Below, in pieces: positions 1 through 64,000 of a stretch of 64,000 nucleotides of DNA. Within the stretch, counting starts at the first letter, position 1, and each line of letters begins with the position of its first letter. Origin of the DNA: a virus; IMG/VR virus record IMGVR_UViG_3300007354_000004, positions 1 through 64,000 of that record, one strand, 5' to 3'. The notes beneath the pieces were generated by a model. It was not told where the DNA came from. It saw nothing but the letters and a program-made list of their open reading frames with translations, and did no database searches. Position numbers and translations under genes: made by a program.

Positions 1-125
1 GACGTCAGTGCGTGGCGTCCGTTGTACTTCTACCTATACTCAATGCCCGCAGGTTATGCGGGCACGTTCGATAGTGCGGACGTCAGTGCGTGGCGTCCGG
101 CGGACTTCCGTCTACACTCAATGCC
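1..125 (+). repeat. Two tandem copies of a 47-bp unit, 78-bp period
   Basis: Bases 1-47 and 79-125 are near-identical and in frame, each starting GACGTCAGTGCGTGGCGTCC. They encode the repeated peptide of the truncated protein. More copies may lie upstream of the window. Confidence 0.8.
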
Positions 126-441
126 AACGGTAACATTTACCATCATAATTACGGCAACCGGATTTGCAGCGTGGACAACAGCGACACAATTCCTGATGCA
201 AGACAACGGGCTACTCCAAGCCGCAGTAGACCAAATCCTTGCGGACCATTACGCCGCGTTTCCAACGCGCACAGGTACAAATGGCACCATTAACATCGGC
301 GGCACAAACGCAGCGCCGACAGGCGTGTCACCGGGCGCGGCAGAGTGCCCGCCGACCACAGGCTACAATACAGCATATGAGCTGGTCAATGACTCATGCG
401 GCGTGAGCGCCAAACATTGGGCGACGGTAACGGTATCATAG
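1..441 (+). CDS. Tail-fibre-like repeat protein, C-terminal part (5' truncated)
   Basis: The reading frame is open from base 1, so only the last 146 codons of a longer gene are present. The visible part starts with two copies of a 26-residue unit (DVSAWRP..F.L.SMP, offset 26 residues) and continues into a segment VDQILADHYAAFPTRTG / INIGGTNAAPTG. That pattern resembles C-terminal parts of repeat-rich phage tail-fibre or surface proteins. The following gene has its own SD and carries a chitin-binding domain, which fits a receptor-binding or virion-surface module. The precise function is not recognisable; the structural-protein reading is inference from the repeats and the neighbours. Confidence 0.6.
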   Translation, partial: DVSAWRPLYFYLYSMPAGYAGTFDSADVSAWRPADFRLHSMPTVTFTIIITATGFAAWTTATQFLMQDNGLLQAAVDQILADHYAAFPTRTGTNGTINIGGTNAAPTGVSPGAAECPPTTGYNTAYELVNDSCGVSAKHWATVTVS

Positions 442-449
442 GAGGCGAC

Positions 450-1082
450 ATGGCACACGTAAGAGCAACAGATAGACCGCTGGCGTGGGCAGTAGGGACG
501 CCAATCGTCGCATCCGGCACGCTACAGGCTGGCGACTTGCTGCTAACCGGGTTGGCGCTATACGCTAACGAGGACGAGAACGCGCTGCTCGGTGCGCTGG
601 CAACCGCTGGCGTGACCGCGCTGCCACTGCCGGACGTGGGCGCGGAGTTGGAGCAGGGCGAGATTTACGATTACAACGGGACGCTGGTGATGGTGCGCAA
701 AGACACCGTGCGCGTTCCAGGTGATCCGCTGTTGCAAGTATCCGAGTTTGGCGTTTACCGCGAAGGCGCGGAGGCGTTCGAGTGGGTGGCTGGCGAAATT
801 GTATCGGTTGGGGCACAGCGTACCTACGAAGGCGTGTTATATGAGTTGTATCGTGATATTGGTGCAAACAACTGGTCACCGCCGCCAGAAGTTGCAGCAC
901 ATTGGCGAGCGGTTGTAGAAGATGAGTGGCCCGAATGGGTGCAGCCGACTGGGGCACACGACGCTTATCAGAAGGGCGATAAGGTGACGTTCGAGGGCGG
1001 GCATTACATCTCGCTCATCGACGCAAATGTCTGGTCGCCCGCTGTATATCCGCAAGGTTGGGAGTATAAGGGGCCAGCATGA
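450..1082 (+). CDS. Chitin-binding-domain (CBM5/12-like) virion or lysis protein
   Basis: 210 residues. The start is the ATG at 450, placed by a strong GGAGG at 441-445; the frame is open further upstream but without an SD. The last ~50 residues hold a typical type-3 chitin-binding/CBM5-12 pattern (W..WVQPTGAHDAYQKGD, then V.F.G..Y...I..N.WSP, then GWEYK), built round aromatic carbohydrate contacts. The first 150 residues are unfamiliar. The domain is common on phage fibres and cell-wall hydrolases, where it binds GlcNAc-containing polymers. The 3' end overlaps the next gene by ATGA. A likely role is adsorption or wall binding in the tail-fibre/lysis area; no catalytic motif is seen. Confidence 0.7.
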   Translation: MAHVRATDRPLAWAVGTPIVASGTLQAGDLLLTGLALYANEDENALLGALATAGVTALPLPDVGAELEQGEIYDYNGTLVMVRKDTVRVPGDPLLQVSEFGVYREGAEAFEWVAGEIVSVGAQRTYEGVLYELYRDIGANNWSPPPEVAAHWRAVVEDEWPEWVQPTGAHDAYQKGDKVTFEGGHYISLIDANVWSPAVYPQGWEYKGPA

Positions 1083-1558
1083 GCGCCGTATTTGCGGGCT
1101 TGAACCCGCGCCACGTCTTTGAACTCTGGCTGCAACTCGCTAGTCTCAACTATCGCCAGTTGGTGCGCCAGCCGGACGGTTCCGTATTGGACCTGGCGCG
1201 TCCCGCCGAAGCGCAGCCGAAAGGTGTGAGCCTCGTGGCGCTGGCGGAGCAGTTGGCGGCAATCCCGGCGCTGGAATACGTACCCACCATGCCCGCGACG
1301 GTGAACTGGAACGCCTGGGATTGGCAGAAGATGGAGACCAAGCCGGGCGGCTACACGGAGATTTGTTTGGTGGTGCGCGTTCGGACACATGGCCCGGTAG
1401 AGGACAGGGCGCGCATCTGGTGGGCAGCGTGCAGTCTCATACCGGACCAGCCAGGGCGGGCGGTGTTCGTGCGCTATGACCGCATGGACCACCACAACAT
1501 CATCATCGCGCCAGCGGATGACGTGCTGGCGTTTGTGGAACGCATACGGACGCTATAG
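1079..1558 (+). CDS. Hypothetical protein in fibre/lysis region
   Basis: 159 residues, start codon overlapping the previous stop (ATGA at 1079-1082), so translation is probably coupled. There is no signal peptide, membrane segment or familiar motif. The central part is Trp-rich (VNWNAWDWQKME, RIWWAACSL) and may form a beta-sheet domain. It sits between the chitin-binding protein and the secreted glycosidase, suggesting a tail-tip or lysis accessory role, but I do not recognise the family. Confidence 0.65.
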   Translation: MSAVFAGLNPRHVFELWLQLASLNYRQLVRQPDGSVLDLARPAEAQPKGVSLVALAEQLAAIPALEYVPTMPATVNWNAWDWQKMETKPGGYTEICLVVRVRTHGPVEDRARIWWAACSLIPDQPGRAVFVRYDRMDHHNIIIAPADDVLAFVERIRTL

Positions 1559-1582
1559 CGGCCCTGGCCGCAGGAGGCACAC

Positions 1583-1603
1583 ATGGATAGGAGAGTAATA
1601 TGA
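1583..1603 (+). other. Six-codon leader ORF (MDRRVI) coupled to the glycosidase start
   Basis: A strong SD (AGGAGG at 1572-1577) precedes ATG 1583, which opens a six-residue frame. Its TGA stop overlaps the ATG of the glycosidase gene at 1600. The glycosidase has its own SD (AGGAGAG) inside the mini-ORF. This may be a translational-coupling leader; expression is untested. Confidence 0.35.
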
Positions 1604-3108
1604 AACAGCGTTTTCTAATAGCAAGTATTATTATACTTATCGCTCTGTTCTTTGTGCCTGTCTATGCCCAAGACGGCATTGATACACTCATTGAATTATT
1701 CGAGCGCGGGCTGCGGATTACGGGCGAAAGTACCTGTAACGATGGTGGTTGTTCCTATGATTTCACTGTGCGGGTAGCAGATGAAATTGTTATTCCTACA
1801 GTTACGTCTACTCCAACAGTGACTAATACGTCTACCTTTACACCAACAGCAACCAGCACATCCACACTAACGAATACGCCTGTTGTAACAGATGAGCCGC
1901 CTACTCCAACACAAGAGGTTACCGAGCTTCCACCCACATTTACCGAAACACCTGTTCCTAAAATGTGTGTACTGAAAAACGATAACAATGTGACGAATAT
2001 TCGTATTGGTCCTGGTACGAACTATGCTCGTATTACTGAGCAGTGGTCGTATGGGGAAGAAGCGCGATTTGATGAGTTTTTCGTGGGCGAAACCTATATG
2101 TGGGGCCACATGGAATTAGGTTGGGTTGTTGTTCGTAGTGGTACTTCCTGGTGGGTATACGGTACAGAAGGCACCGAGTTGTGTGATGAAGTTTCGGGCT
2201 GGCCTGCTGGACTCGACCCACCTGATAGAATAGTGGCTAATCCATTGACCGGGGCAACACGCCCCGGTATTCATTTTGCGTGGTTTTCTGACCGTGCCAG
2301 AGTAGCGCAAACAGCGCCCTACATCGGAATAGTCAAATGTCTTACACTATCAGGAACGATGTGCGAAACCGCCCGTAACCACAATTCTGATATGGTAACT
2401 GTTTTTCGTGATGTTCGCAGTGAATGCCCAAGCAGAGAACAGATATACACTGATCCAGATGGTTACTACGAAAGACTAAAGACGCTGTGGTCCGAGCATC
2501 CCAACTATGATTATTATGAAATTATGAACGAGTGCTCAGGATTGCGGGGCGCAGATGATTTTGCGGCGCTAGCGCAATTCAGTATTCGGGTAGCTGAGCG
2601 TGCTGCTGATGACGGGAGATGTATTCTCGCTCTATCAAGCTACCCCGGCTCGCCCGAACTAGACGAATTTATTCAGTTGGTTCCCTATTTCCAGTGGGCG
2701 GATACTCATCCCTGCGGTAAGTGGGAAACGGGCGCACCTAAATTTCACGGTTTAGCTACTCATGCAACAGGTTATTGTCCTTTCTCCACACCCAACTATC
2801 CCTGGGTTGGTTGGTCATGGGTTGCAGGTAGACACATACTGTTTGCTGAGGCGGTAGCACAAACTACGGGCTATCAGATAAAAGACAAAAATTGGCCCTG
2901 GTTGATCACTGAGTTGGGTTTCACATATGGACAGGATGAAGATGAAAATGCTTTTACAGCAGAAGAACTTCGCGCCTGCGTCGGTGAGACAACTGCTGTG
3001 TTAATTGAACAGGGAATTGTCAACGGATACATGCTATGGAACGTTGGCAAAGTGGGGGTGTGGTTAGATTACGTAAACTATTTACCTTTCATATTTATTT
3101 TTTGGTAA
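1600..3108 (+). CDS. Secreted SH3-linked glycoside hydrolase (clan GH-A-like)
   Basis: 502 residues in four parts. A Sec signal peptide (residues 1-23, MKQRFLIASIIILIALFF... then VYAQD) is followed by a short N-terminal region. A Thr/Pro-rich linker lies at ~65-122 (repeats of TPT, TST, TNT) and an SH3-like wall-binding domain at ~123-200 (NVTNIRIGPGTNYARI). The last part, ~210-490, looks like a TIM-barrel glycosidase. Candidate catalytic acids are E311 (MNECSG, typical N-E acid/base) and E438 (ITELGF, typical nucleophile), 127 residues apart as in clan GH-A. It probably cleaves a wall or capsule polysaccharide, for lysis or entry. The linker style is characteristic of Chloroflexota secreted proteins. 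The exact GH family is not assignable by eye. Confidence 0.7.
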   Translation: MKQRFLIASIIILIALFFVPVYAQDGIDTLIELFERGLRITGESTCNDGGCSYDFTVRVADEIVIPTVTSTPTVTNTSTFTPTATSTSTLTNTPVVTDEPPTPTQEVTELPPTFTETPVPKMCVLKNDNNVTNIRIGPGTNYARITEQWSYGEEARFDEFFVGETYMWGHMELGWVVVRSGTSWWVYGTEGTELCDEVSGWPAGLDPPDRIVANPLTGATRPGIHFAWFSDRARVAQTAPYIGIVKCLTLSGTMCETARNHNSDMVTVFRDVRSECPSREQIYTDPDGYYERLKTLWSEHPNYDYYEIMNECSGLRGADDFAALAQFSIRVAERAADDGRCILALSSYPGSPELDEFIQLVPYFQWADTHPCGKWETGAPKFHGLATHATGYCPFSTPNYPWVGWSWVAGRHILFAEAVAQTTGYQIKDKNWPWLITELGFTYGQDEDENAFTAEELRACVGETTAVLIEQGIVNGYMLWNVGKVGVWLDYVNYLPFIFIFW

Positions 3109-3254
3109 GGTTTAATTTTAACTATTCCTTTACACAAAGGACAAACCTCATTGTTTGGGCCGTTGGTTTTATCTCTAGCGGATACGTATCCCGTACCCCA
3201 ACACTTAATGCAGCGTGTATATTCGTAAATAGTGGTCCAATAAGAGAAAGTCAT
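3078..3254 (-). CDS. Small zinc-ribbon protein
   Basis: 58 residues (MTFSYWTTIYEYTRCIKCWG...). Two CxxC pairs (CIKC and CPLC, about 19 residues apart) form a likely zinc ribbon. The ATG overlaps the stop of the upstream gene (ATGA at 3251-3254), so both are co-transcribed from the promoter at 3567-3595. The 3' end overlaps the convergent glycosidase gene by 31 bp. Function unknown; DNA, RNA or protein binding is possible. Confidence 0.6.
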   Translation of the reverse strand: MTFSYWTTIYEYTRCIKCWGTGYVSARDKTNGPNNEVCPLCKGIVKIKPYQKINMKGK

Positions 3255-3547
3255 CTCATGTCTTCCAGTGTAATTGGTTTAGCGTCTGCCGATTCAAATT
3301 CGTGGTGCTTGATCAGGTAATTCACAAAGGCATCTTCAAATCCACCATCATACCCTAACTCGTTAGCGATTCTCTCTGACTCAAAATATCTGTTCCACCA
3401 CTCATCATCGTCGTAATCTTCTGGGTGTGGATACTCGCATCTTTCTTTGAATTTATCCCACCAAAAGTATATGTCTACATCTGGCGGACCGTATACGGGA
3501 TTAATAAGATCTCCGAATTTGTTGTATATGAAGTATAACTGTTTCAT
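3251..3547 (-). CDS. Hypothetical acidic protein
   Basis: 98 residues, starting at the ATG at 3547 behind AAGGAGATATC. It is rich in Trp, Asp and Glu (DDDEWWNRYFESERIANELG) and shows no familiar motif. It is the first gene of a two-gene leftward operon with a consensus promoter 20 bp upstream. Isolated between two rightward blocks, it is probably an independently expressed accessory gene. Confidence 0.6.
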   Translation of the reverse strand: MKQLYFIYNKFGDLINPVYGPPDVDIYFWWDKFKERCEYPHPEDYDDDEWWNRYFESERIANELGYDGGFEDAFVNYLIKHHEFESADAKPITLEDMR

Positions 3548-3566
3548 GATATCTCCTTTTCTTCTC

Positions 3567-3595
3567 AGTATAGAGCACAATTTCCAATTTGTCAA
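3567..3595 (-). promoter_or_regulatory. Sigma70-like promoter (leftward)
   Basis: -35 TTGACA (3590-3595) and -10 TATACT (3567-3572) with a 17-bp spacer, read on the minus strand. It drives the genes at 3547 and 3254 and lies back to back with the rightward promoter at 3606. Confidence 0.8.
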
Positions 3596-3605
3596 GGGTT
3601 TTTCA

Positions 3606-3633
3606 TTGACAAATATTCCTTTAGTGGTATACT
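3606..3633 (+). promoter_or_regulatory. Sigma70-like promoter of the glycan cluster
   Basis: -35 TTGACA (3606-3611), 16-bp spacer, -10 TATACT (3628-3633). An AGGAGG SD follows at 3649-3654 before ATG 3660. It is the only obvious promoter for the overlapping gene series 3660-12264. Confidence 0.8.
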
Positions 3634-3659
3634 ATTAGTATCCATGTTAGGAGGCTGAA

Positions 3660-4604
3660 ATGCTAGAAGGCAAAGTGTTGATCACGGGTGGTACGGGTAG
3701 TTTGTCTGAGCACCTTTTAGAGCGCGCCAACAACGAAAACTGGGACGCTGAGTTTATTATTTTTTCTCGCTCTGAATCACGTCAAGCACAACTAAAGCGG
3801 AAATATCCAAAGCATCGTTATGTGCTAGGTGACGTTGGTTTTATTGATGATCTTGAACGTGTAATGTGTGGAGTAGACACTGTTTTACACTTCGCAGCAT
3901 ACAAGCGAGTAGAAAGTGCGCAAAATAACGTAAGTGCTACGGTTAGAACTAATGTCATCGGTAGCGAAAACGTTGCACGATGTGCCGTTCGTTATGGTGT
4001 CAAACATGTTGTAGGAACATCCAGTGATAAAGCCGTTGAATCAGAATCAAACTATTACGGTCAAAGTAAAACCCTCATGGAAGGTCTTTTTAAAGAGGCT
4101 AATCAGTGGGGAAATACAGTATTTACCCTAGCTCGTTATGGAAACGTTCTAGGAAGCACTGGATCAGTTGCAGTTTTGTTTGATAAGCAAGTTAAAGCGG
4201 GAGGTCCACTTACAGTAACTTCACGCACAATGACACGCTTTTGGCTAACTTTTTCTCAGGCTATAGACATTGTTTTGCACGCTATGCAGCAAGAGCCAGG
4301 AACAATTACTGTTCCAAAAGCACACGCGAGTACGATGGAGACATTTGCACGAGCCTTTGTCCCTGATGGTATGTTAATAGATATTGTTGAAATTGGAACG
4401 CGACCCGGTGAAAAACAGTGTGAGAATATGGTGAGTTTGTCGGAGTCTCTTCACACCGATCAAGACGATAATTATTTTTATATTCGTCCGCCTAAAAACG
4501 ATCTGGTGTTGTATCAGGGAAAAGAGATGTTTCGATATACCAGCGATCAGGCTCCGCAGTTAACTGTTGACGATTTAAGAGAGATGATGGGACTTAATGT
4601 CTAA
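3660..4604 (+). CDS. NDP-sugar 4,6-dehydratase / epimerase (CapD/PseB-like SDR)
   Basis: 314 residues, an extended short-chain dehydrogenase. The N-terminal nucleotide-binding loop is TGGTGSLSEHLLERA. A GDVGFIDDL segment and VLHFAAYKRV follow, then the catalytic region TSSDKAVESESNYYGQSK with the YxxxK pair (Y..SK near 139-143). The SDKAVxxxxxYGxxK arrangement is that of CapD/PseB/FlaA1 enzymes, which act on UDP-GlcNAc by 4,6-dehydration (with or without 5-epimerisation). It would be the first committed step of a deoxy-amino-sugar pathway. The enzyme is soluble, without the N-terminal membrane part of FlaA1/WbpM-type proteins. It overlaps the next gene by 8 bp. Confidence 0.85.
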   Translation: MLEGKVLITGGTGSLSEHLLERANNENWDAEFIIFSRSESRQAQLKRKYPKHRYVLGDVGFIDDLERVMCGVDTVLHFAAYKRVESAQNNVSATVRTNVIGSENVARCAVRYGVKHVVGTSSDKAVESESNYYGQSKTLMEGLFKEANQWGNTVFTLARYGNVLGSTGSVAVLFDKQVKAGGPLTVTSRTMTRFWLTFSQAIDIVLHAMQQEPGTITVPKAHASTMETFARAFVPDGMLIDIVEIGTRPGEKQCENMVSLSESLHTDQDDNYFYIRPPKNDLVLYQGKEMFRYTSDQAPQLTVDDLREMMGLNV

Positions 4605-5130
4605 ATTAACCGCTCACCAACTCAATGAGACAGCGCAATACTGCTTTGGAGATGAGATAGAGTTTTTCCACGAAGTTTCTCTGTATTGGTGCGATAAAGC
4701 AGTTATGATCGGCGCTGGTCCTGGGGTTATGGCACTCGCCCTTTTAGAAGAACAGGACGAAGAGTTTGAGTTTGATATTATTGATGTCAATACTTGTCAC
4801 TGGATAAAGGCTCATCTAGAAGCGGCGGGGCTGTTACACGATAAGATTCACTTCATTCATGCTGACTCTAAGACCTGGGGTGAGATGTACGATGAACAGC
4901 CTATTTCCTTTTTGATTATCGATGGCGATCACTCTTACGAAGGTGTTTTGGGCGATCTCAGAACGTGGTATCCGCATGTCGAGCCTAAAGGGTTAATTTT
5001 TCTACATGACGTGATTGATCTTGAGCAAAACGGAACGAATGGTGTTCTACAAGCTATTCAGGATTTCGATCAGCCTTTGGAGTTGGTAGAGAAAGTAGGT
5101 ATCTCGCATGTCTACCGTAAACCTAGATGA
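4597..5130 (+). CDS. SAM-dependent methyltransferase (Methyltransf_24-like)
   Basis: 177 residues. A Rossmann-type SAM site is visible (VMIGAGPGVMALALL, followed by the acidic end of strand 2, DIIDVN). The hallmark IIDGDHSYEGVLGDL of the CmcI/family-24 methyltransferases follows, as does FLHDVID. These enzymes often methylate sugars or small metabolites, so a role in O-methylating the glycan made by this cluster is plausible but inferred. It overlaps both neighbours. Confidence 0.75.
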   Translation: MSKLTAHQLNETAQYCFGDEIEFFHEVSLYWCDKAVMIGAGPGVMALALLEEQDEEFEFDIIDVNTCHWIKAHLEAAGLLHDKIHFIHADSKTWGEMYDEQPISFLIIDGDHSYEGVLGDLRTWYPHVEPKGLIFLHDVIDLEQNGTNGVLQAIQDFDQPLELVEKVGISHVYRKPR

Positions 5131-5866
5131 GAGCATGAAGCCAACTAAAGTTTGTCGAAATTGTGGTGATGTATTTACATATGATCAACTGAAAAAAGAT
5201 AAAACACGTCAAGACGGCGTTACTAATTTATGTAAGTCATGCAGTAACGCTCGCGCTAGAGGGTATAGGCAACAACACCCAGAAGCCAGGGAGAAAGCTA
5301 GAGAATACTCTCGTGAATACTATAAGATACACCGAGAAGAAATTAGGGAGAAAAGTAAAACGTGGAGAAAGGCTAATAGAGAATATTTGATAGAAGCAGC
5401 GAAAAAGTGGAACCGAAAGAATCCAGAAAAACACGCTAAACATTCTCGCGACTATCACAAAAATCACCCAGATCGTGTATTAAAGCAAAAACAGCAATAC
5501 AGAGAAAACAACAGAAATCGTGTGTATTTGTTACGGCACAAACGTGAAGCTAGAAAGCGCGGCTTGCCCGATACTCTTTCTACAGAACAGTGGGAAATTT
5601 GTTTGAGATATTTCAATTTTAGGTGTGCGTATTGTGGGTGCAAAAGTGACACCTTTCACAGAGATCACTTTATCCCGCTAGCAAGTTCACATTGTACTGG
5701 TACAGTGGTTACTAATATAGTACCTGCGTGTGTGTCTTGCAATTGCAGTAAAAATAGTTCTGATCCTATTGTCTGGATAAATAGTATGTTTGATTTAGAT
5801 ACATCTAAGAAAATACTAAATAAAATTTATATTTATTTTTCTATGATGGAGAAAGAAAAATGCTAA
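5108..5866 (+). CDS. HNH endonuclease with N-terminal zinc ribbon (homing type)
   Basis: Up to 252 residues. Starts are possible at 5108 or 5135; neither has a strong SD. The N-terminus is a zinc ribbon (CRNCG ... CKSC, residues ~17-45). A long basic helical repeat follows (R/K-E-Y/W-R-x-N/H every ~16 residues, ~50-145), typical of DNA-contacting linkers. The C-terminal HNH fold runs CAYCG..., FHRDHFIPLA, NIVPACVSCN.SK. It resembles free-standing phage homing endonucleases and sits in the middle of an otherwise metabolic operon, so it is probably a selfish insertion. Confidence 0.85.
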   Translation: MSTVNLDESMKPTKVCRNCGDVFTYDQLKKDKTRQDGVTNLCKSCSNARARGYRQQHPEAREKAREYSREYYKIHREEIREKSKTWRKANREYLIEAAKKWNRKNPEKHAKHSRDYHKNHPDRVLKQKQQYRENNRNRVYLLRHKREARKRGLPDTLSTEQWEICLRYFNFRCAYCGCKSDTFHRDHFIPLASSHCTGTVVTNIVPACVSCNCSKNSSDPIVWINSMFDLDTSKKILNKIYIYFSMMEKEKC

Positions 5867-6465
5867 ATCGAGTATTATTTTTATCTCCACATCGAGATGA
5901 CGAAATATTAGGTGCGGGAGGAACTTTACCACAGTGTAATGAGTTAACCGTTATGTATTTTAACTATGTTCATCCTTTAGTTGAACAGTCAGTTTATGAC
6001 TCTGAAGCTGAGGCAGTTAGAAAAACACTACAGTGTGACACTATTTATAGTGAACATATGGCAGTAAACTGTTTAGATCAGTTTCCGCTTGTAAACTTTA
6101 TTTCAGAAATAGAAGATATTATAAACTGGATAAAACCCACTACTGTTTTTATACCAATGAAATCTAGAAATCAAGATCATTGTGTGATTTATAATGCATC
6201 TTCTGTAGCTTTACGTCCACACGATAAAAATTGGTTTGTACCAAACGTTTTAATATACGAACAGTCGGAGTACACAAACGAAAATTTTATACCTCATGTG
6301 TTTATAAAAATTGATATAAAAGTTAAATTATCGTTGTGGAATCTGTATAAATCTCAACACCGAGGACATCGTACTAAAAAACACCTTTGTCATTTAGCCG
6401 GAGTGCGGGGAATGCAGTGTAATGTACCCTATGCCGAGGCATTTCAGGTTATGAGGCTGTCATGA
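5860..6465 (+). CDS. PIG-L (LmbE)-family N-acetylglucosaminyl deacetylase-like
   Basis: 201 residues. It begins with the metal-binding signature LFLSPHRDDEILGAGGT, a variant of the usual PHPDDE with Arg for Pro. A second metal ligand region is RNQDHCVIYNA. The family removes N-acetyl groups from GlcNAc-type sugars in a Zn-dependent way. Together with the downstream formyltransferase it suggests a deacetylate-then-formylate route to an N-formyl amino sugar. The AT-rich codon use differs slightly from its neighbours, like the preceding HNH gene. Confidence 0.8.
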   Translation: MLNRVLFLSPHRDDEILGAGGTLPQCNELTVMYFNYVHPLVEQSVYDSEAEAVRKTLQCDTIYSEHMAVNCLDQFPLVNFISEIEDIINWIKPTTVFIPMKSRNQDHCVIYNASSVALRPHDKNWFVPNVLIYEQSEYTNENFIPHVFIKIDIKVKLSLWNLYKSQHRGHRTKKHLCHLAGVRGMQCNVPYAEAFQVMRLS

Positions 6466-7190
6466 TTACAGTCGTTATCCCCGTAGGTCCGCAGTCAGTT
6501 TATAAGAAATATCTACCTGAAGCATTAGAGAGTCTTAAATATCAAACTGAACCTCCCGATGAGATTTTGATTATTGATGACATGGCGGATCTGAATATCA
6601 ACGATTTGTGGAAGCAGATTAATACGGGCATTGTCGATGATATTCTACCCGCACTGTATTACGATAATCGGGGAAAATTTTCCATCGGAAATCTGTCTTA
6701 CTGGAAATGCCCCTGGTTGTCGGGAGTAGCTCATGCCTTTAACTACGGAGTTGCTCTGTCTAAAAATGAGTGTGTTTTTATGCTGGGCAGCGATGATCGC
6801 ATGTATCCGACCTGTCTCGAAGAATGCTGGAAAGAATACGAAAAGCAGGATAAACGGGATGGGTGGTATAATGTAACGATTGTAACTGAAAGTGGAAATC
6901 TTATGTCTTTGCCTAACAACACCTGCATGGTAACGAAAAATCTATGGAAAAAGACAGGCGGGTTTCCCGTTCAAGCGACATTGGGCGGTCCAGACGCTCT
7001 ATTGTTATCGATCATGCTGGTACATTTTCGTGGAACGATATTTCAGGTTAAAGAAGGCACCCCCCTGTGCTGGTTGAGAGAGCACCCTGAGCAAGCTACC
7101 AAACGCGATGCAGCCTTTTATAACAAACTCGTGATTGATGTGCGAAACAAAGAAACCGAGAGATGGAAAAAACCAGTATGGACAAAATAA
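6462..7190 (+). CDS. Family 2 (GT-A) glycosyltransferase
   Basis: 242 residues. The N-terminus is typical of GT2 (MITVVIPVGPQS...YLPEALESLKYQT...P.DEILIIDD). The donor-metal motif is represented by LGSDDRMYP near 108, and the acceptor-side segment GGPDALLLS lies near 180. It uses nucleotide sugars to extend a glycan. The 4-bp ATGA overlap with the deacetylase and 28-bp overlap with the formyltransferase show a tight operon. Substrate unknown. Confidence 0.85.
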   Translation: MITVVIPVGPQSVYKKYLPEALESLKYQTEPPDEILIIDDMADLNINDLWKQINTGIVDDILPALYYDNRGKFSIGNLSYWKCPWLSGVAHAFNYGVALSKNECVFMLGSDDRMYPTCLEECWKEYEKQDKRDGWYNVTIVTESGNLMSLPNNTCMVTKNLWKKTGGFPVQATLGGPDALLLSIMLVHFRGTIFQVKEGTPLCWLREHPEQATKRDAAFYNKLVIDVRNKETERWKKPVWTK

Positions 7191-8110
7191 TCTTCGTGGG
7201 AGCGGTCGAACTCAGCGCCCACGCTTTAGATCAGTTGATGAAGAACGACTTTCATCCTGAGTTGGTGATCACACTCCACAAAGAATTACATTATAGACAT
7301 TCTGACTGGTTCGATCTGGAATTGATTACGTCCTCTCCAATTCTGAGGGTGGACGATATCAACCATCCCGATGTTGTTAAGAAGATTAAAGAGATCGATC
7401 CGGATTATATTTTTGTGTTTGGCTGGTCCCAACTCATTAAATCTGAGATTTTAAACTATAAATGTTTGGGTCTGCACCCTTCTCTGCTACCTAAAGGTCG
7501 GGGGCGAGCGGTTATTCCGTGGGCAATTTTGACTCAGCAAGACAAGACAGGTGTTTCTATCTTTCATCTTGATTCAGGCGTTGATTCTGGTCCGCTGGTA
7601 TCCCAACGAGAAATTAACTTAGATCCCAGAGAGACAGCCCGTAGCCTTTATACAAAGGTGATCGATGCTACGCGGGATATGGTCGATGAGTTGTGTCTCT
7701 TTATGCGTAATGGGTGGGAGATACCATCTTTACCTCAGATGGGCGATCCGACTTATTTTGCCAAAAGAACGCCCGAAGACGGAAATATCGACTGGAATCT
7801 GAACGCTTTCGATATTGAGAGGCTGATTCGTGCTGTTGGTAATCCTTATCCTGGAGCCTTTTCGTATTACAAAAACAAGAAAGTCATTATCTGGGAAGCA
7901 GAAGCAATCAAGAAGTATAACTACACAGGTGTTGTTGGGCAGATTCTGGATTACGCAGACTATGGGCATGTCGTAGTACAGTGTGGATCAGGTTATTTAA
8001 TCATCAAACACATCGAAATAGACGGAGAACAAAAAGTTCCGACCGCAATTCTGAAAGTAGGTAGCCGATGGAGCCGATCTGGATTATACTTACCACCTAC
8101 AAACGGTTAG
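7163..8110 (+). CDS. Formyltransferase (sugar N-formyltransferase-like)
   Basis: 315 residues (an alternative ATG lies at 7178). The N-terminal catalytic domain has the family signature LHPSLLPKGRGRAVIPWAI, TGVSIFHLDSGVDSGPLV and RETARSLY. The C-terminal ~100 residues match the Fmt/ArnA C-terminal beta domain (FDIERLIRAVGNPYPGAF). The catalytic His and the Asp of DSGVDSG are present. The Asn that precedes His by two residues in classical Fmt is Gly here (GLH). The location in a sugar cluster argues for formylating an amino sugar rather than Met-tRNA, using N10-formyl-tetrahydrofolate. Confidence 0.82.
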   Translation: MEKTSMDKIIFVGAVELSAHALDQLMKNDFHPELVITLHKELHYRHSDWFDLELITSSPILRVDDINHPDVVKKIKEIDPDYIFVFGWSQLIKSEILNYKCLGLHPSLLPKGRGRAVIPWAILTQQDKTGVSIFHLDSGVDSGPLVSQREINLDPRETARSLYTKVIDATRDMVDELCLFMRNGWEIPSLPQMGDPTYFAKRTPEDGNIDWNLNAFDIERLIRAVGNPYPGAFSYYKNKKVIIWEAEAIKKYNYTGVVGQILDYADYGHVVVQCGSGYLIIKHIEIDGEQKVPTAILKVGSRWSRSGLYLPPTNG

Positions 8111-8742
8111 ATCTCGCTGAAATAACCATTCGAGGTTTGAAAGAGAACTTCCGATACGACAATATAGGGTGGATCATCACTGATGACGGATCTGGTCCTG
8201 ATCATCTAAACCACCTTGTCTCGGTTGTAGGTCCATCTTATACCGTTTTTACTTATGATGGCAACCGCAAGGGTGTCGGGCACAATATGAACTGGGCTTT
8301 ACATAAAGTTTTCGATGATCTAGGCGGCAGTTTAATTCTGATGATGGAAGACGACTGGCATCTGGAAAAACCGCTGGATGTCGAGCCTTACACAAAAGTT
8401 CTGCTGAATAACCCGAATGCGGGTATGATTCGCTTTGGGTATGCCGCAGCAGGATTAGAGGCTGAACTTGTCTCACACGACAATCGGTTGTTATGGGACT
8501 TACACAGAAACAGCTACACTTACAGATTCACGGGCCATCCTTCTCTACGTCATAAACGATTTCATGAGACTTACGGGTATTACGCGGAAGGGCTTGCGCC
8601 CGGTCTTACAGAGTTGGATATGTGCGCCAAAGTTAACGCCAAAGATGGACCAAGAATTTATATCCCGTATGAGTTTAATCAGTGGGGCGCATTCGGACAT
8701 ATTGGATCAGAGTCTTTAGCAGACGTGGAGCCAGAGAAATGA
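8068..8742 (+). CDS. Glycosyltransferase (GT2-like)
   Basis: 224 residues. A GT-A pattern is visible: IWIILTTYKRLDLAEITIRGL, then WIITDDGSG, GVGHNMNWAL and the donor-metal motif LMMEDDW near residue 93. The C-terminal half (TGHPSLRHKRFH ... LTELDMCAK) probably binds the acceptor. It overlaps the formyltransferase by 43 bp and the reductase by ATGA, so it belongs to the same translational unit. Confidence 0.75.
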   Translation: MEPIWIILTTYKRLDLAEITIRGLKENFRYDNIGWIITDDGSGPDHLNHLVSVVGPSYTVFTYDGNRKGVGHNMNWALHKVFDDLGGSLILMMEDDWHLEKPLDVEPYTKVLLNNPNAGMIRFGYAAAGLEAELVSHDNRLLWDLHRNSYTYRFTGHPSLRHKRFHETYGYYAEGLAPGLTELDMCAKVNAKDGPRIYIPYEFNQWGAFGHIGSESLADVEPEK

Positions 8743-9518
8743 TACTCGTCTTAGGTCAGGGACTTTTAGGTAAAACCCTCTCGAAGCTATATCCCGATAC
8801 CGTAGGTATTGGACACGAAGATTTTGACATCTGCAGCCCAGAGCAAGTTTACGCGATACTGGATTTATATAAGCCAACTCACATAATTAATTGTGTTGGA
8901 GTGGTGCCTAAATCTCCCATATATGAATCTCACATGGATGTTTTAAAGGTTAACGGGTTTGGGCCGAGACTATTAGCCGAAGCCTGTTTAGATGTAAATT
9001 GCCGCGTTATTCACATCTCAACCGACTGCGTGTTTTCAGGCTCTACAGGGAACTATTCAGAATTTGACATTCCTAATTCCGATACATTATATGGCATCAG
9101 TAAATACTTCGGAGAGATTACTTACTATAATAACGTTGTATTTCGAACATCCTTCGTCGGTTTTCCCGATCCCACTCAGCGCGGACTTTTGTATTGGTTT
9201 AAATACGCTGAAAATCCGGTTGAGGGGTATGTCAACTCGTGGTGGAACGGTTTGACGACTGTTGAGTTGTCACATTACATCATGAGTCATCTCGATATTA
9301 TTTCGGGATTACATCACGTCTCGAATAAGACACACATCAATAAACATGATCTTTTGGTTCTAGCCAACGAAGTTTACGGGTGGGAGAAAGAGATTATTCC
9401 TGTCGAAGATCCAAAGTTAGATCGAACGCTGTACAGTGAAACGATTGATAAATCTTACCGAGAGATGTTTGAAGAGATGAAGGCACAACTAGGAGATCTG
9501 GATGAAGGTCTATCTTAA
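8739..9518 (+). CDS. RmlD-like dTDP-4-dehydrorhamnose reductase family SDR
   Basis: 259 residues from the ATG that overlaps the previous stop (ATGA at 8739). The NAD(P) loop is ILVLGQGLLGKTL; INCVGVVPKSP, ISTDCVFSG and the catalytic YGISKYFGE (YxxxK) follow, in the order seen in RmlD proteins. It would reduce a 4-keto sugar, possibly the product of the dehydratase at 3660. Whether the product is rhamnose-like or another deoxy sugar cannot be read from the sequence. Confidence 0.82.
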   Translation: MILVLGQGLLGKTLSKLYPDTVGIGHEDFDICSPEQVYAILDLYKPTHIINCVGVVPKSPIYESHMDVLKVNGFGPRLLAEACLDVNCRVIHISTDCVFSGSTGNYSEFDIPNSDTLYGISKYFGEITYYNNVVFRTSFVGFPDPTQRGLLYWFKYAENPVEGYVNSWWNGLTTVELSHYIMSHLDIISGLHHVSNKTHINKHDLLVLANEVYGWEKEIIPVEDPKLDRTLYSETIDKSYREMFEEMKAQLGDLDEGLS

Positions 9519-12264
9519 CCCTTCGTTTGATAAGCCCGACAAAGGTGATGGCGGTATTCGCCGTGTGGTGGAGGCACAAAGAAAATATCTACCTGAGTTT
9601 GGCGTAGAGTTTGTTGATACACCCGGCGAAGCAGATGTTGCTAACTGTCACGCTACATCCTTTGTCGATCACGATACATTGGTATTGAGTCTACACGGAC
9701 TGTATTGGGCAGAGTATGACTGGCCCAAGTGGTATTTACAGGTTAATGATTCTCTGATTAAGAGCATGAAAAGCGCCAAAGCAGTCACCGCCCCGTCTGA
9801 GTGGGTGGCGAATGCTGTGCGGCGGGGAATGCTGATCGATCCAGTCGTATGTTATCACGGTATCGATGTTGAAGATTGGACTCCCGGCAAAAGTAAAAAC
9901 TACGTGTTGTGGAATAAAAATCGCGTTGATACGGTCTGCGATCCAGCACCCATGAATCGACTGGCTTTTCTGGATTCGTCTGTTCCGTTTGTGTCAACTT
10001 TCGGGGAGAAGACATCTAACGTCACGCTGACGGGTAAACTCTCGTATGAGAAGATGAAATCTTATATTCAAAATGCGGGCGTGTATCTGGCAACCTCTAG
10101 AGAGACGTTGGGGGTTGGGACACTCGAAGCGATGGCGTGTGCTACACCTGTCTTGGGGTGGAACTACGGTGGACAGCGAGAGATCGTTCGACACGGGGTA
10201 ACAGGCTATCTGGCTGAATACGGAAATTATGATGATCTGTTAGATGGATTACATTATTGTTTGGATCATCAAGACGAACTAGGAGCAAACGCTCGTCAAG
10301 ATGTACTAGAGAATTGGAGATGGGAACGTGTTATTCAAAGCTACCTACGCGCCTACCAGCAAGCCCTCGCCATCGACTACGGACCAACAGTTAGCGTTGT
10401 GGTCACGGCTTATAACCTGGATCAATATCTACCAGACGCCCTGCAATCGGTCAAGGATCAAAAATTCAAAGACTGGGAGTGTATCGTCGTCAACGACAAC
10501 TCCCCCGACACCTGTGGAGCAATAGCCGAAGCGTTTGCGCAAGAAGATGATCGTTTCAAAGTCATCCACAATCCCAAGAATGTTTATCTAGCCGAAGCTC
10601 GAAATATAGGCATTCAAAATTCAACCGGAAAGTATGTTATTCCGCTGGATGCCGACGATATGTTGGGCGAGGACGCTTTGGGGAGATTGGTTAGGGCGCT
10701 CGATCAAAATCCTCAGTTGGATATCGTCACCGGCTCGATGGAGCTTATTGAGGAAAACGGACACCGCTGGGTGTCTAAGTGGCCTAATGCTAAAACCGTG
10801 AGCTTTTCCGAGCAGATTAAAAAAAGAAATCAGATTCCTTATGCGTCTCTCTATCGTAGAGAAGTCTGGGAGCGCACCGGAGGTTATCGGAGGCGGATGA
10901 GATCGGCAGAAGACGCGGATTTCTGGACGCGAGCCTTTTCTTACGGATTCATTCCAAGTAAAGTTACCGAAGCGCCGACTCTTATTTACAGAAATCGATC
11001 TTCTTCGATGAGTCACACTGAATCGGAGCCAAACTGGATCTCGTGGTTCACCTGGGCGACATACGAACACCTGGTACCTTTCGGAGTTGGTGGTCCGGTG
11101 TGGTCTTACGGTCCTCCTTTGATCTCAGTAGTGATTCCAGTTGGACCGCTGCACGTTCCTTTCTTGCAGGACGCTTTAGACTCTTTAGTAGGACAAACCC
11201 TTAAAGAGTGGGAATGTATCGTTGTCAATGATACCGGAAAACCCCTGACTTTGCCTGGATTTCCGTTTGTGAAAGTTGTCGATGGCGGCAAGCAAGGCAC
11301 GGCTCACGCTCGTAACGTAGGCTTTGAGCACGCCAGTTGTGAGCGGGTGGTTCTGTTGGATGCGGACGATTATATGCAGCCGCATATGTTGATGACGCTC
11401 TATCAAGCCTCTCTGGAAACGGATGGGTATTTATACTCGGATTGGTGGGCGGATGATGGGGAGAAAGTCTACCGCGAACACGCGAAATCGTGGGATCCAG
11501 AACAACTTAAACTGCAGTCTTTAGGTCCGGTGATCGGCTTATACTGGAAAGAAGATTGGAAGAAGGTGGGTGGATTTAGCGAGGACGCGCCTGGGTGGGA
11601 AGATTGGGATTTTCATCTTAAATTACTGGAAAACTGTATTTGTGGCAGTCGCATCCCTCACCCCCTGTTCACTTATCGGTATAGACTGGGCTTAAATCGA
11701 GATAAGGATTTTGCTAATAAGAAAACTCTGTTAAAATATATAACAGGGCGACATAAGGATCTCTATGGAGGACGTATGGGTTGTCAAGGATGTTCTAAGC
11801 GAAATGATTTGATTGTCAAAGAGGCTAAACGAACACTCGTGTCTTCTAACGACGAGCAGATTACGGTTGAGTATATTGGACCGGGGCTTAACAAGCGTCG
11901 GATTCCGAGTCACGTCCGGCGCGGACACTATTATACCTACAGCGCCACTCAGCGTATCTTTGACATTTACAAAGCCGAAGCGGATCGTTTTCTGAGCCGA
12001 CCGAGCGAATTTAGGGTACATCGAGAAACTATTCAAAACGAAATTCCGCCTTCGGATGAGCCAGTCATTGTAGCTGAAAAAGTTGTCGTGCCGCCGCGCT
12101 CGATTGAAAACCTCGATATCGATGGGGATTTGATCGCAAGACTGCGCAAAGAAGGCATTACAACGATTGAACAACTCCGGTTGATGAATGACGGATCGCT
12201 GTTGAAAATTCGAGGAATCGGTCCGTCTCGGTTAGCCGCTATCCGCGAAGCGTTAAATGTTTGA
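9502..12264 (+). CDS. Trifunctional GT4-GT2-GT2 glycosyltransferase with C-terminal HhH
   Basis: 920 residues. A GT4/GT-B-like domain fills 1-~290 (APSEWVANAV, YHGIDVEDW, SRETLGVGTLEAMACATP, then the E.v..G.tGyL region). A first GT2 domain fills ~295-525 (VSVVVTAYNLDQYLPDALQS, VVNDNSPD, PLDADDM). A second GT2 fills ~535-745 (LISVVIPVGP, VVNDTGKP, LLDADDYMQP). A CxxC-containing basic segment (GCQGCSKR) leads to a small domain (VEYIGPGLNKRRIPSHV), and the last ~55 residues form a helix-hairpin-helix (LRKEGITTIEQL ... LLKIRGIGPSRLAAIREAL). It could add three sugars in succession. The HhH may anchor it to DNA or mediate assembly; this is unresolved. Confidence 0.85.
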   Translation: MKVYLNPSFDKPDKGDGGIRRVVEAQRKYLPEFGVEFVDTPGEADVANCHATSFVDHDTLVLSLHGLYWAEYDWPKWYLQVNDSLIKSMKSAKAVTAPSEWVANAVRRGMLIDPVVCYHGIDVEDWTPGKSKNYVLWNKNRVDTVCDPAPMNRLAFLDSSVPFVSTFGEKTSNVTLTGKLSYEKMKSYIQNAGVYLATSRETLGVGTLEAMACATPVLGWNYGGQREIVRHGVTGYLAEYGNYDDLLDGLHYCLDHQDELGANARQDVLENWRWERVIQSYLRAYQQALAIDYGPTVSVVVTAYNLDQYLPDALQSVKDQKFKDWECIVVNDNSPDTCGAIAEAFAQEDDRFKVIHNPKNVYLAEARNIGIQNSTGKYVIPLDADDMLGEDALGRLVRALDQNPQLDIVTGSMELIEENGHRWVSKWPNAKTVSFSEQIKKRNQIPYASLYRREVWERTGGYRRRMRSAEDADFWTRAFSYGFIPSKVTEAPTLIYRNRSSSMSHTESEPNWISWFTWATYEHLVPFGVGGPVWSYGPPLISVVIPVGPLHVPFLQDALDSLVGQTLKEWECIVVNDTGKPLTLPGFPFVKVVDGGKQGTAHARNVGFEHASCERVVLLDADDYMQPHMLMTLYQASLETDGYLYSDWWADDGEKVYREHAKSWDPEQLKLQSLGPVIGLYWKEDWKKVGGFSEDAPGWEDWDFHLKLLENCICGSRIPHPLFTYRYRLGLNRDKDFANKKTLLKYITGRHKDLYGGRMGCQGCSKRNDLIVKEAKRTLVSSNDEQITVEYIGPGLNKRRIPSHVRRGHYYTYSATQRIFDIYKAEADRFLSRPSEFRVHRETIQNEIPPSDEPVIVAEKVVVPPRSIENLDIDGDLIARLRKEGITTIEQLRLMNDGSLLKIRGIGPSRLAAIREALNV

Positions 12265-12532
12265 TCTACTGCTCCTGAGTCTGGCGTGTTATCGGATAAC
12301 ATCTATCGTTCACCGCGAACGCATAGCCGAGCCACTACGCCGACTCATTGGGTATGACGGTTTAAGTTATCCAGACAACTTTCTGGGAAGCCTTTTCAGT
12401 TGTTTTTGGTGTCTGAGCGTATGGTGTGCGGGGTTAGCCATTATTCTCTACGTTTATTTCCCGATTTTGGTGTGGGTGTGTGCCGTCAGTGCCGGAGCAA
12501 TCTTAATACGGGAGATTGAAGAGAAGGGATGA
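12257..12532 (+). CDS. DUF1360-like small phage membrane protein
   Basis: 91 residues. The N-terminal helix (LLLSLACYRITSIVHRERIAEPLRRLIG), the conserved SCFWCLSVW patch and a hydrophobic C-terminal segment (~50-80) match the DUF1360 pattern, found next to tail genes in many phages. It probably lies in the inner membrane. It overlaps the glycosyltransferase by 8 bp, linking the sugar cluster to the structural block. Confidence 0.7.
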   Translation: MFDLLLLSLACYRITSIVHRERIAEPLRRLIGYDGLSYPDNFLGSLFSCFWCLSVWCAGLAIILYVYFPILVWVCAVSAGAILIREIEEKG

Positions 12533-12538
12533 TCCTCT

Positions 12539-13054
12539 ATGCTGGCGTCAATTGATGATATGTTTTTCAAGTTCATTGAAAACCCTGCAGCCTGGGGTTT
12601 CATTGGACTTTTACTGCTTGCGTTCATGCTTGATCGCATCCTTACTTTCCGATTCTATCGTCAGGTTATTCATCGCGAACAAAGCGATATCGATGCCGAT
12701 AACGAACGGCAGAAAAACTTAATCGATCTCATTGGGGGAACCTTGTCCGATATTAAAAAAGCCATAGACAATAACACTGAGGCATTCAGTCGATTTGCCG
12801 TGTCGCACAACGAGTTAAAAGATAGCCTTACACAATCTAATGCTGAAATGAAAGATGCGATCAATCAAATTCTAGTGGGCGTCAATAAAATCTCAAGTTC
12901 TATGAGTGACATGCGCGGCAGTAACCAGCGCGAGTATGATGAACTTCGCACGATGCTTCAAAATACAATTGATCGCGTCGAGAGTTTAATTCAGGAGTTG
13001 CCCAATGGCACTAGCGAAGACGCCGACTCTTCTACCGCTGGATCGGGCGGCTGA
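12539..13054 (+). CDS. Membrane-anchored coiled-coil protein
   Basis: 171 residues. One transmembrane segment (~20-38, GFIGLLLLAFMLDRILTF) is followed by a long helical, probably coiled-coil region (~45-150). The tail is short and low in complexity (SSTAGSGG). No enzymatic motif. The next gene starts 50 bp inside it. A holin-associated, spanin-like or head-tail accessory role is possible; I do not recognise the family. Confidence 0.65.
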   Translation: MLASIDDMFFKFIENPAAWGFIGLLLLAFMLDRILTFRFYRQVIHREQSDIDADNERQKNLIDLIGGTLSDIKKAIDNNTEAFSRFAVSHNELKDSLTQSNAEMKDAINQILVGVNKISSSMSDMRGSNQREYDELRTMLQNTIDRVESLIQELPNGTSEDADSSTAGSGG

Positions 13055-14204
13055 AGTTTTAGGTATTTCTCCACTGCACTTTAATGGTGTGCGGAGCCAA
13101 TACATCCACGATGAGTCCTACTGCGACGGAGTCTGGTTTCAGGAGGCTTACCAGCGCGCCGACCGATTCTCACGCGAAGATCTGGCGCGTCTGCTGGCGG
13201 TTGCCGAAGAGACAGTTGCCAAATATTTAGGTTACTGGCCGATGCCGCGTTGGGTAGAGGAAGAAGAGCATCAATTGACTCAGTTTGTGCGGGTCGAAGT
13301 GCCGTCTTATTACAACTCCAGAGGGATGCGCAAGTCGATTCTAACCCGTTGGGGACACGTTATCGAAGGCGGTATCCGCGCCACTTCGTTAATTGAAGGT
13401 GACGCAGCTATATCTTACACAGATGAAGATTCAGATGGGTATTTTGAAACTGCGACTATTACAGTAGACTTATCTACTATTGAAGATCGTCAGGAAGTGC
13501 GCGTGTTTTACCCTGGCTATGAAGCGGCGGTACAATGGGAGATACGACCTGTTGATGTAGATCTCGACGCGGGCACCATTACGTTCAAACGAGAACAGTG
13601 TGTTCTAGAGAACTTGCTGTACCGTATGCCGCCTCCTGACGATCCAATGGATGCCGTTGACGGTGACGACGATGCCAACTTTTTAACAGCCGCCGATGTT
13701 TACCGCGTCTACAATGACCCCAGTCAACAGGTCGTATTTTACATGGAGCCAGATTTTTGCAGTACCGAAGAAACTTCTCAGACAGGCTATTTGAATGTCA
13801 GGGACAGCCGAAGGGGGTTTGTCGCCTACTGGCCCGGCACATACGATGATGGGTGGACAAATGCAACTCTGACTTATCCCCCGCTCCGCGCAAGATTCTG
13901 GTATCGCGCCGGTAAGAAAAACCTTTACTCAGAAACACCTGAATTGCAGATGGATTACACCCTGGAAAGGTTGTTGGTTTATTACGCGCTCTCTCTAGCC
14001 GACAAAGCAATTTGCGGGTGTGACAACTTTTCGTCCCATCTGGCGTATGAGTTACAAGATCTGGCAGAAGTAGGCGATACCAAGCGGTTTCAGGTCACTT
14101 TTAAACAAATGGACTGTCCGCTTGGTACCAAACGAGCGGCAATTCGGATGTGGGACTATATTCAGCAGAATAAGTTAGGCGGATCGCTGCGCAAAGGCGT
14201 TTAG
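13005..14204 (+). CDS. Probable neck / head-tail structural protein
   Basis: 399 residues. The start ATG at 13005 has CAGGAG upstream and overlaps the coiled-coil gene by 50 bp. The N-terminus looks helical (LPLDRAAEVLGISPLHFN). The middle is acidic and beta-rich, and the C-terminal part (MDYTLERLLVYYALSLADKAICGCDNF) is helical again. I recognise no family; the structural reading comes from its place directly before the tail module and from its size. Confidence 0.6.
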   Translation: MALAKTPTLLPLDRAAEVLGISPLHFNGVRSQYIHDESYCDGVWFQEAYQRADRFSREDLARLLAVAEETVAKYLGYWPMPRWVEEEEHQLTQFVRVEVPSYYNSRGMRKSILTRWGHVIEGGIRATSLIEGDAAISYTDEDSDGYFETATITVDLSTIEDRQEVRVFYPGYEAAVQWEIRPVDVDLDAGTITFKREQCVLENLLYRMPPPDDPMDAVDGDDDANFLTAADVYRVYNDPSQQVVFYMEPDFCSTEETSQTGYLNVRDSRRGFVAYWPGTYDDGWTNATLTYPPLRARFWYRAGKKNLYSETPELQMDYTLERLLVYYALSLADKAICGCDNFSSHLAYELQDLAEVGDTKRFQVTFKQMDCPLGTKRAAIRMWDYIQQNKLGGSLRKGV

Positions 14205-14369
14205 CCACTCGTCCAACCAGACTTTGAAATCCTCTCCAAACGAGAAGTAATAGGGCCAGCCGACATCGAAGGCGATCATACGGGAGTAGGGTTTTTGTTC
14301 AAAGGTTTCGTCTAACAACTTAAACAATCTCTGCTTGGCTTCCTGTTTGGTAATAAGTTCGCCCTTCAT
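14175..14369 (-). CDS. Small hypothetical protein (antisense-located)
   Basis: 64 residues (MKGELITKQEAKQRLFKLLDETFEQ...), with SD AGAGGGGA before ATG 14369. Its 3' end overlaps the convergent structural gene by 30 bp. On the minus strand a TATAAT with a weak -35 (TTGTGT) lies near 14418-14447, so it may have its own promoter. It is the only leftward gene inside the tail block. Function unknown. Confidence 0.5.
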   Translation of the reverse strand: MKGELITKQEAKQRLFKLLDETFEQKPYSRMIAFDVGWPYYFSFGEDFKVWLDEWLNAFAQRSA

Positions 14370-14449
14370 ATTTCCCCTCTGAAATAAAACTCCCTCGCGG
14401 GAGCGTTACTTTTACCTATTATAGCATATCTCCTAAGTAAAACACAAGT

Positions 14450-14478
14450 TTTTCGTCTACGGGTTTGTAAACTATAAT
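14450..14478 (+). promoter_or_regulatory. Probable promoter of the tail operon (TTTTCG / TATAAT)
   Basis: -10 TATAAT at 14473-14478 and TTTTCG at 14450-14455, spacer 17. The TGTAAACTATA context around the -10 is repeated exactly at the promoter-like site 54982-55010. A short hairpin (CTCCC TCGC GGGAG, 14390-14403) lies upstream. Confidence 0.55.
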
Positions 14479-14515
14479 ATAGGTGATCTGGTGTAGAGGA
14501 AAGGTTAATAGTCTT

Positions 14516-14821
14516 ATGCCTGACGTGAAATACGTTGATGAAGACGGATATACCTGGCTTAAACGGGTGACGGAACGGGCGAAACCAGAGCACTATAACA
14601 GAGGTATTACCATCGGCCCCCCCGACTTGAGTGAGTTGGATCTGACAGAAGACGAGCGTAAAGTCTTACAAGAAGGTCTGGTGAACTCGCGGCTGGTGAA
14701 TGCTGAGTTGGTGCACGGAAGTCGCAATCACTTGTTTAATGTAGTGAAAGCGGCGCTGCCTAAACGCAACACAAAAGCGGTGATCAGGCATATTCTGTCC
14801 ATTATGCAACGTGATATATAA
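14516..14821 (+). CDS. Small tail-region protein
   Basis: 101 residues. ATG 14516 is preferred (AGAGGAAAGG upstream, just after the predicted transcription start); an in-frame GTG at 14483 would lie within the promoter region. The sequence begins MPDVKYVDEDGYTWLKRV and continues with a helical acidic part; no known motif. First gene of the tail operon, 12 bp before the tail tube gene; may be a tail terminator or completion protein, but this is positional inference. Confidence 0.65.
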   Translation: MPDVKYVDEDGYTWLKRVTERAKPEHYNRGITIGPPDLSELDLTEDERKVLQEGLVNSRLVNAELVHGSRNHLFNVVKAALPKRNTKAVIRHILSIMQRDI

Positions 14822-14833
14822 GGAGATACAAAC

Positions 14834-16345
14834 ATGCCTGTAGGCGAGAAGTCTTCATTCTCTCGTGTCTGGACTCTACAGTACCGCGCCAGCCCGTCGC
14901 ACGTTCCGATTTATCAAGGCTACTCGAAAGCAGGAGCCATCGAGCAGGGCTTGGGCGATGTAACGCCAATCCGTGTGCCGTCCAAAGAATCATACGGGCA
15001 GTTCACCGAGTTGGCGATTACCCGCGGTGCTGAAGATCGCCCGACGACCTCTCTGATCTTCAAATATCTGACGGGTCGCTCGGATATCGAAAAAATGGCG
15101 AAGTCGAAGTGCGCGCTGGATGTCCAGATCCACTTCGGTCGCTGTTCGTCTCCAACCTCGTTCAACCAGGGGTGGGAGAAAATTGTCATCTTTGAGAATG
15201 CCGTCTTCACCAACTACGCAACTTCGGACATTGGCGCGTTTGACCAGTCTGAGGAAGCAGTCATTGAAGAGACGGTTGATCTGTCCGGCGAGTGGTTCTA
15301 CGAAGTGGTGCCAATTCGTCTGGTGGAACGCGCTCAGTCGGAAGTGGGACAGGAAGTTGTCGCGGTTGGCGTGATTGACTCGGAAGGCTGCGGTGACTGC
15401 GCTACGCCTTCGGATGGTTGTCAGCGCGTCTTTGCCGTGAGTGCTCCTGGTACAGCTTCGCCGGGCGTTCTGGCGGAAGTCCTCTTTACAGCGGATGGCG
15501 GGGTGACATGGGGTGACTCGTGGATCACGTCGCTGGCGGTTGGAGAAGATCCGACTGACGCAGTAGGTGTTGGCGACTATCTGGTTGTTGTTTCCAACGA
15601 CTCCAACTCGCTGCATTACGCGGATTGGGAAGACGTGCTTAACGGCGCGGAAACGTGGAACAAAGTCACGACTGGTTTTGTGGTCACGGGTGAGCCAAAC
15701 GCAATTGCTTCGGCGGGCGCGGCTGACACCTGGATCGTCGGTGATGGTGGATACGTGTATTACAGCGAATCTATCGTGGATGGCGTCGAAGTTCTGGACG
15801 CTGGCGCGGCTACTACCGAAGATCTGAATGACGTGGATGCTTACGACGCCGAAAACGTGGTTGCAGTGGGCGATGCCAACACCGTTCTCTATTCGACCGA
15901 TGGCGAAACCTTCTCGGCTGTTACAGGACCGGATACGGTTAACACGCCCAATCTGCTTTCAGTTTTGATGCTGGACGAGCGGACCTGGATCGTGGGCACC
16001 GCCGATAACGCGGCCTGGTACACCGAGAACTCTGGAACAAGCTGGACGCAAATGCGCTTCGCTGGCGATACAACCGGGGGTGGCGGCACGGGTGAAGTTC
16101 GCGCTATCGTGGCGGCTACCCGTAACGTGCTCTATCTCGCGCACAAGACTTCGGCAACTGCCGGTCGTATCCTCCGTTCATTGGACGGCGGACACTCGTG
16201 GTACGTGCTTCCCGAAGGCTCCGGCTCGATTCCGGCGAACGACCAAATCAATGCTCTGGCAACCTGCTGGCATGAGGCGAATGTGGTCTTTGCGGGCGGA
16301 TTGGCGGATAACGGTGCGGACGGGATTATTCTGAAAGGATCGTAG
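14834..16345 (+). CDS. Probable major tail (tube) protein fused to a BNR-type beta-propeller
   Basis: 503 residues behind AAGGAG. The N-terminal ~190 residues (MPVGEKSSFSRVW ... VDLSGEWFYEVVPIRLVER) are placed like a tail tube protein, immediately upstream of the chaperone pair and the tape measure. The C-terminal ~300 residues are a beta-propeller with repeated Asp-box-like motifs (FTADGGVTWGDSW, YSTDGETF, YTENSGTSWTQM, RSLDGGHSWYVL). No sialidase catalytic set is evident, so the propeller is probably a surface decoration that may bind glycans. GC content is higher than in the neighbouring early genes. Confidence 0.7.
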   Translation: MPVGEKSSFSRVWTLQYRASPSHVPIYQGYSKAGAIEQGLGDVTPIRVPSKESYGQFTELAITRGAEDRPTTSLIFKYLTGRSDIEKMAKSKCALDVQIHFGRCSSPTSFNQGWEKIVIFENAVFTNYATSDIGAFDQSEEAVIEETVDLSGEWFYEVVPIRLVERAQSEVGQEVVAVGVIDSEGCGDCATPSDGCQRVFAVSAPGTASPGVLAEVLFTADGGVTWGDSWITSLAVGEDPTDAVGVGDYLVVVSNDSNSLHYADWEDVLNGAETWNKVTTGFVVTGEPNAIASAGAADTWIVGDGGYVYYSESIVDGVEVLDAGAATTEDLNDVDAYDAENVVAVGDANTVLYSTDGETFSAVTGPDTVNTPNLLSVLMLDERTWIVGTADNAAWYTENSGTSWTQMRFAGDTTGGGGTGEVRAIVAATRNVLYLAHKTSATAGRILRSLDGGHSWYVLPEGSGSIPANDQINALATCWHEANVVFAGGLADNGADGIILKGS

Positions 16346-16350
16346 TAAAA

Positions 16351-16950
16351 ATGGATCGTCAGGACTATAACGAAGTTTTGGCTCAGGCGGCGAGCCGCGA
16401 AGAAAAAACAGAGGATGGGTTGATCCGATTTAGCACGGGAGTTGTGCTAGGGACTCAGCCCATCCCTAAACGCTTCATTCGAGATCTGTATGATCTTTTT
16501 GAGAAGCGCAAACCTCAAGTGCCGATGGTGTGGAACGACCAAAAAGATCGGGAAGAACTGAATCCGGCTGATCCCACTTACCTTGAAAAAACTCAACAGT
16601 GGGAGATGGATCTCGTTTTCGCGGTATCGGATTTCGGGATCATGAAGGGCACGTATCTGATTGAAAAGCCAGAACACCTTCCGTCGATTGAGGATAACTC
16701 CTGGGTTGAAGAACGCGAGCACTTTGGCGTGATCGTCCCTAAGTCGCCTGCCCTGCGCTATCTGGCTTGGGTGACGTATGTCGCGGCTCCCGAAGACTCC
16801 GATCAACTGCTTCTGTCCGAACAGGTGGGCAAGCTCCTGGGTATCACTGAAGGGGCGGTTGAAACCGAGATGAGCAAATTTCGGAGTGACGAGAGGGGGG
16901 AAGCCGATCCACCGTCTGAACCTGCGCCACCGGATGGAGACGGGGATTGA
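16351..16950 (+). CDS. Tail assembly chaperone, short form
   Basis: 199 residues. It sits between the tail tube and tape measure genes, where G/GT-type chaperones are encoded. The C-terminus is low-complexity acidic/Pro-rich (SEPAPPDGDGD). A run of six G at 16895-16900 (codons AGG GGG GAA) lies 50 bp before the stop and inside the overlap with the +1 reading frame. That suggests a programmed frameshift producing the long form. Confidence 0.75.
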   Translation: MDRQDYNEVLAQAASREEKTEDGLIRFSTGVVLGTQPIPKRFIRDLYDLFEKRKPQVPMVWNDQKDREELNPADPTYLEKTQQWEMDLVFAVSDFGIMKGTYLIEKPEHLPSIEDNSWVEEREHFGVIVPKSPALRYLAWVTYVAAPEDSDQLLLSEQVGKLLGITEGAVETEMSKFRSDERGEADPPSEPAPPDGDGD

Positions 16951-17161
16951 TGTCCGACATATCCCCGGTTTAATCCCCGATATTTACGTGATATCCGCCT
17001 GTAATGCTGCGAATTACTGTTATCACACCACCTGGCTTGATCTGAAATATGAACAGCAAGCCGAAATCGTAGCGCACTATCTCCTAGACAAGCTCATCGA
17101 GTCACACGTTCATGACGCCCAACAAGACGAGATGGAGCGGCAAAACAGGAAACGTAAGTAA
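16886..17161 (+). CDS. Tail assembly chaperone, frameshift extension
   Basis: Open +1 frame relative to the short chaperone. No SD precedes the internal ATG at 16934, so expression by frameshifting at GGG-G (16897-16900) is more likely. The extension would then read from AAG 16901: KPIHRLNLRHRMETG ... GLIPDIYVISACNAANYCYHTTWLDL and on to the basic end MERQNRKRK. It ends one base before the tape measure start. The helper presumably recruits the tape measure during tail assembly. Whether the shift is +1 or -2 cannot be told. Confidence 0.7.
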   Translation: MTRGGKPIHRLNLRHRMETGIDVRHIPGLIPDIYVISACNAANYCYHTTWLDLKYEQQAEIVAHYLLDKLIESHVHDAQQDEMERQNRKRK

Positions 17162-20100
17162 ATGGCTAACACAAATGTCGGCATTAGGATCGTGGTTTTG
17201 GGCGCGGCAGAGGCGCACCGTCAGGTTGGCGCTCTCCGCAACGACCTCACCCGATTCGCCGCCACAATGGACGCTGCCAGCGCGGGATCCGCCGCTTTCG
17301 GTCGCAGTCTGGTTCGCGCTGGCGATGCAATGGTGTCCTTTGGTCGTACTCTGACCTTTGGCGTGACTGCTCCCATCTTAGCTTTAACAGGTACATTGGT
17401 CAAAGCCGGTATCGATTTTGAACAGGCTTTCGTTGGAGTCGCTAAGACAGTAGACGGCGTAGCCAAAGGCTTTAACGAAATTGCCACCGAGATGTACGGC
17501 ACAACTACTGGTTTGAATGATCTACAAAAGCAAGCGGTATTTACCAACGAAGAGTTTGGCAAGTTAACTGACTTTGGAGAAAAGCTGAGCGACCAGTTTA
17601 TCGATCTCTCGCTTAACATTCCTATCGCTGCTACTGAGTTAGCGAGAATCGGTCAGGTATCCGGTCAGTTAGGCGTGTCTGCGTCCCAGATTGAAGAATT
17701 TACTGAAACAATCGCTATGCTGTCGGTCACAACCGATCTTTCTAGCGAAGCCGCCGCTTTCGCTATCGCTCGTGTGGCAAACATCATGGGCGTCGAATCC
17801 GAAAAGATGGCTGAATTTGCACAGCGGTTTGGTGCCTCTATCGTAGCTCTCGGTAACAATGCCGCTGCAACCGAGCCTGAAATTGTCAATTTGACTCTAC
17901 GTTTGGCGGCGGCGGGTAGAATAGCGGGACTGACAACCCCCGATATTTTAGGGCTTTCTACGTCGCTAGCAGAGATGGGCGTAAGAGCGGAACGCGGCGG
18001 TACTGCTGTTTCCCGCGTCATTTACGAGATGATCTTCGCTATTTCAGATGGTGGCGATGCTCTGGACACGTTTGCGCAGATTGCCGGGTTGAGCGCTCAG
18101 GAATTTGCCACTCGCTTTAAGACAGATGCTTTAGGGACATTAGAGTTATTCTTAGCCCGACTAGCGGACGCGCAAGACGCCGGAAGGATCACCAAAGATA
18201 CCCTCTTAGAATTGGGACTGTCAGGTATCCGCGTTCGTGAAGTTCTAAACCTGCTTGGCCCTAACATTGAATTGGTACGTAATAATGTTGCTCTGGCGAA
18301 TGTGCAGTGGCAGGAACAAATCGCTCTGCAGGAAGAGTTCGTAAAACAGTCCAAGACGATTAGAAACCAACTTCAACTGCTCAAAAACTCGTTTATGGCG
18401 CTAGGTGTCGAAGTCCTTAAAGACTTGCGAGACGACATTGAGAACATAATCACTGGTATACGAAATCTGATCCAGCGCTTCATTGATATAGATCCGGCTG
18501 TCCGAAAGAGTATTCTCCGCTTTGGATTGTTAATTGCCACTTTCGGTCCTGCTCTGCTGGTAATTGGTACATTGACTCAACTGGCAGGTAATGCGGCTAT
18601 CGGCCTGACCAAGCTCAGCGGGGCGTTTCGTGGTCTGCTCACCCTACCCTTCACCCCCTTGTTGGGCATTTTTGGGTTATTCTTTGGGGGCGGGAAGGGT
18701 AAGGACAAGAAAGGCGGATTGTTGGGTGGGCTTGGCAAACTAATTCCAAAACCTCAGTCTTTTGCTAAAGATATTAAGGGAATTGTTGGATTATTTACGG
18801 GTATGCTTAGTAGTCTAGCGTCTCCACTCACTAAATCGTTTTCTTTTCTTATAAATAAGGTTTTTATAGGGGGATTTAATACTCTATTCAGAGTTCCGTC
18901 TGCCTTAGTCAGCGTTTTTAGATATTTCGTTAAGCAAGCTCTTTATCTATTTATTGGTGTGGCGAATCCGGCAGTAGGCGCTATTGTTGGTAGATTTGCA
19001 AGTTTCATACTTACCCCGCTAAAGTGGATCACAGACCTTCTATTTGGTGGAGTTCATAATGCTTTTAAGTTTGTGTTCGGTAATGTAGGAACTATTATAA
19101 CTGGCACCGCTAAACGCATCCCAGTTTTTGGTGCTTCTATTGTTAATTTCATTCTAAAACCTCTTAAGGCTATTCCGTCCCTGATTGCAATAGCTGCAGC
19201 AGGTTTTACATTATTGTTTGCGCCAAAAGTTATCACGCAAGCGGTGAAGAACTGGGATAAGCTGCTGGCTGAATTCAAACTCTCCTTTACCAACTTCACC
19301 GAAGACATTAAACGAGAAGGCATCGAGCGAGCTTTACTTTTGTTTGTGTCAGGTGGCAGTTTAGGATCCGGTCGTCAGGGGGGTATTCTCGGTATTGCTA
19401 AGGCTTTGGGTGCCAGCGAAGAAAACGCTCGCAAATTTTCTTATGCTTTGGGTACTGCAACCTCTCACGCCATTCAAATTTACAAAGCGACGGTTGCCTT
19501 TGTCAAGTTCTTGATCAACGGCGTTACTAACTCTCTGAAACTCGAAAAGTCGGTTGGCTCAACCAGCGACCGCATTATTGCTCTGACAACAGCAATTGCT
19601 CAGTTTTTGGGCGGGTTTTTCATTGGGTGGACCGAAAGTTTTGGCGACATGGCAGCGGCGTTTGATACGTTCATTCGCGCTGTTAAAGATGCTTTCTCTT
19701 CTTTCGGGGCACTGTTCACCGCTATTTTTGGCAGCGCCCAAAAGACACAGGATGAGTTTATCAGCCAGCTTGAGCCAGATTTCGAGAGTACCGCATCGAA
19801 CATTGGTAAAACTGCCGGTGAAATTCTGGGGCAAATTGTATCGTTCAGCTTGCAGGGTTTCGCGCTCATTGCCAACATTGTAACGGTTGTTGTTGATGCT
19901 TTTACCAGTCTGGTTAACGCTTACAAAGAAGGCGGACTTAAGGGCGTCTTTGAAGAATTAGGTCCAACCCTTAAAACAATTTGGGATGGAATTATTCTAG
20001 CAGCAGGCACCTTATGGGATACTGTCAAACCCAGTCTTGAATCGTTTGTGTATAGCGCAGTAGATTGGTTGCAAACAGACGGAATGAGCTTACTTGCCGC

Positions 20101-21286
20101 AGGTATATCCAGTATCGGAAGCGTAGTCAAAGACGCTTTCGAGGACGCTCTATTCGGTAAAGAACAACGTAAATTCTTCATGACTACTCCTGCGGGAGTG
20201 ACACGAGAAATACCCGACTACGGAGATGCACAGCGCAGAAAAGGTCTAAAACAAGCCGGTTTTGATCTGTCGTCTGATCTCGTGCGCGAGGGCGGTTTGG
20301 TTGAATCTCTAGGCGAATTAATTTCTCAGATGGTTGATTATATAACAGGTGAAGACGTAAAAAATCGCATTAAAGACGGATTCAATTTCGCTTTTACTGG
20401 TGTGAGAGATCTTATTAGTAATGATCTATGGCCTCTCTTACAACCGTCTTTTCAATCTGCATGGGATTCTTTAGATAGTTGGTTTGATACTTATCTTACT
20501 CCCCGCATTAAAGCTCGCGGAAAGTATTTAGGGCAGCAGTTCATTAACGAATATCTTAAAATATGGACTAACCCCGGTGGAGTTTTTGGAAAAATTATCG
20601 GTATTGACTGGAATGTATATGAGGCTTTAGGTTTAAGTGACGAACTAGGGCTAGATAAAACTTTTCAAGAAATCTTGGATGAAGAACTTGGTAAGGTTAC
20701 ACCTATCTCGCCTCAAACCGAAAAGTCTATGTCAGATAACATTAATCAAACGACTGTACCTTTGGGTATGGCAATTATAGAGGGACTCAATTCTGGATTA
20801 GACACCAACACACCAACCCTAACCTCCACTCTCAATTCAATTGCCAGTAAAGCTATCAGCACACTTAAAACTGCTTGGATGGCCTACTCGCCCTCCCGCA
20901 TCTTTATGGCAATCGGTCAGGATGTCATGTTGGGTCTGATTTACGGTATGCAGTCCTATCAAACCTACTTGCAATCCGTTCTCAACTCGATCCTGTATCA
21001 GTTTGATATTTTCTCGATGGGAATCACCAACTCAACTACATCCGTTACAACACAGTTGATGAACTTCTACAATACAGCATCTACACTTCTGACCCTCATC
21101 AGCGGCGCAGTTTCGTCAGCTTTCTCCTTCCTAACAGGCACTGCCCCGGCAGCGGGATCTTCGGAAAGTAATGTAAATTATAATACCTACTCACCACAGT
21201 TTGTTGGTCCTCAGCCTTCTTCAACCTATATGCAGAACCAGCAAATGTACTCGCAGTATCTTTTGGCACAACAGGCGGTAGGCTGA
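17162..21286 (+). CDS. Tail tape measure protein (TP901-like)
   Basis: 1374 residues, the longest gene in the window. It opens with a coiled-coil-like region, then GRTLTFGVTAPILALTGTLVKAGIDFEQAFVGVAKTV, the conserved tape measure start seen in TP901-family proteins. A TTDLSSEAAAFAIARVANIMG segment and several hydrophobic stretches (~470-730) follow, and the C-terminus contains SKAISTLKTAWMAYSPSRIFMAIG. The length predicts a tail of roughly 200 nm using the usual ~0.15 nm per residue. The start follows the chaperone stop directly, and the stop overlaps the distal tail gene. Confidence 0.9.
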   Translation: MANTNVGIRIVVLGAAEAHRQVGALRNDLTRFAATMDAASAGSAAFGRSLVRAGDAMVSFGRTLTFGVTAPILALTGTLVKAGIDFEQAFVGVAKTVDGVAKGFNEIATEMYGTTTGLNDLQKQAVFTNEEFGKLTDFGEKLSDQFIDLSLNIPIAATELARIGQVSGQLGVSASQIEEFTETIAMLSVTTDLSSEAAAFAIARVANIMGVESEKMAEFAQRFGASIVALGNNAAATEPEIVNLTLRLAAAGRIAGLTTPDILGLSTSLAEMGVRAERGGTAVSRVIYEMIFAISDGGDALDTFAQIAGLSAQEFATRFKTDALGTLELFLARLADAQDAGRITKDTLLELGLSGIRVREVLNLLGPNIELVRNNVALANVQWQEQIALQEEFVKQSKTIRNQLQLLKNSFMALGVEVLKDLRDDIENIITGIRNLIQRFIDIDPAVRKSILRFGLLIATFGPALLVIGTLTQLAGNAAIGLTKLSGAFRGLLTLPFTPLLGIFGLFFGGGKGKDKKGGLLGGLGKLIPKPQSFAKDIKGIVGLFTGMLSSLASPLTKSFSFLINKVFIGGFNTLFRVPSALVSVFRYFVKQALYLFIGVANPAVGAIVGRFASFILTPLKWITDLLFGGVHNAFKFVFGNVGTIITGTAKRIPVFGASIVNFILKPLKAIPSLIAIAAAGFTLLFAPKVITQAVKNWDKLLAEFKLSFTNFTEDIKREGIERALLLFVSGGSLGSGRQGGILGIAKALGASEENARKFSYALGTATSHAIQIYKATVAFVKFLINGVTNSLKLEKSVGSTSDRIIALTTAIAQFLGGFFIGWTESFGDMAAAFDTFIRAVKDAFSSFGALFTAIFGSAQKTQDEFISQLEPDFESTASNIGKTAGEILGQIVSFSLQGFALIANIVTVVVDAFTSLVNAYKEGGLKGVFEELGPTLKTIWDGIILAAGTLWDTVKPSLESFVYSAVDWLQTDGMSLLAAGISSIGSVVKDAFEDALFGKEQRKFFMTTPAGVTREIPDYGDAQRRKGLKQAGFDLSSDLVREGGLVESLGELISQMVDYITGEDVKNRIKDGFNFAFTGVRDLISNDLWPLLQPSFQSAWDSLDSWFDTYLTPRIKARGKYLGQQFINEYLKIWTNPGGVFGKIIGIDWNVYEALGLSDELGLDKTFQEILDEELGKVTPISPQTEKSMSDNINQTTVPLGMAIIEGLNSGLDTNTPTLTSTLNSIASKAISTLKTAWMAYSPSRIFMAIGQDVMLGLIYGMQSYQTYLQSVLNSILYQFDIFSMGITNSTTSVTTQLMNFYNTASTLLTLISGAVSSAFSFLTGTAPAAGSSESNVNYNTYSPQFVGPQPSSTYMQNQQMYSQYLLAQQAVG

Positions 21287-22158
21287 TGATTCGCAAACCT
21301 GTTCGAGAGAAAGTTCAATACATCACACCTGACGGGGTGAAATTTAACTTACACGATCCCCCCAATAAAGGGGTGTATAATCTCGATGGGGTTGGCTTGC
21401 CGCCTCGAACGTATCGTTCGGTGGCTGGTCCCTACCAACACGGGGAGCGAGTCATCAGCGCCGCCTTAGATCCCCGCACTATTTCCTTTTCGTTTCGGCA
21501 TAACGGATTCTCGCGCTCGGAGTTGTGGGATAATCGGGATACTTTAACTGATATCTTACGCATCAACCGCCCCAGCGATCCAGACACCCACGCGCCTTTT
21601 AACAACCCAGAGCCGGGCCAGCTTAAATTCTTTTATCTTCAAGATGGACAGCTTGTTGTTCGGGCCATCGATGTTTACCTGAATGGAGGCGTGACCTATC
21701 GGGATTCAGACGATATTTATGCTATTCAGGAAGATTTGACATTTACAGCTTATAATCCTCTCTTTTACGATCCCACGCCTGTTGAGGTCGAGCTTAATGT
21801 AGGTAACAATACCATTACTTACGAAGGCAACTGGGAAGAATATCCGACAATTGTTGTAGATGGTGCTGTTCAAAACTTCGCTATTCAAAATACAGATACG
21901 CTGTATTATATGGATTTGCAGTATACATCTGGTGCAGCAGAAATTATGACTTTTGATTTAAGTTACGGTATCAAAGATGTCTACAACGACTCCGGAGATT
22001 CCCTGCTCAGTTATCTTACTCTGAGTTCTAATCTCATCAACTTTAACCTTCAACCCCACCCGATTGTCGAAGACGGAGATAACGTCTTGCAGGTTACACT
22101 CGATTCTGGAACTCCAACTATTACGATGACTTATTATAATCGGTATCTGTCCTTATGA
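21286..22158 (+). CDS. Distal tail (Dit-like) protein
   Basis: 290 residues. Position after the tape measure, size and the beta-rich pattern (QYITPDGVKFNLHDPP ... ISFSFRHNGFSRSELWDNRDTL ... FTAYNPLFYDPTP) match phage Dit/hub proteins that connect tail tube and tip. The AYNPLF/Y-P segment is typical of this group. It overlaps both neighbours by 1-4 bp. Confidence 0.8.
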   Translation: MIRKPVREKVQYITPDGVKFNLHDPPNKGVYNLDGVGLPPRTYRSVAGPYQHGERVISAALDPRTISFSFRHNGFSRSELWDNRDTLTDILRINRPSDPDTHAPFNNPEPGQLKFFYLQDGQLVVRAIDVYLNGGVTYRDSDDIYAIQEDLTFTAYNPLFYDPTPVEVELNVGNNTITYEGNWEEYPTIVVDGAVQNFAIQNTDTLYYMDLQYTSGAAEIMTFDLSYGIKDVYNDSGDSLLSYLTLSSNLINFNLQPHPIVEDGDNVLQVTLDSGTPTITMTYYNRYLSL

Positions 22159-24542
22159 CTTACCCCTCAGACCTATATGAAGTTCGTCTCTACGACGAAG
22201 ATTCAAATTTCGTCACTATTCTGCAGGGCTGGTCTGTCCTCGAATACTGGCAGCGGCTTAACGCGCCGTGGAACCATACCATTCGTTACGATCTTTCCTA
22301 CGATGATCCCCGTCTCGAAACTTTGAGATCGATTGGTCCAGACTGGTTTTATTTAATTTACAGGACAGATCCTGTGACACTGGACAAGGATAAAGTCTGG
22401 GAAGGATTTCACCAGACAACCGTCGATCAGGCGCGAGAGAATGGCGACATCATTTTAACTCTTTACGGTCAGGGCTATACTGAGTGGTTGAATCGTAGAG
22501 TCATTATTCCTCCCGTGGCGGACTGGGAAGTTCACGAAGTTACTGCTGCCGCAGGTACAGCTATCAAAGAGTACGTGGCTTTTAATATGCTCACGGGATC
22601 GGTACCCGATGCTGACCGCGCTATGCCAGGTTTTGCGGTTGCCGCCGCCCCAGATGGAGGCAACACAGTCACTTATTCGCCCCGCTACACAAACCTTTTA
22701 ACAGCGTGTCAGACGCTAGCCGAAGACGGAAATGTGAAATTCGGCATTGTCGGAGCAGACGATCCGCCCGTCACCTTTGCACTATACACCCGCGAGATTT
22801 GGGGGCTGGATCGACGCATCAACTCCACCAATCCCGACAAAGGCGATCCCATGCTCTTTGATTTCATGAAAAAGAACATGGACATTCCCATTCTATCCAA
22901 GAACTATTCCGAGCAAAGAACGGTTGTTTACGTCGCCGGTACGGGAGTAGGTATCAAGCGCAAGTTATTGGAACTCTCTAATCTCACGGCTTTAGCTGAG
23001 TCACCCCGCATCCGAAAAGAGGCTTACATTGACAGTCGCGGTGCTGAATCAAACGCCGAGATGCTCACAGTCGGTCGTTCTTATCTAGAAAAAAATGCCG
23101 CCAAGAAAAGTGTCACTTTTAATTTAAGACAGAACGAATCTACTCGCTGGATGCGCGACTTTAATCTGGGCGATATCGTCACTGCTAAATACTTTGACCA
23201 TCTCGAATCAAAAGAAATTAAAGAAATTCACGTCACAGTCAATACGTCCAGAGATACAACCTTCATCGAGCGCATTGACGTAGAAATGGACGGTTTATCG
23301 GACGCAATGGTCGAATATCTGGCAGAATGGACTATCGACTATGAAGATCCATATCCGTTCGAGCCAGTTGTCGAAGTTGGTCCGTGGGCTTTACTGGACG
23401 GAACACAAAAAATTGCCGCCTTTAGAACAGATGGTTATTTGTATAGAACATCTAACTTTACCGCCGCAAATCCTACATGGAATCAAACAGACATGGGAGT
23501 TGACGGACTTCCTGCTAATTTTGTGGTAGACGCTTTCTCGCCAGGATATGTAGGGGGCGGAACGGAGGTTAATGGGTGGCTATTTACTACCACAAAAATA
23601 TATCGTGTCACCGATATTTTTGGCACTCCTGTTTTTACAGAACAACACACATTAAGTTCTTATTTCAAAGCGCCCCCCCTTAACTATCCTACTTATGGTG
23701 AATACCTAACCCAAGCTATGGCAGATGCTAGTTTCGGCATTCAGGGGCATGTGGTGTTGGCCTGGAAAACGTCCTCTTGGACCACACGTGTTGCCTATAC
23801 GACTAACAGCGGGGCCGTTTGGACGGAGGTTGAGGTAGCGGGTGCTGCTGTAAGTGCCGTTCCGTGGCCGAGTTGTTACGTGTCGTCGAAAACAGCAGGG
23901 TTGGTGATTATTACAGGTGGTGAAACGGGCACGTCGGCAGGTAAAGGATACAGAAGCACCGATTATGGGGCAACGTGGTCCAAAATCACGTCGCATGGCC
24001 CCCGCTCTCCCCTGATGCTTTTGTCTAAACACGGTGGGGGGGAGATGCACATTCCTTTCCACGACAATGATGATGAAAATATTGTTTACTACAACGTGGT
24101 AAGCACGACGTCAAATTTTGACGACACAAAAATGTGGCGCACGTTGGCTGACGGAAGTTCCGGGGAAATTTCCCCACAGCCGGGCGGCATCATAGGAACG
24201 CGCCGTGTTTCTCCGTGGAGAACTCGTTGGGGAGTTGTAAGCTCTTTTCAAAATAGAAATTACATGGCCTTTTGTGGTCAAGGTAGTTGGACAACAGATC
24301 CCTGGTACCTTTACACCAGCGAAGATGCAGGATCTACGTGGACACTAAGACAGGGACCAAATACAGGCTATCGCAGGGTTGCTATTGCGGGAGATACAAC
24401 TACATCGCTTTATTTATGGGGTACTCAATACTCAATAGCCTATTCAAACGACTTTGGCGCAACTATTCAATCAAAAGCCGGAAACTTATCTGACTTTTAC
24501 TCAGACACCAATAACGAATTCATAGGAATTTGCGGCGGTTAA
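22155..24542 (+). CDS. Tail tip protein, ReqiPepy6 Gp37-like, with C-terminal beta-propeller
   Basis: 795 residues. The first ~400 follow the Gp37-like tail-hub pattern (LYEVRLYDEDSNFVTIL, YGQGYTEWLNRRVI, SYLEKNAAKKSVTFNL, FNLGDIVTAKY). The last ~390 form a beta-propeller with Asp-box-like repeats (YTTNSGAVWTEVEV, YRSTDYGATWSKI, YTSEDAGSTWTLR, YSNDFGATIQSK). The propeller probably contacts a host-surface glycan. It is the second tail protein in this window with such an appendage. Confidence 0.78.
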   Translation: MTYPSDLYEVRLYDEDSNFVTILQGWSVLEYWQRLNAPWNHTIRYDLSYDDPRLETLRSIGPDWFYLIYRTDPVTLDKDKVWEGFHQTTVDQARENGDIILTLYGQGYTEWLNRRVIIPPVADWEVHEVTAAAGTAIKEYVAFNMLTGSVPDADRAMPGFAVAAAPDGGNTVTYSPRYTNLLTACQTLAEDGNVKFGIVGADDPPVTFALYTREIWGLDRRINSTNPDKGDPMLFDFMKKNMDIPILSKNYSEQRTVVYVAGTGVGIKRKLLELSNLTALAESPRIRKEAYIDSRGAESNAEMLTVGRSYLEKNAAKKSVTFNLRQNESTRWMRDFNLGDIVTAKYFDHLESKEIKEIHVTVNTSRDTTFIERIDVEMDGLSDAMVEYLAEWTIDYEDPYPFEPVVEVGPWALLDGTQKIAAFRTDGYLYRTSNFTAANPTWNQTDMGVDGLPANFVVDAFSPGYVGGGTEVNGWLFTTTKIYRVTDIFGTPVFTEQHTLSSYFKAPPLNYPTYGEYLTQAMADASFGIQGHVVLAWKTSSWTTRVAYTTNSGAVWTEVEVAGAAVSAVPWPSCYVSSKTAGLVIITGGETGTSAGKGYRSTDYGATWSKITSHGPRSPLMLLSKHGGGEMHIPFHDNDDENIVYYNVVSTTSNFDDTKMWRTLADGSSGEISPQPGGIIGTRRVSPWRTRWGVVSSFQNRNYMAFCGQGSWTTDPWYLYTSEDAGSTWTLRQGPNTGYRRVAIAGDTTTSLYLWGTQYSIAYSNDFGATIQSKAGNLSDFYSDTNNEFIGICGG

Positions 24543-24543
24543 T

Positions 24544-24939
24544 ATGGAAGATCTTCGTAGAGTCTATCGAGATTTTGTTTCTCAATTCCGCGATCTAGAT
24601 AGTCGCGTTAATAATCTGGAGGCGCAAGAGCCTTTAGTTTATTGGAGATTTGTGTCTATCACTTCCGCCGATTCGCCTTACTCTCCCGAACGAGAAACAA
24701 TTATTTTAGCCGACGCATCTGGCGGAAACATTACCATAAATTTACCCGCCGCTGCCAACGATCCAGGTCGTATATTGGGATTCGTCAAAATAGACGCATC
24801 AGCAAACACCGTTACAATTGATGGAGACGGAACAGAATTAATCAACGGATCTCTCACTAAAACAGCCACAACACAGTTCAATAAAATGCTAATCATCTGC
24901 GACGGATTTGACTGGTACGGTATAGCGGGTATGATTTAA
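24544..24939 (+). CDS. Minor tail / tip accessory protein
   Basis: 131 residues. A short N-terminal coiled coil (LRRVYRDFVSQFRDLDSRVNNLE) precedes a beta-rich domain with the phage fibre pattern LADASGGNITINLPAA...GRILGFVKIDASANTVTIDG. This motif is common in minor tail and fibre-end proteins. It is the last gene of the rightward tail operon; its stop overlaps a convergent gene by 3 bp and I see no clear terminator. Confidence 0.7.
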   Translation: MEDLRRVYRDFVSQFRDLDSRVNNLEAQEPLVYWRFVSITSADSPYSPERETIILADASGGNITINLPAAANDPGRILGFVKIDASANTVTIDGDGTELINGSLTKTATTQFNKMLIICDGFDWYGIAGMI

Positions 24940-25169
24940 ACTTTAAAGCAAGCATAAACCATACAATAAATAGCAAAAGCCAACTTCAAGAAGGGATGAC
25001 GCGGCTCAGCTAACAGAGCTTCGTCCAACCCGTAAAGACAATATGATTCGCGGTCTACTGCTTCAATCTGAGTCTCTGGATCACGAAAAGCAGACAGGTA
25101 AATGTGAACGTGTCTGCGGTCGTCTAAGATATCTAACTTGGAGCTTCGAGGAAAATTCCAGAATCCCAT
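24936..25169 (-). CDS. Small hypothetical protein
   Basis: 77 residues from ATG 25169 behind AAAGGAGA. The upstream frame is open but lies inside the promoter. Sequence features: DDRRHVHIYLSAFRDPETQ and a hydrophobic C-terminal stretch (FLKLAFAIYCMVYACF). Own promoter at 25191-25218. Function unknown. Confidence 0.6.
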   Translation of the reverse strand: MGFWNFPRSSKLDILDDRRHVHIYLSAFRDPETQIEAVDRESYCLYGLDEALLAEPRHPFLKLAFAIYCMVYACFKV

Positions 25170-25190
25170 GTACACTCTCCTTTGAGTAAA

Positions 25191-25218
25191 GTGTAACATG
25201 GGATTTAATGTTTGTCAA
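25191..25218 (-). promoter_or_regulatory. Sigma70-like promoter
   Basis: -35 TTGACA (25213-25218), 16-bp spacer, -10 TTACAC (25191-25196), minus strand. It drives the gene starting at 25169 and overlaps the end of the upstream gene. Confidence 0.6.
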
Positions 25219-25601
25219 GGGAGTTGAAACGGAAATACCTTGAAAGGTAAGTGATAGTACCAGAATCTTACTTTGTCTCTGCCATAGAGTTCGTAGGATT
25301 TCTCGATACACCACGCTCTCGACGGAGCTTGAGGAATGTGCTCGTCTACCGAAAGAAGAAAGCAGTTATATTCGTGATAGATCAGAATATGCCACGAGAT
25401 ACTTTTAGGGACATTAGCACGAGTCAGAATACCCTCGTGCATGTGACACCCTTTAAGTTTCTCGCCCGACCAGTCTGACTTATACCCCCGCTTCTTGAGT
25501 AGTTCCTTTTTGAGATACTGCCGCCAGGTGTAAACATCCGTCATGCCGTAGGCGCTCGGATCTAAGGGCAAATTTGACATCTCGGATGGTTCTGACCACA
25601 T
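25215..25601 (-). CDS. HNH-like nuclease domain protein
   Basis: About 128 residues. The start is uncertain among ATGs at 25643, 25601, 25580 and 25544. The core reads VYTWRQYLKKELLKKRGYKS, then GCHMHEGILTRANV, EYNCFLLS and DEHIPQAPSR. The order H.H ... N ... H is that of an HNH-like fold found in phage genes of this type. It overlaps the VRR-NUC gene in another frame, so the longer starts are doubtful. Likely a DNA-processing nuclease; activity is inferred. Confidence 0.55.
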   Translation of the reverse strand: MWSEPSEMSNLPLDPSAYGMTDVYTWRQYLKKELLKKRGYKSDWSGEKLKGCHMHEGILTRANVPKSISWHILIYHEYNCFLLSVDEHIPQAPSRAWCIEKSYELYGRDKVRFWYYHLPFKVFPFQLP

Positions 25602-25839
25602 AAACGGTGCCCCCCCAATTCTGTATAAAAGACTTTTGAGCACTGGTAAGTCTACCTTTCTGCCCTTTGACTTCTAATAACAGATTTAAACCACAATAGC
25701 CCACCAGAAGATCCGGTACACCAGGATCGTCCAGATAGGCTATTGATGCTCCGCATCGTCTTAAAAAATCCACGAGTCGCTTTTCGTTTTTGTCTCGCTT
25801 GGCCTTTCTATACACTGTATCCAACTTTCGCCGTCCCAT
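25480..25839 (-). CDS. VRR-NUC / Holliday-junction-resolvase-like nuclease
   Basis: 119 residues. The nuclease core is NEKRLVDFLRRCGASIAYLD, GVPDLLVGYCGLNLLLEVKG and LTSAQKSFIQNWGG, giving the E ... PD ... ExK ... Q arrangement of VRR-NUC enzymes. Such phage proteins process branched DNA or act as structure-specific endonucleases. The C-terminal ~25 residues overlap the downstream HNH-like gene and may be non-conserved. Confidence 0.8.
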   Translation of the reverse strand: MGRRKLDTVYRKAKRDKNEKRLVDFLRRCGASIAYLDDPGVPDLLVGYCGLNLLLEVKGQKGRLTSAQKSFIQNWGGTVYVVRTIRDVKFALRSERLRHDGCLHLAAVSQKGTTQEAGV

Positions 25840-25988
25840 CTAACTTTCATGGGCACGACAAACTCATCATGAATATGCCAGCAGTCGTCGTAATTTTCCC
25901 ACACGTGCATTACATGGGTTTTATTGTGAGTCTTCTTTCCGTTTCGATCTACGATATAGACCACATCACCGCGATTGGGTTTCATCAT
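25761..25988 (-). CDS. Small hypothetical protein (SH3-like start)
   Basis: 75 residues, start at ATG 25988 (or 25985) behind AAGGAG. The N-terminus MKPNRGDVVYIVDRNGKKT looks like a small beta-barrel opening, and VMHVWENYDDCWHIHDEFVVP follows. It overlaps the VRR-NUC gene by 79 bp in another frame. Function unknown. Confidence 0.5.
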   Translation of the reverse strand: MMKPNRGDVVYIVDRNGKKTHNKTHVMHVWENYDDCWHIHDEFVVPMKVRWDGESWIQCIERPSETKTKSDSWIF

Positions 25989-26331
25989 TTTTCTCCTTGA
26001 GTTCTGCTTTATATACATACAAAAGATAGTGCATGAGAGAAATACTTAAAAAAGATAACAGAAGAGAGAGTAAAATTATATATCCCGCGTAATCATCTAC
26101 TGATATAGATAATACTTCTCCAACAACTATCGGGGTTAGAGAAACAACCATAAAACAAATACCAAACAGTATAGAACTAATTCCTATACTCGATTCTGTA
26201 TCAGATGTCATCTCATCCAAAAAATCTAAAAGTGACTTAAACACATCTTTAACATCATCTTTATCTGGCAACACGCGCAATTGCCAGTACAACCAACCCC
26301 GTAAAGAAAACACGCCTCGCTTAGGTTTCAT
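25966..26331 (-). CDS. Membrane protein with two transmembrane helices
   Basis: 121 residues from ATG 26331, which overlaps the upstream stop (ATGA). A basic N-terminus (MKPKRGVFSLRGWLYWQLR) precedes two hydrophobic helices (~48-72 and ~83-105) and a charged tail. Co-translated with the small membrane peptide 26328-26468. Function unknown. Confidence 0.6.
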   Translation of the reverse strand: MKPKRGVFSLRGWLYWQLRVLPDKDDVKDVFKSLLDFLDEMTSDTESSIGISSILFGICFMVVSLTPIVVGEVLSISVDDYAGYIILLSLLLSFLSISLMHYLLYVYKAELKEKNDETQSR

Positions 26332-26468
26332 TGCGCCAACACTCCGTATATACCACACAACACTAACCAGATTGCTATCTCATACTGACCAAATAACATA
26401 AGTGGAATAGACAATAGAAGTAAAATGTTCACCCTAATCGTGAATTGGCCCCACTTAAATGCTATCAT
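26328..26468 (-). CDS. Very small membrane protein
   Basis: 46 residues (MIAFKWGQFTIRVNILLLLS...), almost entirely hydrophobic with two predicted membrane stretches. Start ATG 26468 lies inside the end of the upstream gene and the stop overlaps the next ATG (ATGA at 26328-26331), a strong sign of a real operon member. SD weak (GAAGGG, 12 bp away). Confidence 0.5.
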   Translation of the reverse strand: MIAFKWGQFTIRVNILLLLSIPLMLFGQYEIAIWLVLCGIYGVLAQ

Positions 26469-26679
26469 TGTGAAATATAACCCTTCTATCTGATGTTAAA
26501 TCGGCTTTTACTTCGTCAATCAAATACCATACAGCATATCTAACTTCATTCAGTGTAATATCCTTGTCAGGTTCTGTTGCACTTAATGCCCAATATAAAT
26601 CACCTATAGTCCAACTCAAGCTCTCATCACAACTTAGCAAATCATAAACAAGATACGCTATATCATCAATATCATTCAT
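26455..26679 (-). CDS. Hypothetical acidic protein
   Basis: 74 residues (MNDIDDIAYLVYDLLSCDES...). Start overlaps the stop of the preceding gene. Predicted helical, acidic, no known motif. Confidence 0.55.
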   Translation of the reverse strand: MNDIDDIAYLVYDLLSCDESLSWTIGDLYWALSATEPDKDITLNEVRYAVWYLIDEVKADLTSDRRVIFHNDSI

Positions 26680-26953
26680 CTTCTAAAGCCTCTACAGCAG
26701 TATCTCGTAAAATAGTAACCGTATCAACTGGATCTGTCAAATAAAAACGATAAGCGATTTTTCTGAGTGCTGCTCGTGTATCTTGAATCTCAGATAACAC
26801 GCAAATGATCTGATAAATCTCATCCAACACATAATCGTTGGGAGAGCGCGTTTCGAGAATGTTGTCAACCTCTTTTTCGTATCTCACTTTATATTCCTGC
26901 AGGAGAGATTCAATTTCCCCGTCTGTTAACCTATCAATTTTAAAAGTCCTCAT
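26672..26953 (-). CDS. Hypothetical helical protein
   Basis: 93 residues (MRTFKIDRLTDGEIESLLQEYK...), strongly helical and acidic. Overlaps the following gene by 8 bp. No recognised domain; the central region could be a coiled coil. Confidence 0.55.
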   Translation of the reverse strand: MRTFKIDRLTDGEIESLLQEYKVRYEKEVDNILETRSPNDYVLDEIYQIICVLSEIQDTRAALRKIAYRFYLTDPVDTVTILRDTAVEALEDE

Positions 26954-27000
26954 TAACTGTCTTCTCCCGTTTACTTTTATCTAATCGAGCGGGCGCTGGG

Positions 27001-27393
27001 CTAGGGGGTGTCTTCCTCGTCATCATCCCTATAGTGTTCCTCAGCGTCACGGTATTCCCTCGCCCCCGTTCGTATACACCCATTACGGAGACAGGTGGGG
27101 TCGATTTCCTCCCGCAGCCGCGCCAGTTCCGCGTCCTGCGCGCGGATGTGCGCCAGCAGCAGGCGGGCGTCATTGTCCCGGCGCGTGAGTTCGTCCACCA
27201 TCCCGCGTGCCCATCCCGCGTCTGGTGCGGCCAGGATAAGCGGATTCGTCGGGTAGTTGTCCTGTGCCACATACCATGTGGTATCCGGCACAGACTGTAC
27301 ATCTGGCGCGAGTATCCGGTAGTTTGCCTCCGCCCGCGCCTCGATGTCGCGCAGGGCGTCCGGGGTCAGCGGTCGGTCGTCAGTCAGTGTCAT
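27001..27393 (-). CDS. Ea22-like hypothetical phage protein
   Basis: 130 residues from ATG 27393, set by AAGGAGG. The layout (LTPDALRDIEARAEANYRI, VPDTTWYVAQDN, NPLILAAPDAGWARGMVDEL) resembles variable Ea22-type proteins of phage early regions. The helix LLAHIRAQDAELARLREEID may be a coiled coil. The segment is clearly GC-richer than its neighbours, suggesting recent acquisition. Confidence 0.6.
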   Translation of the reverse strand: MTLTDDRPLTPDALRDIEARAEANYRILAPDVQSVPDTTWYVAQDNYPTNPLILAAPDAGWARGMVDELTRRDNDARLLLAHIRAQDAELARLREEIDPTCLRNGCIRTGAREYRDAEEHYRDDDEEDTP

Positions 27394-27721
27394 CGGGGGC
27401 CTCCTTGAATTTGCCAGATAGTGGGTGTTCTCCCGTAGGAGAAAGCGTATAGTAGTCACAAACTACCGTCCACAGGTCCTCTAGCGTATCAAAACTCAGG
27501 GGCTTCCCTGGCTCTCTGATACAAAAGACAGCCCAGCGTTCTCCCTCATCTACCCTGGCACACTTACACGTATGGCAGCAACGAGGAAGAGTGTCTCTGA
27601 AGTTCTTGGGTGGTTTTAGTCTCTTTGCCGCTGCTGTCTTCTTGATAATCCGCAGGTGTTTATCAGCCATCGCCTTACCGATGTCCTCTGGCGCGTCGTT
27701 GGTCCAGTCGGTGTCAGTCAT
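27380..27721 (-). CDS. Hypothetical Cys-rich protein
   Basis: 113 residues, SD AGGAGG before ATG 27721. A CCHTCKCARVDEGERWAVFC segment could bind zinc. It overlaps both neighbours and shares the SD context GGAGGCCCCCGA with the gene at 27393. Function unknown. Confidence 0.55.
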   Translation of the reverse strand: MTDTDWTNDAPEDIGKAMADKHLRIIKKTAAAKRLKPPKNFRDTLPRCCHTCKCARVDEGERWAVFCIREPGKPLSFDTLEDLWTVVCDYYTLSPTGEHPLSGKFKEAPDDTD

Positions 27722-27998
27722 GGTCGGGGGCCTCCTGGGATACGGACGGGAAGAACGTCGCGGCGCAATACTGGCCCGGTGACATCATCCACACATCGAA
27801 GGCGCGAGACTTGCCCAATGCTTCGTCATTTGCGCATTCGACCGCCTCAATGAAGTTGTCGAACAGCCAATCCATATCGGGGTCAATGTCTTCTGGTGGC
27901 TCTTCGCCATGCTCTACGACAATCCACAGTTCTGGAATGTCGTCGGCGTCGTATTCAACGAACTTGTAGCCTTTGCTAGTGTACTGGTACATACTCAT
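27714..27998 (-). CDS. Hypothetical acidic protein
   Basis: 94 residues (MSMYQYTSKGYKFVEYDADDIPELW...), SD AAGGAGGGG. Rich in D, E and W. A short GC hairpin (28022-28038) lies just upstream of the SD. Function unknown. Confidence 0.55.
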   Translation of the reverse strand: MSMYQYTSKGYKFVEYDADDIPELWIVVEHGEEPPEDIDPDMDWLFDNFIEAVECANDEALGKSRAFDVWMMSPGQYCAATFFPSVSQEAPDHD

Positions 27999-28021
27999 CG
28001 TTCATCCCCTCCTTCAGGGTA

Positions 28022-28038
28022 GGGCGCTGTGCGCGCCC
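28022..28038 (-). repeat. GC hairpin cassette, copy 1
   Basis: GGGCGC / GCGCCC 6-bp stem with a 5-nt loop, starting right after a stop codon and followed by CTACCCTGA and the next SD. Same arrangement as at 28269 and 28536. Confidence 0.65.
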
Positions 28039-28039
28039 G

Positions 28040-28246
28040 CTATAGACCTTTGGGTACACGCTTTTCTTCGTTGATGACTACGACAACGTCGTAGTCGTAT
28101 CCGCGTATATGAGGCACGGGCAGAATTTGGAAATGTACAATTTCTCCATCTTGAGCGCACTCTTCCAAGAACTCCCGAACCGTCTCAAGATCAGGCGCAT
28201 TGCGATAGACTACCGCGCGCTGTGCCGTATATACATATTCGTCCAT
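28040..28246 (-). CDS. Small hypothetical protein
   Basis: 68 residues (MDEYVYTAQRAVVYRNAPDLET...), SD GAGAGGGA. Predicted alpha/beta. Lies between hairpin cassettes 1 and 2. Function unknown. Confidence 0.55.
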   Translation of the reverse strand: MDEYVYTAQRAVVYRNAPDLETVREFLEECAQDGEIVHFQILPVPHIRGYDYDVVVVINEEKRVPKGL

Positions 28247-28268
28247 TGTTCATTCCCTCTCAGGGTAG

Positions 28269-28283
28269 GGCGCTTGTCGCGCC
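28269..28283 (-). repeat. GC hairpin cassette, copy 2
   Basis: GGCGC TTGTC GCGCC, following the stop of gene 28286-28516 and preceding the SD of gene 28246. The loop and stem are identical to copy 3. Confidence 0.65.
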
Positions 28284-28285
28284 TG

Positions 28286-28516
28286 CTAGTCGTACTCAAC
28301 CTCACGGGTGTCTTGTTCCGATACCTCAAAGCGTACACCACAGCGACACGTCTTCATGATGCGTCGGTCTGCCAGCGTGAAGTTGTCTCGGTACACTCGG
28401 CGCAGTTCATGGTCTTCTACGTAGCTATACGACATGGCGCACTCATGACTGCAAAACCACTCTTCGTTCCAGGGGTCATACCACCGCCAATCGTCTTGTG
28501 GATATTTTACGCGCAT
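28286..28516 (-). CDS. Small zinc-finger-like protein
   Basis: 76 residues. The cysteine pairs FCSHEC and CRCG could bind zinc; the N-terminus is Trp-rich (DDWRWYDPWNEEWF). Placed between hairpin copies 2 and 3, directly downstream of the integrase. Function unknown. Confidence 0.55.
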   Translation of the reverse strand: MRVKYPQDDWRWYDPWNEEWFCSHECAMSYSYVEDHELRRVYRDNFTLADRRIMKTCRCGVRFEVSEQDTREVEYD

Positions 28517-28535
28517 CTCTCCCCTCCCAGGACAG

Positions 28536-28550
28536 GGCGCTTGTCGCGCC
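28536..28550 (-). repeat. GC hairpin cassette, copy 3
   Basis: GGCGC TTGTC GCGCC immediately after the integrase stop, then CTGTCCTGGGAGGGG and the start of gene 28516. Confidence 0.65.
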
Positions 28551-29408
28551 TTATATCTTAATGTAGTGTACTGCGCTCTCGCCTACACGCATAGGCTCCA
28601 TATAAATCTCGGTCGTCTTGACCGACGAATGTCCTAACTGCTTCTGAATAGCGCGAATAGGAGCACCACCTTCATCTGCCAACTTAGCCGAAGTGCGGCG
28701 AAGATCGTGCGGTCGCACATCGTATTTCTTCATAATCTTATTGAGCGAGGTCTTGTTCAGCCTATCTCCCAGATTACCGTGCCGGTCAATCGACACCAGA
28801 ATGTAATCCTTGTAGTTGTCTTCGCGCCACAACTGAAACAGCGGAACATAACGATCTGGAATTTCGGGGTGGCGGATCTTATTGCCCTTGCCAACGACAT
28901 TTGCCAACAACCACACCCCGTCTTGCTGAATGAGTTGTTCCCACTTAACTGATACCGCCTCTTCTCGTCGCAAACCAACGATCATCATCAAGACAATTGC
29001 AACCTTGTCTCTCAGCAAATCGGCTTTTTCCAGTAAGGCATGGGCTTCATCTTCGTCCAACCACTCACGCCACGTCTCACCCGACTGGCGGACATTCGAG
29101 ACGAGACGGATACCTTCATACATCTCGTGCGTGATCAACTCGTGAATGTAGGCGTAACGGAAAAACTCACGCACCGCCGACAGTTTCTTATTGACGGTTG
29201 CGGGAGCATACTCTTTCTTGAGTTCCATCTTATACGCCGTGAAAACTGACACGGGCGACTGAAACGGGTTGGCCTGCTTACGCGCAATCGAAAACCGCAA
29301 GAAACTGACAATCGAAGCGCGGTAGGATTCACGCGACAGCGGAGACAGGTTCTCCAACAAAGTATTCAAAATTTCTTCGACTACATTCCGCTCGTATAGG
29401 GTTAGCAT
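28551..29408 (-). CDS. Tyrosine recombinase (integrase/XerC-D type)
   Basis: 285 residues from ATG 29408, chosen because its SD (AAGGAAGGA) lies downstream of a consensus promoter; longer starts would overlap the -10. The N-terminal SAM-like domain (SRESYRASIVSFLRFSIARK, ATVNKKLSAVREFFRYAY) precedes the catalytic domain. Catalytic residues are visible: Arg in IVGLRREEAVSV, Lys in KGNKIRHP, HDLRRT (H-x-x-R), LGHSSVKTTEIYM (His and nucleophile Tyr). It could integrate the phage or resolve genome multimers. No attP core could be identified. Confidence 0.9.
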   Translation of the reverse strand: MLTLYERNVVEEILNTLLENLSPLSRESYRASIVSFLRFSIARKQANPFQSPVSVFTAYKMELKKEYAPATVNKKLSAVREFFRYAYIHELITHEMYEGIRLVSNVRQSGETWREWLDEDEAHALLEKADLLRDKVAIVLMMIVGLRREEAVSVKWEQLIQQDGVWLLANVVGKGNKIRHPEIPDRYVPLFQLWREDNYKDYILVSIDRHGNLGDRLNKTSLNKIMKKYDVRPHDLRRTSAKLADEGGAPIRAIQKQLGHSSVKTTEIYMEPMRVGESAVHYIKI

Positions 29409-29430
29409 CTCATCCTTCCTTTCTAACATC

Positions 29431-29459
29431 ATTATATCAGGAAAGATTCGCAGTGTCAA
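29431..29459 (-). promoter_or_regulatory. Consensus promoter of the integrase
   Basis: -35 TTGACA (29454-29459), 17-bp spacer, -10 TATAAT (29431-29436): a perfect sigma70 consensus. The -35 overlaps the end of the upstream gene. Confidence 0.85.
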
Positions 29460-29782
29460 GTCTCCCAGCGTTGAAGTTGTCTTAACAAAAAATCCATATT
29501 GTCGTGAGACAGCAGATGCAAAAAACGGAGGGTGCCTTTAACGTCTACATCGAACAACACCCGCCAGCCCTGATTGCCCACTGTAATATAGCCGATCCAC
29601 AAATCAGGCACGTTATCGACTTTATGGGCATTAAAAGAATTGGGCAAATGACACCAACCGTTCGTCTGAATGGCTTCGCCCATGATTCGGATCTTGTTGT
29701 CTACTCGTTTCTTGACGTGATTAGGTGCTTCAGTATAATCATCATAAAACTCTTCAACCATGCTCACATCACGTATTTTCAT
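29456..29782 (-). CDS. RelE/HigB-like small protein
   Basis: 108 residues. The layout EEFYDDYTEAPNHVKKRVDNKI, VPDLWIGYITVGNQGWRVLF and LRFLHLLSHDNMDFLL resembles the phage-derived RelE/HigB toxin-like family (Arg/His-rich beta-sheet end). No antitoxin-like partner lies directly beside it, so a toxin role is uncertain. Confidence 0.45.
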   Translation of the reverse strand: MKIRDVSMVEEFYDDYTEAPNHVKKRVDNKIRIMGEAIQTNGWCHLPNSFNAHKVDNVPDLWIGYITVGNQGWRVLFDVDVKGTLRFLHLLSHDNMDFLLRQLQRWET

Positions 29783-30341
29783 GAAACTTATCTCTCTCGG
29801 CTTTGCCGGGTTTATTGAGTCGAGCGAACGTCATCTGCTGCCCGATATTCAACCCCCAGGTCAGCCACATAGTAGGAAACTGCGCACCGCCCCCGTTCCA
29901 CCCCTTTTCGGGCATTTTGAAATCCACCCTCTGATCGTAAAAGATAATCTCTGCACCATATTCCCGAATTAAGTTCTGTCCAGCGGCAGCACCCAATACC
30001 TCGATAGGAAGTAGTAAAGCAAACGGAAATTCCAACTCGTAACTTCGTCTCAACCAGTCGTATTTCGCGGAGAAGGGCGGGTTGGTGATCTGGATTTCGC
30101 ACCCCTTCGGCACTGACATCGTGAAGAAATTATCGCCTGTCAGGAGATCGGTCGCTGTTACCCTAAAGCAGTCTTTTTCGAGCGCTCTAACCAGATACCC
30201 CTCACCTGCCGCTGACTCCCACACATGAGAAAATCTAGATAAAAAGGGACGCAGCGGATTTAGAGCATAAGGCGGTGTCTGACACCGATCCATCTTATGC
30301 GACTTAGAAATGTCACCTTTTCTGTTCGTTTTGGGCTTCAC
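29769..30341 (-). CDS. Solitary DNA adenine methyltransferase-like (NPPF motif)
   Basis: 190 residues, start GTG 30341 overlapping the previous stop (GTGA) with SD AAGGA. SAM site: VWESAAGEGYLVRAL and ATDLLTGDNFF. The catalytic motif is ITNPPFSAKYDWLRRS, and PEKGWNGGGAQFPTMWLTWG follows as in short phage N6-adenine methylases. No target-recognition extension and no restriction partner. Probably modifies phage DNA against host restriction. Confidence 0.75.
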   Translation of the reverse strand: MKPKTNRKGDISKSHKMDRCQTPPYALNPLRPFLSRFSHVWESAAGEGYLVRALEKDCFRVTATDLLTGDNFFTMSVPKGCEIQITNPPFSAKYDWLRRSYELEFPFALLLPIEVLGAAAGQNLIREYGAEIIFYDQRVDFKMPEKGWNGGGAQFPTMWLTWGLNIGQQMTFARLNKPGKAERDKFHENT

Positions 30342-31135
30342 GAGATCCGTCTTTCTTCTGCTTTCTGGCGAGCGTCAAACTTCTCTTTCATCTGACGATA
30401 AATAATCTCTTCATCCAATGTCACACCGAGAAACTTCATCAGCCGATCTACCGCTCTAACCGCAATTTCATTCTTATCGTAATAAGGCTCCCAGTTAAAC
30501 TCAGCCAGAATAACTTCATCCCCGTTATTTTTGGCAATCAGATAGGGACCAACCACTTCGTAATGAATCTCAGGATCGATGCCTGCCTTTTTACTTGTCT
30601 CAGAGAATAACTCTTTCCTGAGTTCGGATACGTCCGAAGCGGGATCGGTCAGTATCTCCCAGATTTTGGGGTTGTCGTTGATCTGCCCAGATTCGGCTAC
30701 CGATCTCGCCAAAACGAGTTTAGAAATAGGTGTTTCCAGAGGGTTAAACTCAATAATTTTACCTTCGACAACGGGCGGCTTGACATTTCCCAATACAAAT
30801 GTCCTTGCCGCTCGCATGTGATTTTGAATGGTGGTCCAGGTCAGATCAGGACATCTCTTTTCCGCATAAAGACGAAACTGGTAATCATAACTTTTACGCA
30901 CTTCAAACCCAAGATGATCCCAGATATCCTCAATCATACACAAAGCTGTTGCCCTCACTAATTTAAAGCCTTCGGAGAGAGCATCGCTCATCTGTGCAGC
31001 ATTATTTAACAGCGAAAATCTTTCATCTACGTCTTCTTGAGATTGATATTTTTTGACTTCTTCCAAAGCTTTATGGACAATTGCCTCACCCGTGAGTTGC
31101 CCCAGATTTTCAGACTGAACAGTTAGTGTTCCCAT
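30338..31135 (-). CDS. Hypothetical replication-region protein
   Basis: 265 residues. ATG 31135 lies inside the end of the polymerase gene. Mostly helical in the first two thirds (YDYQFRLYAEKRCPDLTWTTIQNHMRAART) with a beta-rich part near 195-225 (YEVVGPYLIAKNNGDEVIL). No recognised motif. The link to DNA polymerase and methylase suggests DNA binding, which is inference only. Confidence 0.6.
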   Translation of the reverse strand: MGTLTVQSENLGQLTGEAIVHKALEEVKKYQSQEDVDERFSLLNNAAQMSDALSEGFKLVRATALCMIEDIWDHLGFEVRKSYDYQFRLYAEKRCPDLTWTTIQNHMRAARTFVLGNVKPPVVEGKIIEFNPLETPISKLVLARSVAESGQINDNPKIWEILTDPASDVSELRKELFSETSKKAGIDPEIHYEVVGPYLIAKNNGDEVILAEFNWEPYYDKNEIAVRAVDRLMKFLGVTLDEEIIYRQMKEKFDARQKAEERRIS

Positions 31136-32856
31136 TTATCAGATACCACCCCTTCGACCGGAAACTGTACGGACGGACAGATCTCAGACCCCGCTTCCAT
31201 CATGGCCTGTTTCATATCGGCAAAACAATCTTGAGCCTGTGATTCGTGACAGGATAGAACTAATTCGTCATGTAACCCAATGATAAAGTGAGCGTCGTAA
31301 CTCTTCTTCTGGATTATATCATAAATTTTAACTTCGGCTAATTTTGCCATATCCGCACCGGTTGTTTGAATGGGGTAGTTTCGAGATTCTTTCTTGAGAC
31401 GCCACTGCATACGCGGGCTGGTGTCCTCAAAGTAAATCCTGCGCCCCATGACCGACTGAGTATAGCCGTGTTGCATAACTCCCTTAATTTGATAATCGCC
31501 CCACTGTTTGGCTTTACGATAGGTATTGAAAATTTTCTTTTGTAGTTTCTCGGCTTCCTTTTCAGACAACCCCATGCGCGAAGCGAGATTAACGTGCCAT
31601 ACCCCATAGAAAGAGGCGAGCACTCCGATCTTCATAATCTGGCGGCGCGGATCTTTTTTGGTAATCTCTTCGCCCCACACGTCTTTACCGAAGGCAGAGT
31701 AAATATCACTTGAATTAGCAGCGGCGATCATCTTCTCGTCCTGAGAGACGTGCGCTAGAATTCGAGGCTCCTGTTGTGACCAGTCGGCTACCAACAACTT
31801 ATGACCTGGGAGGGGCAGAAATAGCGATCTGAAATTTGGCCTCACACCGTCTGGTCGCGGAATTTGTTGCATGTTCGGATCCGAACACGAAAATCGTGCG
31901 GTAATTGGTCCTAATTGGTTCCAGTTAGGATGAATTCGACCTGTAATGGGATTAATGAATTCGTCCCAGTGCCAGCCCAACATCTTGAACCACGTTTTGT
32001 ACTCTAAAACCAGAGGAATAAGGGGGTGCTGATCCTGCCGCTCTTCCAGAGTACCGCGCTGTGTGTTATTAACTTTGACGCCAACTTTATGTAAAGCAGG
32101 CTTTAACTGCTGCCAGGCATTCCACTTAATCTCGTTGACGGGAATTTCTTCGGTATATTTCTCGCCCTTTTTGGTGCGCTCAACTTCGATAATAAAGTCT
32201 TCACCTAAGATATCTACGATTTGAGATTGAATCTGATCCAACACAGCAGGAATTTGCGCTCGAATGGCCTCAAACTGTTCGATATCAATGCCGATGCCTG
32301 TTAAAGTCTTGTCCAGAGTCACCAGAACATCTTTGTTTTCGAGATCGACCACCCACTCCATACCGCACAGACTGACTTCTTTCATCTGTTCGTCGCGAAG
32401 TTTAATTAAATGTTTGCAGTCGTTCTCGATATAGTGGAGTTGATCTTCACTTAACCCCCCTCCCGTGAACGATTCCTGCAAGGACTTATCAACTAAAATT
32501 CCCAGTCTACGAGCGAGAACATCTTCTAATTTATTAGAGATGGACAGGCCGTTATTCAGCACTCTCTCAACTAAAAGTGTATCATAAATATTCTGAGGCT
32601 TAACTTCGATATGGTGATCGACTTTCATCCTGAAACACAAGACAGTGAGATCGAAATCTGCATAATGAATAACTTTCATAACAGACGGATCTTCAAGTAG
32701 GGGAGCCAGCCGCTCAAACCTCTCGGTTAATACCCAGACATCTTCTCCATCTGATAAGCCGACAGCGGTAATCTGAGCCGAAAAACGATCTTTTCCGTCC
32801 GTCTCGATATCCAACCCTAAGACAGTTGGGAACAGAGGCAGCGTATTAAGATTCAA
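31123..32856 (-). CDS. polA: Family A DNA polymerase with 3'-5' exonuclease
   Basis: 577 residues. A TTG start at 32856 fits best: AAGGAG 8 bp upstream and a TTGA overlap with the previous stop; a GTG at 32865 is too close to the SD. Exonuclease motifs are LGLDIETDG (DxE), HYADFDLTVL and YIENDCKHL. Polymerase motif A is VADWSQQEPRILAH, motif B RRQIMKIGVLASFYG, motif C GLHDELVLS. There is no 5'-3' exonuclease domain, as usual in phages. Aligning motif B with E. coli Pol I puts Leu where Phe762 stands, a variant frequent in environmental phages and proposed to accompany temperate lifestyles. Replicates the phage genome with the helicase and primase below. Confidence 0.92.
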   Translation of the reverse strand: MNLNTLPLFPTVLGLDIETDGKDRFSAQITAVGLSDGEDVWVLTERFERLAPLLEDPSVMKVIHYADFDLTVLCFRMKVDHHIEVKPQNIYDTLLVERVLNNGLSISNKLEDVLARRLGILVDKSLQESFTGGGLSEDQLHYIENDCKHLIKLRDEQMKEVSLCGMEWVVDLENKDVLVTLDKTLTGIGIDIEQFEAIRAQIPAVLDQIQSQIVDILGEDFIIEVERTKKGEKYTEEIPVNEIKWNAWQQLKPALHKVGVKVNNTQRGTLEERQDQHPLIPLVLEYKTWFKMLGWHWDEFINPITGRIHPNWNQLGPITARFSCSDPNMQQIPRPDGVRPNFRSLFLPLPGHKLLVADWSQQEPRILAHVSQDEKMIAAANSSDIYSAFGKDVWGEEITKKDPRRQIMKIGVLASFYGVWHVNLASRMGLSEKEAEKLQKKIFNTYRKAKQWGDYQIKGVMQHGYTQSVMGRRIYFEDTSPRMQWRLKKESRNYPIQTTGADMAKLAEVKIYDIIQKKSYDAHFIIGLHDELVLSCHESQAQDCFADMKQAMMEAGSEICPSVQFPVEGVVSDKWEH

Positions 32857-33080
32857 TTCCAACACTCCTTATACCACACACTCGCGCCCATATCATGAAT
32901 AGAAAAGTAGAAATGATAGAGTTGGTTGGTCCTGAAATCCTGACAGATCAGGCTCACGTAAGTATCAAAACTCTCAGTATTAATGCCTTTCTGCAGGATC
33001 ACGAGTCGTTCCATCACACTTATAGGAACAGCGTATTGAGGCGGCTGGTTATAGATTTCGGGAGCGGGATCAGCGAACAT
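32853..33080 (-). CDS. Small hypothetical protein between helicase and polymerase
   Basis: 75 residues (MFADPAPEIYNQPPQYAVPI...). Overlaps helicase and polymerase genes, so it is part of the replication operon. Predicted alpha/beta; no motif known to me. Confidence 0.6.
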   Translation of the reverse strand: MFADPAPEIYNQPPQYAVPISVMERLVILQKGINTESFDTYVSLICQDFRTNQLYHFYFSIHDMGASVWYKECWN

Positions 33081-34530
33081 AACGCCACTTTTCTACTAAC
33101 CGTTTGGCTTCCGGCAACTCTAAAAGGTGCTCGAAAACCAGACTGTCTTCCTTTTTAGTGAATAACTCAGGATCGAAATAACGTGTATAGTTACCTTCCC
33201 ATTTTAACGGGAATTGTCCGGTTTGTCCACCCCGATATTTCTGAATCTGAATCCAGGCGTGATAAGGATCCATTTCTTCGGGCGTATTGAAATCTACTCC
33301 GTTGGATTCCATCGCGGGATAGTTAATCACTTCCACGATAATGTTTGCCGCCATTGTCGCGCCGCGACTCCAGCGGAGTCCGTTCAATCCGGCAATATAA
33401 TATTTGCCACGATTGTTTCCGTAGGTAGACTGCGATACCATCAGCACCGAACAATCTAAGAGTCTCGCAATGGCGAAGTGATTACGCGCTACTTTTTCAA
33501 TGCGCTGTTCTTTGTTCTCGGTTTCATCGGTAAAAAGCTCAGTGTAATCCGTTCCCAGCTGATAAAGAGGACCGTGCTCACTCGCGTGTAAGGACAAGGC
33601 TTGATATCTCAGGACATCGGTTGTCAGGAGATTCGAGTCATCGATGAACAAAGGCAGTGTCCCAACGAACTCGGTCCAGTCGATTAGCTTTTCGAGTTCC
33701 CACGTCTCTAAGGGAGTCTTACCACCAATTAATCTTGTGTAATCAATTCCAGCCAACAGAGACGCGGCGCGAGAAATTAACTCTTCTTCGTCCATCTCCA
33801 AACTATTTAAAGCCACACAGCCTTGAACACCGTTAGATTTCAGCCCTATGGCTGTGCCCAATAAAACTAACAAAAGTAAGGAAGACTTGCCCGTGCCGGA
33901 CATACCGTGTAATACAGAGAGTTGTCCGCGTGGAAATAACTGAGACGACAGGAAAGATGGCAGTCCAACAGGCAAGAGCACAAGCTGCTCTCCGGCATAC
34001 TGTCGCTCCCATTTGTCGATAACAGACGGAATAATATCCGAAGTATGTTTATAGCCTTCATTGGTCTGTGTCTCAACCTGAAAGGTTTCAATAATATCGG
34101 CTAACCACTCGTTCAAAGAAGAAACCGACGAGACATGCGCCTCAAAGATATCTTCGCTGGTTCCCAACTTGGAGACTGCTGCGGCATTTTTAATCGTGCG
34201 ATAAATTGTACCTGATTTATAAACGACATCGGCAAATTCCAGGAGAGTATTCGGATCGAATTTGAAGATACCGTGTTTATTTTCCAGATCAGTAACTAGC
34301 TGGTGTAAATACTCTTCTCGATAACTGACCCCCGCAATCGTCGGATCGCTCCTGCTCTGCAAGAATGACTGGCTGATCTTGTCCCAGATTAGTGAGTGAT
34401 CAATCCCAAAGCCTTTTTCATCATAAATAAATTTCGACGGAACGAGATCGGGAATAACCAGCGCGGCGGCTTGCTTGCCGTGCTTGAGGACGGATCCAAT
34501 TAAAATCTGTTCGGCCTGTTTTATGTCCAT
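33070..34530 (-). CDS. DnaB-type replicative helicase
   Basis: 486 residues. The N-terminal part (MDIKQAEQILIGSVLKHG ... FADVVYKSGTIYRTIKNA) matches DnaB N-terminal helices. The ATPase core has Walker A LHGMSGTGKSSLLLLVLLG, the segment CVALNSLEMDEEELISRAASL, a beta-strand SVLMVSQSTYG (sensor/motif 3) and LRWSRGATMAANIIVEV. It unwinds DNA ahead of the family A polymerase and probably loads the primase encoded upstream. Confidence 0.88.
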   Translation of the reverse strand: MDIKQAEQILIGSVLKHGKQAAALVIPDLVPSKFIYDEKGFGIDHSLIWDKISQSFLQSRSDPTIAGVSYREEYLHQLVTDLENKHGIFKFDPNTLLEFADVVYKSGTIYRTIKNAAAVSKLGTSEDIFEAHVSSVSSLNEWLADIIETFQVETQTNEGYKHTSDIIPSVIDKWERQYAGEQLVLLPVGLPSFLSSQLFPRGQLSVLHGMSGTGKSSLLLLVLLGTAIGLKSNGVQGCVALNSLEMDEEELISRAASLLAGIDYTRLIGGKTPLETWELEKLIDWTEFVGTLPLFIDDSNLLTTDVLRYQALSLHASEHGPLYQLGTDYTELFTDETENKEQRIEKVARNHFAIARLLDCSVLMVSQSTYGNNRGKYYIAGLNGLRWSRGATMAANIIVEVINYPAMESNGVDFNTPEEMDPYHAWIQIQKYRGGQTGQFPLKWEGNYTRYFDPELFTKKEDSLVFEHLLELPEAKRLVEKWRYVR

Positions 34531-34730
34531 GTGTTCCCTAGAAAGTAGTCTGACCAGTATAGAATTAAGCCTTCGAGCGTATTAGAGTCAATAACACCCT
34601 CTAGACTGTCTATAAAGTCGAGCATATCAAAGTGTGTTGATGCAGTTTTCAGGTATTCAACGAAACCCACCACCGGCACACCATTAGCCGAATACCTCAT
34701 GTGCGCAATTGCAACCAGCCCCGCACCCAT
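34521..34730 (-). CDS. Small hypothetical protein
   Basis: 69 residues if started at ATG 34730 (MGAGLVAIAHMRYSANG...); longer and shorter starts exist and none has a good SD. The stop overlaps the helicase start. Predicted alpha/beta, acidic. Start uncertain. Confidence 0.45.
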   Translation of the reverse strand: MGAGLVAIAHMRYSANGVPVVGFVEYLKTASTHFDMLDFIDSLEGVIDSNTLEGLILYWSDYFLGNTWT

Positions 34731-34923
34731 CTGAATCAGTCTCAGAATTTGGGCGCTTAAAGATTGCAACCGCTCGTGAGAGTTGCCATCCACTGATGTT
34801 TACTAACTCCCATCCCCGCTCACCCAAAACATGAATGTCATACTTTCCTTGCGGCTCATGCTGATCGGGTGAGACGTGAAAAATCTCTCGGTCGAATTCG
34901 CAAACCAGATATTCCCAGATCAT
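34684..34923 (-). CDS. DUF4177-like small protein
   Basis: 79 residues, SD GGAG before ATG 34923. MIWEYLVCEFDRE ... LGERGWELVNISG ... AVAIFKRPNS is the typical DUF4177 pattern (short beta-alpha-beta with a GWELV core). A Cys cluster (CGAGCNC) sits near the end. Function of the family is unknown. Confidence 0.6.
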   Translation of the reverse strand: MIWEYLVCEFDREIFHVSPDQHEPQGKYDIHVLGERGWELVNISGWQLSRAVAIFKRPNSETDSDGCGAGCNCAHEVFG

Positions 34924-34926
34924 AAA

Positions 34927-35298
34927 CTACTCCAACACCAAAATTAAATGCTCACTGTCTTTAATCAGTTCAAGCCCGTACTTATAGAAAAAAGTCTCAA
35001 ACGCTTCCAAAGTATCAAATTCCAGATAAAACACGGAATAGGGTATGTCTCTCCACATATTATAATCGTCTTCACCGTGATTTTTCCCAAAATCAAACCA
35101 GCCAAAAGAGTATTCAATTTCCTTCTTCTTCTGTATTACCGGCTCGCCTTTTTCATTCAACACAGCAACATATTTTATACTAGTTGTTTTTCTTTGCCTC
35201 TCTTGCCTCCACCACGTTTCTTCCTGAGCACCATACATAGATTCTTCTACAAAATCATAGTCCCATATATCACTTTGTTCAGCCAGATAGACTCTCAT
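34927..35298 (-). CDS. Hypothetical protein
   Basis: 123 residues from ATG 35298, overlapping the primase stop (ATGA) with SD GGAG. Aromatic and acidic (EETWWRQERQRK, YSFGWFDFGKNHGEDDY). No motif recognised; member of the replication operon. Confidence 0.6.
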   Translation of the reverse strand: MRVYLAEQSDIWDYDFVEESMYGAQEETWWRQERQRKTTSIKYVAVLNEKGEPVIQKKKEIEYSFGWFDFGKNHGEDDYNMWRDIPYSVFYLEFDTLEAFETFFYKYGLELIKDSEHLILVLE

Positions 35299-36251
35299 GA
35301 TATTCTCCACTTTAAAATTTCGGTCATAAACTCTTCTGGATCATGATACAGCCTGTATTCGCCGTAATCCGTGTGTTTAACAAACTCGCGCTCAATTACA
35401 TCACACGGTAAATCTTTCACTGTTTTCTGTGCGGAAGATCTTTCGCTCTCAGTCGCATCGTAAACTACAAACAATCTCTTGACACCTTTCAGCATCTCAA
35501 CCATGCGCGGCTTGGTTTTCTTAGTCGAGAACACCGATGCACCGTTCGGGCTTACACACGGAAACCCGTCCTGTATCGCTAAGAGAGCGTCAAATGTCCC
35601 AAAAACCAGGATACCCCAATCTTTCAAAGAGTGAATCCCTATCAGAGCGGGGCGGTTATGCCCCGGCAATCCAATGAACTTGGAATCGTGAGTGTATCTT
35701 GTAATGAACTCTGGACTTTCCTCTGTCAGCCTGAATTGAACGATGTCAATTTCGCTCTTCTGAGGAATACCCGACCAGAAAGGAATCGAGAAAGCGTTCC
35801 AGTCCGGTCGCCAACCCAATAACCAGCGATCAATAAAAGCATCCGTTAAGAGTCTCTTTTCATGAAGAATCATCCGATGCTCATGTGTCAGGCATGAGTG
35901 CCAATACTGAACCAACTCCTGAGAGACAGGTCCGCGATATTCACCCCGCCTTCTTGATTTAATTTTTACATTGGGCAGCGATTCTTTGTTGGTGTTGAGC
36001 CAGAACAGCGTATCGTTAAACTCTATCTGAAGGTAGTCTTTCAGAAAATCGAAGACATCCCACCCCCGACCACAGGCAAAACAATAGGCAAACTCGGAAT
36101 TAACTAACATAGACGGGTTTTTGTCTTCGTGAAAAGGGCACAGACATTTACTATTTTCATCAATGTCAATATCAAAATACGCGAAAACCTGCTGGATATT
36201 AATCTCCCGCTTCAAGACTTTGGGAGAAATGCTCTGATCAGCGAATCCCAT
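35295..36251 (-). CDS. DnaG-type primase (zinc finger plus Toprim)
   Basis: 318 residues. The N-terminal CHC2 zinc finger is CLCPFHEDKNPSMLVN ... YCFACGRGWDVFDFL (residues ~37-70). The C-terminal Toprim-like part reads GILVFGTFDALLAIQDGFPCV, then SPNGASVFS and RLFVVYDATESE. The catalytic E of a classical Toprim (E-G) appears as F-G-T-F-D here, so activity needs testing. Makes RNA primers for the replication complex; shorter than host DnaG. Confidence 0.8.
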   Translation of the reverse strand: MGFADQSISPKVLKREINIQQVFAYFDIDIDENSKCLCPFHEDKNPSMLVNSEFAYCFACGRGWDVFDFLKDYLQIEFNDTLFWLNTNKESLPNVKIKSRRRGEYRGPVSQELVQYWHSCLTHEHRMILHEKRLLTDAFIDRWLLGWRPDWNAFSIPFWSGIPQKSEIDIVQFRLTEESPEFITRYTHDSKFIGLPGHNRPALIGIHSLKDWGILVFGTFDALLAIQDGFPCVSPNGASVFSTKKTKPRMVEMLKGVKRLFVVYDATESERSSAQKTVKDLPCDVIEREFVKHTDYGEYRLYHDPEEFMTEILKWRIS

Positions 36252-36591
36252 CCATCATATCCTTCATATTTTTAGCGTAGACTTTGATCCACCGTATCCC
36301 GAACGGGTTTCTGCATCTAAGACTAGCATACAGGATCGCTCTCTTAATTGTCAAGGGATCAAACTCATTAAGCAGGCTTTTCAAGTGTTTTATATGCATA
36401 TATTGATTGGACTGCAGCGATAAAATTGTTTTGCCATAGGCTTTAACCTGACACGCCATCAGATATTTAAACAACTCCCCCGGCGAGTCGCCAACCGGGG
36501 GATTGAAGCGCGAGGCGAGTGGATCGGTGATGTGCAAGGGGCGGGTGGGGGATGAACGATAATTTACCCGCCCCAAGCTCTGCCGTTTCAT
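36238..36591 (-). CDS. Hypothetical replication-operon protein
   Basis: 117 residues from ATG 36591 (ATGA overlap with the preceding gene). The helical segment LFKYLMACQVKAYGKTILSL ... LKSLLNEFDPLTIKRAILYA ... NPFGIRWIKVYA may be a loader- or adaptor-like helical bundle. Not assignable to a family by eye. Confidence 0.55.
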   Translation of the reverse strand: MKRQSLGRVNYRSSPTRPLHITDPLASRFNPPVGDSPGELFKYLMACQVKAYGKTILSLQSNQYMHIKHLKSLLNEFDPLTIKRAILYASLRCRNPFGIRWIKVYAKNMKDMMDGIR

Positions 36592-37745
36592 GCGAAACCG
36601 CCACCCCAGACAACGCCCATGAGCGCCGCACACTCTTCTTCGGTGAATTCAGCCAGCGGTTTCGCTTTAGGCTCCAACTGAGCGTCGATCATCAACTTTG
36701 CCATGTGCTTATTTGCCCACTTCTTACCAGCATCCGTCAACTGGATATCCTCAACCGTCTGGGGCGGATAAGACACGAAAGCCTTTGGCTCCCCTCCGTG
36801 AATCCATTCTACCAGAGCAAACAGATTCGGGGGAACGTCTGATTCATCCGTTTCAGGTTCTTGTGTTTCCGGCACTTCATCGACTGGGGCCAGCGAATCA
36901 AAGTCCAGTACCAGGCGGGGTTTCTTCGGCGGTCGGGGAGAGTTGTACGTGTAGTGTCCGATTGCGACTCGTTCCGATTCAATAGCAATGTTCAGAATTT
37001 CATCAATGGGATTTTCAGGATTCTTCCACCCGTAATCTCCCTCAAGCACTTCCGGCGCAAAAATGTCCGCCAGCTTTTCGACGCGACGAGCCGAATAAGA
37101 CTTGGCACCCTTCTGTGTCATCAACAGGTTGGGTTTGCCTTCGTGTGTGCCATCAAATCCCTGCTTGAGATAGTAGATGAAACGGTATCCATCGTAGGGA
37201 GTCTCGTTACCTAGCATATTACCCACAATCTCGAACCAGAGTTTGAGTTGTTCGTGATCGCCAAACTGACCCTTTTGGAAAGTCAGCGGAACGCTACCAT
37301 CCAGACTTTGAGCGTATACTAACTTAACCTGGTAGTATCCTTCGGGGGGAGTTGCCTCGTGAATGTAAGACACCCAACCCGAATCGCCCACTTCCGCCGT
37401 AACTGTGCTGTTTGATTTGTCAATCAGCGCTTCGGCTTTAACCAGAAACTCAGTCGTGTTCTTTTTCTTAGGCAGCGCGTGAATATCGCCGCCGAAAGCG
37501 CGGACCAGCAACGACATATCCAGCGGTGTGCCCGACCAGGCAGGACCTGTCTCGCCGTCTACCCGCCGAAGTTCACATTTAACAACCAGATCTTGCCGAA
37601 GTTCGTCGTACTCCCAGACAGGGTTGTCGTTTTCATCCCTAGAAATCCACTTGGTAATTCCGTTGATCTTATAGGTGCCTCTCGAACACCGTTCAAACTC
37701 TTCCATTGGATCAAGATTTTCGTCACCTAGAAAGCTGAATCCCAT
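36588..37745 (-). CDS. Hypothetical replication/recombination protein
   Basis: 385 residues, one of the larger unknowns. A beta-rich N-terminal half (GTYKINGITKWISRDENDNP ... LVVKCELRRVDG ... VSYIHEATPPEGYYQVKLVY) is followed by a Pro/Glu linker (~285-315, VDEVPETQEPETDESDVPP) and a C-terminal helical domain. The arrangement resembles a single-strand-binding protein, which is only a guess from position and layout. Confidence 0.6.
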   Translation of the reverse strand: MGFSFLGDENLDPMEEFERCSRGTYKINGITKWISRDENDNPVWEYDELRQDLVVKCELRRVDGETGPAWSGTPLDMSLLVRAFGGDIHALPKKKNTTEFLVKAEALIDKSNSTVTAEVGDSGWVSYIHEATPPEGYYQVKLVYAQSLDGSVPLTFQKGQFGDHEQLKLWFEIVGNMLGNETPYDGYRFIYYLKQGFDGTHEGKPNLLMTQKGAKSYSARRVEKLADIFAPEVLEGDYGWKNPENPIDEILNIAIESERVAIGHYTYNSPRPPKKPRLVLDFDSLAPVDEVPETQEPETDESDVPPNLFALVEWIHGGEPKAFVSYPPQTVEDIQLTDAGKKWANKHMAKLMIDAQLEPKAKPLAEFTEEECAALMGVVWGGGFA

Positions 37746-37746
37746 G

Positions 37747-38058
37747 TTATTTATCCTTCATCTCCAACAACTCACGAATGGCGTGTTCTAGATTGTCCAG
37801 AGTGATCATTCCCTCTGGAACTTCATATTCGTCCTGAAAGGGAACAACGACCGAAGTTTCTTTGCCCCACGGCGTACTGTAGGTAATACTCCGCGTCTCT
37901 TCGTTAGCGCCCCGTTTGCTAACCTGCTTAATCCAAATTTTACTGACTACAAACTCGATACATCCATTATGGATAGATGACTCAGGTTTGGCGGCAACCT
38001 CATACCCGTAAACCTCAGCAGGCTCGAACTCGTCTTCAAAATCAAAATTATCAGCCAT
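37747..38058 (-). CDS. Hypothetical acidic protein
   Basis: 103 residues (MADNFDFEDEFEPAEVYGYEV...). Acidic N-terminus and a beta-rich middle. The start overlaps the stop of the preceding gene; one-base gap to the next. No motif. Confidence 0.6.
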   Translation of the reverse strand: MADNFDFEDEFEPAEVYGYEVAAKPESSIHNGCIEFVVSKIWIKQVSKRGANEETRSITYSTPWGKETSVVVPFQDEYEVPEGMITLDNLEHAIRELLEMKDK

Positions 38059-38377
38059 TGATCAGTGCCTCAAACAAGTCTCTCTCGTTGACGGGCAGAC
38101 GGTACATCTTATCCACGGCATCCTCACCTAACTCTTGACGAATAAATTGATAGGTGGTCCACAGCACATCCCGACCCCGAACGTGGTAATTACGATCCAT
38201 TGCCGTAGGCTCAAAGTCAGGATCGAAATAGAATCGAGCAGTTGAGAAAGCGGCCTCTTTGTTCTTCTCTGAATACTTGAGCAGGACCATCAATGTAAAC
38301 TGCCGGAGATCGGTAATGTCTCCGTGCCAGTCCATCGTATCTTTGAGATCCTGCCACTTTGCTCCTTCGGTTTTCAT
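38051..38377 (-). CDS. Hypothetical protein
   Basis: 108 residues from ATG 38377 (GGAG 6 bp upstream). Mostly helical: MDWHGDITDLRQFTLMVLLK ... VLWTTYQFIRQELGEDAVDK. Follows the exonuclease gene; function unknown. Confidence 0.6.
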   Translation of the reverse strand: MKTEGAKWQDLKDTMDWHGDITDLRQFTLMVLLKYSEKNKEAAFSTARFYFDPDFEPTAMDRNYHVRGRDVLWTTYQFIRQELGEDAVDKMYRLPVNERDLFEALING

Positions 38378-38378
38378 G

Positions 38379-38969
38379 CTATTCTCCAATCGCAGGAATA
38401 TATTCTTCTGACATTTTCTTCATAACCTGCAGTGTCATACGCACATCGGCGCAAGCATCGTGAGCACCGTCTGTCACTATATTAAACCGACTTGCCGCAT
38501 CTGTCAACTTTTTCCATCGAAAAGAACTAAACTTAGACTGCCACTCGCCATTGTATTTGGCGTATTCGAGCATGGCACACTGCCACGTATTCGGAAAATG
38601 CTCCAGATCATACAAATCGCAGGTGTTATTCAGAATATTCCGATCAAATTCGGCATTATAGGCAACAACGATCTTATCTCTTAGAATATCCTGAAGTTGC
38701 GGATATACATCGGCAAACGTGGGCGATTTAGCCACATCTTTCTCGGTAATGCCGTGTACTTTTGCTGCACCCGCTGAGATTTTACCTTTAGGCTTGATCA
38801 ACTGATCCATCAAAGTATGACCATCTTTATCGATAATGCCCAACTGAATGATCTCGCCCCCATTTTCGATCTTGTCAGTTGTTTCCGTGTCGAGCACGAC
38901 AAAATCCCGCTCTAGAATATCGCTGGCCCAATAAACAGAATCCAAATACGCCTGTCGCAGAAAATCCAT
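38379..38969 (-). CDS. DnaQ-like DEDDh 3'-5' exonuclease
   Basis: 196 residues. Exo I is VVLDTETTD, Exo II VVAYNAEFDRNIL, and Exo III GAHDACADVRMTLQVM with the His five residues before Asp (DEDDh). HGITEKDVAKSPTF is another family mark. It may act as a proofreading or repair exonuclease, in addition to the built-in exonuclease of the polymerase. Confidence 0.88.
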   Translation of the reverse strand: MDFLRQAYLDSVYWASDILERDFVVLDTETTDKIENGGEIIQLGIIDKDGHTLMDQLIKPKGKISAGAAKVHGITEKDVAKSPTFADVYPQLQDILRDKIVVAYNAEFDRNILNNTCDLYDLEHFPNTWQCAMLEYAKYNGEWQSKFSSFRWKKLTDAASRFNIVTDGAHDACADVRMTLQVMKKMSEEYIPAIGE

Positions 38970-39146
38970 CTACTTTTCCTTTACCTCAAATCCCATGCCC
39001 ATCACAAATGACGCCAGATGAATTAATCTCAGCCCCAACCAGATGCGAAACCGCAACCAACGCGACAACACTAAGAACATTTCCACATTTTTAGTTACCA
39101 CCAGATCCACGTCTCCAAATTTTTTAACGATTATCTTCTTCGGCAT
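38970..39146 (-). CDS. Small basic membrane-associated protein
   Basis: 58 residues (MPKKIIVKKFGDVDLVVTKN...). Basic N-terminus and one hydrophobic stretch (LSRWLRFRIWLGLRLIHLAS). SD weak; overlaps the upstream gene by 23 bp and ends right at the exonuclease gene. Confidence 0.45.
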   Translation of the reverse strand: MPKKIIVKKFGDVDLVVTKNVEMFLVLSRWLRFRIWLGLRLIHLASFVMGMGFEVKEK

Positions 39147-39270
39147 GTGCTTTAGCCCACATCGCCCCCAAGAAAGCCGCAAACAAAGCGAACACGGCAT
39201 TCCACCAGGGCATAATTAAAAAGCCGATAACGATATAAACCAGCAGAGTGAAAGCGAGTAGAGGAACCAC
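39124..39270 (-). CDS. Small two-helix membrane protein
   Basis: 48 residues if started at GTG 39270 (AAAGGA upstream). Two hydrophobic segments (VPLLAFTLLVYIVIGFLIM, WNAVFALFAAFLGAMW) and a charged end. First coding region after the large non-coding RNA. Confidence 0.5.
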   Translation of the reverse strand: MVPLLAFTLLVYIVIGFLIMPWWNAVFALFAAFLGAMWAKAHAEEDNR

Positions 39271-39299
39271 GTTCAATCCTTTATGTAAAGTTTTGCCGC

Positions 39300-39817
39300 G
39301 TTTCTGGTCTGGGGCACACGGCAAAGCCCCATATCAAACCCAACGACAGACCAAGATCGCTGGGGCGGATAACAAGGGAGCCCAGCGCCCCCGGTTGCGG
39401 CCTACTACTCCGACTAGCAGAGGTTCAGTCGCAAAAGGTTGGTAGTGTGCTGTTACGCCAAAGCCTCAGACGGCCACGTTGCTTGCATTGCTGCCAAGAC
39501 CATCCCATATCCGATCCCGACAGGTTAATTCGCATTTCCTCCCGTACTATGCAAACATACAAGCAACCCCTGGCTTGCTCTAGTTCATCGTTCTAGAGAA
39601 GGAAAAACATAGTACGGGTTCTCTATTAGGACGCCCTAGAGTGCTACCATTCCGTGTGGTATTCTGGTTTCGCAACATACCGATGGGACACGGCTACCGG
39701 GCACCACCCGTCTCATGCACCAGAACTTGAGATTACCCGACTGGTTAGATCGGCGCTCTCTTCCACTCGGCACTCTTTAAAGGATGGCTGCTTCTAAGCC
39801 AACCTCCTACCAACCAA
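39300..39817 (-). ncRNA. Large structured non-coding RNA (about 520 nt)
   Basis: There is no credible ORF, yet many perfect complementary segments are visible (coordinates on the plus strand). GGTTGGTAG/CTACCAACC, 9 bp: 39807-39815 with 39437-39445. CCCGTACTATG/CATAGTACGGG, 11 bp: 39541-39551 with 39608-39618, enclosing two hairpins (39560-39577 and 39578-39598). AGAGTGC, 7 bp: 39770-39776 with 39638-39644, enclosing TTCTGGT/ACCAGAA at 39719-39725 with 39662-39668. CGCTGGG/CCCAGCG: 39358-39387. TGGTCTG/CAGACCA: 39305-39353. The RNA begins directly at the 3' end of tRNA-Thr, so tRNA processing would create its 5' end, and the shared promoter lies at 39987-40015. Large ornate RNAs of phages (ROOL, GOLLD) are also found near tRNAs; I cannot tell whether this belongs to one of them. 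The exact 3' end is uncertain. Confidence 0.75.
39770..39807 (-). other. 23S rRNA-like segment (helix 43 of the GTPase-associated centre)
   Basis: The 38 nt read GGAGGTTGGCTTAGAAGC followed by AGCCATCC and TTTAAAGAGTGC. This is the bacterial 23S rRNA pattern at E. coli ~1055-1092, comprising helix 43 with its loop and the strand leading to helix 44. After GAGTGC the similarity breaks off; the GTAATAGCTCACTGG of helix 44 is absent. Confidence 0.7.
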
Positions 39818-39889
39818 AGCCCGCTCTCAGACTTGAACTGAGATTCCGCCAGTACAAATGGCGCGTTTTGCCAGTTAAACTAAGCAGGC
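39818..39889 (-). tRNA. tRNA-Thr (anticodon UGU)
   Basis: Perfect 72-nt cloverleaf. Acceptor GCCTGCT/AGCGGGC (one T-G pair), D-stem GTTT/AAAC, anticodon stem CGCCA/TGGCG with loop TTTGTAC (anticodon TGT, U33 present). The variable loop is GAAT; the T-arm is CTCAG TTCAAGT CTGAG, discriminator T. No encoded CCA. Three bases separate it from the upstream tRNA. Confidence 0.93.
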
Positions 39890-39892
39890 ATT

Positions 39893-39980
39893 TGGATCTG
39901 CGGGGAATTGAGCCCCGGTCCAGATTTACTCGCCAGCGATTAAACTGCTGACTTTCTCCCTGTCGAATACCTTCAGACCC
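39893..39980 (-). tRNA. Candidate class II tRNA, anticodon UUA (would read UAA)
   Basis: 88 nt. Acceptor GGGTCTG/CAGATCC (7 bp, one G-T), T-arm CGGGG CTCAATT CCCCG, long 16-nt variable region, discriminator A. The best anticodon arm is CAGCA GTTTAAT CGCTG (mismatch at 31-39), giving U33 and anticodon TTA, an ochre suppressor. The D-arm is poor (only TTC/GAA can pair). It could be a Tyr- or Leu-type suppressor, or a degenerate tRNA. The predicted transcription start falls exactly on G1. Confidence 0.45.
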
Positions 39981-39986
39981 GTACAT

Positions 39987-40015
39987 ACTATATCATGCTA
40001 ATTATGCTTTGTCAA
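39987..40015 (-). promoter_or_regulatory. Promoter of the tRNA / structured-RNA unit
   Basis: -35 TTGACA (40010-40015), 17-bp spacer, -10 TATAGT (39987-39992). Seven bases after the -10 lies G 39980, the first base of the candidate tRNA, so the transcript would be leaderless. Confidence 0.8.
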
Positions 40016-40183
40016 GTGCTTTTCGTTAATTTTCTGTTTGCATTTCCGACAGTATACACTTTTGTAACTCGCAAACAGATGGGGCGGCATATATTTCTGG
40101 CATCCGCTACACCACTGATAGCGCAGGACTGGCAAACTACCCACCCGAACGGGAATTATTCTATGCTGATATCGGCCCCGCAC
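39998..40183 (-). CDS. Small zinc-finger protein
   Basis: 61 residues from GTG 40183 (AGG 7 bp upstream). WCSGCQKYMPPHLFASYKSV then YCRKCKQK gives two CxxC pairs like the zinc ribbon at the N-terminus of phage HNH proteins. It overlaps the end of the lipoprotein gene and the tRNA promoter. May be a remnant of an HNH gene. Confidence 0.42.
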   Translation of the reverse strand: MRGRYQHRIIPVRVGSLPVLRYQWCSGCQKYMPPHLFASYKSVYCRKCKQKINEKHLTKHN

Positions 40184-40280
40184 TGATCAGCCTATCATAT
40201 AGATATGTATCTGGATCTGAAACGACGCACGTCGAACAGGCACTCAATGTTATTAGCAGCGTGAGCATCAGGAGTCGCAT
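40161..40280 (-). CDS. Small lipoprotein
   Basis: 39 residues: MRLLMLTLLITLSACST then CVVSDPDTYLYDR. A hydrophobic signal with lipobox LSAC (lipid-modified Cys14) is clear. AAGGA lies 8 bp before ATG 40280, and the gene begins two bases after the preceding stop. Small phage lipoproteins serve as outer spanins or superinfection-exclusion factors; either is possible. Confidence 0.65.
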   Translation of the reverse strand: MRLLMLTLLITLSACSTCVVSDPDTYLYDRLISAGPISA

Positions 40281-40282
40281 GT

Positions 40283-40912
40283 CTAAGATCCTTCAATCTC
40301 TTTTTTAAATTTATCTAACCCCTGCTGGGCTGCTTCTTTGAACTTTTTAAGGGTTAAATAGTATCCCGCGTTAACTCCCACTATTTCTAGATCAGCAGAA
40401 AAAAGCACATACTCTTTTTCTGTCGTATCTTTAACAATAATCGAATCAATGTCTCCTATACGTCCATTAACTATTTGATAATATACCTCTACGAGTTTAT
40501 GCTGCGCGCCTGATTTAACGTGTATAGTTGATTTACCTATCATCTCGTTTCCCCCCAAACCCCATCGGAATTTAGGCAACTCTTTTGTTGAGATTATTTC
40601 CTTCTCAATGCCGGGCTTATCAAAGATATTATCTTTTACGGAAACTGTTTCACTGTTAATTTCACGTAAAAATTTTTGTTTTCCCTCAAGAGCCACTTTT
40701 CGGATAGAAACAAGATCAACAACGTAAACAGTGAAAGAGTTGGGACGAACCTGTAATGCGTATCCTTCGCTATCACACGTTACCACAGCGGCATTAGCGT
40801 ATACCGTAATATAGGTTATCTGCCTGAAACACCCCTGAACAGACTCATACTCAACCTTAACCCTATATTTCTCATCTTCATTTGTAATTTCATATTCTGT
40901 ATTAGATAACAT
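40283..40912 (-). CDS. Hypothetical beta-rich protein
   Basis: 209 residues from ATG 40912 (GGGAGA upstream). Repeated strand patterns (YRVKVEYESVQGCFRQITYI, SFTVYVVDLVSIRKVALEG) and a charged helical end (KFKEAAQQGLDKFKKEIEGS). No signal peptide; no recognised family. Part of the operon with the HAD-like and lipoprotein genes. Confidence 0.55.
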   Translation of the reverse strand: MLSNTEYEITNEDEKYRVKVEYESVQGCFRQITYITVYANAAVVTCDSEGYALQVRPNSFTVYVVDLVSIRKVALEGKQKFLREINSETVSVKDNIFDKPGIEKEIISTKELPKFRWGLGGNEMIGKSTIHVKSGAQHKLVEVYYQIVNGRIGDIDSIIVKDTTEKEYVLFSADLEIVGVNAGYYLTLKKFKEAAQQGLDKFKKEIEGS

Positions 40913-40913
40913 A

Positions 40914-41312
40914 TTATTTCTCCCAATGCGGCTTAAACCGCTCAATATCTACCAATGTATGATAAAAGTCTCCGTCATGCAAGATGGCGCGATCATCCAC
41001 GTAACACACTGCCGGAACCTTTACGTTTGTCACGTAATCAATCAGGTGATCTAACTCGTACTTGATGAACCAGTCTTCCACCTTCGTATAAGGACGAGTG
41101 GCAGTTAAAATAATTACGGTTGAAAACCGAACGCGAATCTTTTCCAGGAACCATCTCGCGTTAGGGGCGGGGGGATGATCTTCTACCTTCCCGTTCCAAC
41201 CTGTGTAAGAATCAATTACTCCATTGAAGTCAATACAGATGGCGGGCCAGTATGGAGAGTCCTCAGATGGAATACTGTCCCAAAAAGCTTGGGGATCAAA
41301 TTTGAATCTCAT
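40914..41312 (-). CDS. HAD-like phosphatase / phage nucleotidase-like protein
   Basis: 132 residues. Motif I-like region ICIDFNGVIDSYTGW, motif II-like VIILTATRP, motif IV-like VCYVDDRAILHDGDF. The first Asp of the DxDxT motif is present (D-F-N-G). Phage HAD proteins act on nucleotides or polynucleotide ends; substrate unknown here. Confidence 0.7.
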   Translation of the reverse strand: MRFKFDPQAFWDSIPSEDSPYWPAICIDFNGVIDSYTGWNGKVEDHPPAPNARWFLEKIRVRFSTVIILTATRPYTKVEDWFIKYELDHLIDYVTNVKVPAVCYVDDRAILHDGDFYHTLVDIERFKPHWEK

Positions 41313-41406
41313 AAAAATCTCCAATTTTTGACATTTCAGCCGCTGTCTCCACTTTAAATTTGAGAACCTGAAAAATAGGGCTTGAGTCTTCGGCTAGACA
41401 TCTGAC

Positions 41407-41428
41407 AAAACCCCATAATTATAGGGGT
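41407..41428 (-). terminator. Candidate rho-independent terminator
   Basis: ACCCC TATAATTAT GGGGT followed by TTTTG on the minus strand, downstream of the zinc-finger gene 41472-41729. The AT-rich loop can pair further (ATAATTAT). Confidence 0.5.
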
Positions 41429-41471
41429 CGTTTTCCAGAAAAGGTCTAAACATACACAACCGTCACTTTTT

Positions 41472-41729
41472 TCAAAATAGAGGCACTTTTTGGACTTTTT
41501 TGACTCGGTATTTATAATGCGTCGTGCAACGGTATTTATAAGTCCAGATGTGCCCCACTTTGCGCGGTTTGACTCGCTTGACTTTAGCCTTGTGCCCTTT
41601 TGGGCTGTCTCCAGTGTAAACAAAGTCCAATGTCTCGTAATTAATAATAAACAGGGGCTTGTTTTTCTTACGGGCGCACCTGGGGCACAACTTATCACGA
41701 GACGCCTTTCCGCACAAGTAGCACTTCAT
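41472..41729 (-). CDS. Basic zinc-ribbon protein
   Basis: 85 residues from ATG 41729, overlapping the previous stop (ATGA), with SD AGAGGG. CYLCGKASRDKLCPRCARKK is a clear two-CxxC zinc ribbon; the rest is Lys/Arg-rich (KGHKAKVKRVKPRKVG). Probably binds nucleic acid. Confidence 0.6.
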   Translation of the reverse strand: MKCYLCGKASRDKLCPRCARKKNKPLFIINYETLDFVYTGDSPKGHKAKVKRVKPRKVGHIWTYKYRCTTHYKYRVKKVQKVPLF

Positions 41730-41959
41730 CGTGCGCCCTCTACTAGCGACCACTGCACATCGAAATCACACCGGCTATCCTCACATACGATCCCGCCCGT
41801 CATGCGCAGGTTGTTCTCAGACAGCAGACCGTAGAAAACATCTGTCATCGGAGTCTCGTCTGATGTACCGCCCGCCGCCAGAATAAACAGAACAACAAGG
41901 AGTCCAAAACCAACGTACACCAGAATAGGAACTACCAGATCACGAAAGAACGCTTTCAC
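41726..41959 (-). CDS. Small membrane protein
   Basis: 77 residues. One transmembrane helix (~9-30, VPILVYVGFGLLVVLFILAA), then a soluble part with two Cys (GIVCEDSRCDFDVQW). That C-x-D-x-x-C segment resembles the CNDGGCSYDFTV stretch near the N-terminus of the glycosidase at 1600. Function unknown. Confidence 0.55.
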   Translation of the reverse strand: MKAFFRDLVVPILVYVGFGLLVVLFILAAGGTSDETPMTDVFYGLLSENNLRMTGGIVCEDSRCDFDVQWSLVEGAR

Positions 41960-41971
41960 GTTATACTCTCC

Positions 41972-42043
41972 CTATCCGAACAACAGAACGTAAAAGAACG
42001 CCAGAACCAGACACAAAGCCAGAAATGCCAGATAGTCTTTCAT
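41972..42043 (-). CDS. Possible 23-residue membrane peptide
   Basis: MKDYLAFLALCLVLAFFYVL then LFG. The ATG lies two bases after the RNase H stop; the peptide is a single hydrophobic helix. No good SD. Kept because it fills the gap between two co-oriented genes. Confidence 0.35.
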   Translation of the reverse strand: MKDYLAFLALCLVLAFFYVLLFG

Positions 42044-42045
42044 AC

Positions 42046-42462
42046 CTAATGCCCCAAAATCTTCTCGATAGTTTCTCGTGATACCCACTCTACCGATAAA
42101 GACATAAAACGACGCATCAATCTACGAGCCTCTTCCACTAAAGGAACCAAATGAGACTGTTTGCATTTCCAGTTGCCGTTCAACCAATTGACAACTAGCT
42201 GACTGTCAGTATAATAAAGTACAGGATAAGAGATCACACTACTGTCGTCCCTAGATAGCACATACTCTATTGCTGCAATAAACGTTTTAATTTCAGCAAC
42301 ATTGTTAGTAGCAGGATCTCCAAAATCTAATCGACCGCTGGCGTGTTGATAAATTGTCGCTCCACCTAAATGTGTCTGCACAATAAAAGATCCGTATGCT
42401 TTTGCATCTTTTGTGCCGTTCGATTCACACCCACCATCGCCGTAGACAATAATTTTATTCAT
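42046..42462 (-). CDS. Ribonuclease HI-like protein
   Basis: 138 residues. Active-site carboxylates: IIVYGDGGCESNG (first Asp), NNVAEIKTFIAAI (Glu), LYYTDSQLVVNW (second Asp). The C-terminus VEWVSRETIEKILGH is short, and the Asp that normally follows (near A-D-x-L-A) is missing, as in a truncated or altered RNase H. Would remove RNA primers. Own promoter at 42491-42518. Confidence 0.8.
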   Translation of the reverse strand: MNKIIVYGDGGCESNGTKDAKAYGSFIVQTHLGGATIYQHASGRLDFGDPATNNVAEIKTFIAAIEYVLSRDDSSVISYPVLYYTDSQLVVNWLNGNWKCKQSHLVPLVEEARRLMRRFMSLSVEWVSRETIEKILGH

Positions 42463-42490
42463 CTATGGTCCCTCGCAAATTGATAATTAC

Positions 42491-42518
42491 AGTATACAGG
42501 CTTTTTAAGGAATGTCAA
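42491..42518 (-). promoter_or_regulatory. Promoter of RNase H operon
   Basis: -35 TTGACA (42513-42518), 16-bp spacer, -10 TATACT (42491-42496), minus strand; divergent from the promoter at 42614. Confidence 0.78.
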
Positions 42519-42551
42519 GCGCATAAAGTATAAGAATCACATTAGAGGACG

Positions 42552-42600
42552 TCAAGAAAATATCAAGAAAAGGTTAAAACATATCAAGAAAGTGTCAAGA
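42552..42600 (+). repeat. Helically phased TCAAGA repeats
   Basis: TCAAGA occurs at 42552, 42563, 42584 and 42595, spacing 11, 21 and 11 bp, each with flanking A-runs. They lie between two divergent promoters, ending 14 bp before the rightward -35. Candidate regulator-binding array or curved-DNA element. Confidence 0.7.
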
Positions 42601-42613
42601 TTTCAAAAAGGTA

Positions 42614-42642
42614 TTGACAAACTTCTCTTATGGATGTATAGT
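42614..42642 (+). promoter_or_regulatory. Promoter of the 42754-43944 membrane operon
   Basis: -35 TTGACA (42614-42619), 17-bp spacer, -10 TATAGT (42637-42642). Followed by a ~105-nt structured leader. Confidence 0.78.
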
Positions 42643-42687
42643 AGAGTATTGACATACCCTGTACACTTGGGAGGTGGGACGGGGGAA

Positions 42688-42731
42688 ATAAACGCATTAG
42701 CGTTTATCTAATAGACGGGACCTTCGGTCCC
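42688..42731 (+). promoter_or_regulatory. Two hairpins in the operon leader
   Basis: ATAAACGC ATTA GCGTTTAT (perfect 8-bp stem, 42688-42707) and GGGACCTTCGGTCCC (42717-42731). They lie between the predicted transcription start and the first gene; no U-run follows, so they are more likely leader structures than terminators. Confidence 0.6.
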
Positions 42732-42753
42732 TGACCCAACAATCTAACCCAAT

Positions 42754-42915
42754 ATGATTACCCTTTTAACTTTAATAACTATTCTAAATTTCCTGATCTT
42801 GCTGGTTTTACTCTTTACCAGCATTTGTTTTGTGATATACTATCGTTACATGCTCAAGAATACGAATCTAATATTTGACATTTTAGAGATAGTGATTAAG
42901 GATAAATTAGAATGA
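42754..42915 (+). CDS. Small membrane protein
   Basis: 53 residues (MITLLTLITILNFLILLVLL...). One long hydrophobic helix followed by a charged tail. The stop overlaps the next start (ATGA at 42912-42915). No SD is visible before ATG 42754; the structured leader may affect initiation. Confidence 0.55.
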   Translation: MITLLTLITILNFLILLVLLFTSICFVIYYRYMLKNTNLIFDILEIVIKDKLE

Positions 42916-43151
42916 GAGCAGATACAATTCAGATCATGGCTTATCTGGAACTTTTACGGATGACTTGTGAGTTGAATCCAGAAGTTGCAGAAGATATGTT
43001 ATCAGGTTGGATAGAAACCTTCGTTAAAGTCAGAAACAAATCTATTGAACTTACTGGTTTATACAATGACCTGATCCTTATCCTACAAAACAAGAATTTC
43101 AGTGGCGCTCAGGATATTCTCGTGAAAATTGACGAATTGACACATGAATAA
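42912..43151 (+). CDS. Hypothetical helical protein
   Basis: 79 residues (MRADTIQIMAYLELLRMTCE...), predicted all-helical and acidic. Overlaps both neighbours; central member of the three-gene membrane operon. Function unknown. Confidence 0.6.
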   Translation: MRADTIQIMAYLELLRMTCELNPEVAEDMLSGWIETFVKVRNKSIELTGLYNDLILILQNKNFSGAQDILVKIDELTHE

Positions 43152-43944
43152 ACAAACCTGGTGGATTACCACTAAAATTGCCGGTGTGATTCTCACGTCA
43201 ATTGCCACCTACAATGTCTTCCACGCGGCATTTGAGCAATCTATTACCGAGCCTATTTTCTTCATACCACGCGGCACGGCGATCTTCTTAGGTGTGTTTG
43301 TCGCCTTTGTGCTGGTCGATCTGCTGTACGTTATGCTGGTTACTTTCTTAGAAGCCGAGCGTAGCGAAGGCGAGGCTTTCTCTGCACGTTGGGGGCAGGT
43401 TGTCTCGCTCTGGGTGCTGTACATTTTCATTGTAGCCATCGGTTTTGCGGACGAAGGAATCATAGCCTTTGCACCCCGTATTGGTTTGGGGATCCTTGCC
43501 TTGAACGCTACTCTTAAATATATCTCTGAGTGGCAGAAGTGGCGTGACGAAACCTGGGAAGATCGATTCAATCGAGCGAGACACCGCCGAGCGCAAAAAG
43601 ATTATATTGGGATGCTCGAATACGAGCGGAAGTTAAAGAATAAAGTCGCTCGATCTGCTCTGCTTGATTTGTCCGACCGCGAATTGAAGGATGAATATTA
43701 TTCGCAGTACGCCGATCTGTTGCTGAATCGACCCACGTCGATTCCTGAAGGTCAATACTATATAGCAGGCGGGGATTCACCTGAGTCTAAGGACATGGAG
43801 TCTTATGTTTACCAGGAAGGCGGCGGTTGGGTTTGGGAAGATCCCTATACCGGCGAGAAGCACAAAACAACAGCGACCGGCAAACCCTACTCCGAATCGG
43901 GAGCTAAGCGGGCGCTCGGTCGCTATCTGGCTAATCGAGAGTAA
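43144..43944 (+). CDS. Polytopic membrane protein with cytoplasmic C-terminal domain
   Basis: 266 residues. Four hydrophobic helices between ~8 and ~125 (IAGVILTSIATYNVFHAAF, GTAIFLGVFVAFVLVDLLYV, VVSLWVLYIFIVAIG, IGLGILALNATLKYI) are followed by a charged helix (DRFNRARHRRAQKDYIGML). The C-terminal region ends GGGWVWEDPYTGEKHKTTAT. The tail overlaps a convergent gene by 22 bp. Could be a lysogeny- or exclusion-related membrane protein; not recognised. Confidence 0.65.
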   Translation: MNKQTWWITTKIAGVILTSIATYNVFHAAFEQSITEPIFFIPRGTAIFLGVFVAFVLVDLLYVMLVTFLEAERSEGEAFSARWGQVVSLWVLYIFIVAIGFADEGIIAFAPRIGLGILALNATLKYISEWQKWRDETWEDRFNRARHRRAQKDYIGMLEYERKLKNKVARSALLDLSDRELKDEYYSQYADLLLNRPTSIPEGQYYIAGGDSPESKDMESYVYQEGGGWVWEDPYTGEKHKTTATGKPYSESGAKRALGRYLANRE

Positions 43945-44204
43945 GCGAGTCCAGGTTCCAGATTTAAATCAGGACTAGAGTCGCTGCCTTCTTCTGTAAT
44001 GCGGGTGAGTTCGGCTAAAGCCCAGTCGATGATATCCTGATCAGTGTCTTCTAAAGTGATAACCCCGTGTTCGTAGAGTGTTTGGGCTACAGCGTAACGA
44101 GCGACGTTAACGGCGTCAAGTCCTTCCATATCGGGATTAAGTCTGAGTAGTAATTCAAAGGTTGCCAGCGCCAGTTTCAGAGCGTATTTAATGTCTTCAT
44201 TCAT
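43923..44204 (-). CDS. Hypothetical helical protein
   Basis: 93 residues, SD AAGGA before ATG 44204. LALATFELLLRLNPDMEGLD ... AVAQTLYEHGVITLED is helical and acidic. Last gene of the leftward block 43.9-45.7 kb. Function unknown. Confidence 0.6.
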   Translation of the reverse strand: MNEDIKYALKLALATFELLLRLNPDMEGLDAVNVARYAVAQTLYEHGVITLEDTDQDIIDWALAELTRITEEGSDSSPDLNLEPGLAYSRLAR

Positions 44205-44224
44205 GCGGTTTCCTTTATGTAAAG

Positions 44225-44638
44225 TTATTCAAAAAATCCATAGACTTGATAGGGATAGCCGTTACCTAAATTCACCCCCGATAGAATGTGTACTAAGGTG
44301 AGATCGGGAGAACCTAAAATTTCCCTGAGATATAACTCTTGAAAAGCCGCCGTGAATACCTCTAACCCAGTCTCTTTGATTTTATTCCAGATACCGTCTA
44401 TATCGTAGGGTAGACGATCAGAATAAACGTAGTGAGCGCCCTTGACTACTAGAAGGTCTATCGAGTTTCCTTCTAATTCGTACCCTTCTCTCAGAAAAAT
44501 AGTTTGAGATGAGTCAAACAGCGGATTAGTGTAATGTGGTTTGAAGTATTCACGAGAAATAGATATATGCATGTCTTGTATTACAGGAATCATTCCGTAC
44601 ATCTCACCTAACATCATGTGCTTTTTAGTCCATTTCAC
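44225..44638 (-). CDS. Hypothetical protein
   Basis: 137 residues from GTG 44638, which overlaps the upstream stop (GTGA) and has SD GGGAGA 6 bp away; an ATG at 44653 lacks this. Contains MYGMIPVIQDMHISISREYF and LDLLV-type strands. No family recognised. Confidence 0.6.
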   Translation of the reverse strand: MKWTKKHMMLGEMYGMIPVIQDMHISISREYFKPHYTNPLFDSSQTIFLREGYELEGNSIDLLVVKGAHYVYSDRLPYDIDGIWNKIKETGLEVFTAAFQELYLREILGSPDLTLVHILSGVNLGNGYPYQVYGFFE

Positions 44639-44781
44639 GTTGCTATCTCCCATTTGATTCGGATATAAAACAGGACAAAGGTTAAGATCATGAGAATTAC
44701 CCCCTCAGCAGGACGGTACTGCAGAAGGGTTAATCCCCCCAATCCCCCGTACACGACGCTCACATTCAACAGGCGTTTCAT
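44635..44781 (-). CDS. Small two-helix membrane protein
   Basis: 48 residues (MKRLLNVSVVYGGLGGLTLL...). Two hydrophobic segments; start overlaps the preceding stop and stop overlaps the next start, as in the rest of this operon. Confidence 0.6.
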   Translation of the reverse strand: MKRLLNVSVVYGGLGGLTLLQYRPAEGVILMILTFVLFYIRIKWEIAT

Positions 44782-44936
44782 TTGATTAACTGCACCTGCT
44801 TGCCCTTGCTGCGGATTTTACGTCCATCAGGTAGGGTAGCTTCAATCTCTCTACCTTCTTTCAGGGCTTGCAGAATATCTTTCACCTGTCGATCTGTGAC
44901 TTTGACTTTCTCTCTTCCGATGATAAGTGTAGGCAC
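44778..44936 (-). CDS. Small basic protein
   Basis: 52 residues from GTG 44936 (MPTLIIGREKVKVTDRQVKD...), SD GAGGGA 6 bp upstream, TAGTG overlap with the previous stop. A short beta-helix arrangement ending KIRSKGKQVQLIK; possibly nucleic-acid binding. Confidence 0.6.
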   Translation of the reverse strand: MPTLIIGREKVKVTDRQVKDILQALKEGREIEATLPDGRKIRSKGKQVQLIK

Positions 44937-45241
44937 TATTTTTCCCTCGGTGTATCGTCTTCATAACCCAAAAACAATTTCAGGTGGTTGATCAGTTCTT
45001 CTGGCGTAGGGTTATCCAGACGAGCGAGTAGATCAAGAAGTTCGGGATGTCGACGCAGTGTGATCCAGGCATCATCAAAAACCTCTAGCTTGGCGTGTGG
45101 CCCTTTAGTGTCTCCGATATCGTACCAGCGTATAGCAAACTCTGCGCCTTCTCCTTCGGGATCCTCAAAAGCGATCTCTTCCACAAAATCGTGGTTCAGA
45201 TAGGGCTTATACCAGCACTCAGAATAAATGGTGTATTTCAT
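44936..45241 (-). CDS. Hypothetical protein
   Basis: 101 residues (MKYTIYSECWYKPYLNHDFV...), ATGA overlap upstream. Acidic, alpha/beta, with the segment FDDAWITLRRHPELLDLLARL. Unknown. Confidence 0.6.
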   Translation of the reverse strand: MKYTIYSECWYKPYLNHDFVEEIAFEDPEGEGAEFAIRWYDIGDTKGPHAKLEVFDDAWITLRRHPELLDLLARLDNPTPEELINHLKLFLGYEDDTPREK

Positions 45242-45651
45242 GATCCTCTCCGATCCAAGTTATACAGGTTATCCGACCAGTCTACGATATGCAGTATAGA
45301 CTCCCCGCCGCCCCAGTTATCGTAAGATATCCCATAAGCCAACGTACCATCCTGAGTGCGGAACCAGATCATGCGGGGCAACACTGCCATAATATCTTTT
45401 CTGGTGGTGTTATAATTCTCTCGCGCTTGATCTAGAAGACTCTGGTAATTCTTTAGTGTAGTCTGCCACCAATGCAGATCATCCAGATATTGATTGTACT
45501 CTTCATAGTCGAGCACAACTTTAGGTGGTTGTGGCTTTCGTTCATTGTGCTCATTGATATCCCGTTCGTATTGGGCGATATCTGCTTTCAGGCGATCAAT
45601 CTTGTGGATACACTGATCAATCTCGTTCATCAATTCTGCTGTGAGTTTCAT
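45238..45651 (-). CDS. Coiled-coil protein
   Basis: 137 residues. The first ~95 are a long coiled coil (MNEIDQCIHKIDRLKADIAQ, TLKNYQSLLDQARENYN); the C-terminal part is beta-like (LPRMIWFRTQDGTLAYGISY). SD AAAGG. Function unknown. Confidence 0.6.
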   Translation of the reverse strand: MKLTAELMNEIDQCIHKIDRLKADIAQYERDINEHNERKPQPPKVVLDYEEYNQYLDDLHWWQTTLKNYQSLLDQARENYNTTRKDIMAVLPRMIWFRTQDGTLAYGISYDNWGGGESILHIVDWSDNLYNLDRRGS

Positions 45652-45686
45652 TGTATACCTTTCAGGGGGCAGTTAGCCCCCTATCT

Positions 45687-45950
45687 TTATCGAACGTGCA
45701 AGCGGTAAATTTCTTCTGATACTGCGTAGTACCCCTCACGCAGAATAATTCCCGCGTTGGCCTGATCTTCAAACTCGTTATATTCTCGTTCGCTGTAAAG
45801 GTGAGGCGCGTTTTTGAAAATACCCCGATCATACAGCCCGATCAGATATTCTCCTTCTTGAAGTTGATTCACCAGTTCATCGTAGGAGTTTCCATAAATC
45901 TCACGTCCTTTGCTGGCAACTTCGTTTGTTGGATTGAAATAGCGACCCAT
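45687..45950 (-). CDS. Small hypothetical protein with own promoter
   Basis: 87 residues (MGRYFNPTNEVASKGREIYG...), SD AGGAG. Downstream of the promoter plus conserved element at 45974-46033. No motif recognised. Confidence 0.6.
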   Translation of the reverse strand: MGRYFNPTNEVASKGREIYGNSYDELVNQLQEGEYLIGLYDRGIFKNAPHLYSEREYNEFEDQANAGIILREGYYAVSEEIYRLHVR

Positions 45951-45973
45951 TGTTAAAGTTTCTCCTATAGCCT

Positions 45974-45997
45974 AAAACGATGCACGTCAATTTGTAG
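45974..45997 (-). repeat. Conserved post-promoter element, copy A
   Basis: Minus strand reads CTACAAATTGACGTGCATCG then TTTT, lying at about +2 to +25 of the promoter 46006-46033. Related copies at 47541-47561, 49607-49629, 49698-49720 and 49781-49803. Confidence 0.65.
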
Positions 45998-46005
45998 ATA
46001 ATCTA

Positions 46006-46033
46006 ATTATACTATAAGCGGGCGGTTTGTCAA
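46006..46033 (-). promoter_or_regulatory. Consensus promoter
   Basis: -35 TTGACA (46028-46033), 16-bp spacer, -10 TATAAT (46006-46011), minus strand, driving gene 45687-45950. Confidence 0.82.
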
Positions 46034-46035
46034 GT

Positions 46036-46638
46036 CTAGAACGAAAGATTCTTGAACAGCCGGGCGAGCGCAGGAACGTCCTCATTTTCAAGACAATCTA
46101 AGTACGTGTTTCGGTTGCGCTGCGAGATCAGGATAAAGGGTAGGTTTAAATAAGTCGCGTTATGGTTGAGCACCATACGGGCGATCCGTCCGTTCCCGTC
46201 TGAATACGGGTGGATCTGAGTCAATTTCAAATGAATCTCTGCCAGAATTGTATAGGGATCCTCCCTGGAGGACAGCCACCATAGCATATCATGATACCAA
46301 TTTCTCATTAACAGGGGAATATGATTGTAACGCGGCGGCACGAACGACGATCCCTTGATATACACGTCGCATGTTCTATAATATCCCCCGTACGGGAATA
46401 ATTCGGCGTGTAAGTTCAGAAGATCGCCGGGGGTGGGGATGTATCCGGCTTCAGCCCAATCAACAATAGTTTTCATCGCGTAACAGTGCCGGGGGTTTGA
46501 CTGTTCAAATTCCACAAGATCCGAAGCTTCGGCCAACGTGCACACCTTTACCTCTCTTTCGTGAATGAGCATCAGTTTATATAGTCTCTCATCTTCAGGC
46601 GTGATTCCTAGTTGTGCATATACGTTCTGCCATGACAT
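46036..46638 (-). CDS. Fic domain protein (putative AMP-transferase)
   Basis: 200 residues from ATG 46638 (GGAAAGG upstream). The Fic core HPYSDGNGRIARMVLNH carries His, Asp, GNGR and Arg of the HPFxxGNGRxxR motif (Tyr for Phe). Helices before it (YNHIPLLMRNWYHDMLWWLS, ILAEIHLKLTQIHP) fit the fold. Upstream, EASDLVEFEQ is only a partial match to the inhibitory S/TxxxE(G/N) motif, lacking the G/N. It may modify a host target by AMPylation or a related transfer. Confidence 0.85.
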   Translation of the reverse strand: MSWQNVYAQLGITPEDERLYKLMLIHEREVKVCTLAEASDLVEFEQSNPRHCYAMKTIVDWAEAGYIPTPGDLLNLHAELFPYGGYYRTCDVYIKGSSFVPPRYNHIPLLMRNWYHDMLWWLSSREDPYTILAEIHLKLTQIHPYSDGNGRIARMVLNHNATYLNLPFILISQRNRNTYLDCLENEDVPALARLFKNLSF

Positions 46639-46686
46639 AATAGACCTTTCCACAAAGGACGAAAATAAATATAAGTATAAATTAGT

Positions 46687-46905
46687 CTAGCATATGTTTC
46701 GTCGGATTTTACCTACAGCGGCGCGGATGGATTTTTCAACGTCTTCCAGACTATCGGGATCTTTGCTCAGATAGTCTAGTGCCATTTCAATAGCGTTTGC
46801 GGCGCTTTCAATAGCCGCTTGGCGTTCCTCTGTCTCATGGGCATTCTTTTCATCTTCTGTTGCGATGCCAAGCAGAACTTTATGGCTATTCGTGAGTGTG
46901 GACAT
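46687..46905 (-). CDS. Small helical protein
   Basis: 72 residues (MSTLTNSHKVLLGIATEDEK...), SD AGGAG. Predicted helical, possibly coiled coil. Upstream of the Fic gene in the same direction; any antitoxin role is only a positional guess. Confidence 0.55.
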   Translation of the reverse strand: MSTLTNSHKVLLGIATEDEKNAHETEERQAAIESAANAIEMALDYLSKDPDSLEDVEKSIRAAVGKIRRNIC

Positions 46906-46907
46906 AT

Positions 46908-47102
46908 TTAGATCTCCTGTTTGCTTTTCTCTCTTGCTACTTTCTGGCGTAAATCTGCTAGTTCGTCCATTAGCGAGTCAATCGCCATACACCAGGCTGC
47001 TTGCTCTTCTGGCAGATGCTTAAATTCAGGAAATGCCGTAACAAAGCGCTTCAGGTTTTCTCGAACAGCGTAGTCCATAAATTTCTCGTGTTGGTTGTTC
47101 AT
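46908..47102 (-). CDS. Small helical protein
   Basis: 64 residues from ATG 47102 (GGGGG upstream), begins MNNQHEKFMDYAVRENLKRF. Helical, with conserved-looking PEEQAAWCMAIDSLMDELAD. Unknown. Confidence 0.55.
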   Translation of the reverse strand: MNNQHEKFMDYAVRENLKRFVTAFPEFKHLPEEQAAWCMAIDSLMDELADLRQKVAREKSKQEI

Positions 47103-47103
47103 A

Positions 47104-47520
47104 TTACCCCCAGGGTGCACTTTCGTATTCTGGCATATCTGCAATAATAGCCTCAGCCAGATCCGAGCAGAATTGATTTAGTGCTTTATACAGAGGCATA
47201 TCAGGTACATTACCTTCTGAGCACTGATAGCGCAAACACTGAGCGGCTTTATAAATTTCAACAGCGGGACGCACGTTGATTGACGTGTGGAATTGATAGG
47301 TATACTCTTCTGTGTCGTGAGAGTAACGCTGTTTGACCGCGCTAACGTTCATCTGAAACAGATCATTAGCCAGCCGTTCGTAGTCTTCAACAACATACGG
47401 GATATTGTACCCCAACTCACGAAAAAGATAGGTATGATCCCAGTAAACAGACTTGTTACCGAAGTTAAGGAAAGATACGATCTTGTTGATTGTTTCGTCT
47501 TTTACTACGTAGGCACTCAT
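47104..47520 (-). CDS. Hypothetical protein
   Basis: 138 residues, SD AGGAG. MSAYVVKDETINKIVSFLNF ... AAQCLRYQCSEGNVPDMPLY ... ALNQF resembles small helical proteins of phages and mobile elements seen with anti-restriction genes; no firm family. Driven by the promoter at 47562. Confidence 0.6.
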   Translation of the reverse strand: MSAYVVKDETINKIVSFLNFGNKSVYWDHTYLFRELGYNIPYVVEDYERLANDLFQMNVSAVKQRYSHDTEEYTYQFHTSINVRPAVEIYKAAQCLRYQCSEGNVPDMPLYKALNQFCSDLAEAIIADMPEYESAPWG

Positions 47521-47540
47521 TTTGCTTTATCTCCTGAATT

Positions 47541-47561
47541 CGACTCACGTCAATTTCTGTA
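47541..47561 (-). repeat. Conserved post-promoter element, copy B
   Basis: CGACTCACGTCAATTTCTGT on the plus strand; same as copy A but with ~10 bp less between it and the -10. Confidence 0.6.
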
Positions 47562-47590
47562 ATTATACTATAGGTCGGTCGGGAAGTCAA
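47562..47590 (-). promoter_or_regulatory. Consensus promoter
   Basis: -35 TTGACT (47585-47590), 17-bp spacer, -10 TATAAT (47562-47567), minus strand. Confidence 0.8.
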
Positions 47591-47598
47591 GTCTGAGT

Positions 47599-47901
47599 CT
47601 AAGCTAATTTACGCCAGTCTTCAACTTGTTTCCTGAATGTGTCGCGCATCTGCGGAGTCCGACGCCGGTATACTTCGATCTCATAATCGTAATGTGTTTC
47701 AAGTTCGCGCTTAAGTTCGGCGTACTCTTCTGGCGTGGCTAATACGGTATCCTTGAGCAATCCCTGATAGTTTGCTGATCCATGCTGTCCTATGTGCATA
47801 TAGGAGTCACAATATTTACCCTCCAAGTCTGAGGGAATTTCAGGAAAGAGCGCGATAACTTCTCCATCTTTGAATTTGCGAAAGATCGTTTTAGTTTTCA
47901 T
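47599..47901 (-). CDS. Hypothetical protein
   Basis: 100 residues. MKTKTIFRKFKDGEVIALFP ... CDSYMHIGQHGSANY is a pattern shared by small proteins of phages and plasmids; the C-terminal half is helical. Function not known to me. Confidence 0.62.
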   Translation of the reverse strand: MKTKTIFRKFKDGEVIALFPEIPSDLEGKYCDSYMHIGQHGSANYQGLLKDTVLATPEEYAELKRELETHYDYEIEVYRRRTPQMRDTFRKQVEDWRKLA

Positions 47902-47908
47902 CTTGTGT

Positions 47909-48325
47909 TTAATCCCTTAGAGTTAATTTGCGGTACATAGCTGAATTTTTACGCCAGCCTTTGCGCACTGTTTTTGATACAATAGCGCCGTGCTCTTTGA
48001 TGATGTATTTGAGCATTGACGGCGTAAAAGAGTGCATCCGATCTGAGTAGTAGGTATCAAAAATAGAGTGGTACACATTAAGCACGTATCCATCGTTAAA
48101 TTCAAATGTAGCAATTTTATTCCAGTCTGGTTTGAGTCTAACCTCAATTGCTACTCTTTGACTCGGATGATACCAGTCATCGGTTTGCCAAGCAGATCCG
48201 GTGTACCATATAGTAATATTTGCCTCTCCCTCTCTCCACTTAGATATTACTTGCGGATTTTGGGCCATTAGATCGTTGTAGGACTGTCGTCTTTCTGCGA
48301 ATTTAAAAACGTCTGGTGTAAACAT
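47909..48325 (-). CDS. Hypothetical protein
   Basis: 138 residues, SD AGGAG. MFTPDVFKFAERRQSYNDLM, a beta-rich middle (VAIEVRLKPDWNKIATFEFN) and a basic end (KTVRKGWRKNSAMYRKL). Unknown. Confidence 0.6.
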   Translation of the reverse strand: MFTPDVFKFAERRQSYNDLMAQNPQVISKWREGEANITIWYTGSAWQTDDWYHPSQRVAIEVRLKPDWNKIATFEFNDGYVLNVYHSIFDTYYSDRMHSFTPSMLKYIIKEHGAIVSKTVRKGWRKNSAMYRKLTLRD

Positions 48326-48327
48326 GA

Positions 48328-48519
48328 TTAGACTCCTGCTACGATATACTGTGCTTCTCGTGGTGATTTACCGCTCTCAATAAGTTGAGCGAATTTGATC
48401 GCGTCTTTGCGTTTTCCAAAGCGCCAATAGCAATCAGGATTGACCATACCAGGTGAAGACAGATCGACAATCCACAATTTAGATCCGTGTTTGATCTCTG
48501 ATTCACGAAAGATTTTCAT
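48328..48519 (-). CDS. Small hypothetical protein
   Basis: 63 residues from ATG 48519 (AAGGAC upstream): MKIFRESEIKHGSKLWIVDL ... CYWRFGKRKDAIKFAQLIES. Likely a compact beta-alpha domain. Unknown. Confidence 0.58.
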   Translation of the reverse strand: MKIFRESEIKHGSKLWIVDLSSPGMVNPDCYWRFGKRKDAIKFAQLIESGKSPREAQYIVAGV

Positions 48520-48532
48520 TGTCCTTAGTCCT

Positions 48533-49138
48533 TTATAAGATAGAGTGTTCAATTGTCCAACTAATATCATCGGTAAGCGGTAATTCCCCTAATCCCATTT
48601 TACGTAGGTGATAGAAACGCTGTTGGAGATAAACATACAAACTAATGTGTAGGGCTTTCTGGTATTTTTCCGTCCAGTCTGTGCCGTTGATAATCTCGCA
48701 CATTTCTTTAACTGAATATTTCTCATATATAGATTGATAGGTTTCGTTTTTGAAATTATCAATGTGGTTTAGCATATAGTTAATGCAGACTGATTCCATA
48801 CGGACGGGATCCGTGAAACAAGTACAGTTACTTGAGCGCATTAGTTCTAGCCAAACAACACTATACCATTCTGTATCGACAGGGTTGCGGTATTCCCAAA
48901 AACTCGTATCATAAGCAATTCGCCTGTAAAACTCGTTTATCTGATGCTCTTCATATTCTGCTGCAATTTTTGACAGACAAGGTACATCGTAAGTAATGAT
49001 CTCAAAGTCTTTGATGTTGATCTCATACGCATTTGCCCACAGCATAAATTTCTGAGTCTCTTCTATAGGATCGGAAGATCTCATAATCCATTTGTCGGGC
49101 CATCTATGTGTGAAATTGATAACCCCGTAAAAATCCAT
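48533..49138 (-). CDS. Hypothetical protein
   Basis: 201 residues, SD AAGGAG, promoter at 49182. Aromatic-rich, helical (EEHQINEFYRRIAYDTSFWE). No motif recognised. First gene of the 48.5-47.6 kb run. Confidence 0.6.
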   Translation of the reverse strand: MDFYGVINFTHRWPDKWIMRSSDPIEETQKFMLWANAYEINIKDFEIITYDVPCLSKIAAEYEEHQINEFYRRIAYDTSFWEYRNPVDTEWYSVVWLELMRSSNCTCFTDPVRMESVCINYMLNHIDNFKNETYQSIYEKYSVKEMCEIINGTDWTEKYQKALHISLYVYLQQRFYHLRKMGLGELPLTDDISWTIEHSIL

Positions 49139-49181
49139 CGTGCTTTGCTCCTTATCCTCTGCTGACTAATGTCTATCTATA

Positions 49182-49209
49182 ATTATATAGCATTTTCGTT
49201 GCGTGTCAA
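49182..49209 (-). promoter_or_regulatory. Consensus promoter
   Basis: -35 TTGACA (49204-49209), 16-bp spacer, -10 TATAAT (49182-49187), minus strand. Confidence 0.82.
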
Positions 49210-49606
49210 GTAGGAAAGTTTAACTCGCATAGTTTTAGTAGATATCTTCTAAATAACCCTCCTGGCCGCTATAACGCTAAACGCGAATGTCCTTCAGACG
49301 CGCAAAATGGCACCTAGAAACGACGATAGGAAAAAGACATATAAACTAGCGCGGCACTATAAAACAGGCACCCTGTAGGGCTGCATAAACGGTAAGCATA
49401 ATTATAAGACACGATGTTTTGACGGTACATATAGTTATTGAGAGAAACAAATGTTAAAGCATGTTAAATAGCCTAAAAGAAACGACTGTAATTTAACTTA
49501 TAAGAGAAACCCGATTATTAGTCAGACTTTTATATTTAAAAGATGGAAAAGTAGTTATTTAACCTGTTAGTTATACCTAACTTTAAAGTTATATTCGGAT
49601 AAGTTG

Positions 49607-49850
49607 AAAACGACGCACGTCAATTTGTATAAATTAGTTATATATAAGCGCGGATTTTGGTGCGAGTCTAGATTTATAGTTTATATGCCTAAACTATAAA
49701 TGAGGCACGCCAATTTGTAGATATGTATAATATACCTATACGCCGGTTTTTCGAGTCTAAGTCTAAATTTAGGGGTGTCTAAAACGACCCACGTCAATTT
49801 GCAAACGATCTTTATATATAGTAGGTGCGGATTTTTTCCAGAGTCTAAGG
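49607..49850 (-). repeat. Three tandem degenerate promoter/element units
   Basis: Elements at 49607-49629, 49698-49720 and 49781-49803 (core ACGTCAATTTG or ACGCCAATTTG), each followed on the right by a TATA box and by GAGTCTA. The -35 boxes have decayed (TCGCAC, TCGAAA, CTCTGG). Period about 80-90 bp. Confidence 0.65.
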
Positions 49851-49903
49851 GCCGGATTATGGGGATCTATCCAAATTTTTAGGCGGCCCAAAACCGAATA
49901 TTT

Positions 49904-49956
49904 GTTCTATAGACCACCTGTTCTACAGAACGCTCGTTCTACGAACCTATGTTCTA
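49904..49956 (+). repeat. Four GTTCTA repeats, 16-bp period
   Basis: GTTCTA at 49904, 49920, 49936 and 49951. Similar repeats recur at 54081, 54097 and 54125. Confidence 0.65.
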
Positions 49957-50026
49957 AACTTAGGGCAACCAAAAACCCGGTATAGGCCGGGCTTAAGACG
50001 AAACTTTGTACAAAGCAAATGCGTAA

Positions 50027-50227
50027 TTATGCGCGCTTATCCTCTAGAACATAGATCCCGGCAATTTCCTCAATGTAATCTGCGAGATCTAATGCTTGAG
50101 TGTACCAGTATAAGCCATCATCGTATAGAGCGTTATACTTGTGCTGCAGCGTATCGATAGTTTTTAGTGCCTGGTGTAATCTCAACCATAGACCGATGAT
50201 GATAGCAATTAACAGGATGTAAAGCAT
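50027..50227 (-). CDS. Small membrane-anchored protein, paralogue 1
   Basis: 66 residues from ATG 50227 (TTGGAG upstream). N-terminal helix MLYILLIAIIIGLWLRLHQA, then a helical part ending DYIEEIAGIYVLEDKRA. Same layout as the gene at 52155-52328 (ends LEEITGIDIL), so the two are probably paralogues. Confidence 0.6.
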   Translation of the reverse strand: MLYILLIAIIIGLWLRLHQALKTIDTLQHKYNALYDDGLYWYTQALDLADYIEEIAGIYVLEDKRA

Positions 50228-50301
50228 AGATCGCTCCAAACGTCCAAAAATAGGGCTAAAAACGACGATAAGTATATCATGATAGGTAATACCTGATAAG
50301 T

Positions 50302-50397
50302 CTAAAGGTGCATAGAATCGTCTTGTAGTGCCCATAGCATTCTAAACGATGCTACAGTAAGAATAACGAGAATCAAGCATACAATGAACTTTTTCAC
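50302..50397 (-). CDS. Possible small secreted or membrane peptide
   Basis: 31 residues from GTG 50397: MKKFIVCLILVILTVASFRM then LWALQDDSMHL. SD AGGAG 8 bp upstream. Signal-peptide-like; may stay in the membrane. Confidence 0.45.
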   Translation of the reverse strand: MKKFIVCLILVILTVASFRMLWALQDDSMHL

Positions 50398-50408
50398 GGT
50401 TTGTACTC

Positions 50409-50603
50409 CTATGGCTTAATAAAATAGAGCCTGTCATCTGATGGATTATAGTATCGCGTACTGCGGCCGTTAGCGTATGTCCAGAACCTGGAAAAGATAG
50501 CGTTAGTCATTTTGATCGGTTTGCTGCGCTTACCCTGTCGGTATGGGGTAACGATAGCGCCACCAGCGAACACGTATACGCGCCAACCATTATACATATT
50601 CAT
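50409..50603 (-). CDS. Small basic protein
   Basis: 64 residues (MNMYNGWRVYVFAGGAIVTP...), SD TAGGA. Basic, beta-rich, with RQGKRSKPIK. Unknown. Confidence 0.55.
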   Translation of the reverse strand: MNMYNGWRVYVFAGGAIVTPYRQGKRSKPIKMTNAIFSRFWTYANGRSTRYYNPSDDRLYFIKP

Positions 50604-50645
50604 GATTTTTATTCCTATCGATAGGGGATCCGAAGATCCCCGGCA

Positions 50646-51179
50646 TCAAACGAGCAGCTTATGGTTTTTCCAGATTAGATCTACTGGACGATCCATGTGT
50701 GGAATAGTTCCCCAAGCTAATCCCCAAATATGGCTATAATCTGTTCCAGATTCATCTAGTAAAACAAACAAGAGAGCGTAGTCACAATTTAACCAATCTT
50801 CTGAGTCAATCCAGTTTGGATCCTCTTCTAGACTTGAGTCAAGGTATCCAATAGAGCATAGAGTAGCTAAAACGTCATAATCTCTATCAACTAATATTGC
50901 ATCAGGAATAAAATAATCCAGATCCTTTACTGTGCGGATTAGCTCGGATTCTAGACCATAACGAAAGACTAGACTCATGTAGATCTGTTTGCCATCATCT
51001 GAAAGCGTCTCGTATGACAGATTAGGCTTAGGATGAAAGCCCATACGCGACAATTGGAAACTAGTAGACATTTTGCGTCTTAGATTGCTAGGACGCTCTT
51101 GTAGGATGCCACTAACGTTAAAATCAGACTCTAGCAGGTAATGAGCTTCCATTAGATCGAACGTATTATCTGTAATCAT
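50646..51179 (-). CDS. Hypothetical acidic protein
   Basis: 177 residues, leader TAGGAGCAAAAATC before ATG 51179. Acidic and alpha/beta (WIDSEDWLNCDYALLFVLLD). No family recognised. One of several genes here with nearly the same leader. Confidence 0.6.
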   Translation of the reverse strand: MITDNTFDLMEAHYLLESDFNVSGILQERPSNLRRKMSTSFQLSRMGFHPKPNLSYETLSDDGKQIYMSLVFRYGLESELIRTVKDLDYFIPDAILVDRDYDVLATLCSIGYLDSSLEEDPNWIDSEDWLNCDYALLFVLLDESGTDYSHIWGLAWGTIPHMDRPVDLIWKNHKLLV

Positions 51180-51260
51180 GATTTTTGCTCCTATAGTCTA
51201 TCCTGACAAATATCAGGCTTTAAATAAAAATAAATTTAAGTATCAATAAGTAACTAAAGT

Positions 51261-51764
51261 CTATATTTCTTCAGACGTGAGAGATTTATAATTTCCCCAT
51301 AGATCCCAGCCTAATTCCGCCGCTAATTGTCGTACTGGACCTTGAGACGTTTGCATGTCGATCAATCCGCGTTTTTCGCCTACAATCTTCGCTGTGATTG
51401 AAGTGATATTGATCAATTCGCCATCGCGTACAACGTAGGCGCAAAGTAGAGTATGCACGAAGTTTTGATCGTATCGCGAATAGTGTCCCATGTTTTTGGC
51501 GTAGATTTTAGATCCTATTGGCAACATGTCTCGCAATTGATCGTAGACGTTATACAAGTGAGTCTGTGGCGATGACAGGGCGTCATAATCGACGACAGTG
51601 TAAGTATGATATTTGTTGAGTCTAGGCTTTTTGTTGTCATAGATTGTGCCGCCAAGCGTGCGCCTAATCTCAAATGCCCTATCTTGATTGTCTGTGATCA
51701 CTAATACCGTATCGTGCGAGCGTTTCGCTTTGATTGTGTATTGGCGCGTTAGTTTGTTTTTCAT
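51261..51764 (-). CDS. Hypothetical protein
   Basis: 167 residues, SD TAGGAGG. HDTVLVITDNQDRAFEIRRT ... TYTVVDYDALSS suggests an alpha/beta fold. Unknown. Confidence 0.58.
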   Translation of the reverse strand: MKNKLTRQYTIKAKRSHDTVLVITDNQDRAFEIRRTLGGTIYDNKKPRLNKYHTYTVVDYDALSSPQTHLYNVYDQLRDMLPIGSKIYAKNMGHYSRYDQNFVHTLLCAYVVRDGELINITSITAKIVGEKRGLIDMQTSQGPVRQLAAELGWDLWGNYKSLTSEEI

Positions 51765-51784
51765 TGGGTGGATCCTCCTATGGT

Positions 51785-52078
51785 CTAGAAGTCTGAATTT
51801 TGCGATATGAATTGATCACGCTCTGCTTTGGTTGAGAACACCATAACACCGATACTGATGTTATAAGCAGTATCGTCAAATTGATCGGGCCATGCGTAGT
51901 AATATCCATCCCAGGCATTGCCCGATACCTTATACCCGTCATCGCGGCAATCACGCGCCAAACTTGCGGCATAACTCAATGCCTCTTTTTTATTGGTGAT
52001 GTATTCGACGTTATCGGGCATGTAGCAGCCGGTCAAGCCTTGTGTAACGCAATAGACTAGCCAAGATTTTTTATTCAT
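51785..52078 (-). CDS. Hypothetical protein
   Basis: 97 residues, leader TAGGAGCATAGAATC directly before ATG 52078. YITNKKEALSYAASLARDCR and VFSTKAERDQFISQ are helical; strands lie between. Unknown. Confidence 0.58.
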   Translation of the reverse strand: MNKKSWLVYCVTQGLTGCYMPDNVEYITNKKEALSYAASLARDCRDDGYKVSGNAWDGYYYAWPDQFDDTAYNISIGVMVFSTKAERDQFISQNSDF

Positions 52079-52154
52079 GATTCTATGCTCCTATCTAATT
52101 CTGGCAATATTGCCATTCTGAATAAAAAATAAGTCTAAGTAGTTTATTGGACGA

Positions 52155-52328
52155 TCAAAGAATATCGATACCAGTAATCTCCTCAAGCGTGCAAGCGATA
52201 AATGCGTAATCGTCCCATAATCTAGAGTATGCTACGCTCCAATCCTTGACGTGAGTTTCTCTGATTCTACGTTCACGCCAGAGTAGGGCAATGGTGATGA
52301 TTAGTGCAATTGCGAGTATGGTTGTCAT
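52155..52328 (-). CDS. Small membrane-anchored protein, paralogue 2
   Basis: 57 residues from ATG 52328: MTTILAIALIITIALLWRER then helical, ending LEEITGIDIL. Related in layout and C-terminus to 50027-50227. Confidence 0.58.
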   Translation of the reverse strand: MTTILAIALIITIALLWRERRIRETHVKDWSVAYSRLWDDYAFIACTLEEITGIDIL

Positions 52329-52332
52329 GATT

Positions 52333-52419
52333 CTATGCTCCGACGTAGGGATCCTCAAGTTCGGGGATCCGCGCTTTCAGTGATTCCGGAAATGTGATGT
52401 TAAATTGTGATTCCAGCAT
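52333..52419 (-). CDS. Possible small ORF or gene remnant
   Basis: 28 residues (MLESQFNITFPESLKARIPE...). The reading frame is open upstream (NRHDLKLGLA) without a start, so it may be the end of a decayed gene. Confidence 0.25.
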   Translation of the reverse strand: MLESQFNITFPESLKARIPELEDPYVGA

Positions 52420-52459
52420 TGCCAATCCCAACTTTAGATCGTGACGATTGGCAAAAGAA

Positions 52460-52879
52460 TTATTGATTGTTTAGGTAGCTTACGAACGTTTCCCGTAAAC
52501 TATCCGCTAAACACAAAAGGGATTCTAATTGGTGACACAGATAACGTAGATCTTCGATATCTAGATAGTTTGGATTGTCATTAGAAAACCCAGCAACTAA
52601 CCACCCGTTGGATCGACCGTCAATATAGACTTGTGATCTATTTGTCTGATTGTGCTCCTCAATTGCTATAGCGATTAGTTCCCATACGGTGTGATATGGA
52701 TCGTTTAATAGCTGATAAGCGTGATCTTGTTGTTCTGGCGTCAAATTAAGCGCGTACAGTTTGATACATACTGCACGATTGCCACTAGGTGAACGTTGAT
52801 CAAAAGATCGTATGAATTCAACCATTTTAGAACGACTACGCTTATCCGTTTTATGTGTGTATGGATATCTGTGGTTCAT
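52460..52879 (-). CDS. Hypothetical protein
   Basis: 139 residues, SD AGGAG. Basic N-terminus (MNHRYPYTHKTDKRSRSKMV), then helical with LRYLCHQLESLLCLADSLRE. Unknown. Confidence 0.58.
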   Translation of the reverse strand: MNHRYPYTHKTDKRSRSKMVEFIRSFDQRSPSGNRAVCIKLYALNLTPEQQDHAYQLLNDPYHTVWELIAIAIEEHNQTNRSQVYIDGRSNGWLVAGFSNDNPNYLDIEDLRYLCHQLESLLCLADSLRETFVSYLNNQ

Positions 52880-52897
52880 TGTAGATTGCTCCTATGC

Positions 52898-53170
52898 TTA
52901 CAACGTGTCACTGGGCGAATAGGGGCGATTAACCACAAACCAAACCGGATCCCCATTGATAGGGTAGTGCCAGATCTCGTTACTTTCCTCAAAATATACG
53001 AGTCGTGATCTATCTGGCATATTGAAAACTGCTCTGTGAGTGATCTCTACATTATTTCCTGTAATGGTCCAGTCTTCAAAAATTCCGACTTGTTCAGACT
53101 GTGCGAAAGCCTGTTGAATCTTTCGCCCGAATTCTCGAATGCTGATATAGGTTGGTTCTGTGAGATTCAT
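52898..53170 (-). CDS. Hypothetical protein
   Basis: 90 residues, leader TAGGAGCATAGAATC. YISIREFGRKIQQAFAQSEQ then beta strands (VEITHRAVFNMPDRSRLVYF). Unknown. Confidence 0.58.
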   Translation of the reverse strand: MNLTEPTYISIREFGRKIQQAFAQSEQVGIFEDWTITGNNVEITHRAVFNMPDRSRLVYFEESNEIWHYPINGDPVWFVVNRPYSPSDTL

Positions 53171-53217
53171 GATTCTATGCTCCTACGCTAATTTGTCGAT
53201 TGAGCCTAAGCTCACTG

Positions 53218-53245
53218 CTGCGCACTAACGCGGATTAATGCGCAG
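53218..53245 (-). promoter_or_regulatory. 11-bp intergenic hairpin
   Basis: On the minus strand, CTGCGCATTAA pairs with TTAGTGCGCAG (one G-U) across a 6-nt loop; a smaller TGAGC/GCTCA hairpin follows. No U-run, so processing or leader function is more likely than termination. Confidence 0.55.
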
Positions 53246-53261
53246 TGTGTGAGACTAGATT

Positions 53262-53621
53262 CTAGCGTGCTTTGCCTGACCCATTGCAGTGAAAACATAT
53301 ACCGCCTGATACGTGCGAGTATTCGCGGATGTGTCCAGTTCCGCCGCACTTAGGACATACATGCTTAGGATACACTTCCGCGTCTTCGGCATTGCCCAGA
53401 TCATAACCATGTTGAGTGAGGTAGAAATACATGTACTGACCGCGCATAAGTGTTACAATCAGACCGCGCGATTCTAATGCATCAAGCGTTTTACTGTTAG
53501 CATCCCATAAGGCATTAACAGTATCACGTTGCGCAAGTTTGGATTCCGGCGATTCGAATGTTGCACCATACTCACGTTTAGCGTTATCTAAGACTTGTTG
53601 CATACCGCGCGATAGCTTCAT
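53262..53621 (-). CDS. Winged-helix-like protein with DnaJ-type zinc finger
   Basis: 119 residues, SD GGAGG. The N-terminal ~75 residues look like a winged helix (TLDALESRGLIVTLMRGQYM YFYLTQHGYD). The C-terminus CPKCGGTGHIREYS ... CFHCNGSGK has two CxxCxGxG repeats as in DnaJ zinc fingers. First gene leftward of the palindromic region; may regulate it, by inference. Confidence 0.65.
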   Translation of the reverse strand: MKLSRGMQQVLDNAKREYGATFESPESKLAQRDTVNALWDANSKTLDALESRGLIVTLMRGQYMYFYLTQHGYDLGNAEDAEVYPKHVCPKCGGTGHIREYSHVSGGICFHCNGSGKAR

Positions 53622-54238
53622 GGTTTGATCCTCCAGTGTGCTCGTTTGATGCTTTCATTATCTCACGTATAATTGTATCGTACCCTACGGATTCCCTACG
53701 CTTGCATTAAGATAGAGTTAAGGATCAATAGAGATAGAGCATGTCGATGAGCGTCAATATATAGGTTGTAAGATATCAGACATCTGATATCTGATGTGTG
53801 GGTAATGGTGGACGTTAAAAATAGTACGCCATAGAACTATTCTATATGGAACTATTCTATGGCGTATCATTTAACTATGGAGGGAAACGCGCATTCTCAT
53901 TACAGAATATTACACTTGTAAGATCTTACAATTAGAATAAACGATGCACGCGCATCATAAACGTTTTTGATGCGATAACATCAGATATTAGATAGTACGA
54001 CATAGAACTATTTGATATCAAACTAATTCCGGCCTGGTATCTGAGGGAACAGAATCACCAGACTGTCACCTTAAACAGATGTTCTATCGCTCGTTTGTTC
54101 TAGCCACCTGGCAATCGAACTTCTGTTCTATTAGCCGCCGCCTGACTCGCTCGGTCGCGCCGCCGACACTACGCATCTAACCTGATTTTGACGCGAGCAC
54201 ATTTTCTGAGACTGGTTTTTGCTATTTATAATTGTCTC
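53622..54238. promoter_or_regulatory. Palindrome-rich divergent intergenic region
   Basis: About 620 bp without genes between divergent blocks. TACGCCATAGAA/TTCTATGGCGTA inverted repeat (53825-53836, 53855-53866). Perfect 16-bp palindrome TTGTAAGATCTTACAA (53916-53931). CGCATCA/TGATGCG (53951-53957, 53968-53974). A 21-bp direct repeat with one mismatch (53821-53841 and 53992-54012). ATCAGA/TCTGAT clusters near 53774-53796, and three GTTCTA units (54081, 54097, 54125). Could be an origin, a multi-operator control region or both. Confidence 0.65.
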
Positions 54239-54267
54239 TTGACTTCTCCTGCCTTTGATGGTACTCT
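54239..54267 (+). promoter_or_regulatory. Promoter of methyltransferase gene
   Basis: -35 TTGACT (54239-54244), 17-bp spacer, -10 TACTCT (54262-54267). Confidence 0.55.
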
Positions 54268-54284
54268 CGTCTGTGGAGGCGCTT

Positions 54285-54980
54285 ATGATTCAATTAAACC
54301 GCATCTACAATCAAGATTGTCTGGATACAATGTCGCGCATTCCTGATGGGTTTGTGGATCTTACGATCACTTCTCCGCCCTATAACTTGGGCAATACTCA
54401 TCACACAGGGAACAAGCGACATCAGCCTTATGACGATAATATGCCAGAAGACGAATATCAGCAGTGGCAAATTAAAGTTTTGGAAGAGTTATATAGGATC
54501 ACTAAACCAACCGGTAGTTTAATTTACAACCACAAGAACAGGATCAGAAAGGGTGTATCTATAACGCCCTATATCTGGTTATTACAGACTTCTTGGATTA
54601 TTAAGCAGGAGATAGTTTGGTTTAATGGCAGTCAGAACTTTGACAAGATCCGCTTTTATCCTATGACTGAGCGGTTGTATTGGCTGGCAAAATCTCCAAA
54701 AACTAAATTGTTTAATGCAATTAGTCATCACGATTTATTTGATACAAAGGAGTGGAAAGCAGAAGGCACGAATAAGAATCATACACGTAGTTTTCCTTTG
54801 AAAATGGTTCAGGATGTATTGCTGTGTTTTCCTGATGCTAAGGTTATATATGATCCTTTTATGGGAAGTGGAACAGTGGCGGTAGCGTCTATTCTGTCAG
54901 GTAGAGATTATATTGGTAGTGAGATTTCTTCTGATTACTGTACATTATCTGAATCTGAAGTATTAGGTGTGTGGTCTTGA
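54285..54980 (+). CDS. DNA methyltransferase (N4-cytosine/N6-adenine, beta class)
   Basis: 231 residues from ATG 54285 (GGAGG 5 bp upstream). The catalytic motif IV (TSPPYNLG) is near the N-terminus and the SAM motif I (DPFMGSGTVAVAS) near the C-terminus, the beta-class order. RIYNQDCLDTMSRIPDGFVD is the usual start. No restriction enzyme gene lies beside it, so it is probably a solitary protective methylase. Confidence 0.88.
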   Translation: MIQLNRIYNQDCLDTMSRIPDGFVDLTITSPPYNLGNTHHTGNKRHQPYDDNMPEDEYQQWQIKVLEELYRITKPTGSLIYNHKNRIRKGVSITPYIWLLQTSWIIKQEIVWFNGSQNFDKIRFYPMTERLYWLAKSPKTKLFNAISHHDLFDTKEWKAEGTNKNHTRSFPLKMVQDVLLCFPDAKVIYDPFMGSGTVAVASILSGRDYIGSEISSDYCTLSESEVLGVWS

Positions 54981-54981
54981 T

Positions 54982-55010
54982 TTTTCGGGGATATACCTGT
55001 AAACTATATC
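54982..55010 (+). promoter_or_regulatory. Promoter-like site (TTTTCG / TATATC)
   Basis: TTTTCG (54982-54987), 17-bp spacer, TATATC (55005-55010). Shares TTTTCG and TGTAAACTATA with the tail promoter at 14450-14478. Confidence 0.5.
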
Positions 55011-55032
55011 TGAGCGAAATTTGGAGGTAACA

Positions 55033-55476
55033 GTGGCTAAATCGTTTTTCGGTGAGTGGTTCGAGAAAGCGCGCGAAAAGGCGCTGGGGCGTATTCACAT
55101 TTATCCTGGTCTATGGGTATTCTCTAAAGATGCTCCCGATGAAGACGACGCCCAGTCACGTTTTACCCGCCCCGATGCCGATGGCGTCTCGATGGAATGC
55201 ATCGGGCAAAAGGCCGTGTTCTGCGGTAATCAAGTGTGGCAGGATCAATATCCGCGTATTGCTAGGGGTAAAGTGTATAACTATGCTGTGCCCTGGTCAG
55301 TCTGTCGCAAGTGTCGGTTTTATCAGAAATCGGATGACGGAATCAAGTTCCCGCGATGTTTGTGGAAAGCAAAGGCGCAGACAGTTAGTGAGGCTAACTC
55401 TGTCGCAGCGCAGTCTATTGTTGATGGCATTCAAAAGACCGCGGAGACAGTGGATAAAATTTTTGGTGCTAAGTAG
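55033..55476 (+). CDS. Hypothetical Cys-containing protein
   Basis: 147 residues from GTG 55033 (GGAGG 5 bp upstream). A CRKCRFYQKSDDGIKFPRC segment may bind metal; the C-terminus is helical (SEANSVAAQSIVDGIQKTAE). The promoter is of the tail-operon type, hinting at late expression. Unknown family. Confidence 0.6.
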   Translation: MAKSFFGEWFEKAREKALGRIHIYPGLWVFSKDAPDEDDAQSRFTRPDADGVSMECIGQKAVFCGNQVWQDQYPRIARGKVYNYAVPWSVCRKCRFYQKSDDGIKFPRCLWKAKAQTVSEANSVAAQSIVDGIQKTAETVDKIFGAK

Positions 55477-55501
55477 ATAGGGGCTGGTTTTGTATAGTCT
55501 T

Positions 55502-55643
55502 CCCCTCAATAATTAAGATGTGCTTTTTAGGGGTGCATCTACGCGGTGACGAAAGTTGCCTCTGTTTGTCTGTTGAGGGGAAATAGAGTTAAGAAAGAAT
55601 TAATGCTTTGGGACTAAAGTATCTAATCTTAATTATTGAGGGG
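55502..55643 (+). mobile_element. 142-bp inverted-repeat element (MITE-like or structured RNA)
   Basis: Perfect 18-bp terminal inverted repeats, CCCCTCAATAATTAAGAT at 55502-55519 and its complement at 55626-55643. They are flanked on both sides by TCTT (55498-55501, 55644-55647) like a target duplication. No ORF inside. The interior can form a GAAA-tetraloop hairpin (GGTGAC GAAA GTTGCC), so a structured RNA is the alternative. Confidence 0.55.
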
Positions 55644-55645
55644 TC

Positions 55646-55674
55646 TTGACTTGTTTCCCGTTTAGGTATACACT
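55646..55674 (+). promoter_or_regulatory. Promoter beside the inverted-repeat element
   Basis: -35 TTGACT (55646-55651), 17-bp spacer, -10 TACACT (55669-55674). Confidence 0.58.
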
Positions 55675-55698
55675 CGTATCAAATATGTGGAGATCACG

Positions 55699-56097
55699 AT
55701 GAAACACATTGTTATTTTTTCTCTTTTATCGGATCCAGAAGTGATTCCAGTAGCGGACAATTTTGATCGGTGGGAGGAACTAGCTAACGGTAACCCCTAT
55801 GCGGAGAGTACCGAGGATCTTCCTTCCGAAATAACACTTCCCGAACTGCTAGATGTAAAAACAGAAGATGGAAAAGTAACCTTCTCTTGGCAGGGGTTTC
55901 AGGTCGAGCATAAAGGGTATTTTTATCCGGTAATTGTAGAGTATTTCAATAAAAATGTTCGTTCAAGGCAGATTATAGGCTTGCGCTGTAAGTATAAAGT
56001 ATGGGCTGAAATTGCTACGCTTTGGCTTGTGAATCAGATGCTTTTTATGCGTGAGGATAGTGTAGAGCGGTGGAAAACTCGTGTTATTGATGTCTAG
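55699..56097 (+). CDS. Hypothetical protein
   Basis: 132 residues from ATG 55699 (leader GGAGATCACG). Begins MKHIVIFSLLSDPEVIPVAD; beta-rich, with WQGFQVEHKGYFYPVIVEYF. Unknown. The same leader precedes 56107. Confidence 0.6.
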   Translation: MKHIVIFSLLSDPEVIPVADNFDRWEELANGNPYAESTEDLPSEITLPELLDVKTEDGKVTFSWQGFQVEHKGYFYPVIVEYFNKNVRSRQIIGLRCKYKVWAEIATLWLVNQMLFMREDSVERWKTRVIDV

Positions 56098-56106
56098 GAG
56101 ATCACG

Positions 56107-56364
56107 ATGAGCACGTATACGGACGAACAATTACAGCAGTTAATTCCCTTCATAGAGAAACTTGCGGAGTACAACCCCGGCAGCGGGTATGATCTATCTA
56201 AAGCGTTGATATCTGAAATGCTGCACCTTCGGAGTTTGTTACGTGAAGTGTGTGAGGCGGCAGAGGTATATTCTGGTGCAGGATTAGAGTCGTGTAGGGT
56301 GTGCTTTCGTATTCCTCATGCTCCCGACTGCCCCGTTGGTATTGCAAAGAAGTTTTTAGGTTAG
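56107..56364 (+). CDS. Small Cys-containing protein
   Basis: 85 residues, leader GGAGATCACG. Helical first half (YTDEQLQQLIPFIEKLAEYN), then CRVCFRIPHAPDCPVG, which could bind zinc. Unknown. Confidence 0.6.
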   Translation: MSTYTDEQLQQLIPFIEKLAEYNPGSGYDLSKALISEMLHLRSLLREVCEAAEVYSGAGLESCRVCFRIPHAPDCPVGIAKKFLG

Positions 56365-56371
56365 GAGACTT

Positions 56372-56764
56372 ATGCAAACCTTTTTACCCTACTCTAGTTT
56401 CGAGCGTAGTGCTGAGGCGTTAGATTATCGTCGTCTTGGAAAGCAGCGCGTAGAAGCCTACCAGATTTTATGTGCGCTGTCTGATTCTAAATATGGTTGG
56501 CAGAATCACCCCGCTGTGAGAGTGTGGTGCGGTTACGAAGCTGCGCTAATTGCCTATTATTCGGCTGTCTGTCGGGAATGGATCAGTCGGGGGTATCGAA
56601 ATACAATGCCCGTTTTGGTTCCACAAGCGAATTATAAAATTCCAAACTGGTTAGGCGATGAGCAGTTTCATTATGCGCACAGATCTAACCTGTACCGGAA
56701 AAATTCAGAATTTTACGTACAGTGGAGCGGCATTGATTTGGTGGATTATGTGTGGCCTGTATAG
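56372..56764 (+). CDS. Pyrimidine-dimer DNA glycosylase-like (Pyr_excise family)
   Basis: 130 residues. MQTFLPYSSFERSAEALDYR then RLGKQRVEAYQIL, GWQNHPAVRVWCGYEAALIAYY, EWISRGY and HYAHRSNLYRK follow the MSMEG_6728/Pyr_excise pattern. These relate to T4 endonuclease V, which removes UV-induced pyrimidine dimers; activity here is inferred. Confidence 0.75.
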   Translation: MQTFLPYSSFERSAEALDYRRLGKQRVEAYQILCALSDSKYGWQNHPAVRVWCGYEAALIAYYSAVCREWISRGYRNTMPVLVPQANYKIPNWLGDEQFHYAHRSNLYRKNSEFYVQWSGIDLVDYVWPV

Positions 56765-56774
56765 GAGAGTAAAG

Positions 56775-57206
56775 ATGACTAAGTATGGGACGGGTGATCG
56801 GGTTGTTTTGAAGAGGCACATTCTGTCTTATCTGGATGGTCCAACGGATCCACGACCGGGCGCAACGGGAACTGTTGTTTGGGCAGAGGATATTCTTGAG
56901 GTTGAATTTGACGGTTATGGTGTGTATAGAGTACGCGATTATATGCTACGAAAACTAACTTCTGATGAGATAATTCAGGAAATTACAGCACGAGCAGAAG
57001 CGTCTAGTGGGGGTGATTGGAGCGCCAGTATTAATTCGGACGGAGAGCTGATCATTACTATCGATGATCCAGAACAGACCGCCATAATCTGGTGTGGTGA
57101 TATGGAGACGTGTACGAGTAAAGACCTGAATAATCACAAGTTTCTAGCTAATGCTCGTAAAGACATCATGTTTTTATTGCAGTACATAAAGAATCAGCAT
57201 GATTAA
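56775..57206 (+). CDS. Hypothetical protein (KOW/SH3-like start)
   Basis: 143 residues from ATG 56775 (AGGAGAG). The N-terminal ~60 residues (GTGDRVVLKRH ... GATGTVVWAEDILEVEFDGY) look like a small SH3/KOW-type barrel; the rest is alpha/beta. Overlaps the next methylase by 8 bp. Confidence 0.6.
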   Translation: MTKYGTGDRVVLKRHILSYLDGPTDPRPGATGTVVWAEDILEVEFDGYGVYRVRDYMLRKLTSDEIIQEITARAEASSGGDWSASINSDGELIITIDDPEQTAIIWCGDMETCTSKDLNNHKFLANARKDIMFLLQYIKNQHD

Positions 57207-57927
57207 TCGAGTTATGTGTGGGGATTGTCTCGCCCTACTGCCAGAAATTGAAGACTCCAGCGTGGATATGGTCTTGTGTGATCTTCCTTACGGGACGACG
57301 CAATCTAAGCGAGATGTGGAGATCGATTTAGATTTATTGTGGGATCAATATCTGCGTGTTTGTAAGGAAAATGCGGCGATTGTCTTGTTTGCGCATAACC
57401 AGTTTACGTTTAAGTTGGCGTTGTCCAGATTTGATCTGTATAGATATAAGTATGTGTGGATCAAGAATAAATCCACCAATCACTTAAATTCTAGAAAGAT
57501 GCCGCTGCGCGCTCATGAGGATATTCTAGTTTTCTATCGTAGCTTGCCTACTTACAATCCTCAGTTTAGTTACGGACATAAGCCTATGAATTGGGCCAGA
57601 AAAAAGAGGTCGAGCAACGTTTATGGTGAGGAGAAACGAGTCGTGAATGACGCCGGAACAACTCGCAGGTATCCGAATGATGTTCTGTATTTTGACGTGG
57701 TGAATAATGACGATCCAGAAAGAATCTGTGAATTTCAGAAGCCGGTTGATCTGTGCGAATTTTTGATTAGAACCTATACCAATCTAGGCGATGTTGTACT
57801 GGATAACGCGATGGGATCCGGTTCTGTGTGTCTGGCTGCGCGAAATACAGGTAGACTATCTATCGGAATTGAGATCGATCCTGTATTGTGCGAGAAAGCC
57901 TACCAGCGGTTGGCTGAGTTTATTTAG
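57199..57927 (+). CDS. DNA methyltransferase (beta class)
   Basis: 242 residues. MCGDCLALLPEIEDSSVDMV, motif IV LCDLPYGTTQSKRD, motif I VVLDNAMGSGSVCLAARNTG. The middle (MPLRAHEDILVFYRSLPTYN) is typical of phage N4/N6 methylases. Second solitary methylase of this arm. Confidence 0.88.
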   Translation: MINRVMCGDCLALLPEIEDSSVDMVLCDLPYGTTQSKRDVEIDLDLLWDQYLRVCKENAAIVLFAHNQFTFKLALSRFDLYRYKYVWIKNKSTNHLNSRKMPLRAHEDILVFYRSLPTYNPQFSYGHKPMNWARKKRSSNVYGEEKRVVNDAGTTRRYPNDVLYFDVVNNDDPERICEFQKPVDLCEFLIRTYTNLGDVVLDNAMGSGSVCLAARNTGRLSIGIEIDPVLCEKAYQRLAEFI

Positions 57928-57960
57928 CACCTTTACACAAAGCAATAACATAATTGCACC

Positions 57961-57989
57961 TTGACATTCCACCTGTTCGGATGTATGCT
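57961..57989 (+). promoter_or_regulatory. Promoter
   Basis: -35 TTGACA (57961-57966), 17-bp spacer, -10 TATGCT (57984-57989). Confidence 0.68.
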
Positions 57990-58007
57990 TGTCTATGGAG
58001 AAATCAC

Positions 58008-58325
58008 GTGGCACATCTCGTTATGGATTTAATTGATATATTTTGTGATAAATATCCCGAAGCATCTTGGGGCCCTGCTCATGTTGTATTGGACGATTAT
58101 AATTTAGACGACGACACTATTGTGCGAAGTCAAAAGTTATTGAAAGAGGCGATCATTACCCGTCTTGGATACACTGTAGAAAATCCGGATCCGACATCTG
58201 TGGCTTTAGAGTTTTACTCTGTAAAAGAAAACGGTTTATATCGGCACGGATTGTTAGAGTTAGCCGCAACACACGAGTTCTTAGATTTTTTGCTGACTAT
58301 TCCAGAAGAAGATCGAGATTTTTGA
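58008..58325 (+). CDS. Hypothetical protein
   Basis: 105 residues from GTG 58008 (leader GGAGAAATCAC). The open frame upstream lies over the promoter. Acidic and helical (VMDLIDIFCDKYPEASWGPA). Unknown. Confidence 0.6.
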   Translation: MAHLVMDLIDIFCDKYPEASWGPAHVVLDDYNLDDDTIVRSQKLLKEAIITRLGYTVENPDPTSVALEFYSVKENGLYRHGLLELAATHEFLDFLLTIPEEDRDF

Positions 58326-58337
58326 GGGTTAGAATCA

Positions 58338-58607
58338 ATGTCAGAGCAAAGAAAGAGATGGGATAAGGCTGTCAAGGCTAAACAGGAACGCGAGGACGAA
58401 AAAGTTATGGCAGTATCTTATCCATACGAGTTTTCGTTTACTGTATTTCAGCAGGTAAATGATTACGGACAAGTATATTATACTGCTGTTCCGTCCGATA
58501 ATGTTACTCGTGACGGACAACACGCACTACCAGAACCCTTTGGGCATGGACTAACACCCTATGAGGCGCTAATTGCGTTGCTTGCCAAGTTACATAAGGG
58601 AGACTGA
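58338..58607 (+). CDS. Hypothetical protein
   Basis: 89 residues (MSEQRKRWDKAVKAKQERED...). Charged N-terminal helix, then a small alpha/beta part (AVPSDNVTRDGQHALPEPFG). Ends on TGA two bases before the next ATG. Unknown. Confidence 0.6.
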   Translation: MSEQRKRWDKAVKAKQEREDEKVMAVSYPYEFSFTVFQQVNDYGQVYYTAVPSDNVTRDGQHALPEPFGHGLTPYEALIALLAKLHKGD

Positions 58608-58608
58608 C

Positions 58609-58980
58609 ATGAATCTGACGATGGAACAAGTTCGAGAGATGGACAACACTGCGTTACGTTTGTTAGTGGCGCAGTTGTTGGGTTGGACTGATATTTACGA
58701 ACAGTTTGGTGAATGGGAAGACGAGCCTATGTTTGACTATCAAGGAGTACCGCCTGGGTGGACCAGCCGTACTGTGTTACCAGAATGGCCCGAATGTTTG
58801 GATGATGCAGTAGAGTTATTCAACGGTGAACAGGTTCATGCTTTTACTTTGTCAGGCTTATGTGATTTTGGGTGGTCGGCGGTAATTTGTGACCACAAAG
58901 ACAGGGCGTATATCGAGCATGATCGTATGCCTGCTCGTGCTATCGTGTTAGCCTGGATCGCGTGGAGATTAAATCAATGA
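58609..58980 (+). CDS. Phage ABA sandwich domain protein, copy 1
   Basis: 123 residues from ATG 58609 (GGGAGA). MEQVREMDNTALRLLVAQLL GW, PGWTSRTVLPEWPECLDDAV and ARAIVLAWIAWRLNQ follow the phage ABA-sandwich pattern (LVA..LGW ... P.(W/F)..D...A..L). Paralogue at 61491. The family is widespread in phages and its function is unknown. Confidence 0.65.
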   Translation: MNLTMEQVREMDNTALRLLVAQLLGWTDIYEQFGEWEDEPMFDYQGVPPGWTSRTVLPEWPECLDDAVELFNGEQVHAFTLSGLCDFGWSAVICDHKDRAYIEHDRMPARAIVLAWIAWRLNQ

Positions 58981-59174
58981 TCATACTTGAATTTTTGGTG
59001 GTGTGGTTTTTGCTCACTTTAACCGTTATGGTAATTGTTGCATGGGTAGGGCTTCTGCTTTCTATTATACTTCATGAGTGGATATATGTGCCGCTGGACG
59101 AGCTACCTTCTCTTGTGCTGTTTGGTCTGGTTGCGGTACTTCCGATAGCCATTTTAATTACTTTAAGGGGGTAA
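58977..59174 (+). CDS. Small membrane protein
   Basis: 65 residues from ATG 58977, ATGA overlap. Two hydrophobic helices (LEFLVVWFLLTLTVMVIVAW, LVLFGLVAVLPIAILI). Unknown. Confidence 0.6.
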   Translation: MIILEFLVVWFLLTLTVMVIVAWVGLLLSIILHEWIYVPLDELPSLVLFGLVAVLPIAILITLRG

Positions 59175-59178
59175 AAAT

Positions 59179-59568
59179 ATGAATGATATATACAATCTAA
59201 TAAAGTGTTGGTTAGGTCTACACGATTGGCATATTAGGCATGAGACAGACTATGAGTACAAAAGTGGGTGGTTGATTGGTTTTACTAAATACGTGAAAAA
59301 GGAGTGTTTATGTTGTGGTAAAATTAAACGCGAAGACGAAGAGAAATACTGTACATTTATTAATTTTGGAAAGAAGTTTGATCCGAATATTACACCTGCA
59401 GAAATTAACAGTCGGACGGGAGTTTTTACGTGGAGAAATTGGTTTTGGAGAAGGGAACTAGCAGAGCGCGGATATATACTAAATAAAAATGATGAAATGT
59501 GGTTTCCAACTTATATGTTGGAAATATTAAAAGACGAAGCGGCATATATAGAGGACGAACTGTCATGA
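59179..59568 (+). CDS. Hypothetical Cys/Trp-rich protein
   Basis: 129 residues (MNDIYNLIKCWLGLHDWHIR...), with C-L-C-C-G (KECLCCGKIKR) as a possible metal site and an aromatic middle (TWRNWFWRRELAERGY). Unknown. Confidence 0.58.
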   Translation: MNDIYNLIKCWLGLHDWHIRHETDYEYKSGWLIGFTKYVKKECLCCGKIKREDEEKYCTFINFGKKFDPNITPAEINSRTGVFTWRNWFWRRELAERGYILNKNDEMWFPTYMLEILKDEAAYIEDELS

Positions 59569-59789
59569 GTAAGTTTTTCGGGTATTTTATGAGTAGTTTG
59601 TTTGAAATTACGCTCGGTTTTCTGATTTTAGCGGCGATTATCTTGCTTCTCGGTCTGTGTATGTTCTGGCCTATGCTCGTATGGGATCTGGACGATATCT
59701 GGCTTATACCTGCTGGGATTGTTAACAGTATTATTGGTGTGTCTTTGCTGTTTGCCTATATGGAAACGAAAGCTGACGAAGGGGGTTAA
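59565..59789 (+). CDS. Small membrane protein
   Basis: 74 residues from ATG 59565 (ATGA). Two hydrophobic helices (EITLGFLILAAIILLLGLCM, LIPAGIVNSIIGVSLLFA). Unknown. Confidence 0.6.
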   Translation: MSKFFGYFMSSLFEITLGFLILAAIILLLGLCMFWPMLVWDLDDIWLIPAGIVNSIIGVSLLFAYMETKADEGG

Positions 59790-59790
59790 A

Positions 59791-60066
59791 GTGTATCTTT
59801 ACCACTCTCACGATTCGTATGTAAGACTGCCGTATGATGTAGATCGCTTTATGCAGCATTTAGGATTTACTGATGCGCAAAAGCGGGATTTTCAGTGGTG
59901 GCTAACTAACCTGAGTACATTTGAGATTTTACGTGACGCAGAAGATTGGCTGAGTAAAAGAGTCAAGTATTTCGTTCGTTTTTGTATGGTAGAGGATCAT
60001 TTGGAGATTATTTTCTATCGCAAGACTTTGATCACTCGGTTTGCTGTTTTGTTGGGGATGATGTAA
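59791..60066 (+). CDS. Hypothetical protein
   Basis: 91 residues from GTG 59791 (GGGGG upstream): VYLYHSHDSYVRLPYDVDRF ... LRDAEDWLSKRVKYFVRF. The upstream frame is only the shadow of the preceding gene. Unknown. Confidence 0.55.
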   Translation: MYLYHSHDSYVRLPYDVDRFMQHLGFTDAQKRDFQWWLTNLSTFEILRDAEDWLSKRVKYFVRFCMVEDHLEIIFYRKTLITRFAVLLGMM

Positions 60067-60263
60067 TGGATAGCTTCGATTATTATAGTCAAGACGGGCA
60101 GTATTGGGAAGATCGTCTGCAGCGCTGGTGTCCTAAGTGTAAGACGCTTATGGTGCGGTTTGATCGCCCTGCCCTGGATGCTGAGACAGGTGAACATCTA
60201 GGCAATTACCGAATATACAAATGCGAAAAGTGTGGATACGAAACTAATCCGAATAAGGAGTAA
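60066..60263 (+). CDS. Small zinc-ribbon protein
   Basis: 65 residues from ATG 60066 (TAATG overlap). RWCPKCKTLMVRFDRPALDA ... YRIYKCEKCGYETN is a classic zinc ribbon. Probably nucleic-acid or protein binding. Confidence 0.65.
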   Translation: MDSFDYYSQDGQYWEDRLQRWCPKCKTLMVRFDRPALDAETGEHLGNYRIYKCEKCGYETNPNKE

Positions 60264-60268
60264 CGATA

Positions 60269-60502
60269 ATGATTATCAATAATAAAGTTTATGTTTTGTT
60301 TAGGGAGGATATTCTAAGTGATCCAACTCCTTTGGATTATGTTGTAGGGGTGTTTTCAACGTTAGAAAAAGCCCAACAAGAAGCAGCCTCCGATCTAGTG
60401 TGGACACATATCCCTGTAACGGGCTACTATTTCACTTGGGAAGGAACTTATGTTTTGTGGGTAATTGAGAGTTATACGCTAGATACTCTAAGGATAAAGT
60501 GA
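60269..60502 (+). CDS. Hypothetical protein
   Basis: 77 residues. KVYVLFREDILSDPTPLDYV VGVFSTLEKAQQEAASDL is a pattern of small phage proteins with a strand-helix-strand fold. Unknown. Confidence 0.58.
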   Translation: MIINNKVYVLFREDILSDPTPLDYVVGVFSTLEKAQQEAASDLVWTHIPVTGYYFTWEGTYVLWVIESYTLDTLRIK

Positions 60503-60720
60503 TGGCGCCCCCTAAACTGTATTGCGTAATTTGCGGAAAAGAAGCCACTGGAACAGCAGCACAGATTCTGGTGTGTGACGAACATCGGCGCATGTATGAC
60601 GAAGAAGGTCGAAAGTACCTGCCGATGCATCAGCGCACGTTTTATCTTCAGTTGTTGGAAGCCGAAGAACAGGTGGAAAGTCTAAAAGAGAGTTCCGAGT
60701 GTATGTCGGAGGAAGACTAA
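60502..60720 (+). CDS. Small Cys-containing helical protein
   Basis: 72 residues from ATG 60502 (overlaps previous stop). CVICGKEATG and CDEHRRMY may form a zinc site; the rest is helical. Unknown. Confidence 0.58.
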   Translation: MAPPKLYCVICGKEATGTAAQILVCDEHRRMYDEEGRKYLPMHQRTFYLQLLEAEEQVESLKESSECMSEED

Positions 60721-60983
60721 TGTCTTATCCCGATCTTGTTCGCAGACTGTGTAAACTTTACAAACGAGAGCGCGAGATAACGGGGATCGAGTATCCCAGA
60801 TTGGAAGGCTATCTGGCAGACATTATTGATCCAACCGCCCTACCTTACCTGCAGGGCGAGTATATGATCAATTTTAAAGATGATCATGTTTGTCATCTGC
60901 TACGGGTGTATTATGACGGTCCTACTTTTGAGATTGAAGGTACGCCTGGCATTGAAAATTTTATGTCATCTTTTGTGGAGTAA
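60720..60983 (+). CDS. Hypothetical protein
   Basis: 87 residues from ATG 60720 (TAATG). Helical first half (YPDLVRRLCKLYKREREITG), then strands. Unknown. Confidence 0.58.
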   Translation: MSYPDLVRRLCKLYKREREITGIEYPRLEGYLADIIDPTALPYLQGEYMINFKDDHVCHLLRVYYDGPTFEIEGTPGIENFMSSFVE

Positions 60984-60987
60984 AACA

Positions 60988-61140
60988 ATGAAATTTTCAT
61001 TGATGGCTTCCGTAGTTTTTCTAACTCTTGCTGGTATCTCTCTTATTGGTGGAGATATAGATAATGCTCGTTTTTGTACTACTATAATGATGCTTTGGTA
61101 TATTGTCTTTCGTTTTGATGTTTTGGATGAGAAAGGCTAG
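60988..61140 (+). CDS. Small membrane protein
   Basis: 50 residues from ATG 60988: MKFSLMASVVFLTLAGISLI, then FCTTIMMLWYIVFRFDVLDE. Two hydrophobic stretches. Last gene before a terminator. Confidence 0.55.
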   Translation: MKFSLMASVVFLTLAGISLIGGDIDNARFCTTIMMLWYIVFRFDVLDEKG

Positions 61141-61160
61141 TGTTATACTAAAAATAGTAC

Positions 61161-61214
61161 ACCCGCCAAGCTGAGGTCTTCGGACACGCTCAAATGTGGC
61201 GGGTTTTGCTTTTA
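61161..61214 (+). terminator. Rho-independent terminator
   Basis: ACCCGCCA (61161-61168) pairs with TGGCGGGT (61197-61204), followed by TTTGCTTTT. The 28-nt loop holds a further small stem. Ends the operon 57961-61140. Confidence 0.75.
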
Positions 61215-61218
61215 TGTC

Positions 61219-61247
61219 TTGACATCTCGCGCATTTAGGTGTAGACT
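61219..61247 (+). promoter_or_regulatory. Promoter of the small-ORF / tRNA-Arg / methylase unit
   Basis: -35 TTGACA (61219-61224), 17-bp spacer, -10 TAGACT (61242-61247), directly after the terminator. Confidence 0.68.
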
Positions 61248-61265
61248 ACTCTTAAAGGATGAGAG

Positions 61266-61424
61266 ATGAAACCAGATAATTCACCCGAACCCCCAGGCTA
61301 TACGTTGTTATATGATAACCAATCGATCAATGTCTCGTGTGTGGTCTGGTCCATAATTTGTATTTTATATCTGCTCGGTATGTTGACTTGTGTAATTGTA
61401 TCAGATAGCGGGCTTGTAGCTTAG
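61266..61424 (+). CDS. Small membrane protein overlapping tRNA-Arg
   Basis: 52 residues (MKPDNSPEPPGYTLLYDNQS...). SD AAGGATGAGAG; one hydrophobic helix (CVVWSIICILYLLGMLTCVI). The last five codons, including TAG, lie inside the tRNA gene. Confidence 0.55.
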   Translation: MKPDNSPEPPGYTLLYDNQSINVSCVVWSIICILYLLGMLTCVIVSDSGLVA

Positions 61425-61482
61425 TGGAGAAAGCGCGTGTCTTCTAAACACGATATCGCAGGTTCGAGTCCTGCCAAGCCTA
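61410..61482 (+). tRNA. tRNA-Arg (anticodon UCU)
   Basis: 73-nt cloverleaf. Acceptor GGGCTTG/CAAGCCT (first pair G-T), D-stem GCTT/AAGC, anticodon stem CGTGT/ACACG with loop CTTCTAA (anticodon TCT, reads AGA). Variable loop ATATC, T-arm GCAGG TTCGAGT CCTGC, discriminator A. CCA not encoded in full. Confidence 0.93.
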
Positions 61483-61490
61483 CCTACGAC

Positions 61491-61877
61491 ATGGATCAGA
61501 TTCGTGAATACGACGATTTAACACTGAATCTGTTGGTGGCTCATCTGTTAGGCTGGACGAATTTATATATGCAGGTATCATTTGGTGATGAGTGGTCTAT
61601 TCACGGTACTACGCCCGGTGGTTTAGAGCAGTCTGTGCCTAATTTTACAGAAGATCTTTCATTGACACTTGATTTATTGAAGGATAACTTTTGGCAGTTA
61701 TATTACCAAAGTGATAGATTTATGGGTCTGGTGACATCTGATATATCAGATTTAGAGTTTCATATGGAGTATGCAGATTCACCGCCTAGATCTTTAGTTT
61801 TGTCGTGGGTATCTTGGAAAATTTCGGAGATTCAGCGTTTAAATCCTATCAAGCCCTTAAGGAGACTGTATGGATAA
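61491..61877 (+). CDS. Phage ABA sandwich domain protein, copy 2
   Basis: 128 residues from ATG 61491, only 8 nt after the tRNA 3' end and without an SD; an in-frame GTG lies inside the tRNA and is unlikely. MDQIREYDDLTLNLLVAHLL GW and VPNFTEDLSLTLDLL parallel the gene at 58609. RNase P/Z processing of the tRNA would leave this mRNA almost leaderless. Confidence 0.62.
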   Translation: MDQIREYDDLTLNLLVAHLLGWTNLYMQVSFGDEWSIHGTTPGGLEQSVPNFTEDLSLTLDLLKDNFWQLYYQSDRFMGLVTSDISDLEFHMEYADSPPRSLVLSWVSWKISEIQRLNPIKPLRRLYG

Positions 61878-62985
61878 GTATCTCAATCAGGTTGTCTGTA
61901 AAAGTGCTATAGATTTGCTCAAAGATTTGCCCGATCAGTCTGTACATTGTATTATAACTTCCCCGCCTTATTACGGATTGCGCTCGTATTTAGACGAGAA
62001 TGATCCAAGTAAACCTGAAGAGGTTGGTGCCGAACAAACTCCCGAACAGTATGTTGAGAGATTAGTTGAAGTATTTCGTGAAGCAGGACGTGTATTACGA
62101 AATGACGGAACTCTGTGGTTGAATTTGGGAGATAGTTATGCGGGGGGCGGTAAGGCATCAGGCAGAACTTGGGAAAACGGCACAGTTCCAAATATGAGTC
62201 GTAAACAAGCCAGCAATAAAGGCTCTTTAATTAAAGGTCAGCCAGTACCAGACGGGTATAAATCTAAAGACCTGTTGGGTATTCCCTTTCGAGTAGCATT
62301 TGCTTTGCAGTCTGACGGGTGGTATTGGCGTTCGGTTATGCCGTGGATTAAACCTAATGCTATGCCAGAGAGTATAAAAGATCGTCCTACTTCTTCGCTG
62401 GAATATGTTTTTCTATTTTCTAAATCAAAGAAATATTATTATGACTATGAAAATATTTTACGTCCTTATGCTGAGAGCAGTCTAAAAAGAATTAATCATT
62501 CAGGTTTTGATCTACAAACTGGGGGAGAGAAGGATTACGGATCAGATTCTTCGCGTTCTGCTAGAAAAACACTTGAGAATTTTAAGAAGAATATAGATAA
62601 AAATAAAGGTAGACGATACCGTAATACAGATGCCTATTACGATTCATTAGATATAATGATTGAAGATACAGAAAATCAATTAAATTACTTAAAAGAAGTT
62701 CGAGAAAATAGGGGAACTTTGGTTGATAATCAGATTTTGGCGTTTGATATACACGTAGGACAGTCAAGTTTAGCACACTTTGCATCTTTTCCCCCAAAAC
62801 TAATCAAACCGATGATTATAGCTGGTTGTTCGATTGGTGGTGTTGTTTTGGATTTCTTTTGTGGAACGGGTACTACAGGTTTAGTAGCAGTGCAGAGTGG
62901 TCGGCAGTTTATCTGTGGAGATCTGAATCCTGAGTATGTAGAGATGGCTCAAAAGAGAATTCTAGACGGGAGCGGAGGGAGTTAA
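61870..62985 (+). CDS. DNA methyltransferase (beta class) with central insert
   Basis: 371 residues. Motif IV CIITSPPYYGLRSYLDEND, motif I VVLDFFCGTGTTGLVAVQSG at the C-terminus. GRVLRNDGTLWLNLGDSYAG and SLEYVFLFSKSKKYYYDYEN are family marks. A charged, low-complexity insert (~205-290, lysine- and asparagine-rich) probably holds the target-recognition part. Overlaps the previous gene by 8 bp. Confidence 0.88.
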   Translation: MDKYLNQVVCKSAIDLLKDLPDQSVHCIITSPPYYGLRSYLDENDPSKPEEVGAEQTPEQYVERLVEVFREAGRVLRNDGTLWLNLGDSYAGGGKASGRTWENGTVPNMSRKQASNKGSLIKGQPVPDGYKSKDLLGIPFRVAFALQSDGWYWRSVMPWIKPNAMPESIKDRPTSSLEYVFLFSKSKKYYYDYENILRPYAESSLKRINHSGFDLQTGGEKDYGSDSSRSARKTLENFKKNIDKNKGRRYRNTDAYYDSLDIMIEDTENQLNYLKEVRENRGTLVDNQILAFDIHVGQSSLAHFASFPPKLIKPMIIAGCSIGGVVLDFFCGTGTTGLVAVQSGRQFICGDLNPEYVEMAQKRILDGSGGS

Positions 62986-62986
62986 A

Positions 62987-63250
62987 ATGGTAAACTACAA
63001 AGATATTCAAGTGGAAAACTCGCATTATATCAGCTTGTCCGCGTGGATGGGGCCGATCAAAGACATTCACGGTTATATTTCAGAAGAGTTTGGCGATCCG
63101 GTGTTCAAGTTGCGTAAAATTATCTTTGAAGATGGCACTCAGATAGATGTCGAAGGCGAGCACGACTGTCCTTATCTGTGTGGCGAGACAGAGTTGTACA
63201 ATGACGAAATAATGTGCAGTCTATTGGAGCAAGAAAATGAAGATCAGTAA
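62987..63250 (+). CDS. Hypothetical protein upstream of radical SAM gene
   Basis: 87 residues. HYISLSAWMGPIKDIHGYIS ... IFEDGTQIDVEGEHDCPYLC is a compact beta domain with two close Cys. Ends 13 bp inside the radical SAM gene, so both may be co-translated. Confidence 0.62.
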   Translation: MVNYKDIQVENSHYISLSAWMGPIKDIHGYISEEFGDPVFKLRKIIFEDGTQIDVEGEHDCPYLCGETELYNDEIMCSLLEQENEDQ

Positions 63251-64000
63251 CGTTCGGTTGGGGTTTGCAACTAATTCTTCAAGTTCACATAGTATTGTAG
63301 TTTTACCAAAAGGCGTGTCTGCTCCGTCTGGCTTTGATGTGGTTGAGGGAGAATATGGTTGGGAGAATTTCGTTCTCAAAAATCAGCAGGATAAGTTGTC
63401 TTATCTGGCGGCAGCAGTTGGGTCTTCTTTGTTAGAGTTTTACGGGGAAGATCTGACTGAAATTATTATGCGCGAGTGGTTTCGCGGGATTCCCTGGTCG
63501 AAGGGGTGGTATATCGATCATCAATCAGAAATTGAGATTCCTCATGATCCGATTACCAAACAGGTGAGTCAGCTATTCGTTCAAGACTTCTCTCGATTTA
63601 TGCGTCGGAAAGATGTGGTTGTTCTAGGGGGTAACGATAATAGCGATAGGCGCGATTTTGAAGAATATTATCAATACGAAGTAGATTTGCCTAGAGGCTG
63701 GAATCTCAAGTGGTACGCACAAAAGTCGGGTGACTGGTGGACGATGTTTTGTGTTGAAACTGGCGCGAAGATGCGTTTTTCCTTTGAAGAAAACCCGCAA
63801 GATCTGTGGCGATCTGTTTATCCTGAGTTGATTGATTTTAAGATTACGGATTATTGTCCGTTTGACTGTCCGTTTTGCTATCAAGACAGCAGTCGGCAGG
63901 GTATTCATGCGTCTCTTGCAGATATTGAATCTTATCTGGAGATGATGAGTAACAGCGGCGTTTTTGAAATTGCGTTTGGCGGTGGCGAGCCTACGTTGCA
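63237..64000 (+). CDS. Radical SAM protein, N-terminal part (runs off window)
   Basis: 254 codons visible, start ATG 63237 with GGAG 7 bp upstream. The N-terminus RLGFATNSSSSHSIVVLPKG leads a ~195-residue domain I do not recognise. The radical SAM core starts with the [4Fe-4S] ligands CPFDCPFCYQ (Cys207, 211, 214) and continues to FEIAFGGGEPTL, the GGEP SAM-binding motif. The enzyme would cleave SAM to a 5'-deoxyadenosyl radical; the substrate is unknown. Radical SAM genes of this kind are uncommon in phages. Confidence 0.85.
   Translation, partial: MKISNVRLGFATNSSSSHSIVVLPKGVSAPSGFDVVEGEYGWENFVLKNQQDKLSYLAAAVGSSLLEFYGEDLTEIIMREWFRGIPWSKGWYIDHQSEIEIPHDPITKQVSQLFVQDFSRFMRRKDVVVLGGNDNSDRRDFEEYYQYEVDLPRGWNLKWYAQKSGDWWTMFCVETGAKMRFSFEENPQDLWRSVYPELIDFKITDYCPFDCPFCYQDSSRQGIHASLADIESYLEMMSNSGVFEIAFGGGEPTL

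Follow-up and report, generated by a model that had tools for sequence, protein, structure and literature searches.

A predicted phage cassette for an N-formylated deoxysugar, and the association of PIG-L deacetylases with formyltransferases lacking the usual asparagine

A modular gene cassette of an uncultured tailed phage probably makes an activated 2-formamido-6-deoxysugar, with which virion proteins are decorated. This reading draws on gene families, active-site residues, gene associations and conservation of the locus, all of which were observed directly; as a prediction, the chemistry of the pathway is well supported by gene association. Host UDP-GlcNAc would be converted by a PF02719 enzyme to a 4-keto-6-deoxy intermediate (UDP-4-keto-6-deoxy-HexNAc), which an RmlD-like enzyme would reduce to UDP-6-deoxy-HexNAc. 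The 2-N-acetyl group would be taken off by a PIG-L deacetylase, and an ArnA-like formyltransferase (FT) with N10-formyl-THF would then yield a 2-formamido-6-deoxyhexose, possibly also O-methylated. Soluble glycosyltransferases (GTs) would assemble a short glycan, with the formamido sugar in terminal or internal position, on structural proteins, most likely of capsid or tail. Substrates, order of steps, formylated carbon, stereochemistry, O-methylation and target are what we infer from the genes.

The window, i.e., the whole stretch of DNA analysed, is taken from the record of an uncultured virus (81,155 bases), of which it covers bases 1-64000, and its terminase, tape measure and minor tail proteins indicate a tailed phage. 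From 3660 to 12264 on the plus strand, the ORF list contains nine overlapping or abutting ORFs, given here with their flanking features:

3606..3633, plus strand: promoter-like site TTGACA-16-TATACT with an extended -10 TG; 11/12 sigma-70-like consensus matches
3660..4604, plus strand: UDP-GlcNAc 4,6-dehydratase (PF02719), soluble short form of the PseB/FlaA1/CapE type; Pfam E 1.3e-64
4597..5130, plus strand: SAM methyltransferase (Methyltransf_24); Pfam E 7.9e-15, weak TylF match
5108..5866, plus strand: HNH/endonuclease VII-like gene; phrog_1035 E 1.4e-31 (PHROGs)
5860..6465, plus strand: PIG-L family de-N-acetylase; Pfam PF02585 above cut-off
6462..7190, plus strand: GT2 glycosyltransferase (GT2a); Pfam E 5.7e-12, sister homologue 39% identical
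7163..8110, plus strand: sugar N-formyltransferase (FT) with ArnA-like N and C domains; Pfam Formyl_trans_N+C
8068..8742, plus strand: GT2 glycosyltransferase (GT2b); Pfam E 1.1e-6, same-locus homologues in relatives
8739..9518 (listed ORF start 8682), plus strand: RmlD-like short-chain reductase; Pfam E 3.9e-19, PDB RmlD matches
9502..12264, plus strand: 920-aa glycosyltransferase with GT4, GT2 and GT2 domains (Pfam) and a weak C-terminal helix-hairpin-helix
12257..12532, plus strand: small membrane protein closing the cassette; phrog_781, hydrophobic segment, homologues in relatives

A preliminary description had named an overlapping series of dehydratase, methyltransferase, PIG-L, FT, RmlD-like and GT genes, and profile searches confirmed every one of these families. 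All enzyme families of the series score above the curated Pfam cut-offs, in the order PF02719, Methyltransf_24, PIG-L, GT2, Formyl_trans_N+C, GT2, RmlD and GT4+GT2+GT2 (920 aa); the HNH endonuclease gene at 5108-5866, which is sub-threshold in Pfam, had been overlooked in that inventory. The cassette enzymes all lack membrane segments. As described earlier, the series ends at structural genes: the 3' border is formed by the gene for the small membrane protein, after which the head-tail adaptor region follows. The candidate promoter lies directly 5' of the first cassette gene, with an AGGAGG ribosome-binding site after it, and is the top plus-strand score of a region whose total promoter count is as chance expects. 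At 1600-3108, the window encodes a 502-aa protein with a hydrophobic N terminus and a Thr/Pro-rich linker; the homologue encoded by the sister phage is 31% identical, and a Pfam search gave no match.

Judged by gene content, the series is not a chance arrangement, because the sister phage (G001), whose terminase is 62% identical to that of the window phage, has most of these genes at the corresponding locus. Dehydratase, Methyltransf_24, RmlD, both GT2 and the large GT occupy the same position there (37-49% identical), and PIG-L, FT and HNH genes were not found in the G001 cassette; the difference in PIG-L and FT looks as if one chemistry step had been added. Downstream of the capsid gene of more distant relatives, the locus again opens with a PF02719 dehydratase, and a GT4-GT2-GT2 protein stands last before the head-tail adaptor in G004, G005 and G008. 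The genes in the middle vary: G004 carries a DegT aminotransferase, a GHMP kinase and a cytidylyltransferase-like gene, G005 an RmlD gene. All relatives examined have the cassette within their structural operon, with the major capsid gene on one side and the head-tail adaptor on the other. The locus appears to be a swappable module at which relatives exchange sugar genes, and this exchange suggests that the phages change their virion glycan coat. Between capsid and GT genes, the sister phage also encodes a sortase-family protein (PF04203; L109 14079-14546, minus strand; G001 23078-23545). A search of 398 genomes of Chloroflexota (the phylum of the Thermoflexus locus), run without a positive control, gave no relative of the terminase, and no capsid or adaptor matches were found in 50,697 phages.

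Among PDB sequences, the dehydratase matches CapE and FlaA1 best; its homologue in the sister phage is 40% identical. The active-site residues Asp-Lys (DK) and YxxxK (YYGQSK) are present, and the third glycine position of GxxGxxG is occupied by Ser. The enzyme is not assignable to the PseB or FnlA equivalog, reaching 209 of 408 and 170 of 730 bits needed, respectively. The RmlD-like gene probably starts at the ATG at 8739, which overlaps the preceding stop, because the sister homologue is without the extra 19 residues; an alignment including the homologue of the huge phage LR745206 gives the same start. The pair of dehydratase and RmlD-like enzyme is consistent with a 6-deoxy product, in line with the deoxy sugar envisaged in the preliminary description.

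The Methyltransf_24 protein, 39% identical to its sister-phage homologue, is a possible sugar O-methyltransferase. O-methylation of the sugar is still a guess, since this gene is kept in the sister phage, which has neither PIG-L nor FT. The HNH gene sits between the methyltransferase and PIG-L genes, the latter having the lowest GC content of the cassette (34.7%). No homologue of the HNH gene was found in the sister phage. It is probably a mobile endonuclease outside the pathway, and it may have helped to bring in new genes.

In the PIG-L protein, His11, Asp13, Asp14 and Asp106-His107 are invariant in the family alignment, and the metal site of HxDD and a second His is present, as are the base residues typical of PIG-L proteins. 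Matches of its family profile include diacetylchitobiose deacetylase, BshB and MshB, which take the 2-N-acetyl group off GlcNAc units. The FT was modelled by AlphaFold with a pLDDT of 92.4, and the nearest structure is the ArnA formyltransferase domain (TM 0.83/0.86). Its motif reads G-x-H-P where N-x-H-G is usual, such that the Asn-His-Asp triad is incomplete: Gly103 stands for Asn, while His105 and Asp141 are present and invariant. This Asn-to-Gly replacement is common to the whole PIG-L-linked bacterial clade described below. Conservation suggests that the window FT is active; the Asn-less site is the main doubt over the chemistry of the pathway.

Single-sequence scans for relatives of FT and PIG-L gave no matches; alignment queries succeeded. 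Searching bacterial genomes with an FT alignment yielded 80 loci. In the bacterial FTs nearest to that of the window, a PIG-L gene follows directly. PIG-L is adjacent to 17 of the 19 Gly-type (G-x-H) FTs and to none of the 60 Asn-type (N-x-H) ones (Fisher p 2e-15, a value that ignores shared ancestry and overstates independence). The FT tree places the window FT inside the PIG-L-linked clade with a support of 96/89, and in Sphingomonas cavernae FT and PIG-L form a single ORF.

Phage PIG-L loci from IMG/VR have an overlapping or abutting FT in 12 of 80 cases, and 11 of these 12 belong to the 13 loci closest to the window PIG-L. In the contigs L144 and L145, dehydratase, FT, PIG-L and RmlD genes are contiguous, all four being Pfam-confirmed in L144. 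The short FTs of these phages group in a clade of their own, mostly with Cys at the Asn position; therefore, the FT/PIG-L pairing seems to have originated more than once. In the huge phage LR745206, homologues of the dehydratase, FT and RmlD genes lie close together, the FT being directly preceded by a NodB-type deacetylase, so that another deacetylase family seems to take the place of PIG-L. Two findings count against a paired route: L134 and L135 have PIG-L at the same locus with no nearby FT, and in the window itself a GT gene stands between PIG-L and FT. A further deacetylase-FT pair was seen in Cytophagales (L065 5589-7231), where a gene for a WbmS-like deacetylase (PF22537) precedes and overlaps a second FT gene. 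The gene upstream of FT in L065 and L013 was dropped as a deacetylase candidate, its fold model having a pLDDT of 56 and meaningless structure matches. Several matches in the phage collection look like bacterial housekeeping fmt loci (e.g., L003, by its glyS, priA and def homologues) and were left out.

DegT aminotransferases usually supply the amine of N-formyl sugars. None was found in the 81-kb record, which may be incomplete, by a search whose positive control succeeded in 14 of 14 genomes. At the sequence level, this absence and the gene association argue strongly for the deacetylate-then-formylate route suggested in the preliminary description. We regard it as improbable that the G-x-H enzyme instead transfers another group or is inactive, with PIG-L yielding a free-amine sugar. 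Such an outcome would fit the absence of the catalytic Asn, the residue being Gly in the window and the bacterial clade and mostly Cys in the short phage FTs, as well as the PIG-L genes of L134 and L135; against it stand the invariant His and Asp of the triad, the confident ArnA-like model, and the conservation of the FT across phyla in repeated pairing with a deacetylase.

Compared with known systems, the window FT shares the two-domain fold and the active-site His and Asp of the N-formyltransferase domain of ArnA, which formylates UDP-L-Ara4N. It differs by Gly in place of Asn and by having no decarboxylase domain, and its partner gene encodes a deacetylase, whereas that of ArnA is an aminotransferase (ArnB). 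The DegT-dependent N-formyl pathways (Qui4NFo, Ara4NFo and perosamine type) use a DegT/DnrJ aminotransferase, an enzyme not found in the record. A likely precedent for deacetylase plus formyltransferase is given by the Bordetella O-antigen genes wbmS/wbmT, likewise a non-amination route to an N-formyl sugar; WbmS, however, is a polysaccharide-deacetylase-type enzyme of a bacterial O-antigen, the window enzyme a PIG-L protein of a phage. The UDP-FucNAc pathway of FnlA/FnlB (CapE/CapF) resembles the cassette in its dehydratase family followed by an RmlD/SDR reductase. In contrast, the short cassette reductase lacks the extra FnlB domain, the dehydratase falls far short of the FnlA and PseB cut-offs, no FnlC 2-epimerase was seen among the cassette ORFs, and PIG-L and FT are added.

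The large GT is conserved in five further phages (36-50%), each of its three domains retaining its motifs. Outside the cassette, a further GT-like gene (L011 2725-3390; record 66725-67390) has a 51% identical sister homologue just after the capsid gene.

Three targets had been proposed for the glycan: tail proteins, host surface and phage DNA. Virion proteins are favoured because of the position in the structural operon, the soluble GTs and the absence of GtrA and Bac_transf genes from the record, and the two other targets are less favoured. In mycobacteriophages Che8, Corndog and Myrna, phage GTs decorate capsid and tail tube (Freeman 2023, as cited in PMC12619734 and PMC12363180), and virion proteins are most likely the target here as well. 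Phage-encoded GTs are common to both systems; the citations in PMC12619734 and PMC12363180 mention no dedicated nucleotide-sugar pathway for the mycobacteriophages, and the window phage belongs to an unrelated lineage.

It is unlikely that the same sugar chemistry modifies the host surface instead, in serotype conversion or superinfection exclusion. Bacterial FT-PIG-L relatives do occur among surface-polysaccharide genes; for example, the Salinicoccus locus L030 includes Bac_transf, and the Erythrobacter locus L019 a DegT gene, a GT4 and a CapD homologue. An integrase family gene at 28551-29459 also makes lysogeny possible. On the other hand, neither the GtrA flippase (PF04138) nor a Bac_transf initiating transferase was found in the record, so that Gtr-type serotype conversion finds no counterpart in it, the cassette enzymes being free of membrane segments and the cassette being placed in the structural operon of all relatives examined. 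The integrase family gene encodes a tyrosine recombinase (PF00589, minus strand), also present in the sister phage, for which lysogeny or dimer resolution are possible roles. A Fic/DOC family protein is encoded at 46036-46653 on the minus strand.

Glycosylation of phage DNA by the cassette is very unlikely. For this target speak the C-terminal helix-hairpin-helix of the 920-aa GT, which resembles the RNA polymerase alpha CTD, and the location of PIG-L genes near GT and ParB genes in two phages, Summit (Stenotrophomonas) and DanielleIgnace (Arthrobacter); hypermodification of DNA by phage GTs has a precedent as well (Pyle 2024, as cited in PMC12619734). However, the helix-hairpin-helix match is below the Pfam cut-off and limited to window and sister phage, the homologous GTs of four relatives having none, and the record contains no gene of the thymidylate synthase/hydroxymethylase family. 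Three N6/N4 DNA methyltransferase genes are located in the window (54255-54980, 57199-57927 and 61870-62985).

While N-formyl sugars, PIG-L enzymes and phage glycosyltransferases are already known, in the open literature searched we found no description of a PIG-L plus FT pathway or such a phage cassette, nor of the pairing of PIG-L with Asn-less FTs, its four-gene phage unit or a swappable locus on the capsid side. At somewhat less than even confidence, we propose that phages and bacteria share a widespread, previously undescribed N-formyl route free of transamination, in which PIG-L and an Asn-less FT subfamily (G/C-x-H-P) would convert the 2-acetamido group of a UDP-6-deoxyhexosamine to 2-formamido, and by which phages would vary their virion glycan coat. 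If true, dehydratase, reductase, deacetylase and FT would constitute a compact four-gene route to N-formyl sugars for which no aminotransferase is needed, and a function would be predicted for an FT subfamily without the usual catalytic Asn. The conserved capsid-side locus would be the place at which an uncultured phage lineage exchanges sugar-biosynthesis genes, and the question why phages make their own rare sugars would become directly testable by glycoproteomics.

What the first reader, a model, noticed from the sequence alone, without database searches (positions are those of the whole stretch)
39300..39817. Large, highly structured RNA directly behind phage tRNAs
Roughly 520 nt with no ORF contain at least eight perfect helices of 5-11 bp, several long-range and properly nested (9 bp spanning about 370 nt, an 11-bp stem enclosing two hairpins, 7-bp pairs enclosing 7-bp pairs). 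It shares one promoter with two tRNAs. The placement recalls ROOL and GOLLD RNAs of phages, but the sequence seems unfamiliar. It may be a new class.
Basis: partly seen in the sequence, partly recalled or inferred. Interest (0 to 1): 0.95.

Follow-up and report, generated by a model that had tools for sequence, protein, structure and literature searches.

The report
Phage RNA imitating a ribosome part
A virus of bacteria carries, next to its transfer-RNA gene, an RNA that rebuilds the piece of the bacterial ribosome where ribosomal protein L11 binds and translation factors dock, with an extra folded domain plugged in; many other phages carry relatives of it, and we found no earlier description.

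Summary
The finding is real and better than described. On the minus strand, 39815-39437 (379 nt) is a free-standing copy of the GTPase-associated centre of 23S rRNA (helices 42-44, the uL11 site). A 314-nt phage domain is plugged into the 5' strand of helix 44. It follows a consensus promoter, a tRNA-like-domain-only tmRNA and tRNA-Thr. Rfam 15 does not match it; it is not ROOL or GOLLD. On 80 non-redundant ones the closing helix pairs in 85% of cells (33-45% when slid). Pair 1058:1080 is kept in 80/80 with 52 double changes. Tertiary pair 1082:1086 is kept in 72/80 with 28 double changes, though it is U-A in all 22 distinct host 23S sequences compared. So this is a selected RNA family, not a 23S fragment. 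No L11 family protein was found in 30 phage records (several are fragments). Most likely it acts in trans as a decoy that captures host uL11; that step is inferred. Rivals: decoy for translation GTPases, or for a host effector that attacks this rRNA site.

The parts
39987..40015 (-). Promoter of the RNA operon: TTGACA, 17-nt spacer, TATAGT, TG before the -10
   Evidence: 11 of 12 consensus matches; start would fall at about 39980, the 5' end of the tmRNA-like RNA (inference)
39892..39980 (-). tRNA-like-domain-only tmRNA (89 nt; UUCGAC motif, G3.U70)
   Evidence: RF00023, E 1.1e-14 in a 1,341-base search, 41.2 bits (gathering 47), model ends 1-374 both matched; G3.U70 read by eye
39818..39889 (-). 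tRNA-Thr (UGU)
39437..39815 (-). The GAC-mimic RNA (379 nt), starting 2 nt after tRNA-Thr
39807..39815 (-). P1, 5' strand (GGUUGGUAG, equals an extended helix 42)
   Evidence: 547/640 cells of the inner 8 pairs paired in 80 RNAs
39781..39805 (-). Helix 43 (E. coli 1057-1081) with the A1067 loop
39774..39780 (-). UUAAAGA (E. coli 1082-1088): tertiary core, includes pairs 1082:1086 and A1088:U1060
39460..39773 (-). Phage-specific inserted domain (314 nt: GU, P2 domain, UUU) between nt 1088 and 1091 of the 23S numbering
39769..39771 (-). P2, 5' strand (GCC)
   Evidence: first four P2 pairs 79/79, 77/79, 73/79, 52/79
39463..39465 (-). P2, 3' strand (GGC)
39541..39618 (-). 11-bp stem inside the inserted domain (outer strands 39618-39608 and 39551-39541); GUACUA/UAGUAC also in L089 and L115
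   Evidence: read by eye from the sequences
39445..39459 (-). Helix 44 hairpin and 3' return (GGCGUAACAGCACAC, E. coli 1090-1104; U1101 changed to A)
39437..39445 (-). P1, 3' strand (CUACCAACC; the first C is 1104)
39339..39392 (-). Two terminator-like hairpins after the RNA (weak)
   Evidence: 2 found, 1.4 expected in shuffles

Best explanation
It is a phage-encoded RNA that rebuilds, as a free-standing module, the GTPase-associated centre of 23S rRNA (helices 42-44). A phage-made helix P1 closes the fold, and a phage-specific domain closed by P2 is plugged into the 5' strand of helix 44. SHOWN: the homology, the family, the covariation of secondary and tertiary pairs, its place beside tRNA-type genes, and no match in Rfam 15. 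INFERRED: it is transcribed with the tmRNA-like RNA and tRNA-Thr, cut out at the tRNA ends, folds like the rRNA domain and binds host uL11, whose C-terminal domain binds this same fold in 23S rRNA. As an abundant decoy it would keep uL11 (and what acts through it, such as RelA activation and factor recruitment) away from ribosomes or nascent subunits. Its neighbour, a tRNA-like-domain-only tmRNA, would act in the same style: a published molecule of this kind strongly inhibits tmRNA, perhaps by titrating SmpB. Identity about 0.97; uL11 capture as the main action about 0.5 (the confidence given below).
For: 80 non-redundant RNAs: P1 85% paired against 33-45% slid; 1058:1080 80/80 with 52 double changes; 1057:1081 79/80 with 12; tertiary 1082:1086 72/80 with 28, shuffle maximum 58. 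In the 31 of these found by the 3' motif, whose 5' letters were not searched for exactly, G1059, U1060, G1063, C1072, A1077, C1079 and A1088 are 31/31 (a strict filter of up to 3 changes still applied). In the 40 found by the 5' motif, A1101 and A1098 are 40/40. In 22 distinct true 23S sequences 1082:1086 is always U-A, 1061 always U, 1101 always U (after dropping L321, itself a phage-type copy); the phage RNAs differ (1061 is A in 24/80) yet keep the fold. Among 79 distinct cores picked by the 3' motif, the loop tip is relaxed (A1067 63/79, G1068 61/79, A1070 61/79; all three 22/22 in hosts) while G1059, U1060, G1063 and C1072 stay 79/79: selection seems to be on the fold and L11 side more than on the factor-contact tip. 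L11 binding to this RNA: PMC4409310 and PMC3592554 (passages). No L11 family match in 30 phage records, 14 of 14 controls positive. Decoy style: PMC4131195 passage on DS6A.
Against: No binding or expression data. Mature ribosomes already carry uL11, so a decoy may act too slowly in a lytic cycle unless uL11 exchanges or new subunits are targeted. The inserted domain (26-347 nt without the last CUUU) is not explained by L11 capture alone. The L10(L12) part of helix 42 is not copied (position of that site recalled). The tip is relaxed but not free (A1067 still 63/79), so factors may also matter. The ranking is partly shaped by my scoring template, which rewarded core letters and pairs. The tmRNA stub beside the RNA was seen only in the window: no other locus held has one, and none of the 11 other stub contigs shows the core within 3 kb. 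24 of 80 loci hold no tRNA or tmRNA at all.
Confidence: 0.5

Rival explanations
1. Decoy or docking platform for translational GTPases or RelA: the RNA binds EF-G, EF-Tu, IF2 or RelA-tRNA through the A1067/A1095 tips, with or without L11, and so slows or redirects host translation.
For: A1067 and A1095 are mostly kept (73/80, 77/80). A1067 contacts the A/R tRNA elbow in the RelA complex (PMC5829649, passages). The region binds elongation factors (PMC3592554, passage). That small GAC RNAs alone bind EF-G is recalled, not looked up.
Against: Tip positions 1067, 1068, 1070, 1096 are more variable than in the 22 host 23S sequences, the reverse of what tip contact predicts. I saw no sarcin-ricin loop: the SRL-like UAGUACG stretch of the window lies inside a perfect stem; this was read by eye only.
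Confidence: 0.2
2. Decoy target for a host anti-phage effector (nuclease, methylase or toxin) that attacks the GAC, as phage tRNAs are thought to blunt tRNA-cutting defences.
For: Often sits in phage tRNA arrays (same-strand tRNA within 30 nt in 32 of 80 loci). Isolated GAC RNAs of 58 or 29 nt are substrates for an A1067 methyltransferase (PMC4409310, passages). The relaxed tip could mean escape.
Against: No GAC-directed phage-defence effector is known to me (not searched for). The spread over phages of Pectobacterium, Cronobacter, Erwinia, Serratia, Xanthomonas, Pseudomonas and Aeromonas and over viral contigs would need a common effector.
Confidence: 0.13
3. The RNA enters ribosomes or pre-50S particles and replaces or repairs the host GAC in trans.
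For: Core is near-identical to 23S.
Against: P1 differs freely from the 23S helix 42 sequence and U1101 is changed in 80/80 (A 79, G 1); a domain of up to 347 nt is plugged in.
Confidence: 0.05
4. A cis-acting ribosomal-protein leader that senses L11.
For: Several ribosomal-protein leaders imitate rRNA sites (PMC7247131, passages).
Against: No L11 family match in 30 records, several of them fragments; in the window the RNA follows a tRNA gene, and 32 of 80 loci have a tRNA within 30 nt.
Confidence: 0.03
5. Host 23S contamination, pseudogene or assembly artefact.
For: Some phage-collection hits are plain 23S (L128, L247).
Against: Same insertion site and same non-23S changes in 80 non-redundant RNAs, with covariation; present in 12 fetched cultured-phage genome records; a phage 3' signature in only 7 contigs of a collection of 84,980 bacterial and archaeal species.
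Confidence: 0.01

Closest known systems
GTPase-associated centre of 23S rRNA (E. coli 1051-1108, helices 42-44, uL11 site)
   Same: Core sequence, helix 43, helix 44 hairpin GUAAYA, pairs 1060:1088 and 1082:1086
   Different: Free-standing; closed by an unrelated P1; a domain between 1088 and 1091 (26-347 nt in 80 RNAs); U1101 changed to A; not part of a 23S gene
TLD-only tmRNA of mycobacteriophage DS6A
   Same: A phage RNA that copies only part of a host translation RNA; such a molecule inhibits tmRNA (PMC4131195, PMC11915505; passages)
   Different: Copies tmRNA, not rRNA. The window carries one of this kind as well, upstream of the GAC mimic
ROOL and GOLLD RNAs
   Same: Large structured phage RNAs often near tRNA islands, function unknown (PMC12286853, passages)
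   Different: No Rfam match of this RNA to either; none in 20 loci with relatives
Ribosomal-protein leaders (r-leaders)
   Same: Several imitate rRNA protein-binding sites (PMC7247131, passages)
   Different: Act in cis with r-protein genes; here a tRNA-type operon and no L11 gene found
Phage T4 stable RNAs C and D (species 1 and 2)
   Same: Stable RNAs of a phage tRNA cluster (annotation)
   Different: No GAC core on reading the two RNAs; a scan of that 5-kb T4 stretch gave only one chance-like match, lying outside them

Membership tests
23S rRNA GTPase-associated centre (as a fold) | Conserved core nucleotides and helix 43/44 pairs | tested here: met
23S rRNA GTPase-associated centre (as a fold) | Tertiary pairs 1082:1086 and 1060:1088 (roles recalled) | tested here: met
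   72/80 with 28 double changes; 80/80 (invariant, so silent on covariation)
23S rRNA GTPase-associated centre (as a fold) | Binds uL11 C-terminal domain | not testable with these tools
   needs a binding assay
23S rRNA gene | Contiguous helix 44 inside a 23S gene | tested here: not met
   insert in the window and relatives; the two true 23S copies held then have none
ROOL (Rfam) | Match to the covariance model | tested here: not met
GOLLD (Rfam) | Match to the covariance model | tested here: not met
Ribosomal-protein leader | Lies with, and regulates, an r-protein gene | tested here: not met
   no L11 family match in the window's record or in 29 others; only L11 and L12 families were sought
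tmRNA, TLD-only form (39980-39892) | tmRNA tRNA-like domain with UUCGAC and G3.U70, no room for pseudoknots | tested here: met
   (below Rfam's gathering score)
tmRNA, TLD-only form (39980-39892) | Inhibits trans-translation / binds SmpB | not testable with these tools
   published for such a molecule

The most novel reading that the evidence does not exclude
Phages of many lineages field trans-acting RNAs that imitate a functional centre of the ribosome: an L11-capturing copy of the GTPase-associated centre, in this phage next to a trans-translation-blocking tmRNA stub, as RNA-only tools to take over host translation and silence the stringent response. The plugged-in domains would be interchangeable effector modules.
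Probability: 0.4. Interest if true: 0.97.

Novelty: categorically new. Interest (0 to 1): 0.93.

Why it matters
rRNA mimicry was known to me only in cis, in leaders of ribosomal-protein genes. Here a viral RNA copies a functional ribosome domain and keeps even a tertiary pair by compensatory change while drifting away from 23S. It gives a direct handle on how phages act on translation GTPases, uL11 and the stringent response, explains part of the unannotated sequence in phage tRNA arrays, and is testable at once in cultured phages (pf16, GAP32, CBB, Aeromonas phage 4_4572). It may also supply natural binders of the uL11 site.

Tried and rejected
Rfam at gathering score (window; 20 loci with relatives) and at E <= 5 (38960-40300) found only tRNA and tmRNA here. 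Sarcin-ricin loop copy: rejected by eye, because the stretch lies in a perfect stem. T4 RNAs C and D: no core. More close relatives of the window's own insert by a 15-base pattern: 26 stretches, of which L115 and L122 were known and the 24 new ones show no core nearby. Relatives through the neighbouring exonuclease: four distant loci, no RNA seen in the held flanks. A conserved protein across the region: none in Pfam for eight ORFs. Phage-encoded L11: no match in 30 records, of which 27 loci plus the window are strict hits and two (L143, L188) carry the 3' motif with a looser core; bL12 over cut-off in 2 of 30. The insert falls into several kinds; the largest blast group has 17 of 80 members and the window's insert groups with none at E 1e-3, though nhmmer aligns 119 positions to L115 at E 3e-5 in a small set. 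Literature: ten searches of the open PMC library (two of them aimed at tmRNA stubs and at GAC biochemistry) showed no phage GAC-like RNA in the rows listed; not all matching papers were listed, and subscription papers and most preprints are not in that library.

Rows dropped: of 160 hits, L124 (duplicate of the window) and one row too short to read were dropped, leaving 158; 116 of 158 have the standard core spacing, a filter that fixes U1083-A1085, so those three are not counted as evidence; 80 remain after removing those over 85% identical: 71 viral contigs, 4 cultured phages, 4 genome contigs, the window. 50 first-pass sites had no 3' partner; many look like chance matches but they were not examined one by one. 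Of 119 sites with the 3' motif, 106 passed core and P1 thresholds. Of 22 cultured-phage records (17 phages by name) that I read as this family, 12 were fetched and all 12 carry it; the other 10 records, and all but two of the apparent 23S records, were not opened. Two hits have odd spans (L229, 639 nt; L242, 462 nt, where a tandem copy confuses the count).

Full report
What is there. Read on the minus strand, the region looks like one RNA operon: a consensus promoter (TTGACA, 17 nt, TATAGT, with TG before the -10, 40015-39987), an 89-nt tmRNA-like RNA (39980-39892), tRNA-Thr (39889-39818), and two bases later the RNA of the finding (39815-39437). The record is an 81,155-base virus contig with a phage DNA polymerase, a DnaB-like helicase and a primase zinc finger. 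Its polymerase is below 60% identical to each of the 2,661 phage records matched, so the phage is far from known ones.

What it is. The first 42 nt of the RNA read GGUUGGUAGGAGGUUGGCUUAGAAGCAGCCAUCCUUUAAAGA, and at the end stands GGCGUAACAGCACACUACCAACC. These are the two strands of the GTPase-associated centre of 23S rRNA (E. coli 1051-1108; letters recalled, and partly confirmed by the mutagenesis primers printed in PMC5829649, passage). In 23S they are contiguous. Here 314 nt stand between A1088 and the helix 44 hairpin, in the 5' strand of helix 44. Blast of the region against 50,697 phage records gave 47 records; blast of the core alone gave 48, a mix of plain 23S fragments and 22 records (17 named phages) that I read as this family. 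I fetched 12 of those phages (XacN1, CBB, pf16, Aeromonas 4_4572, Milchi, BF, XbC2, Astolliot, UNO-G1W1, GAP32, Kaldavass, pEa_SNUABM_12), and all 12 carry the inserted form. Paenibacillus phage Pd_22F (L128) and an Acinetobacter record (L247) are plain 23S without insert. In the stretches shown none of the 12 records annotates the RNA; Milchi, UNO-G1W1 and Kaldavass have short hypothetical proteins called over it.

How widespread. Of the 119 loci of the 5' motif, 68 are the inserted RNA; the rest include chance matches. A slightly narrower 3' motif occurs in only 7 contigs of a collection covering 84,980 bacterial and archaeal species, 4 of which gave the full RNA at strict settings. Of 119 sites found by the 3' motif, 87 have the 5' core at strict settings and 106 pass looser core and P1 thresholds; some of the rest are cut by contig ends or have unusual spacing. 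In all, 160 sites, 132 distinct RNAs, the window's included.

Evidence that the fold is selected. After dropping L124 (the window again), one short row, 42 rows with non-standard core spacing and near-duplicates, 80 RNAs remain. P1 varies freely yet pairs: 547 of 640 cells for the inner eight pairs, against 209-290 of 640 when slid by 1-3. Helix 43: 1058:1080 paired in 80/80 with 52 changes on both sides; 1057:1081 in 79/80 with 12. P2, which closes the inserted domain, is paired in 79/79, 77/79, 73/79 and 52/79 for its first four pairs, with GC, AU, UA and CG all seen from the second pair on (one very short insert was left out). The tertiary pair 1082:1086 is standard in 72/80 with 28 double changes, more than any of 500 shuffles (maximum 58). 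As a control I took 22 distinct true 23S sequences from samples of the phyla of two genomes reached through L137 and L133, plus the two phage-collection copies. Only genomes where blastn found the query gave rows (19 of 61 and 28 of 60), so the sample leans to similar sequences; a 23rd row, L321, turned out to be the phage form and was dropped. In these 22, 1082:1086 is always U-A, 1061 always U, 1101 always U. The phage RNAs therefore drift from 23S while keeping the fold, which a recent fragment, contaminant or pseudogene would not do. Shuffles ignore kinship, so the counts are not probabilities; the slid control keeps kinship.

Search bias. Letters in the search motifs are conserved partly by construction. 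The fairer readings are the 31 of 80 found through the 3' motif for the 5' half (G1059, U1060, G1063, C1072, A1077, C1079, A1088 all 31/31) and the 40 of 80 found through the 5' motif for the 3' half (A1098, G1099, A1101, A1103 all 40/40). The spacing filter fixes U1083-A1085.

Which face is under selection. Among 79 distinct cores picked by the 3' motif, the loop tip is relaxed: A1067 in 63, G1068 in 61, A1070 in 61; whereas G1059, U1060, G1063 and C1072 are in all 79. Part of this contrast comes from my scoring template, and rows with insertions between helices 43 and 44 blur positions 1079-1088. In the 80-RNA set 1096 is A in 58. In the 22 host sequences 1067, 1068, 1070 and 1096 never vary. 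This points to the folded core and the L11 side rather than to the factor-contact tips.

Context. Of 80 loci, 56 hold a tRNA or tmRNA and 24 none; 39 have a same-strand tRNA within 200 nt, 32 within 30 nt, and 12 are flanked on both sides within 200 nt; 20 random positions per locus gave 331 of 1,600 within 200 nt on either strand. tmRNA genes lie in 4 of the 80 loci by ARAGORN (L043, L053, L115, L218), 41 nt after the RNA in L115; the window's own short one is missed by ARAGORN. In 30 phage records, several of them fragments, no L11 family protein was found while all 14 control genomes gave one, so the partner, if it is L11, is probably the host's. bL12 passes the cut-off in 2 of 30.

The insert. 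It runs from 26 to 347 nt without the last CUUU (window 310) and falls into several kinds; the largest blast group has 17 of 80, and over the 80 RNAs GGUAAGGC stands in 12 and GGCACCCC in 10. The window's kind is seen in two other distinct sequences (L115/L122 and L089/L120/L121/L123), which share GUGSCGAG..GGAAG after helix 44 (the search pattern) and the GUACUA/UAGUAC stem (not searched for). The next inner pair of that stem is U-A in the window, G-C in L115 and C-G in L089 (read by eye). nhmmer aligns 119 positions of the window's insert to L115 (E 3e-5 in a set of 160 sequences). The other helices of the minimum-energy fold are unproved.

Mechanism. The isolated 58-nt rRNA domain folds by itself and is the binding site of L11 (PMC4409310, passages); the L11 C-terminal domain binds it tightly and the region serves elongation factors (PMC3592554, passage). 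The simplest action of an abundant free copy is to capture uL11. Downstream effects would be on subunits assembled during infection and on functions that need uL11, such as RelA activation (recalled). The neighbour supports this decoy reading: TLD-only tmRNA is known from phage DS6A, and such a molecule strongly inhibits tmRNA, perhaps by titrating SmpB (PMC4131195, passage; PMC11915505, passage). Against a fixed pairing of the two: no other locus examined has both. Steps shown: sequence, family, fold selection, operon layout. Steps inferred: transcription, processing, L11 binding, physiological effect.

Comparison with the known. It is not ROOL or GOLLD, not an r-leader as far as L11 and L12 go, not a 23S gene. 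Ten searches of the open PMC library (listings read, and passages of the papers named here) showed no report of a phage GAC-like RNA in the rows listed; subscription papers were not searchable. I rate the kind, a trans-acting viral copy of a functional rRNA domain, as new.

Noticed in passing
window 39980-39892 (-): 89-nt tRNA-like-domain-only tmRNA with G3.U70 at the head of the same operon; a frame GUC AGC AGU UUA AUC GCU GGC GAG UAA could be a short tag but is weak.
   Followed up: partly
L276-L286, e.g. L284 3711-3630: Eleven viral contigs (eight distinct sequences) carry 80-83-nt TLD-only tmRNAs; by eye all 11 keep G3.U70 and 8 of 11 end in CCA. L284 scores 76 bits to RF00023; the others were not scored. 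The papers I saw name one phage case (DS6A).
   Followed up: partly
L284 6012-5916: Pistol ribozyme match (50.7 bits, gathering 34.5) in the same viral contig as a TLD-only tmRNA.
   Followed up: no
L074 5122-5700: Two GAC-mimic RNAs in tandem; Milchi (L130) and Astolliot (L242) also show a second upstream core.
   Followed up: no
L351: A 518-kb virus record (that of L156) that carries the RNA also encodes an L12-family protein over the Pfam cut-off.
   Followed up: no
L115 and L053: Full-length tmRNA genes lie 41 and 204 nt downstream of the GAC-mimic RNA.
   Followed up: no
L321: A phage-type GAC copy in the genome of L137 (bacterium D16-76), probably the same site as L137; its loop reads GGGAGC instead of AGAAGC. 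A prophage is likely but was not checked.
   Followed up: no
window 9502-12264 (+): 920-aa protein with glycosyltransferase matches; a nucleotide-sugar epimerase-like protein lies at 3660-4604.
   Followed up: no
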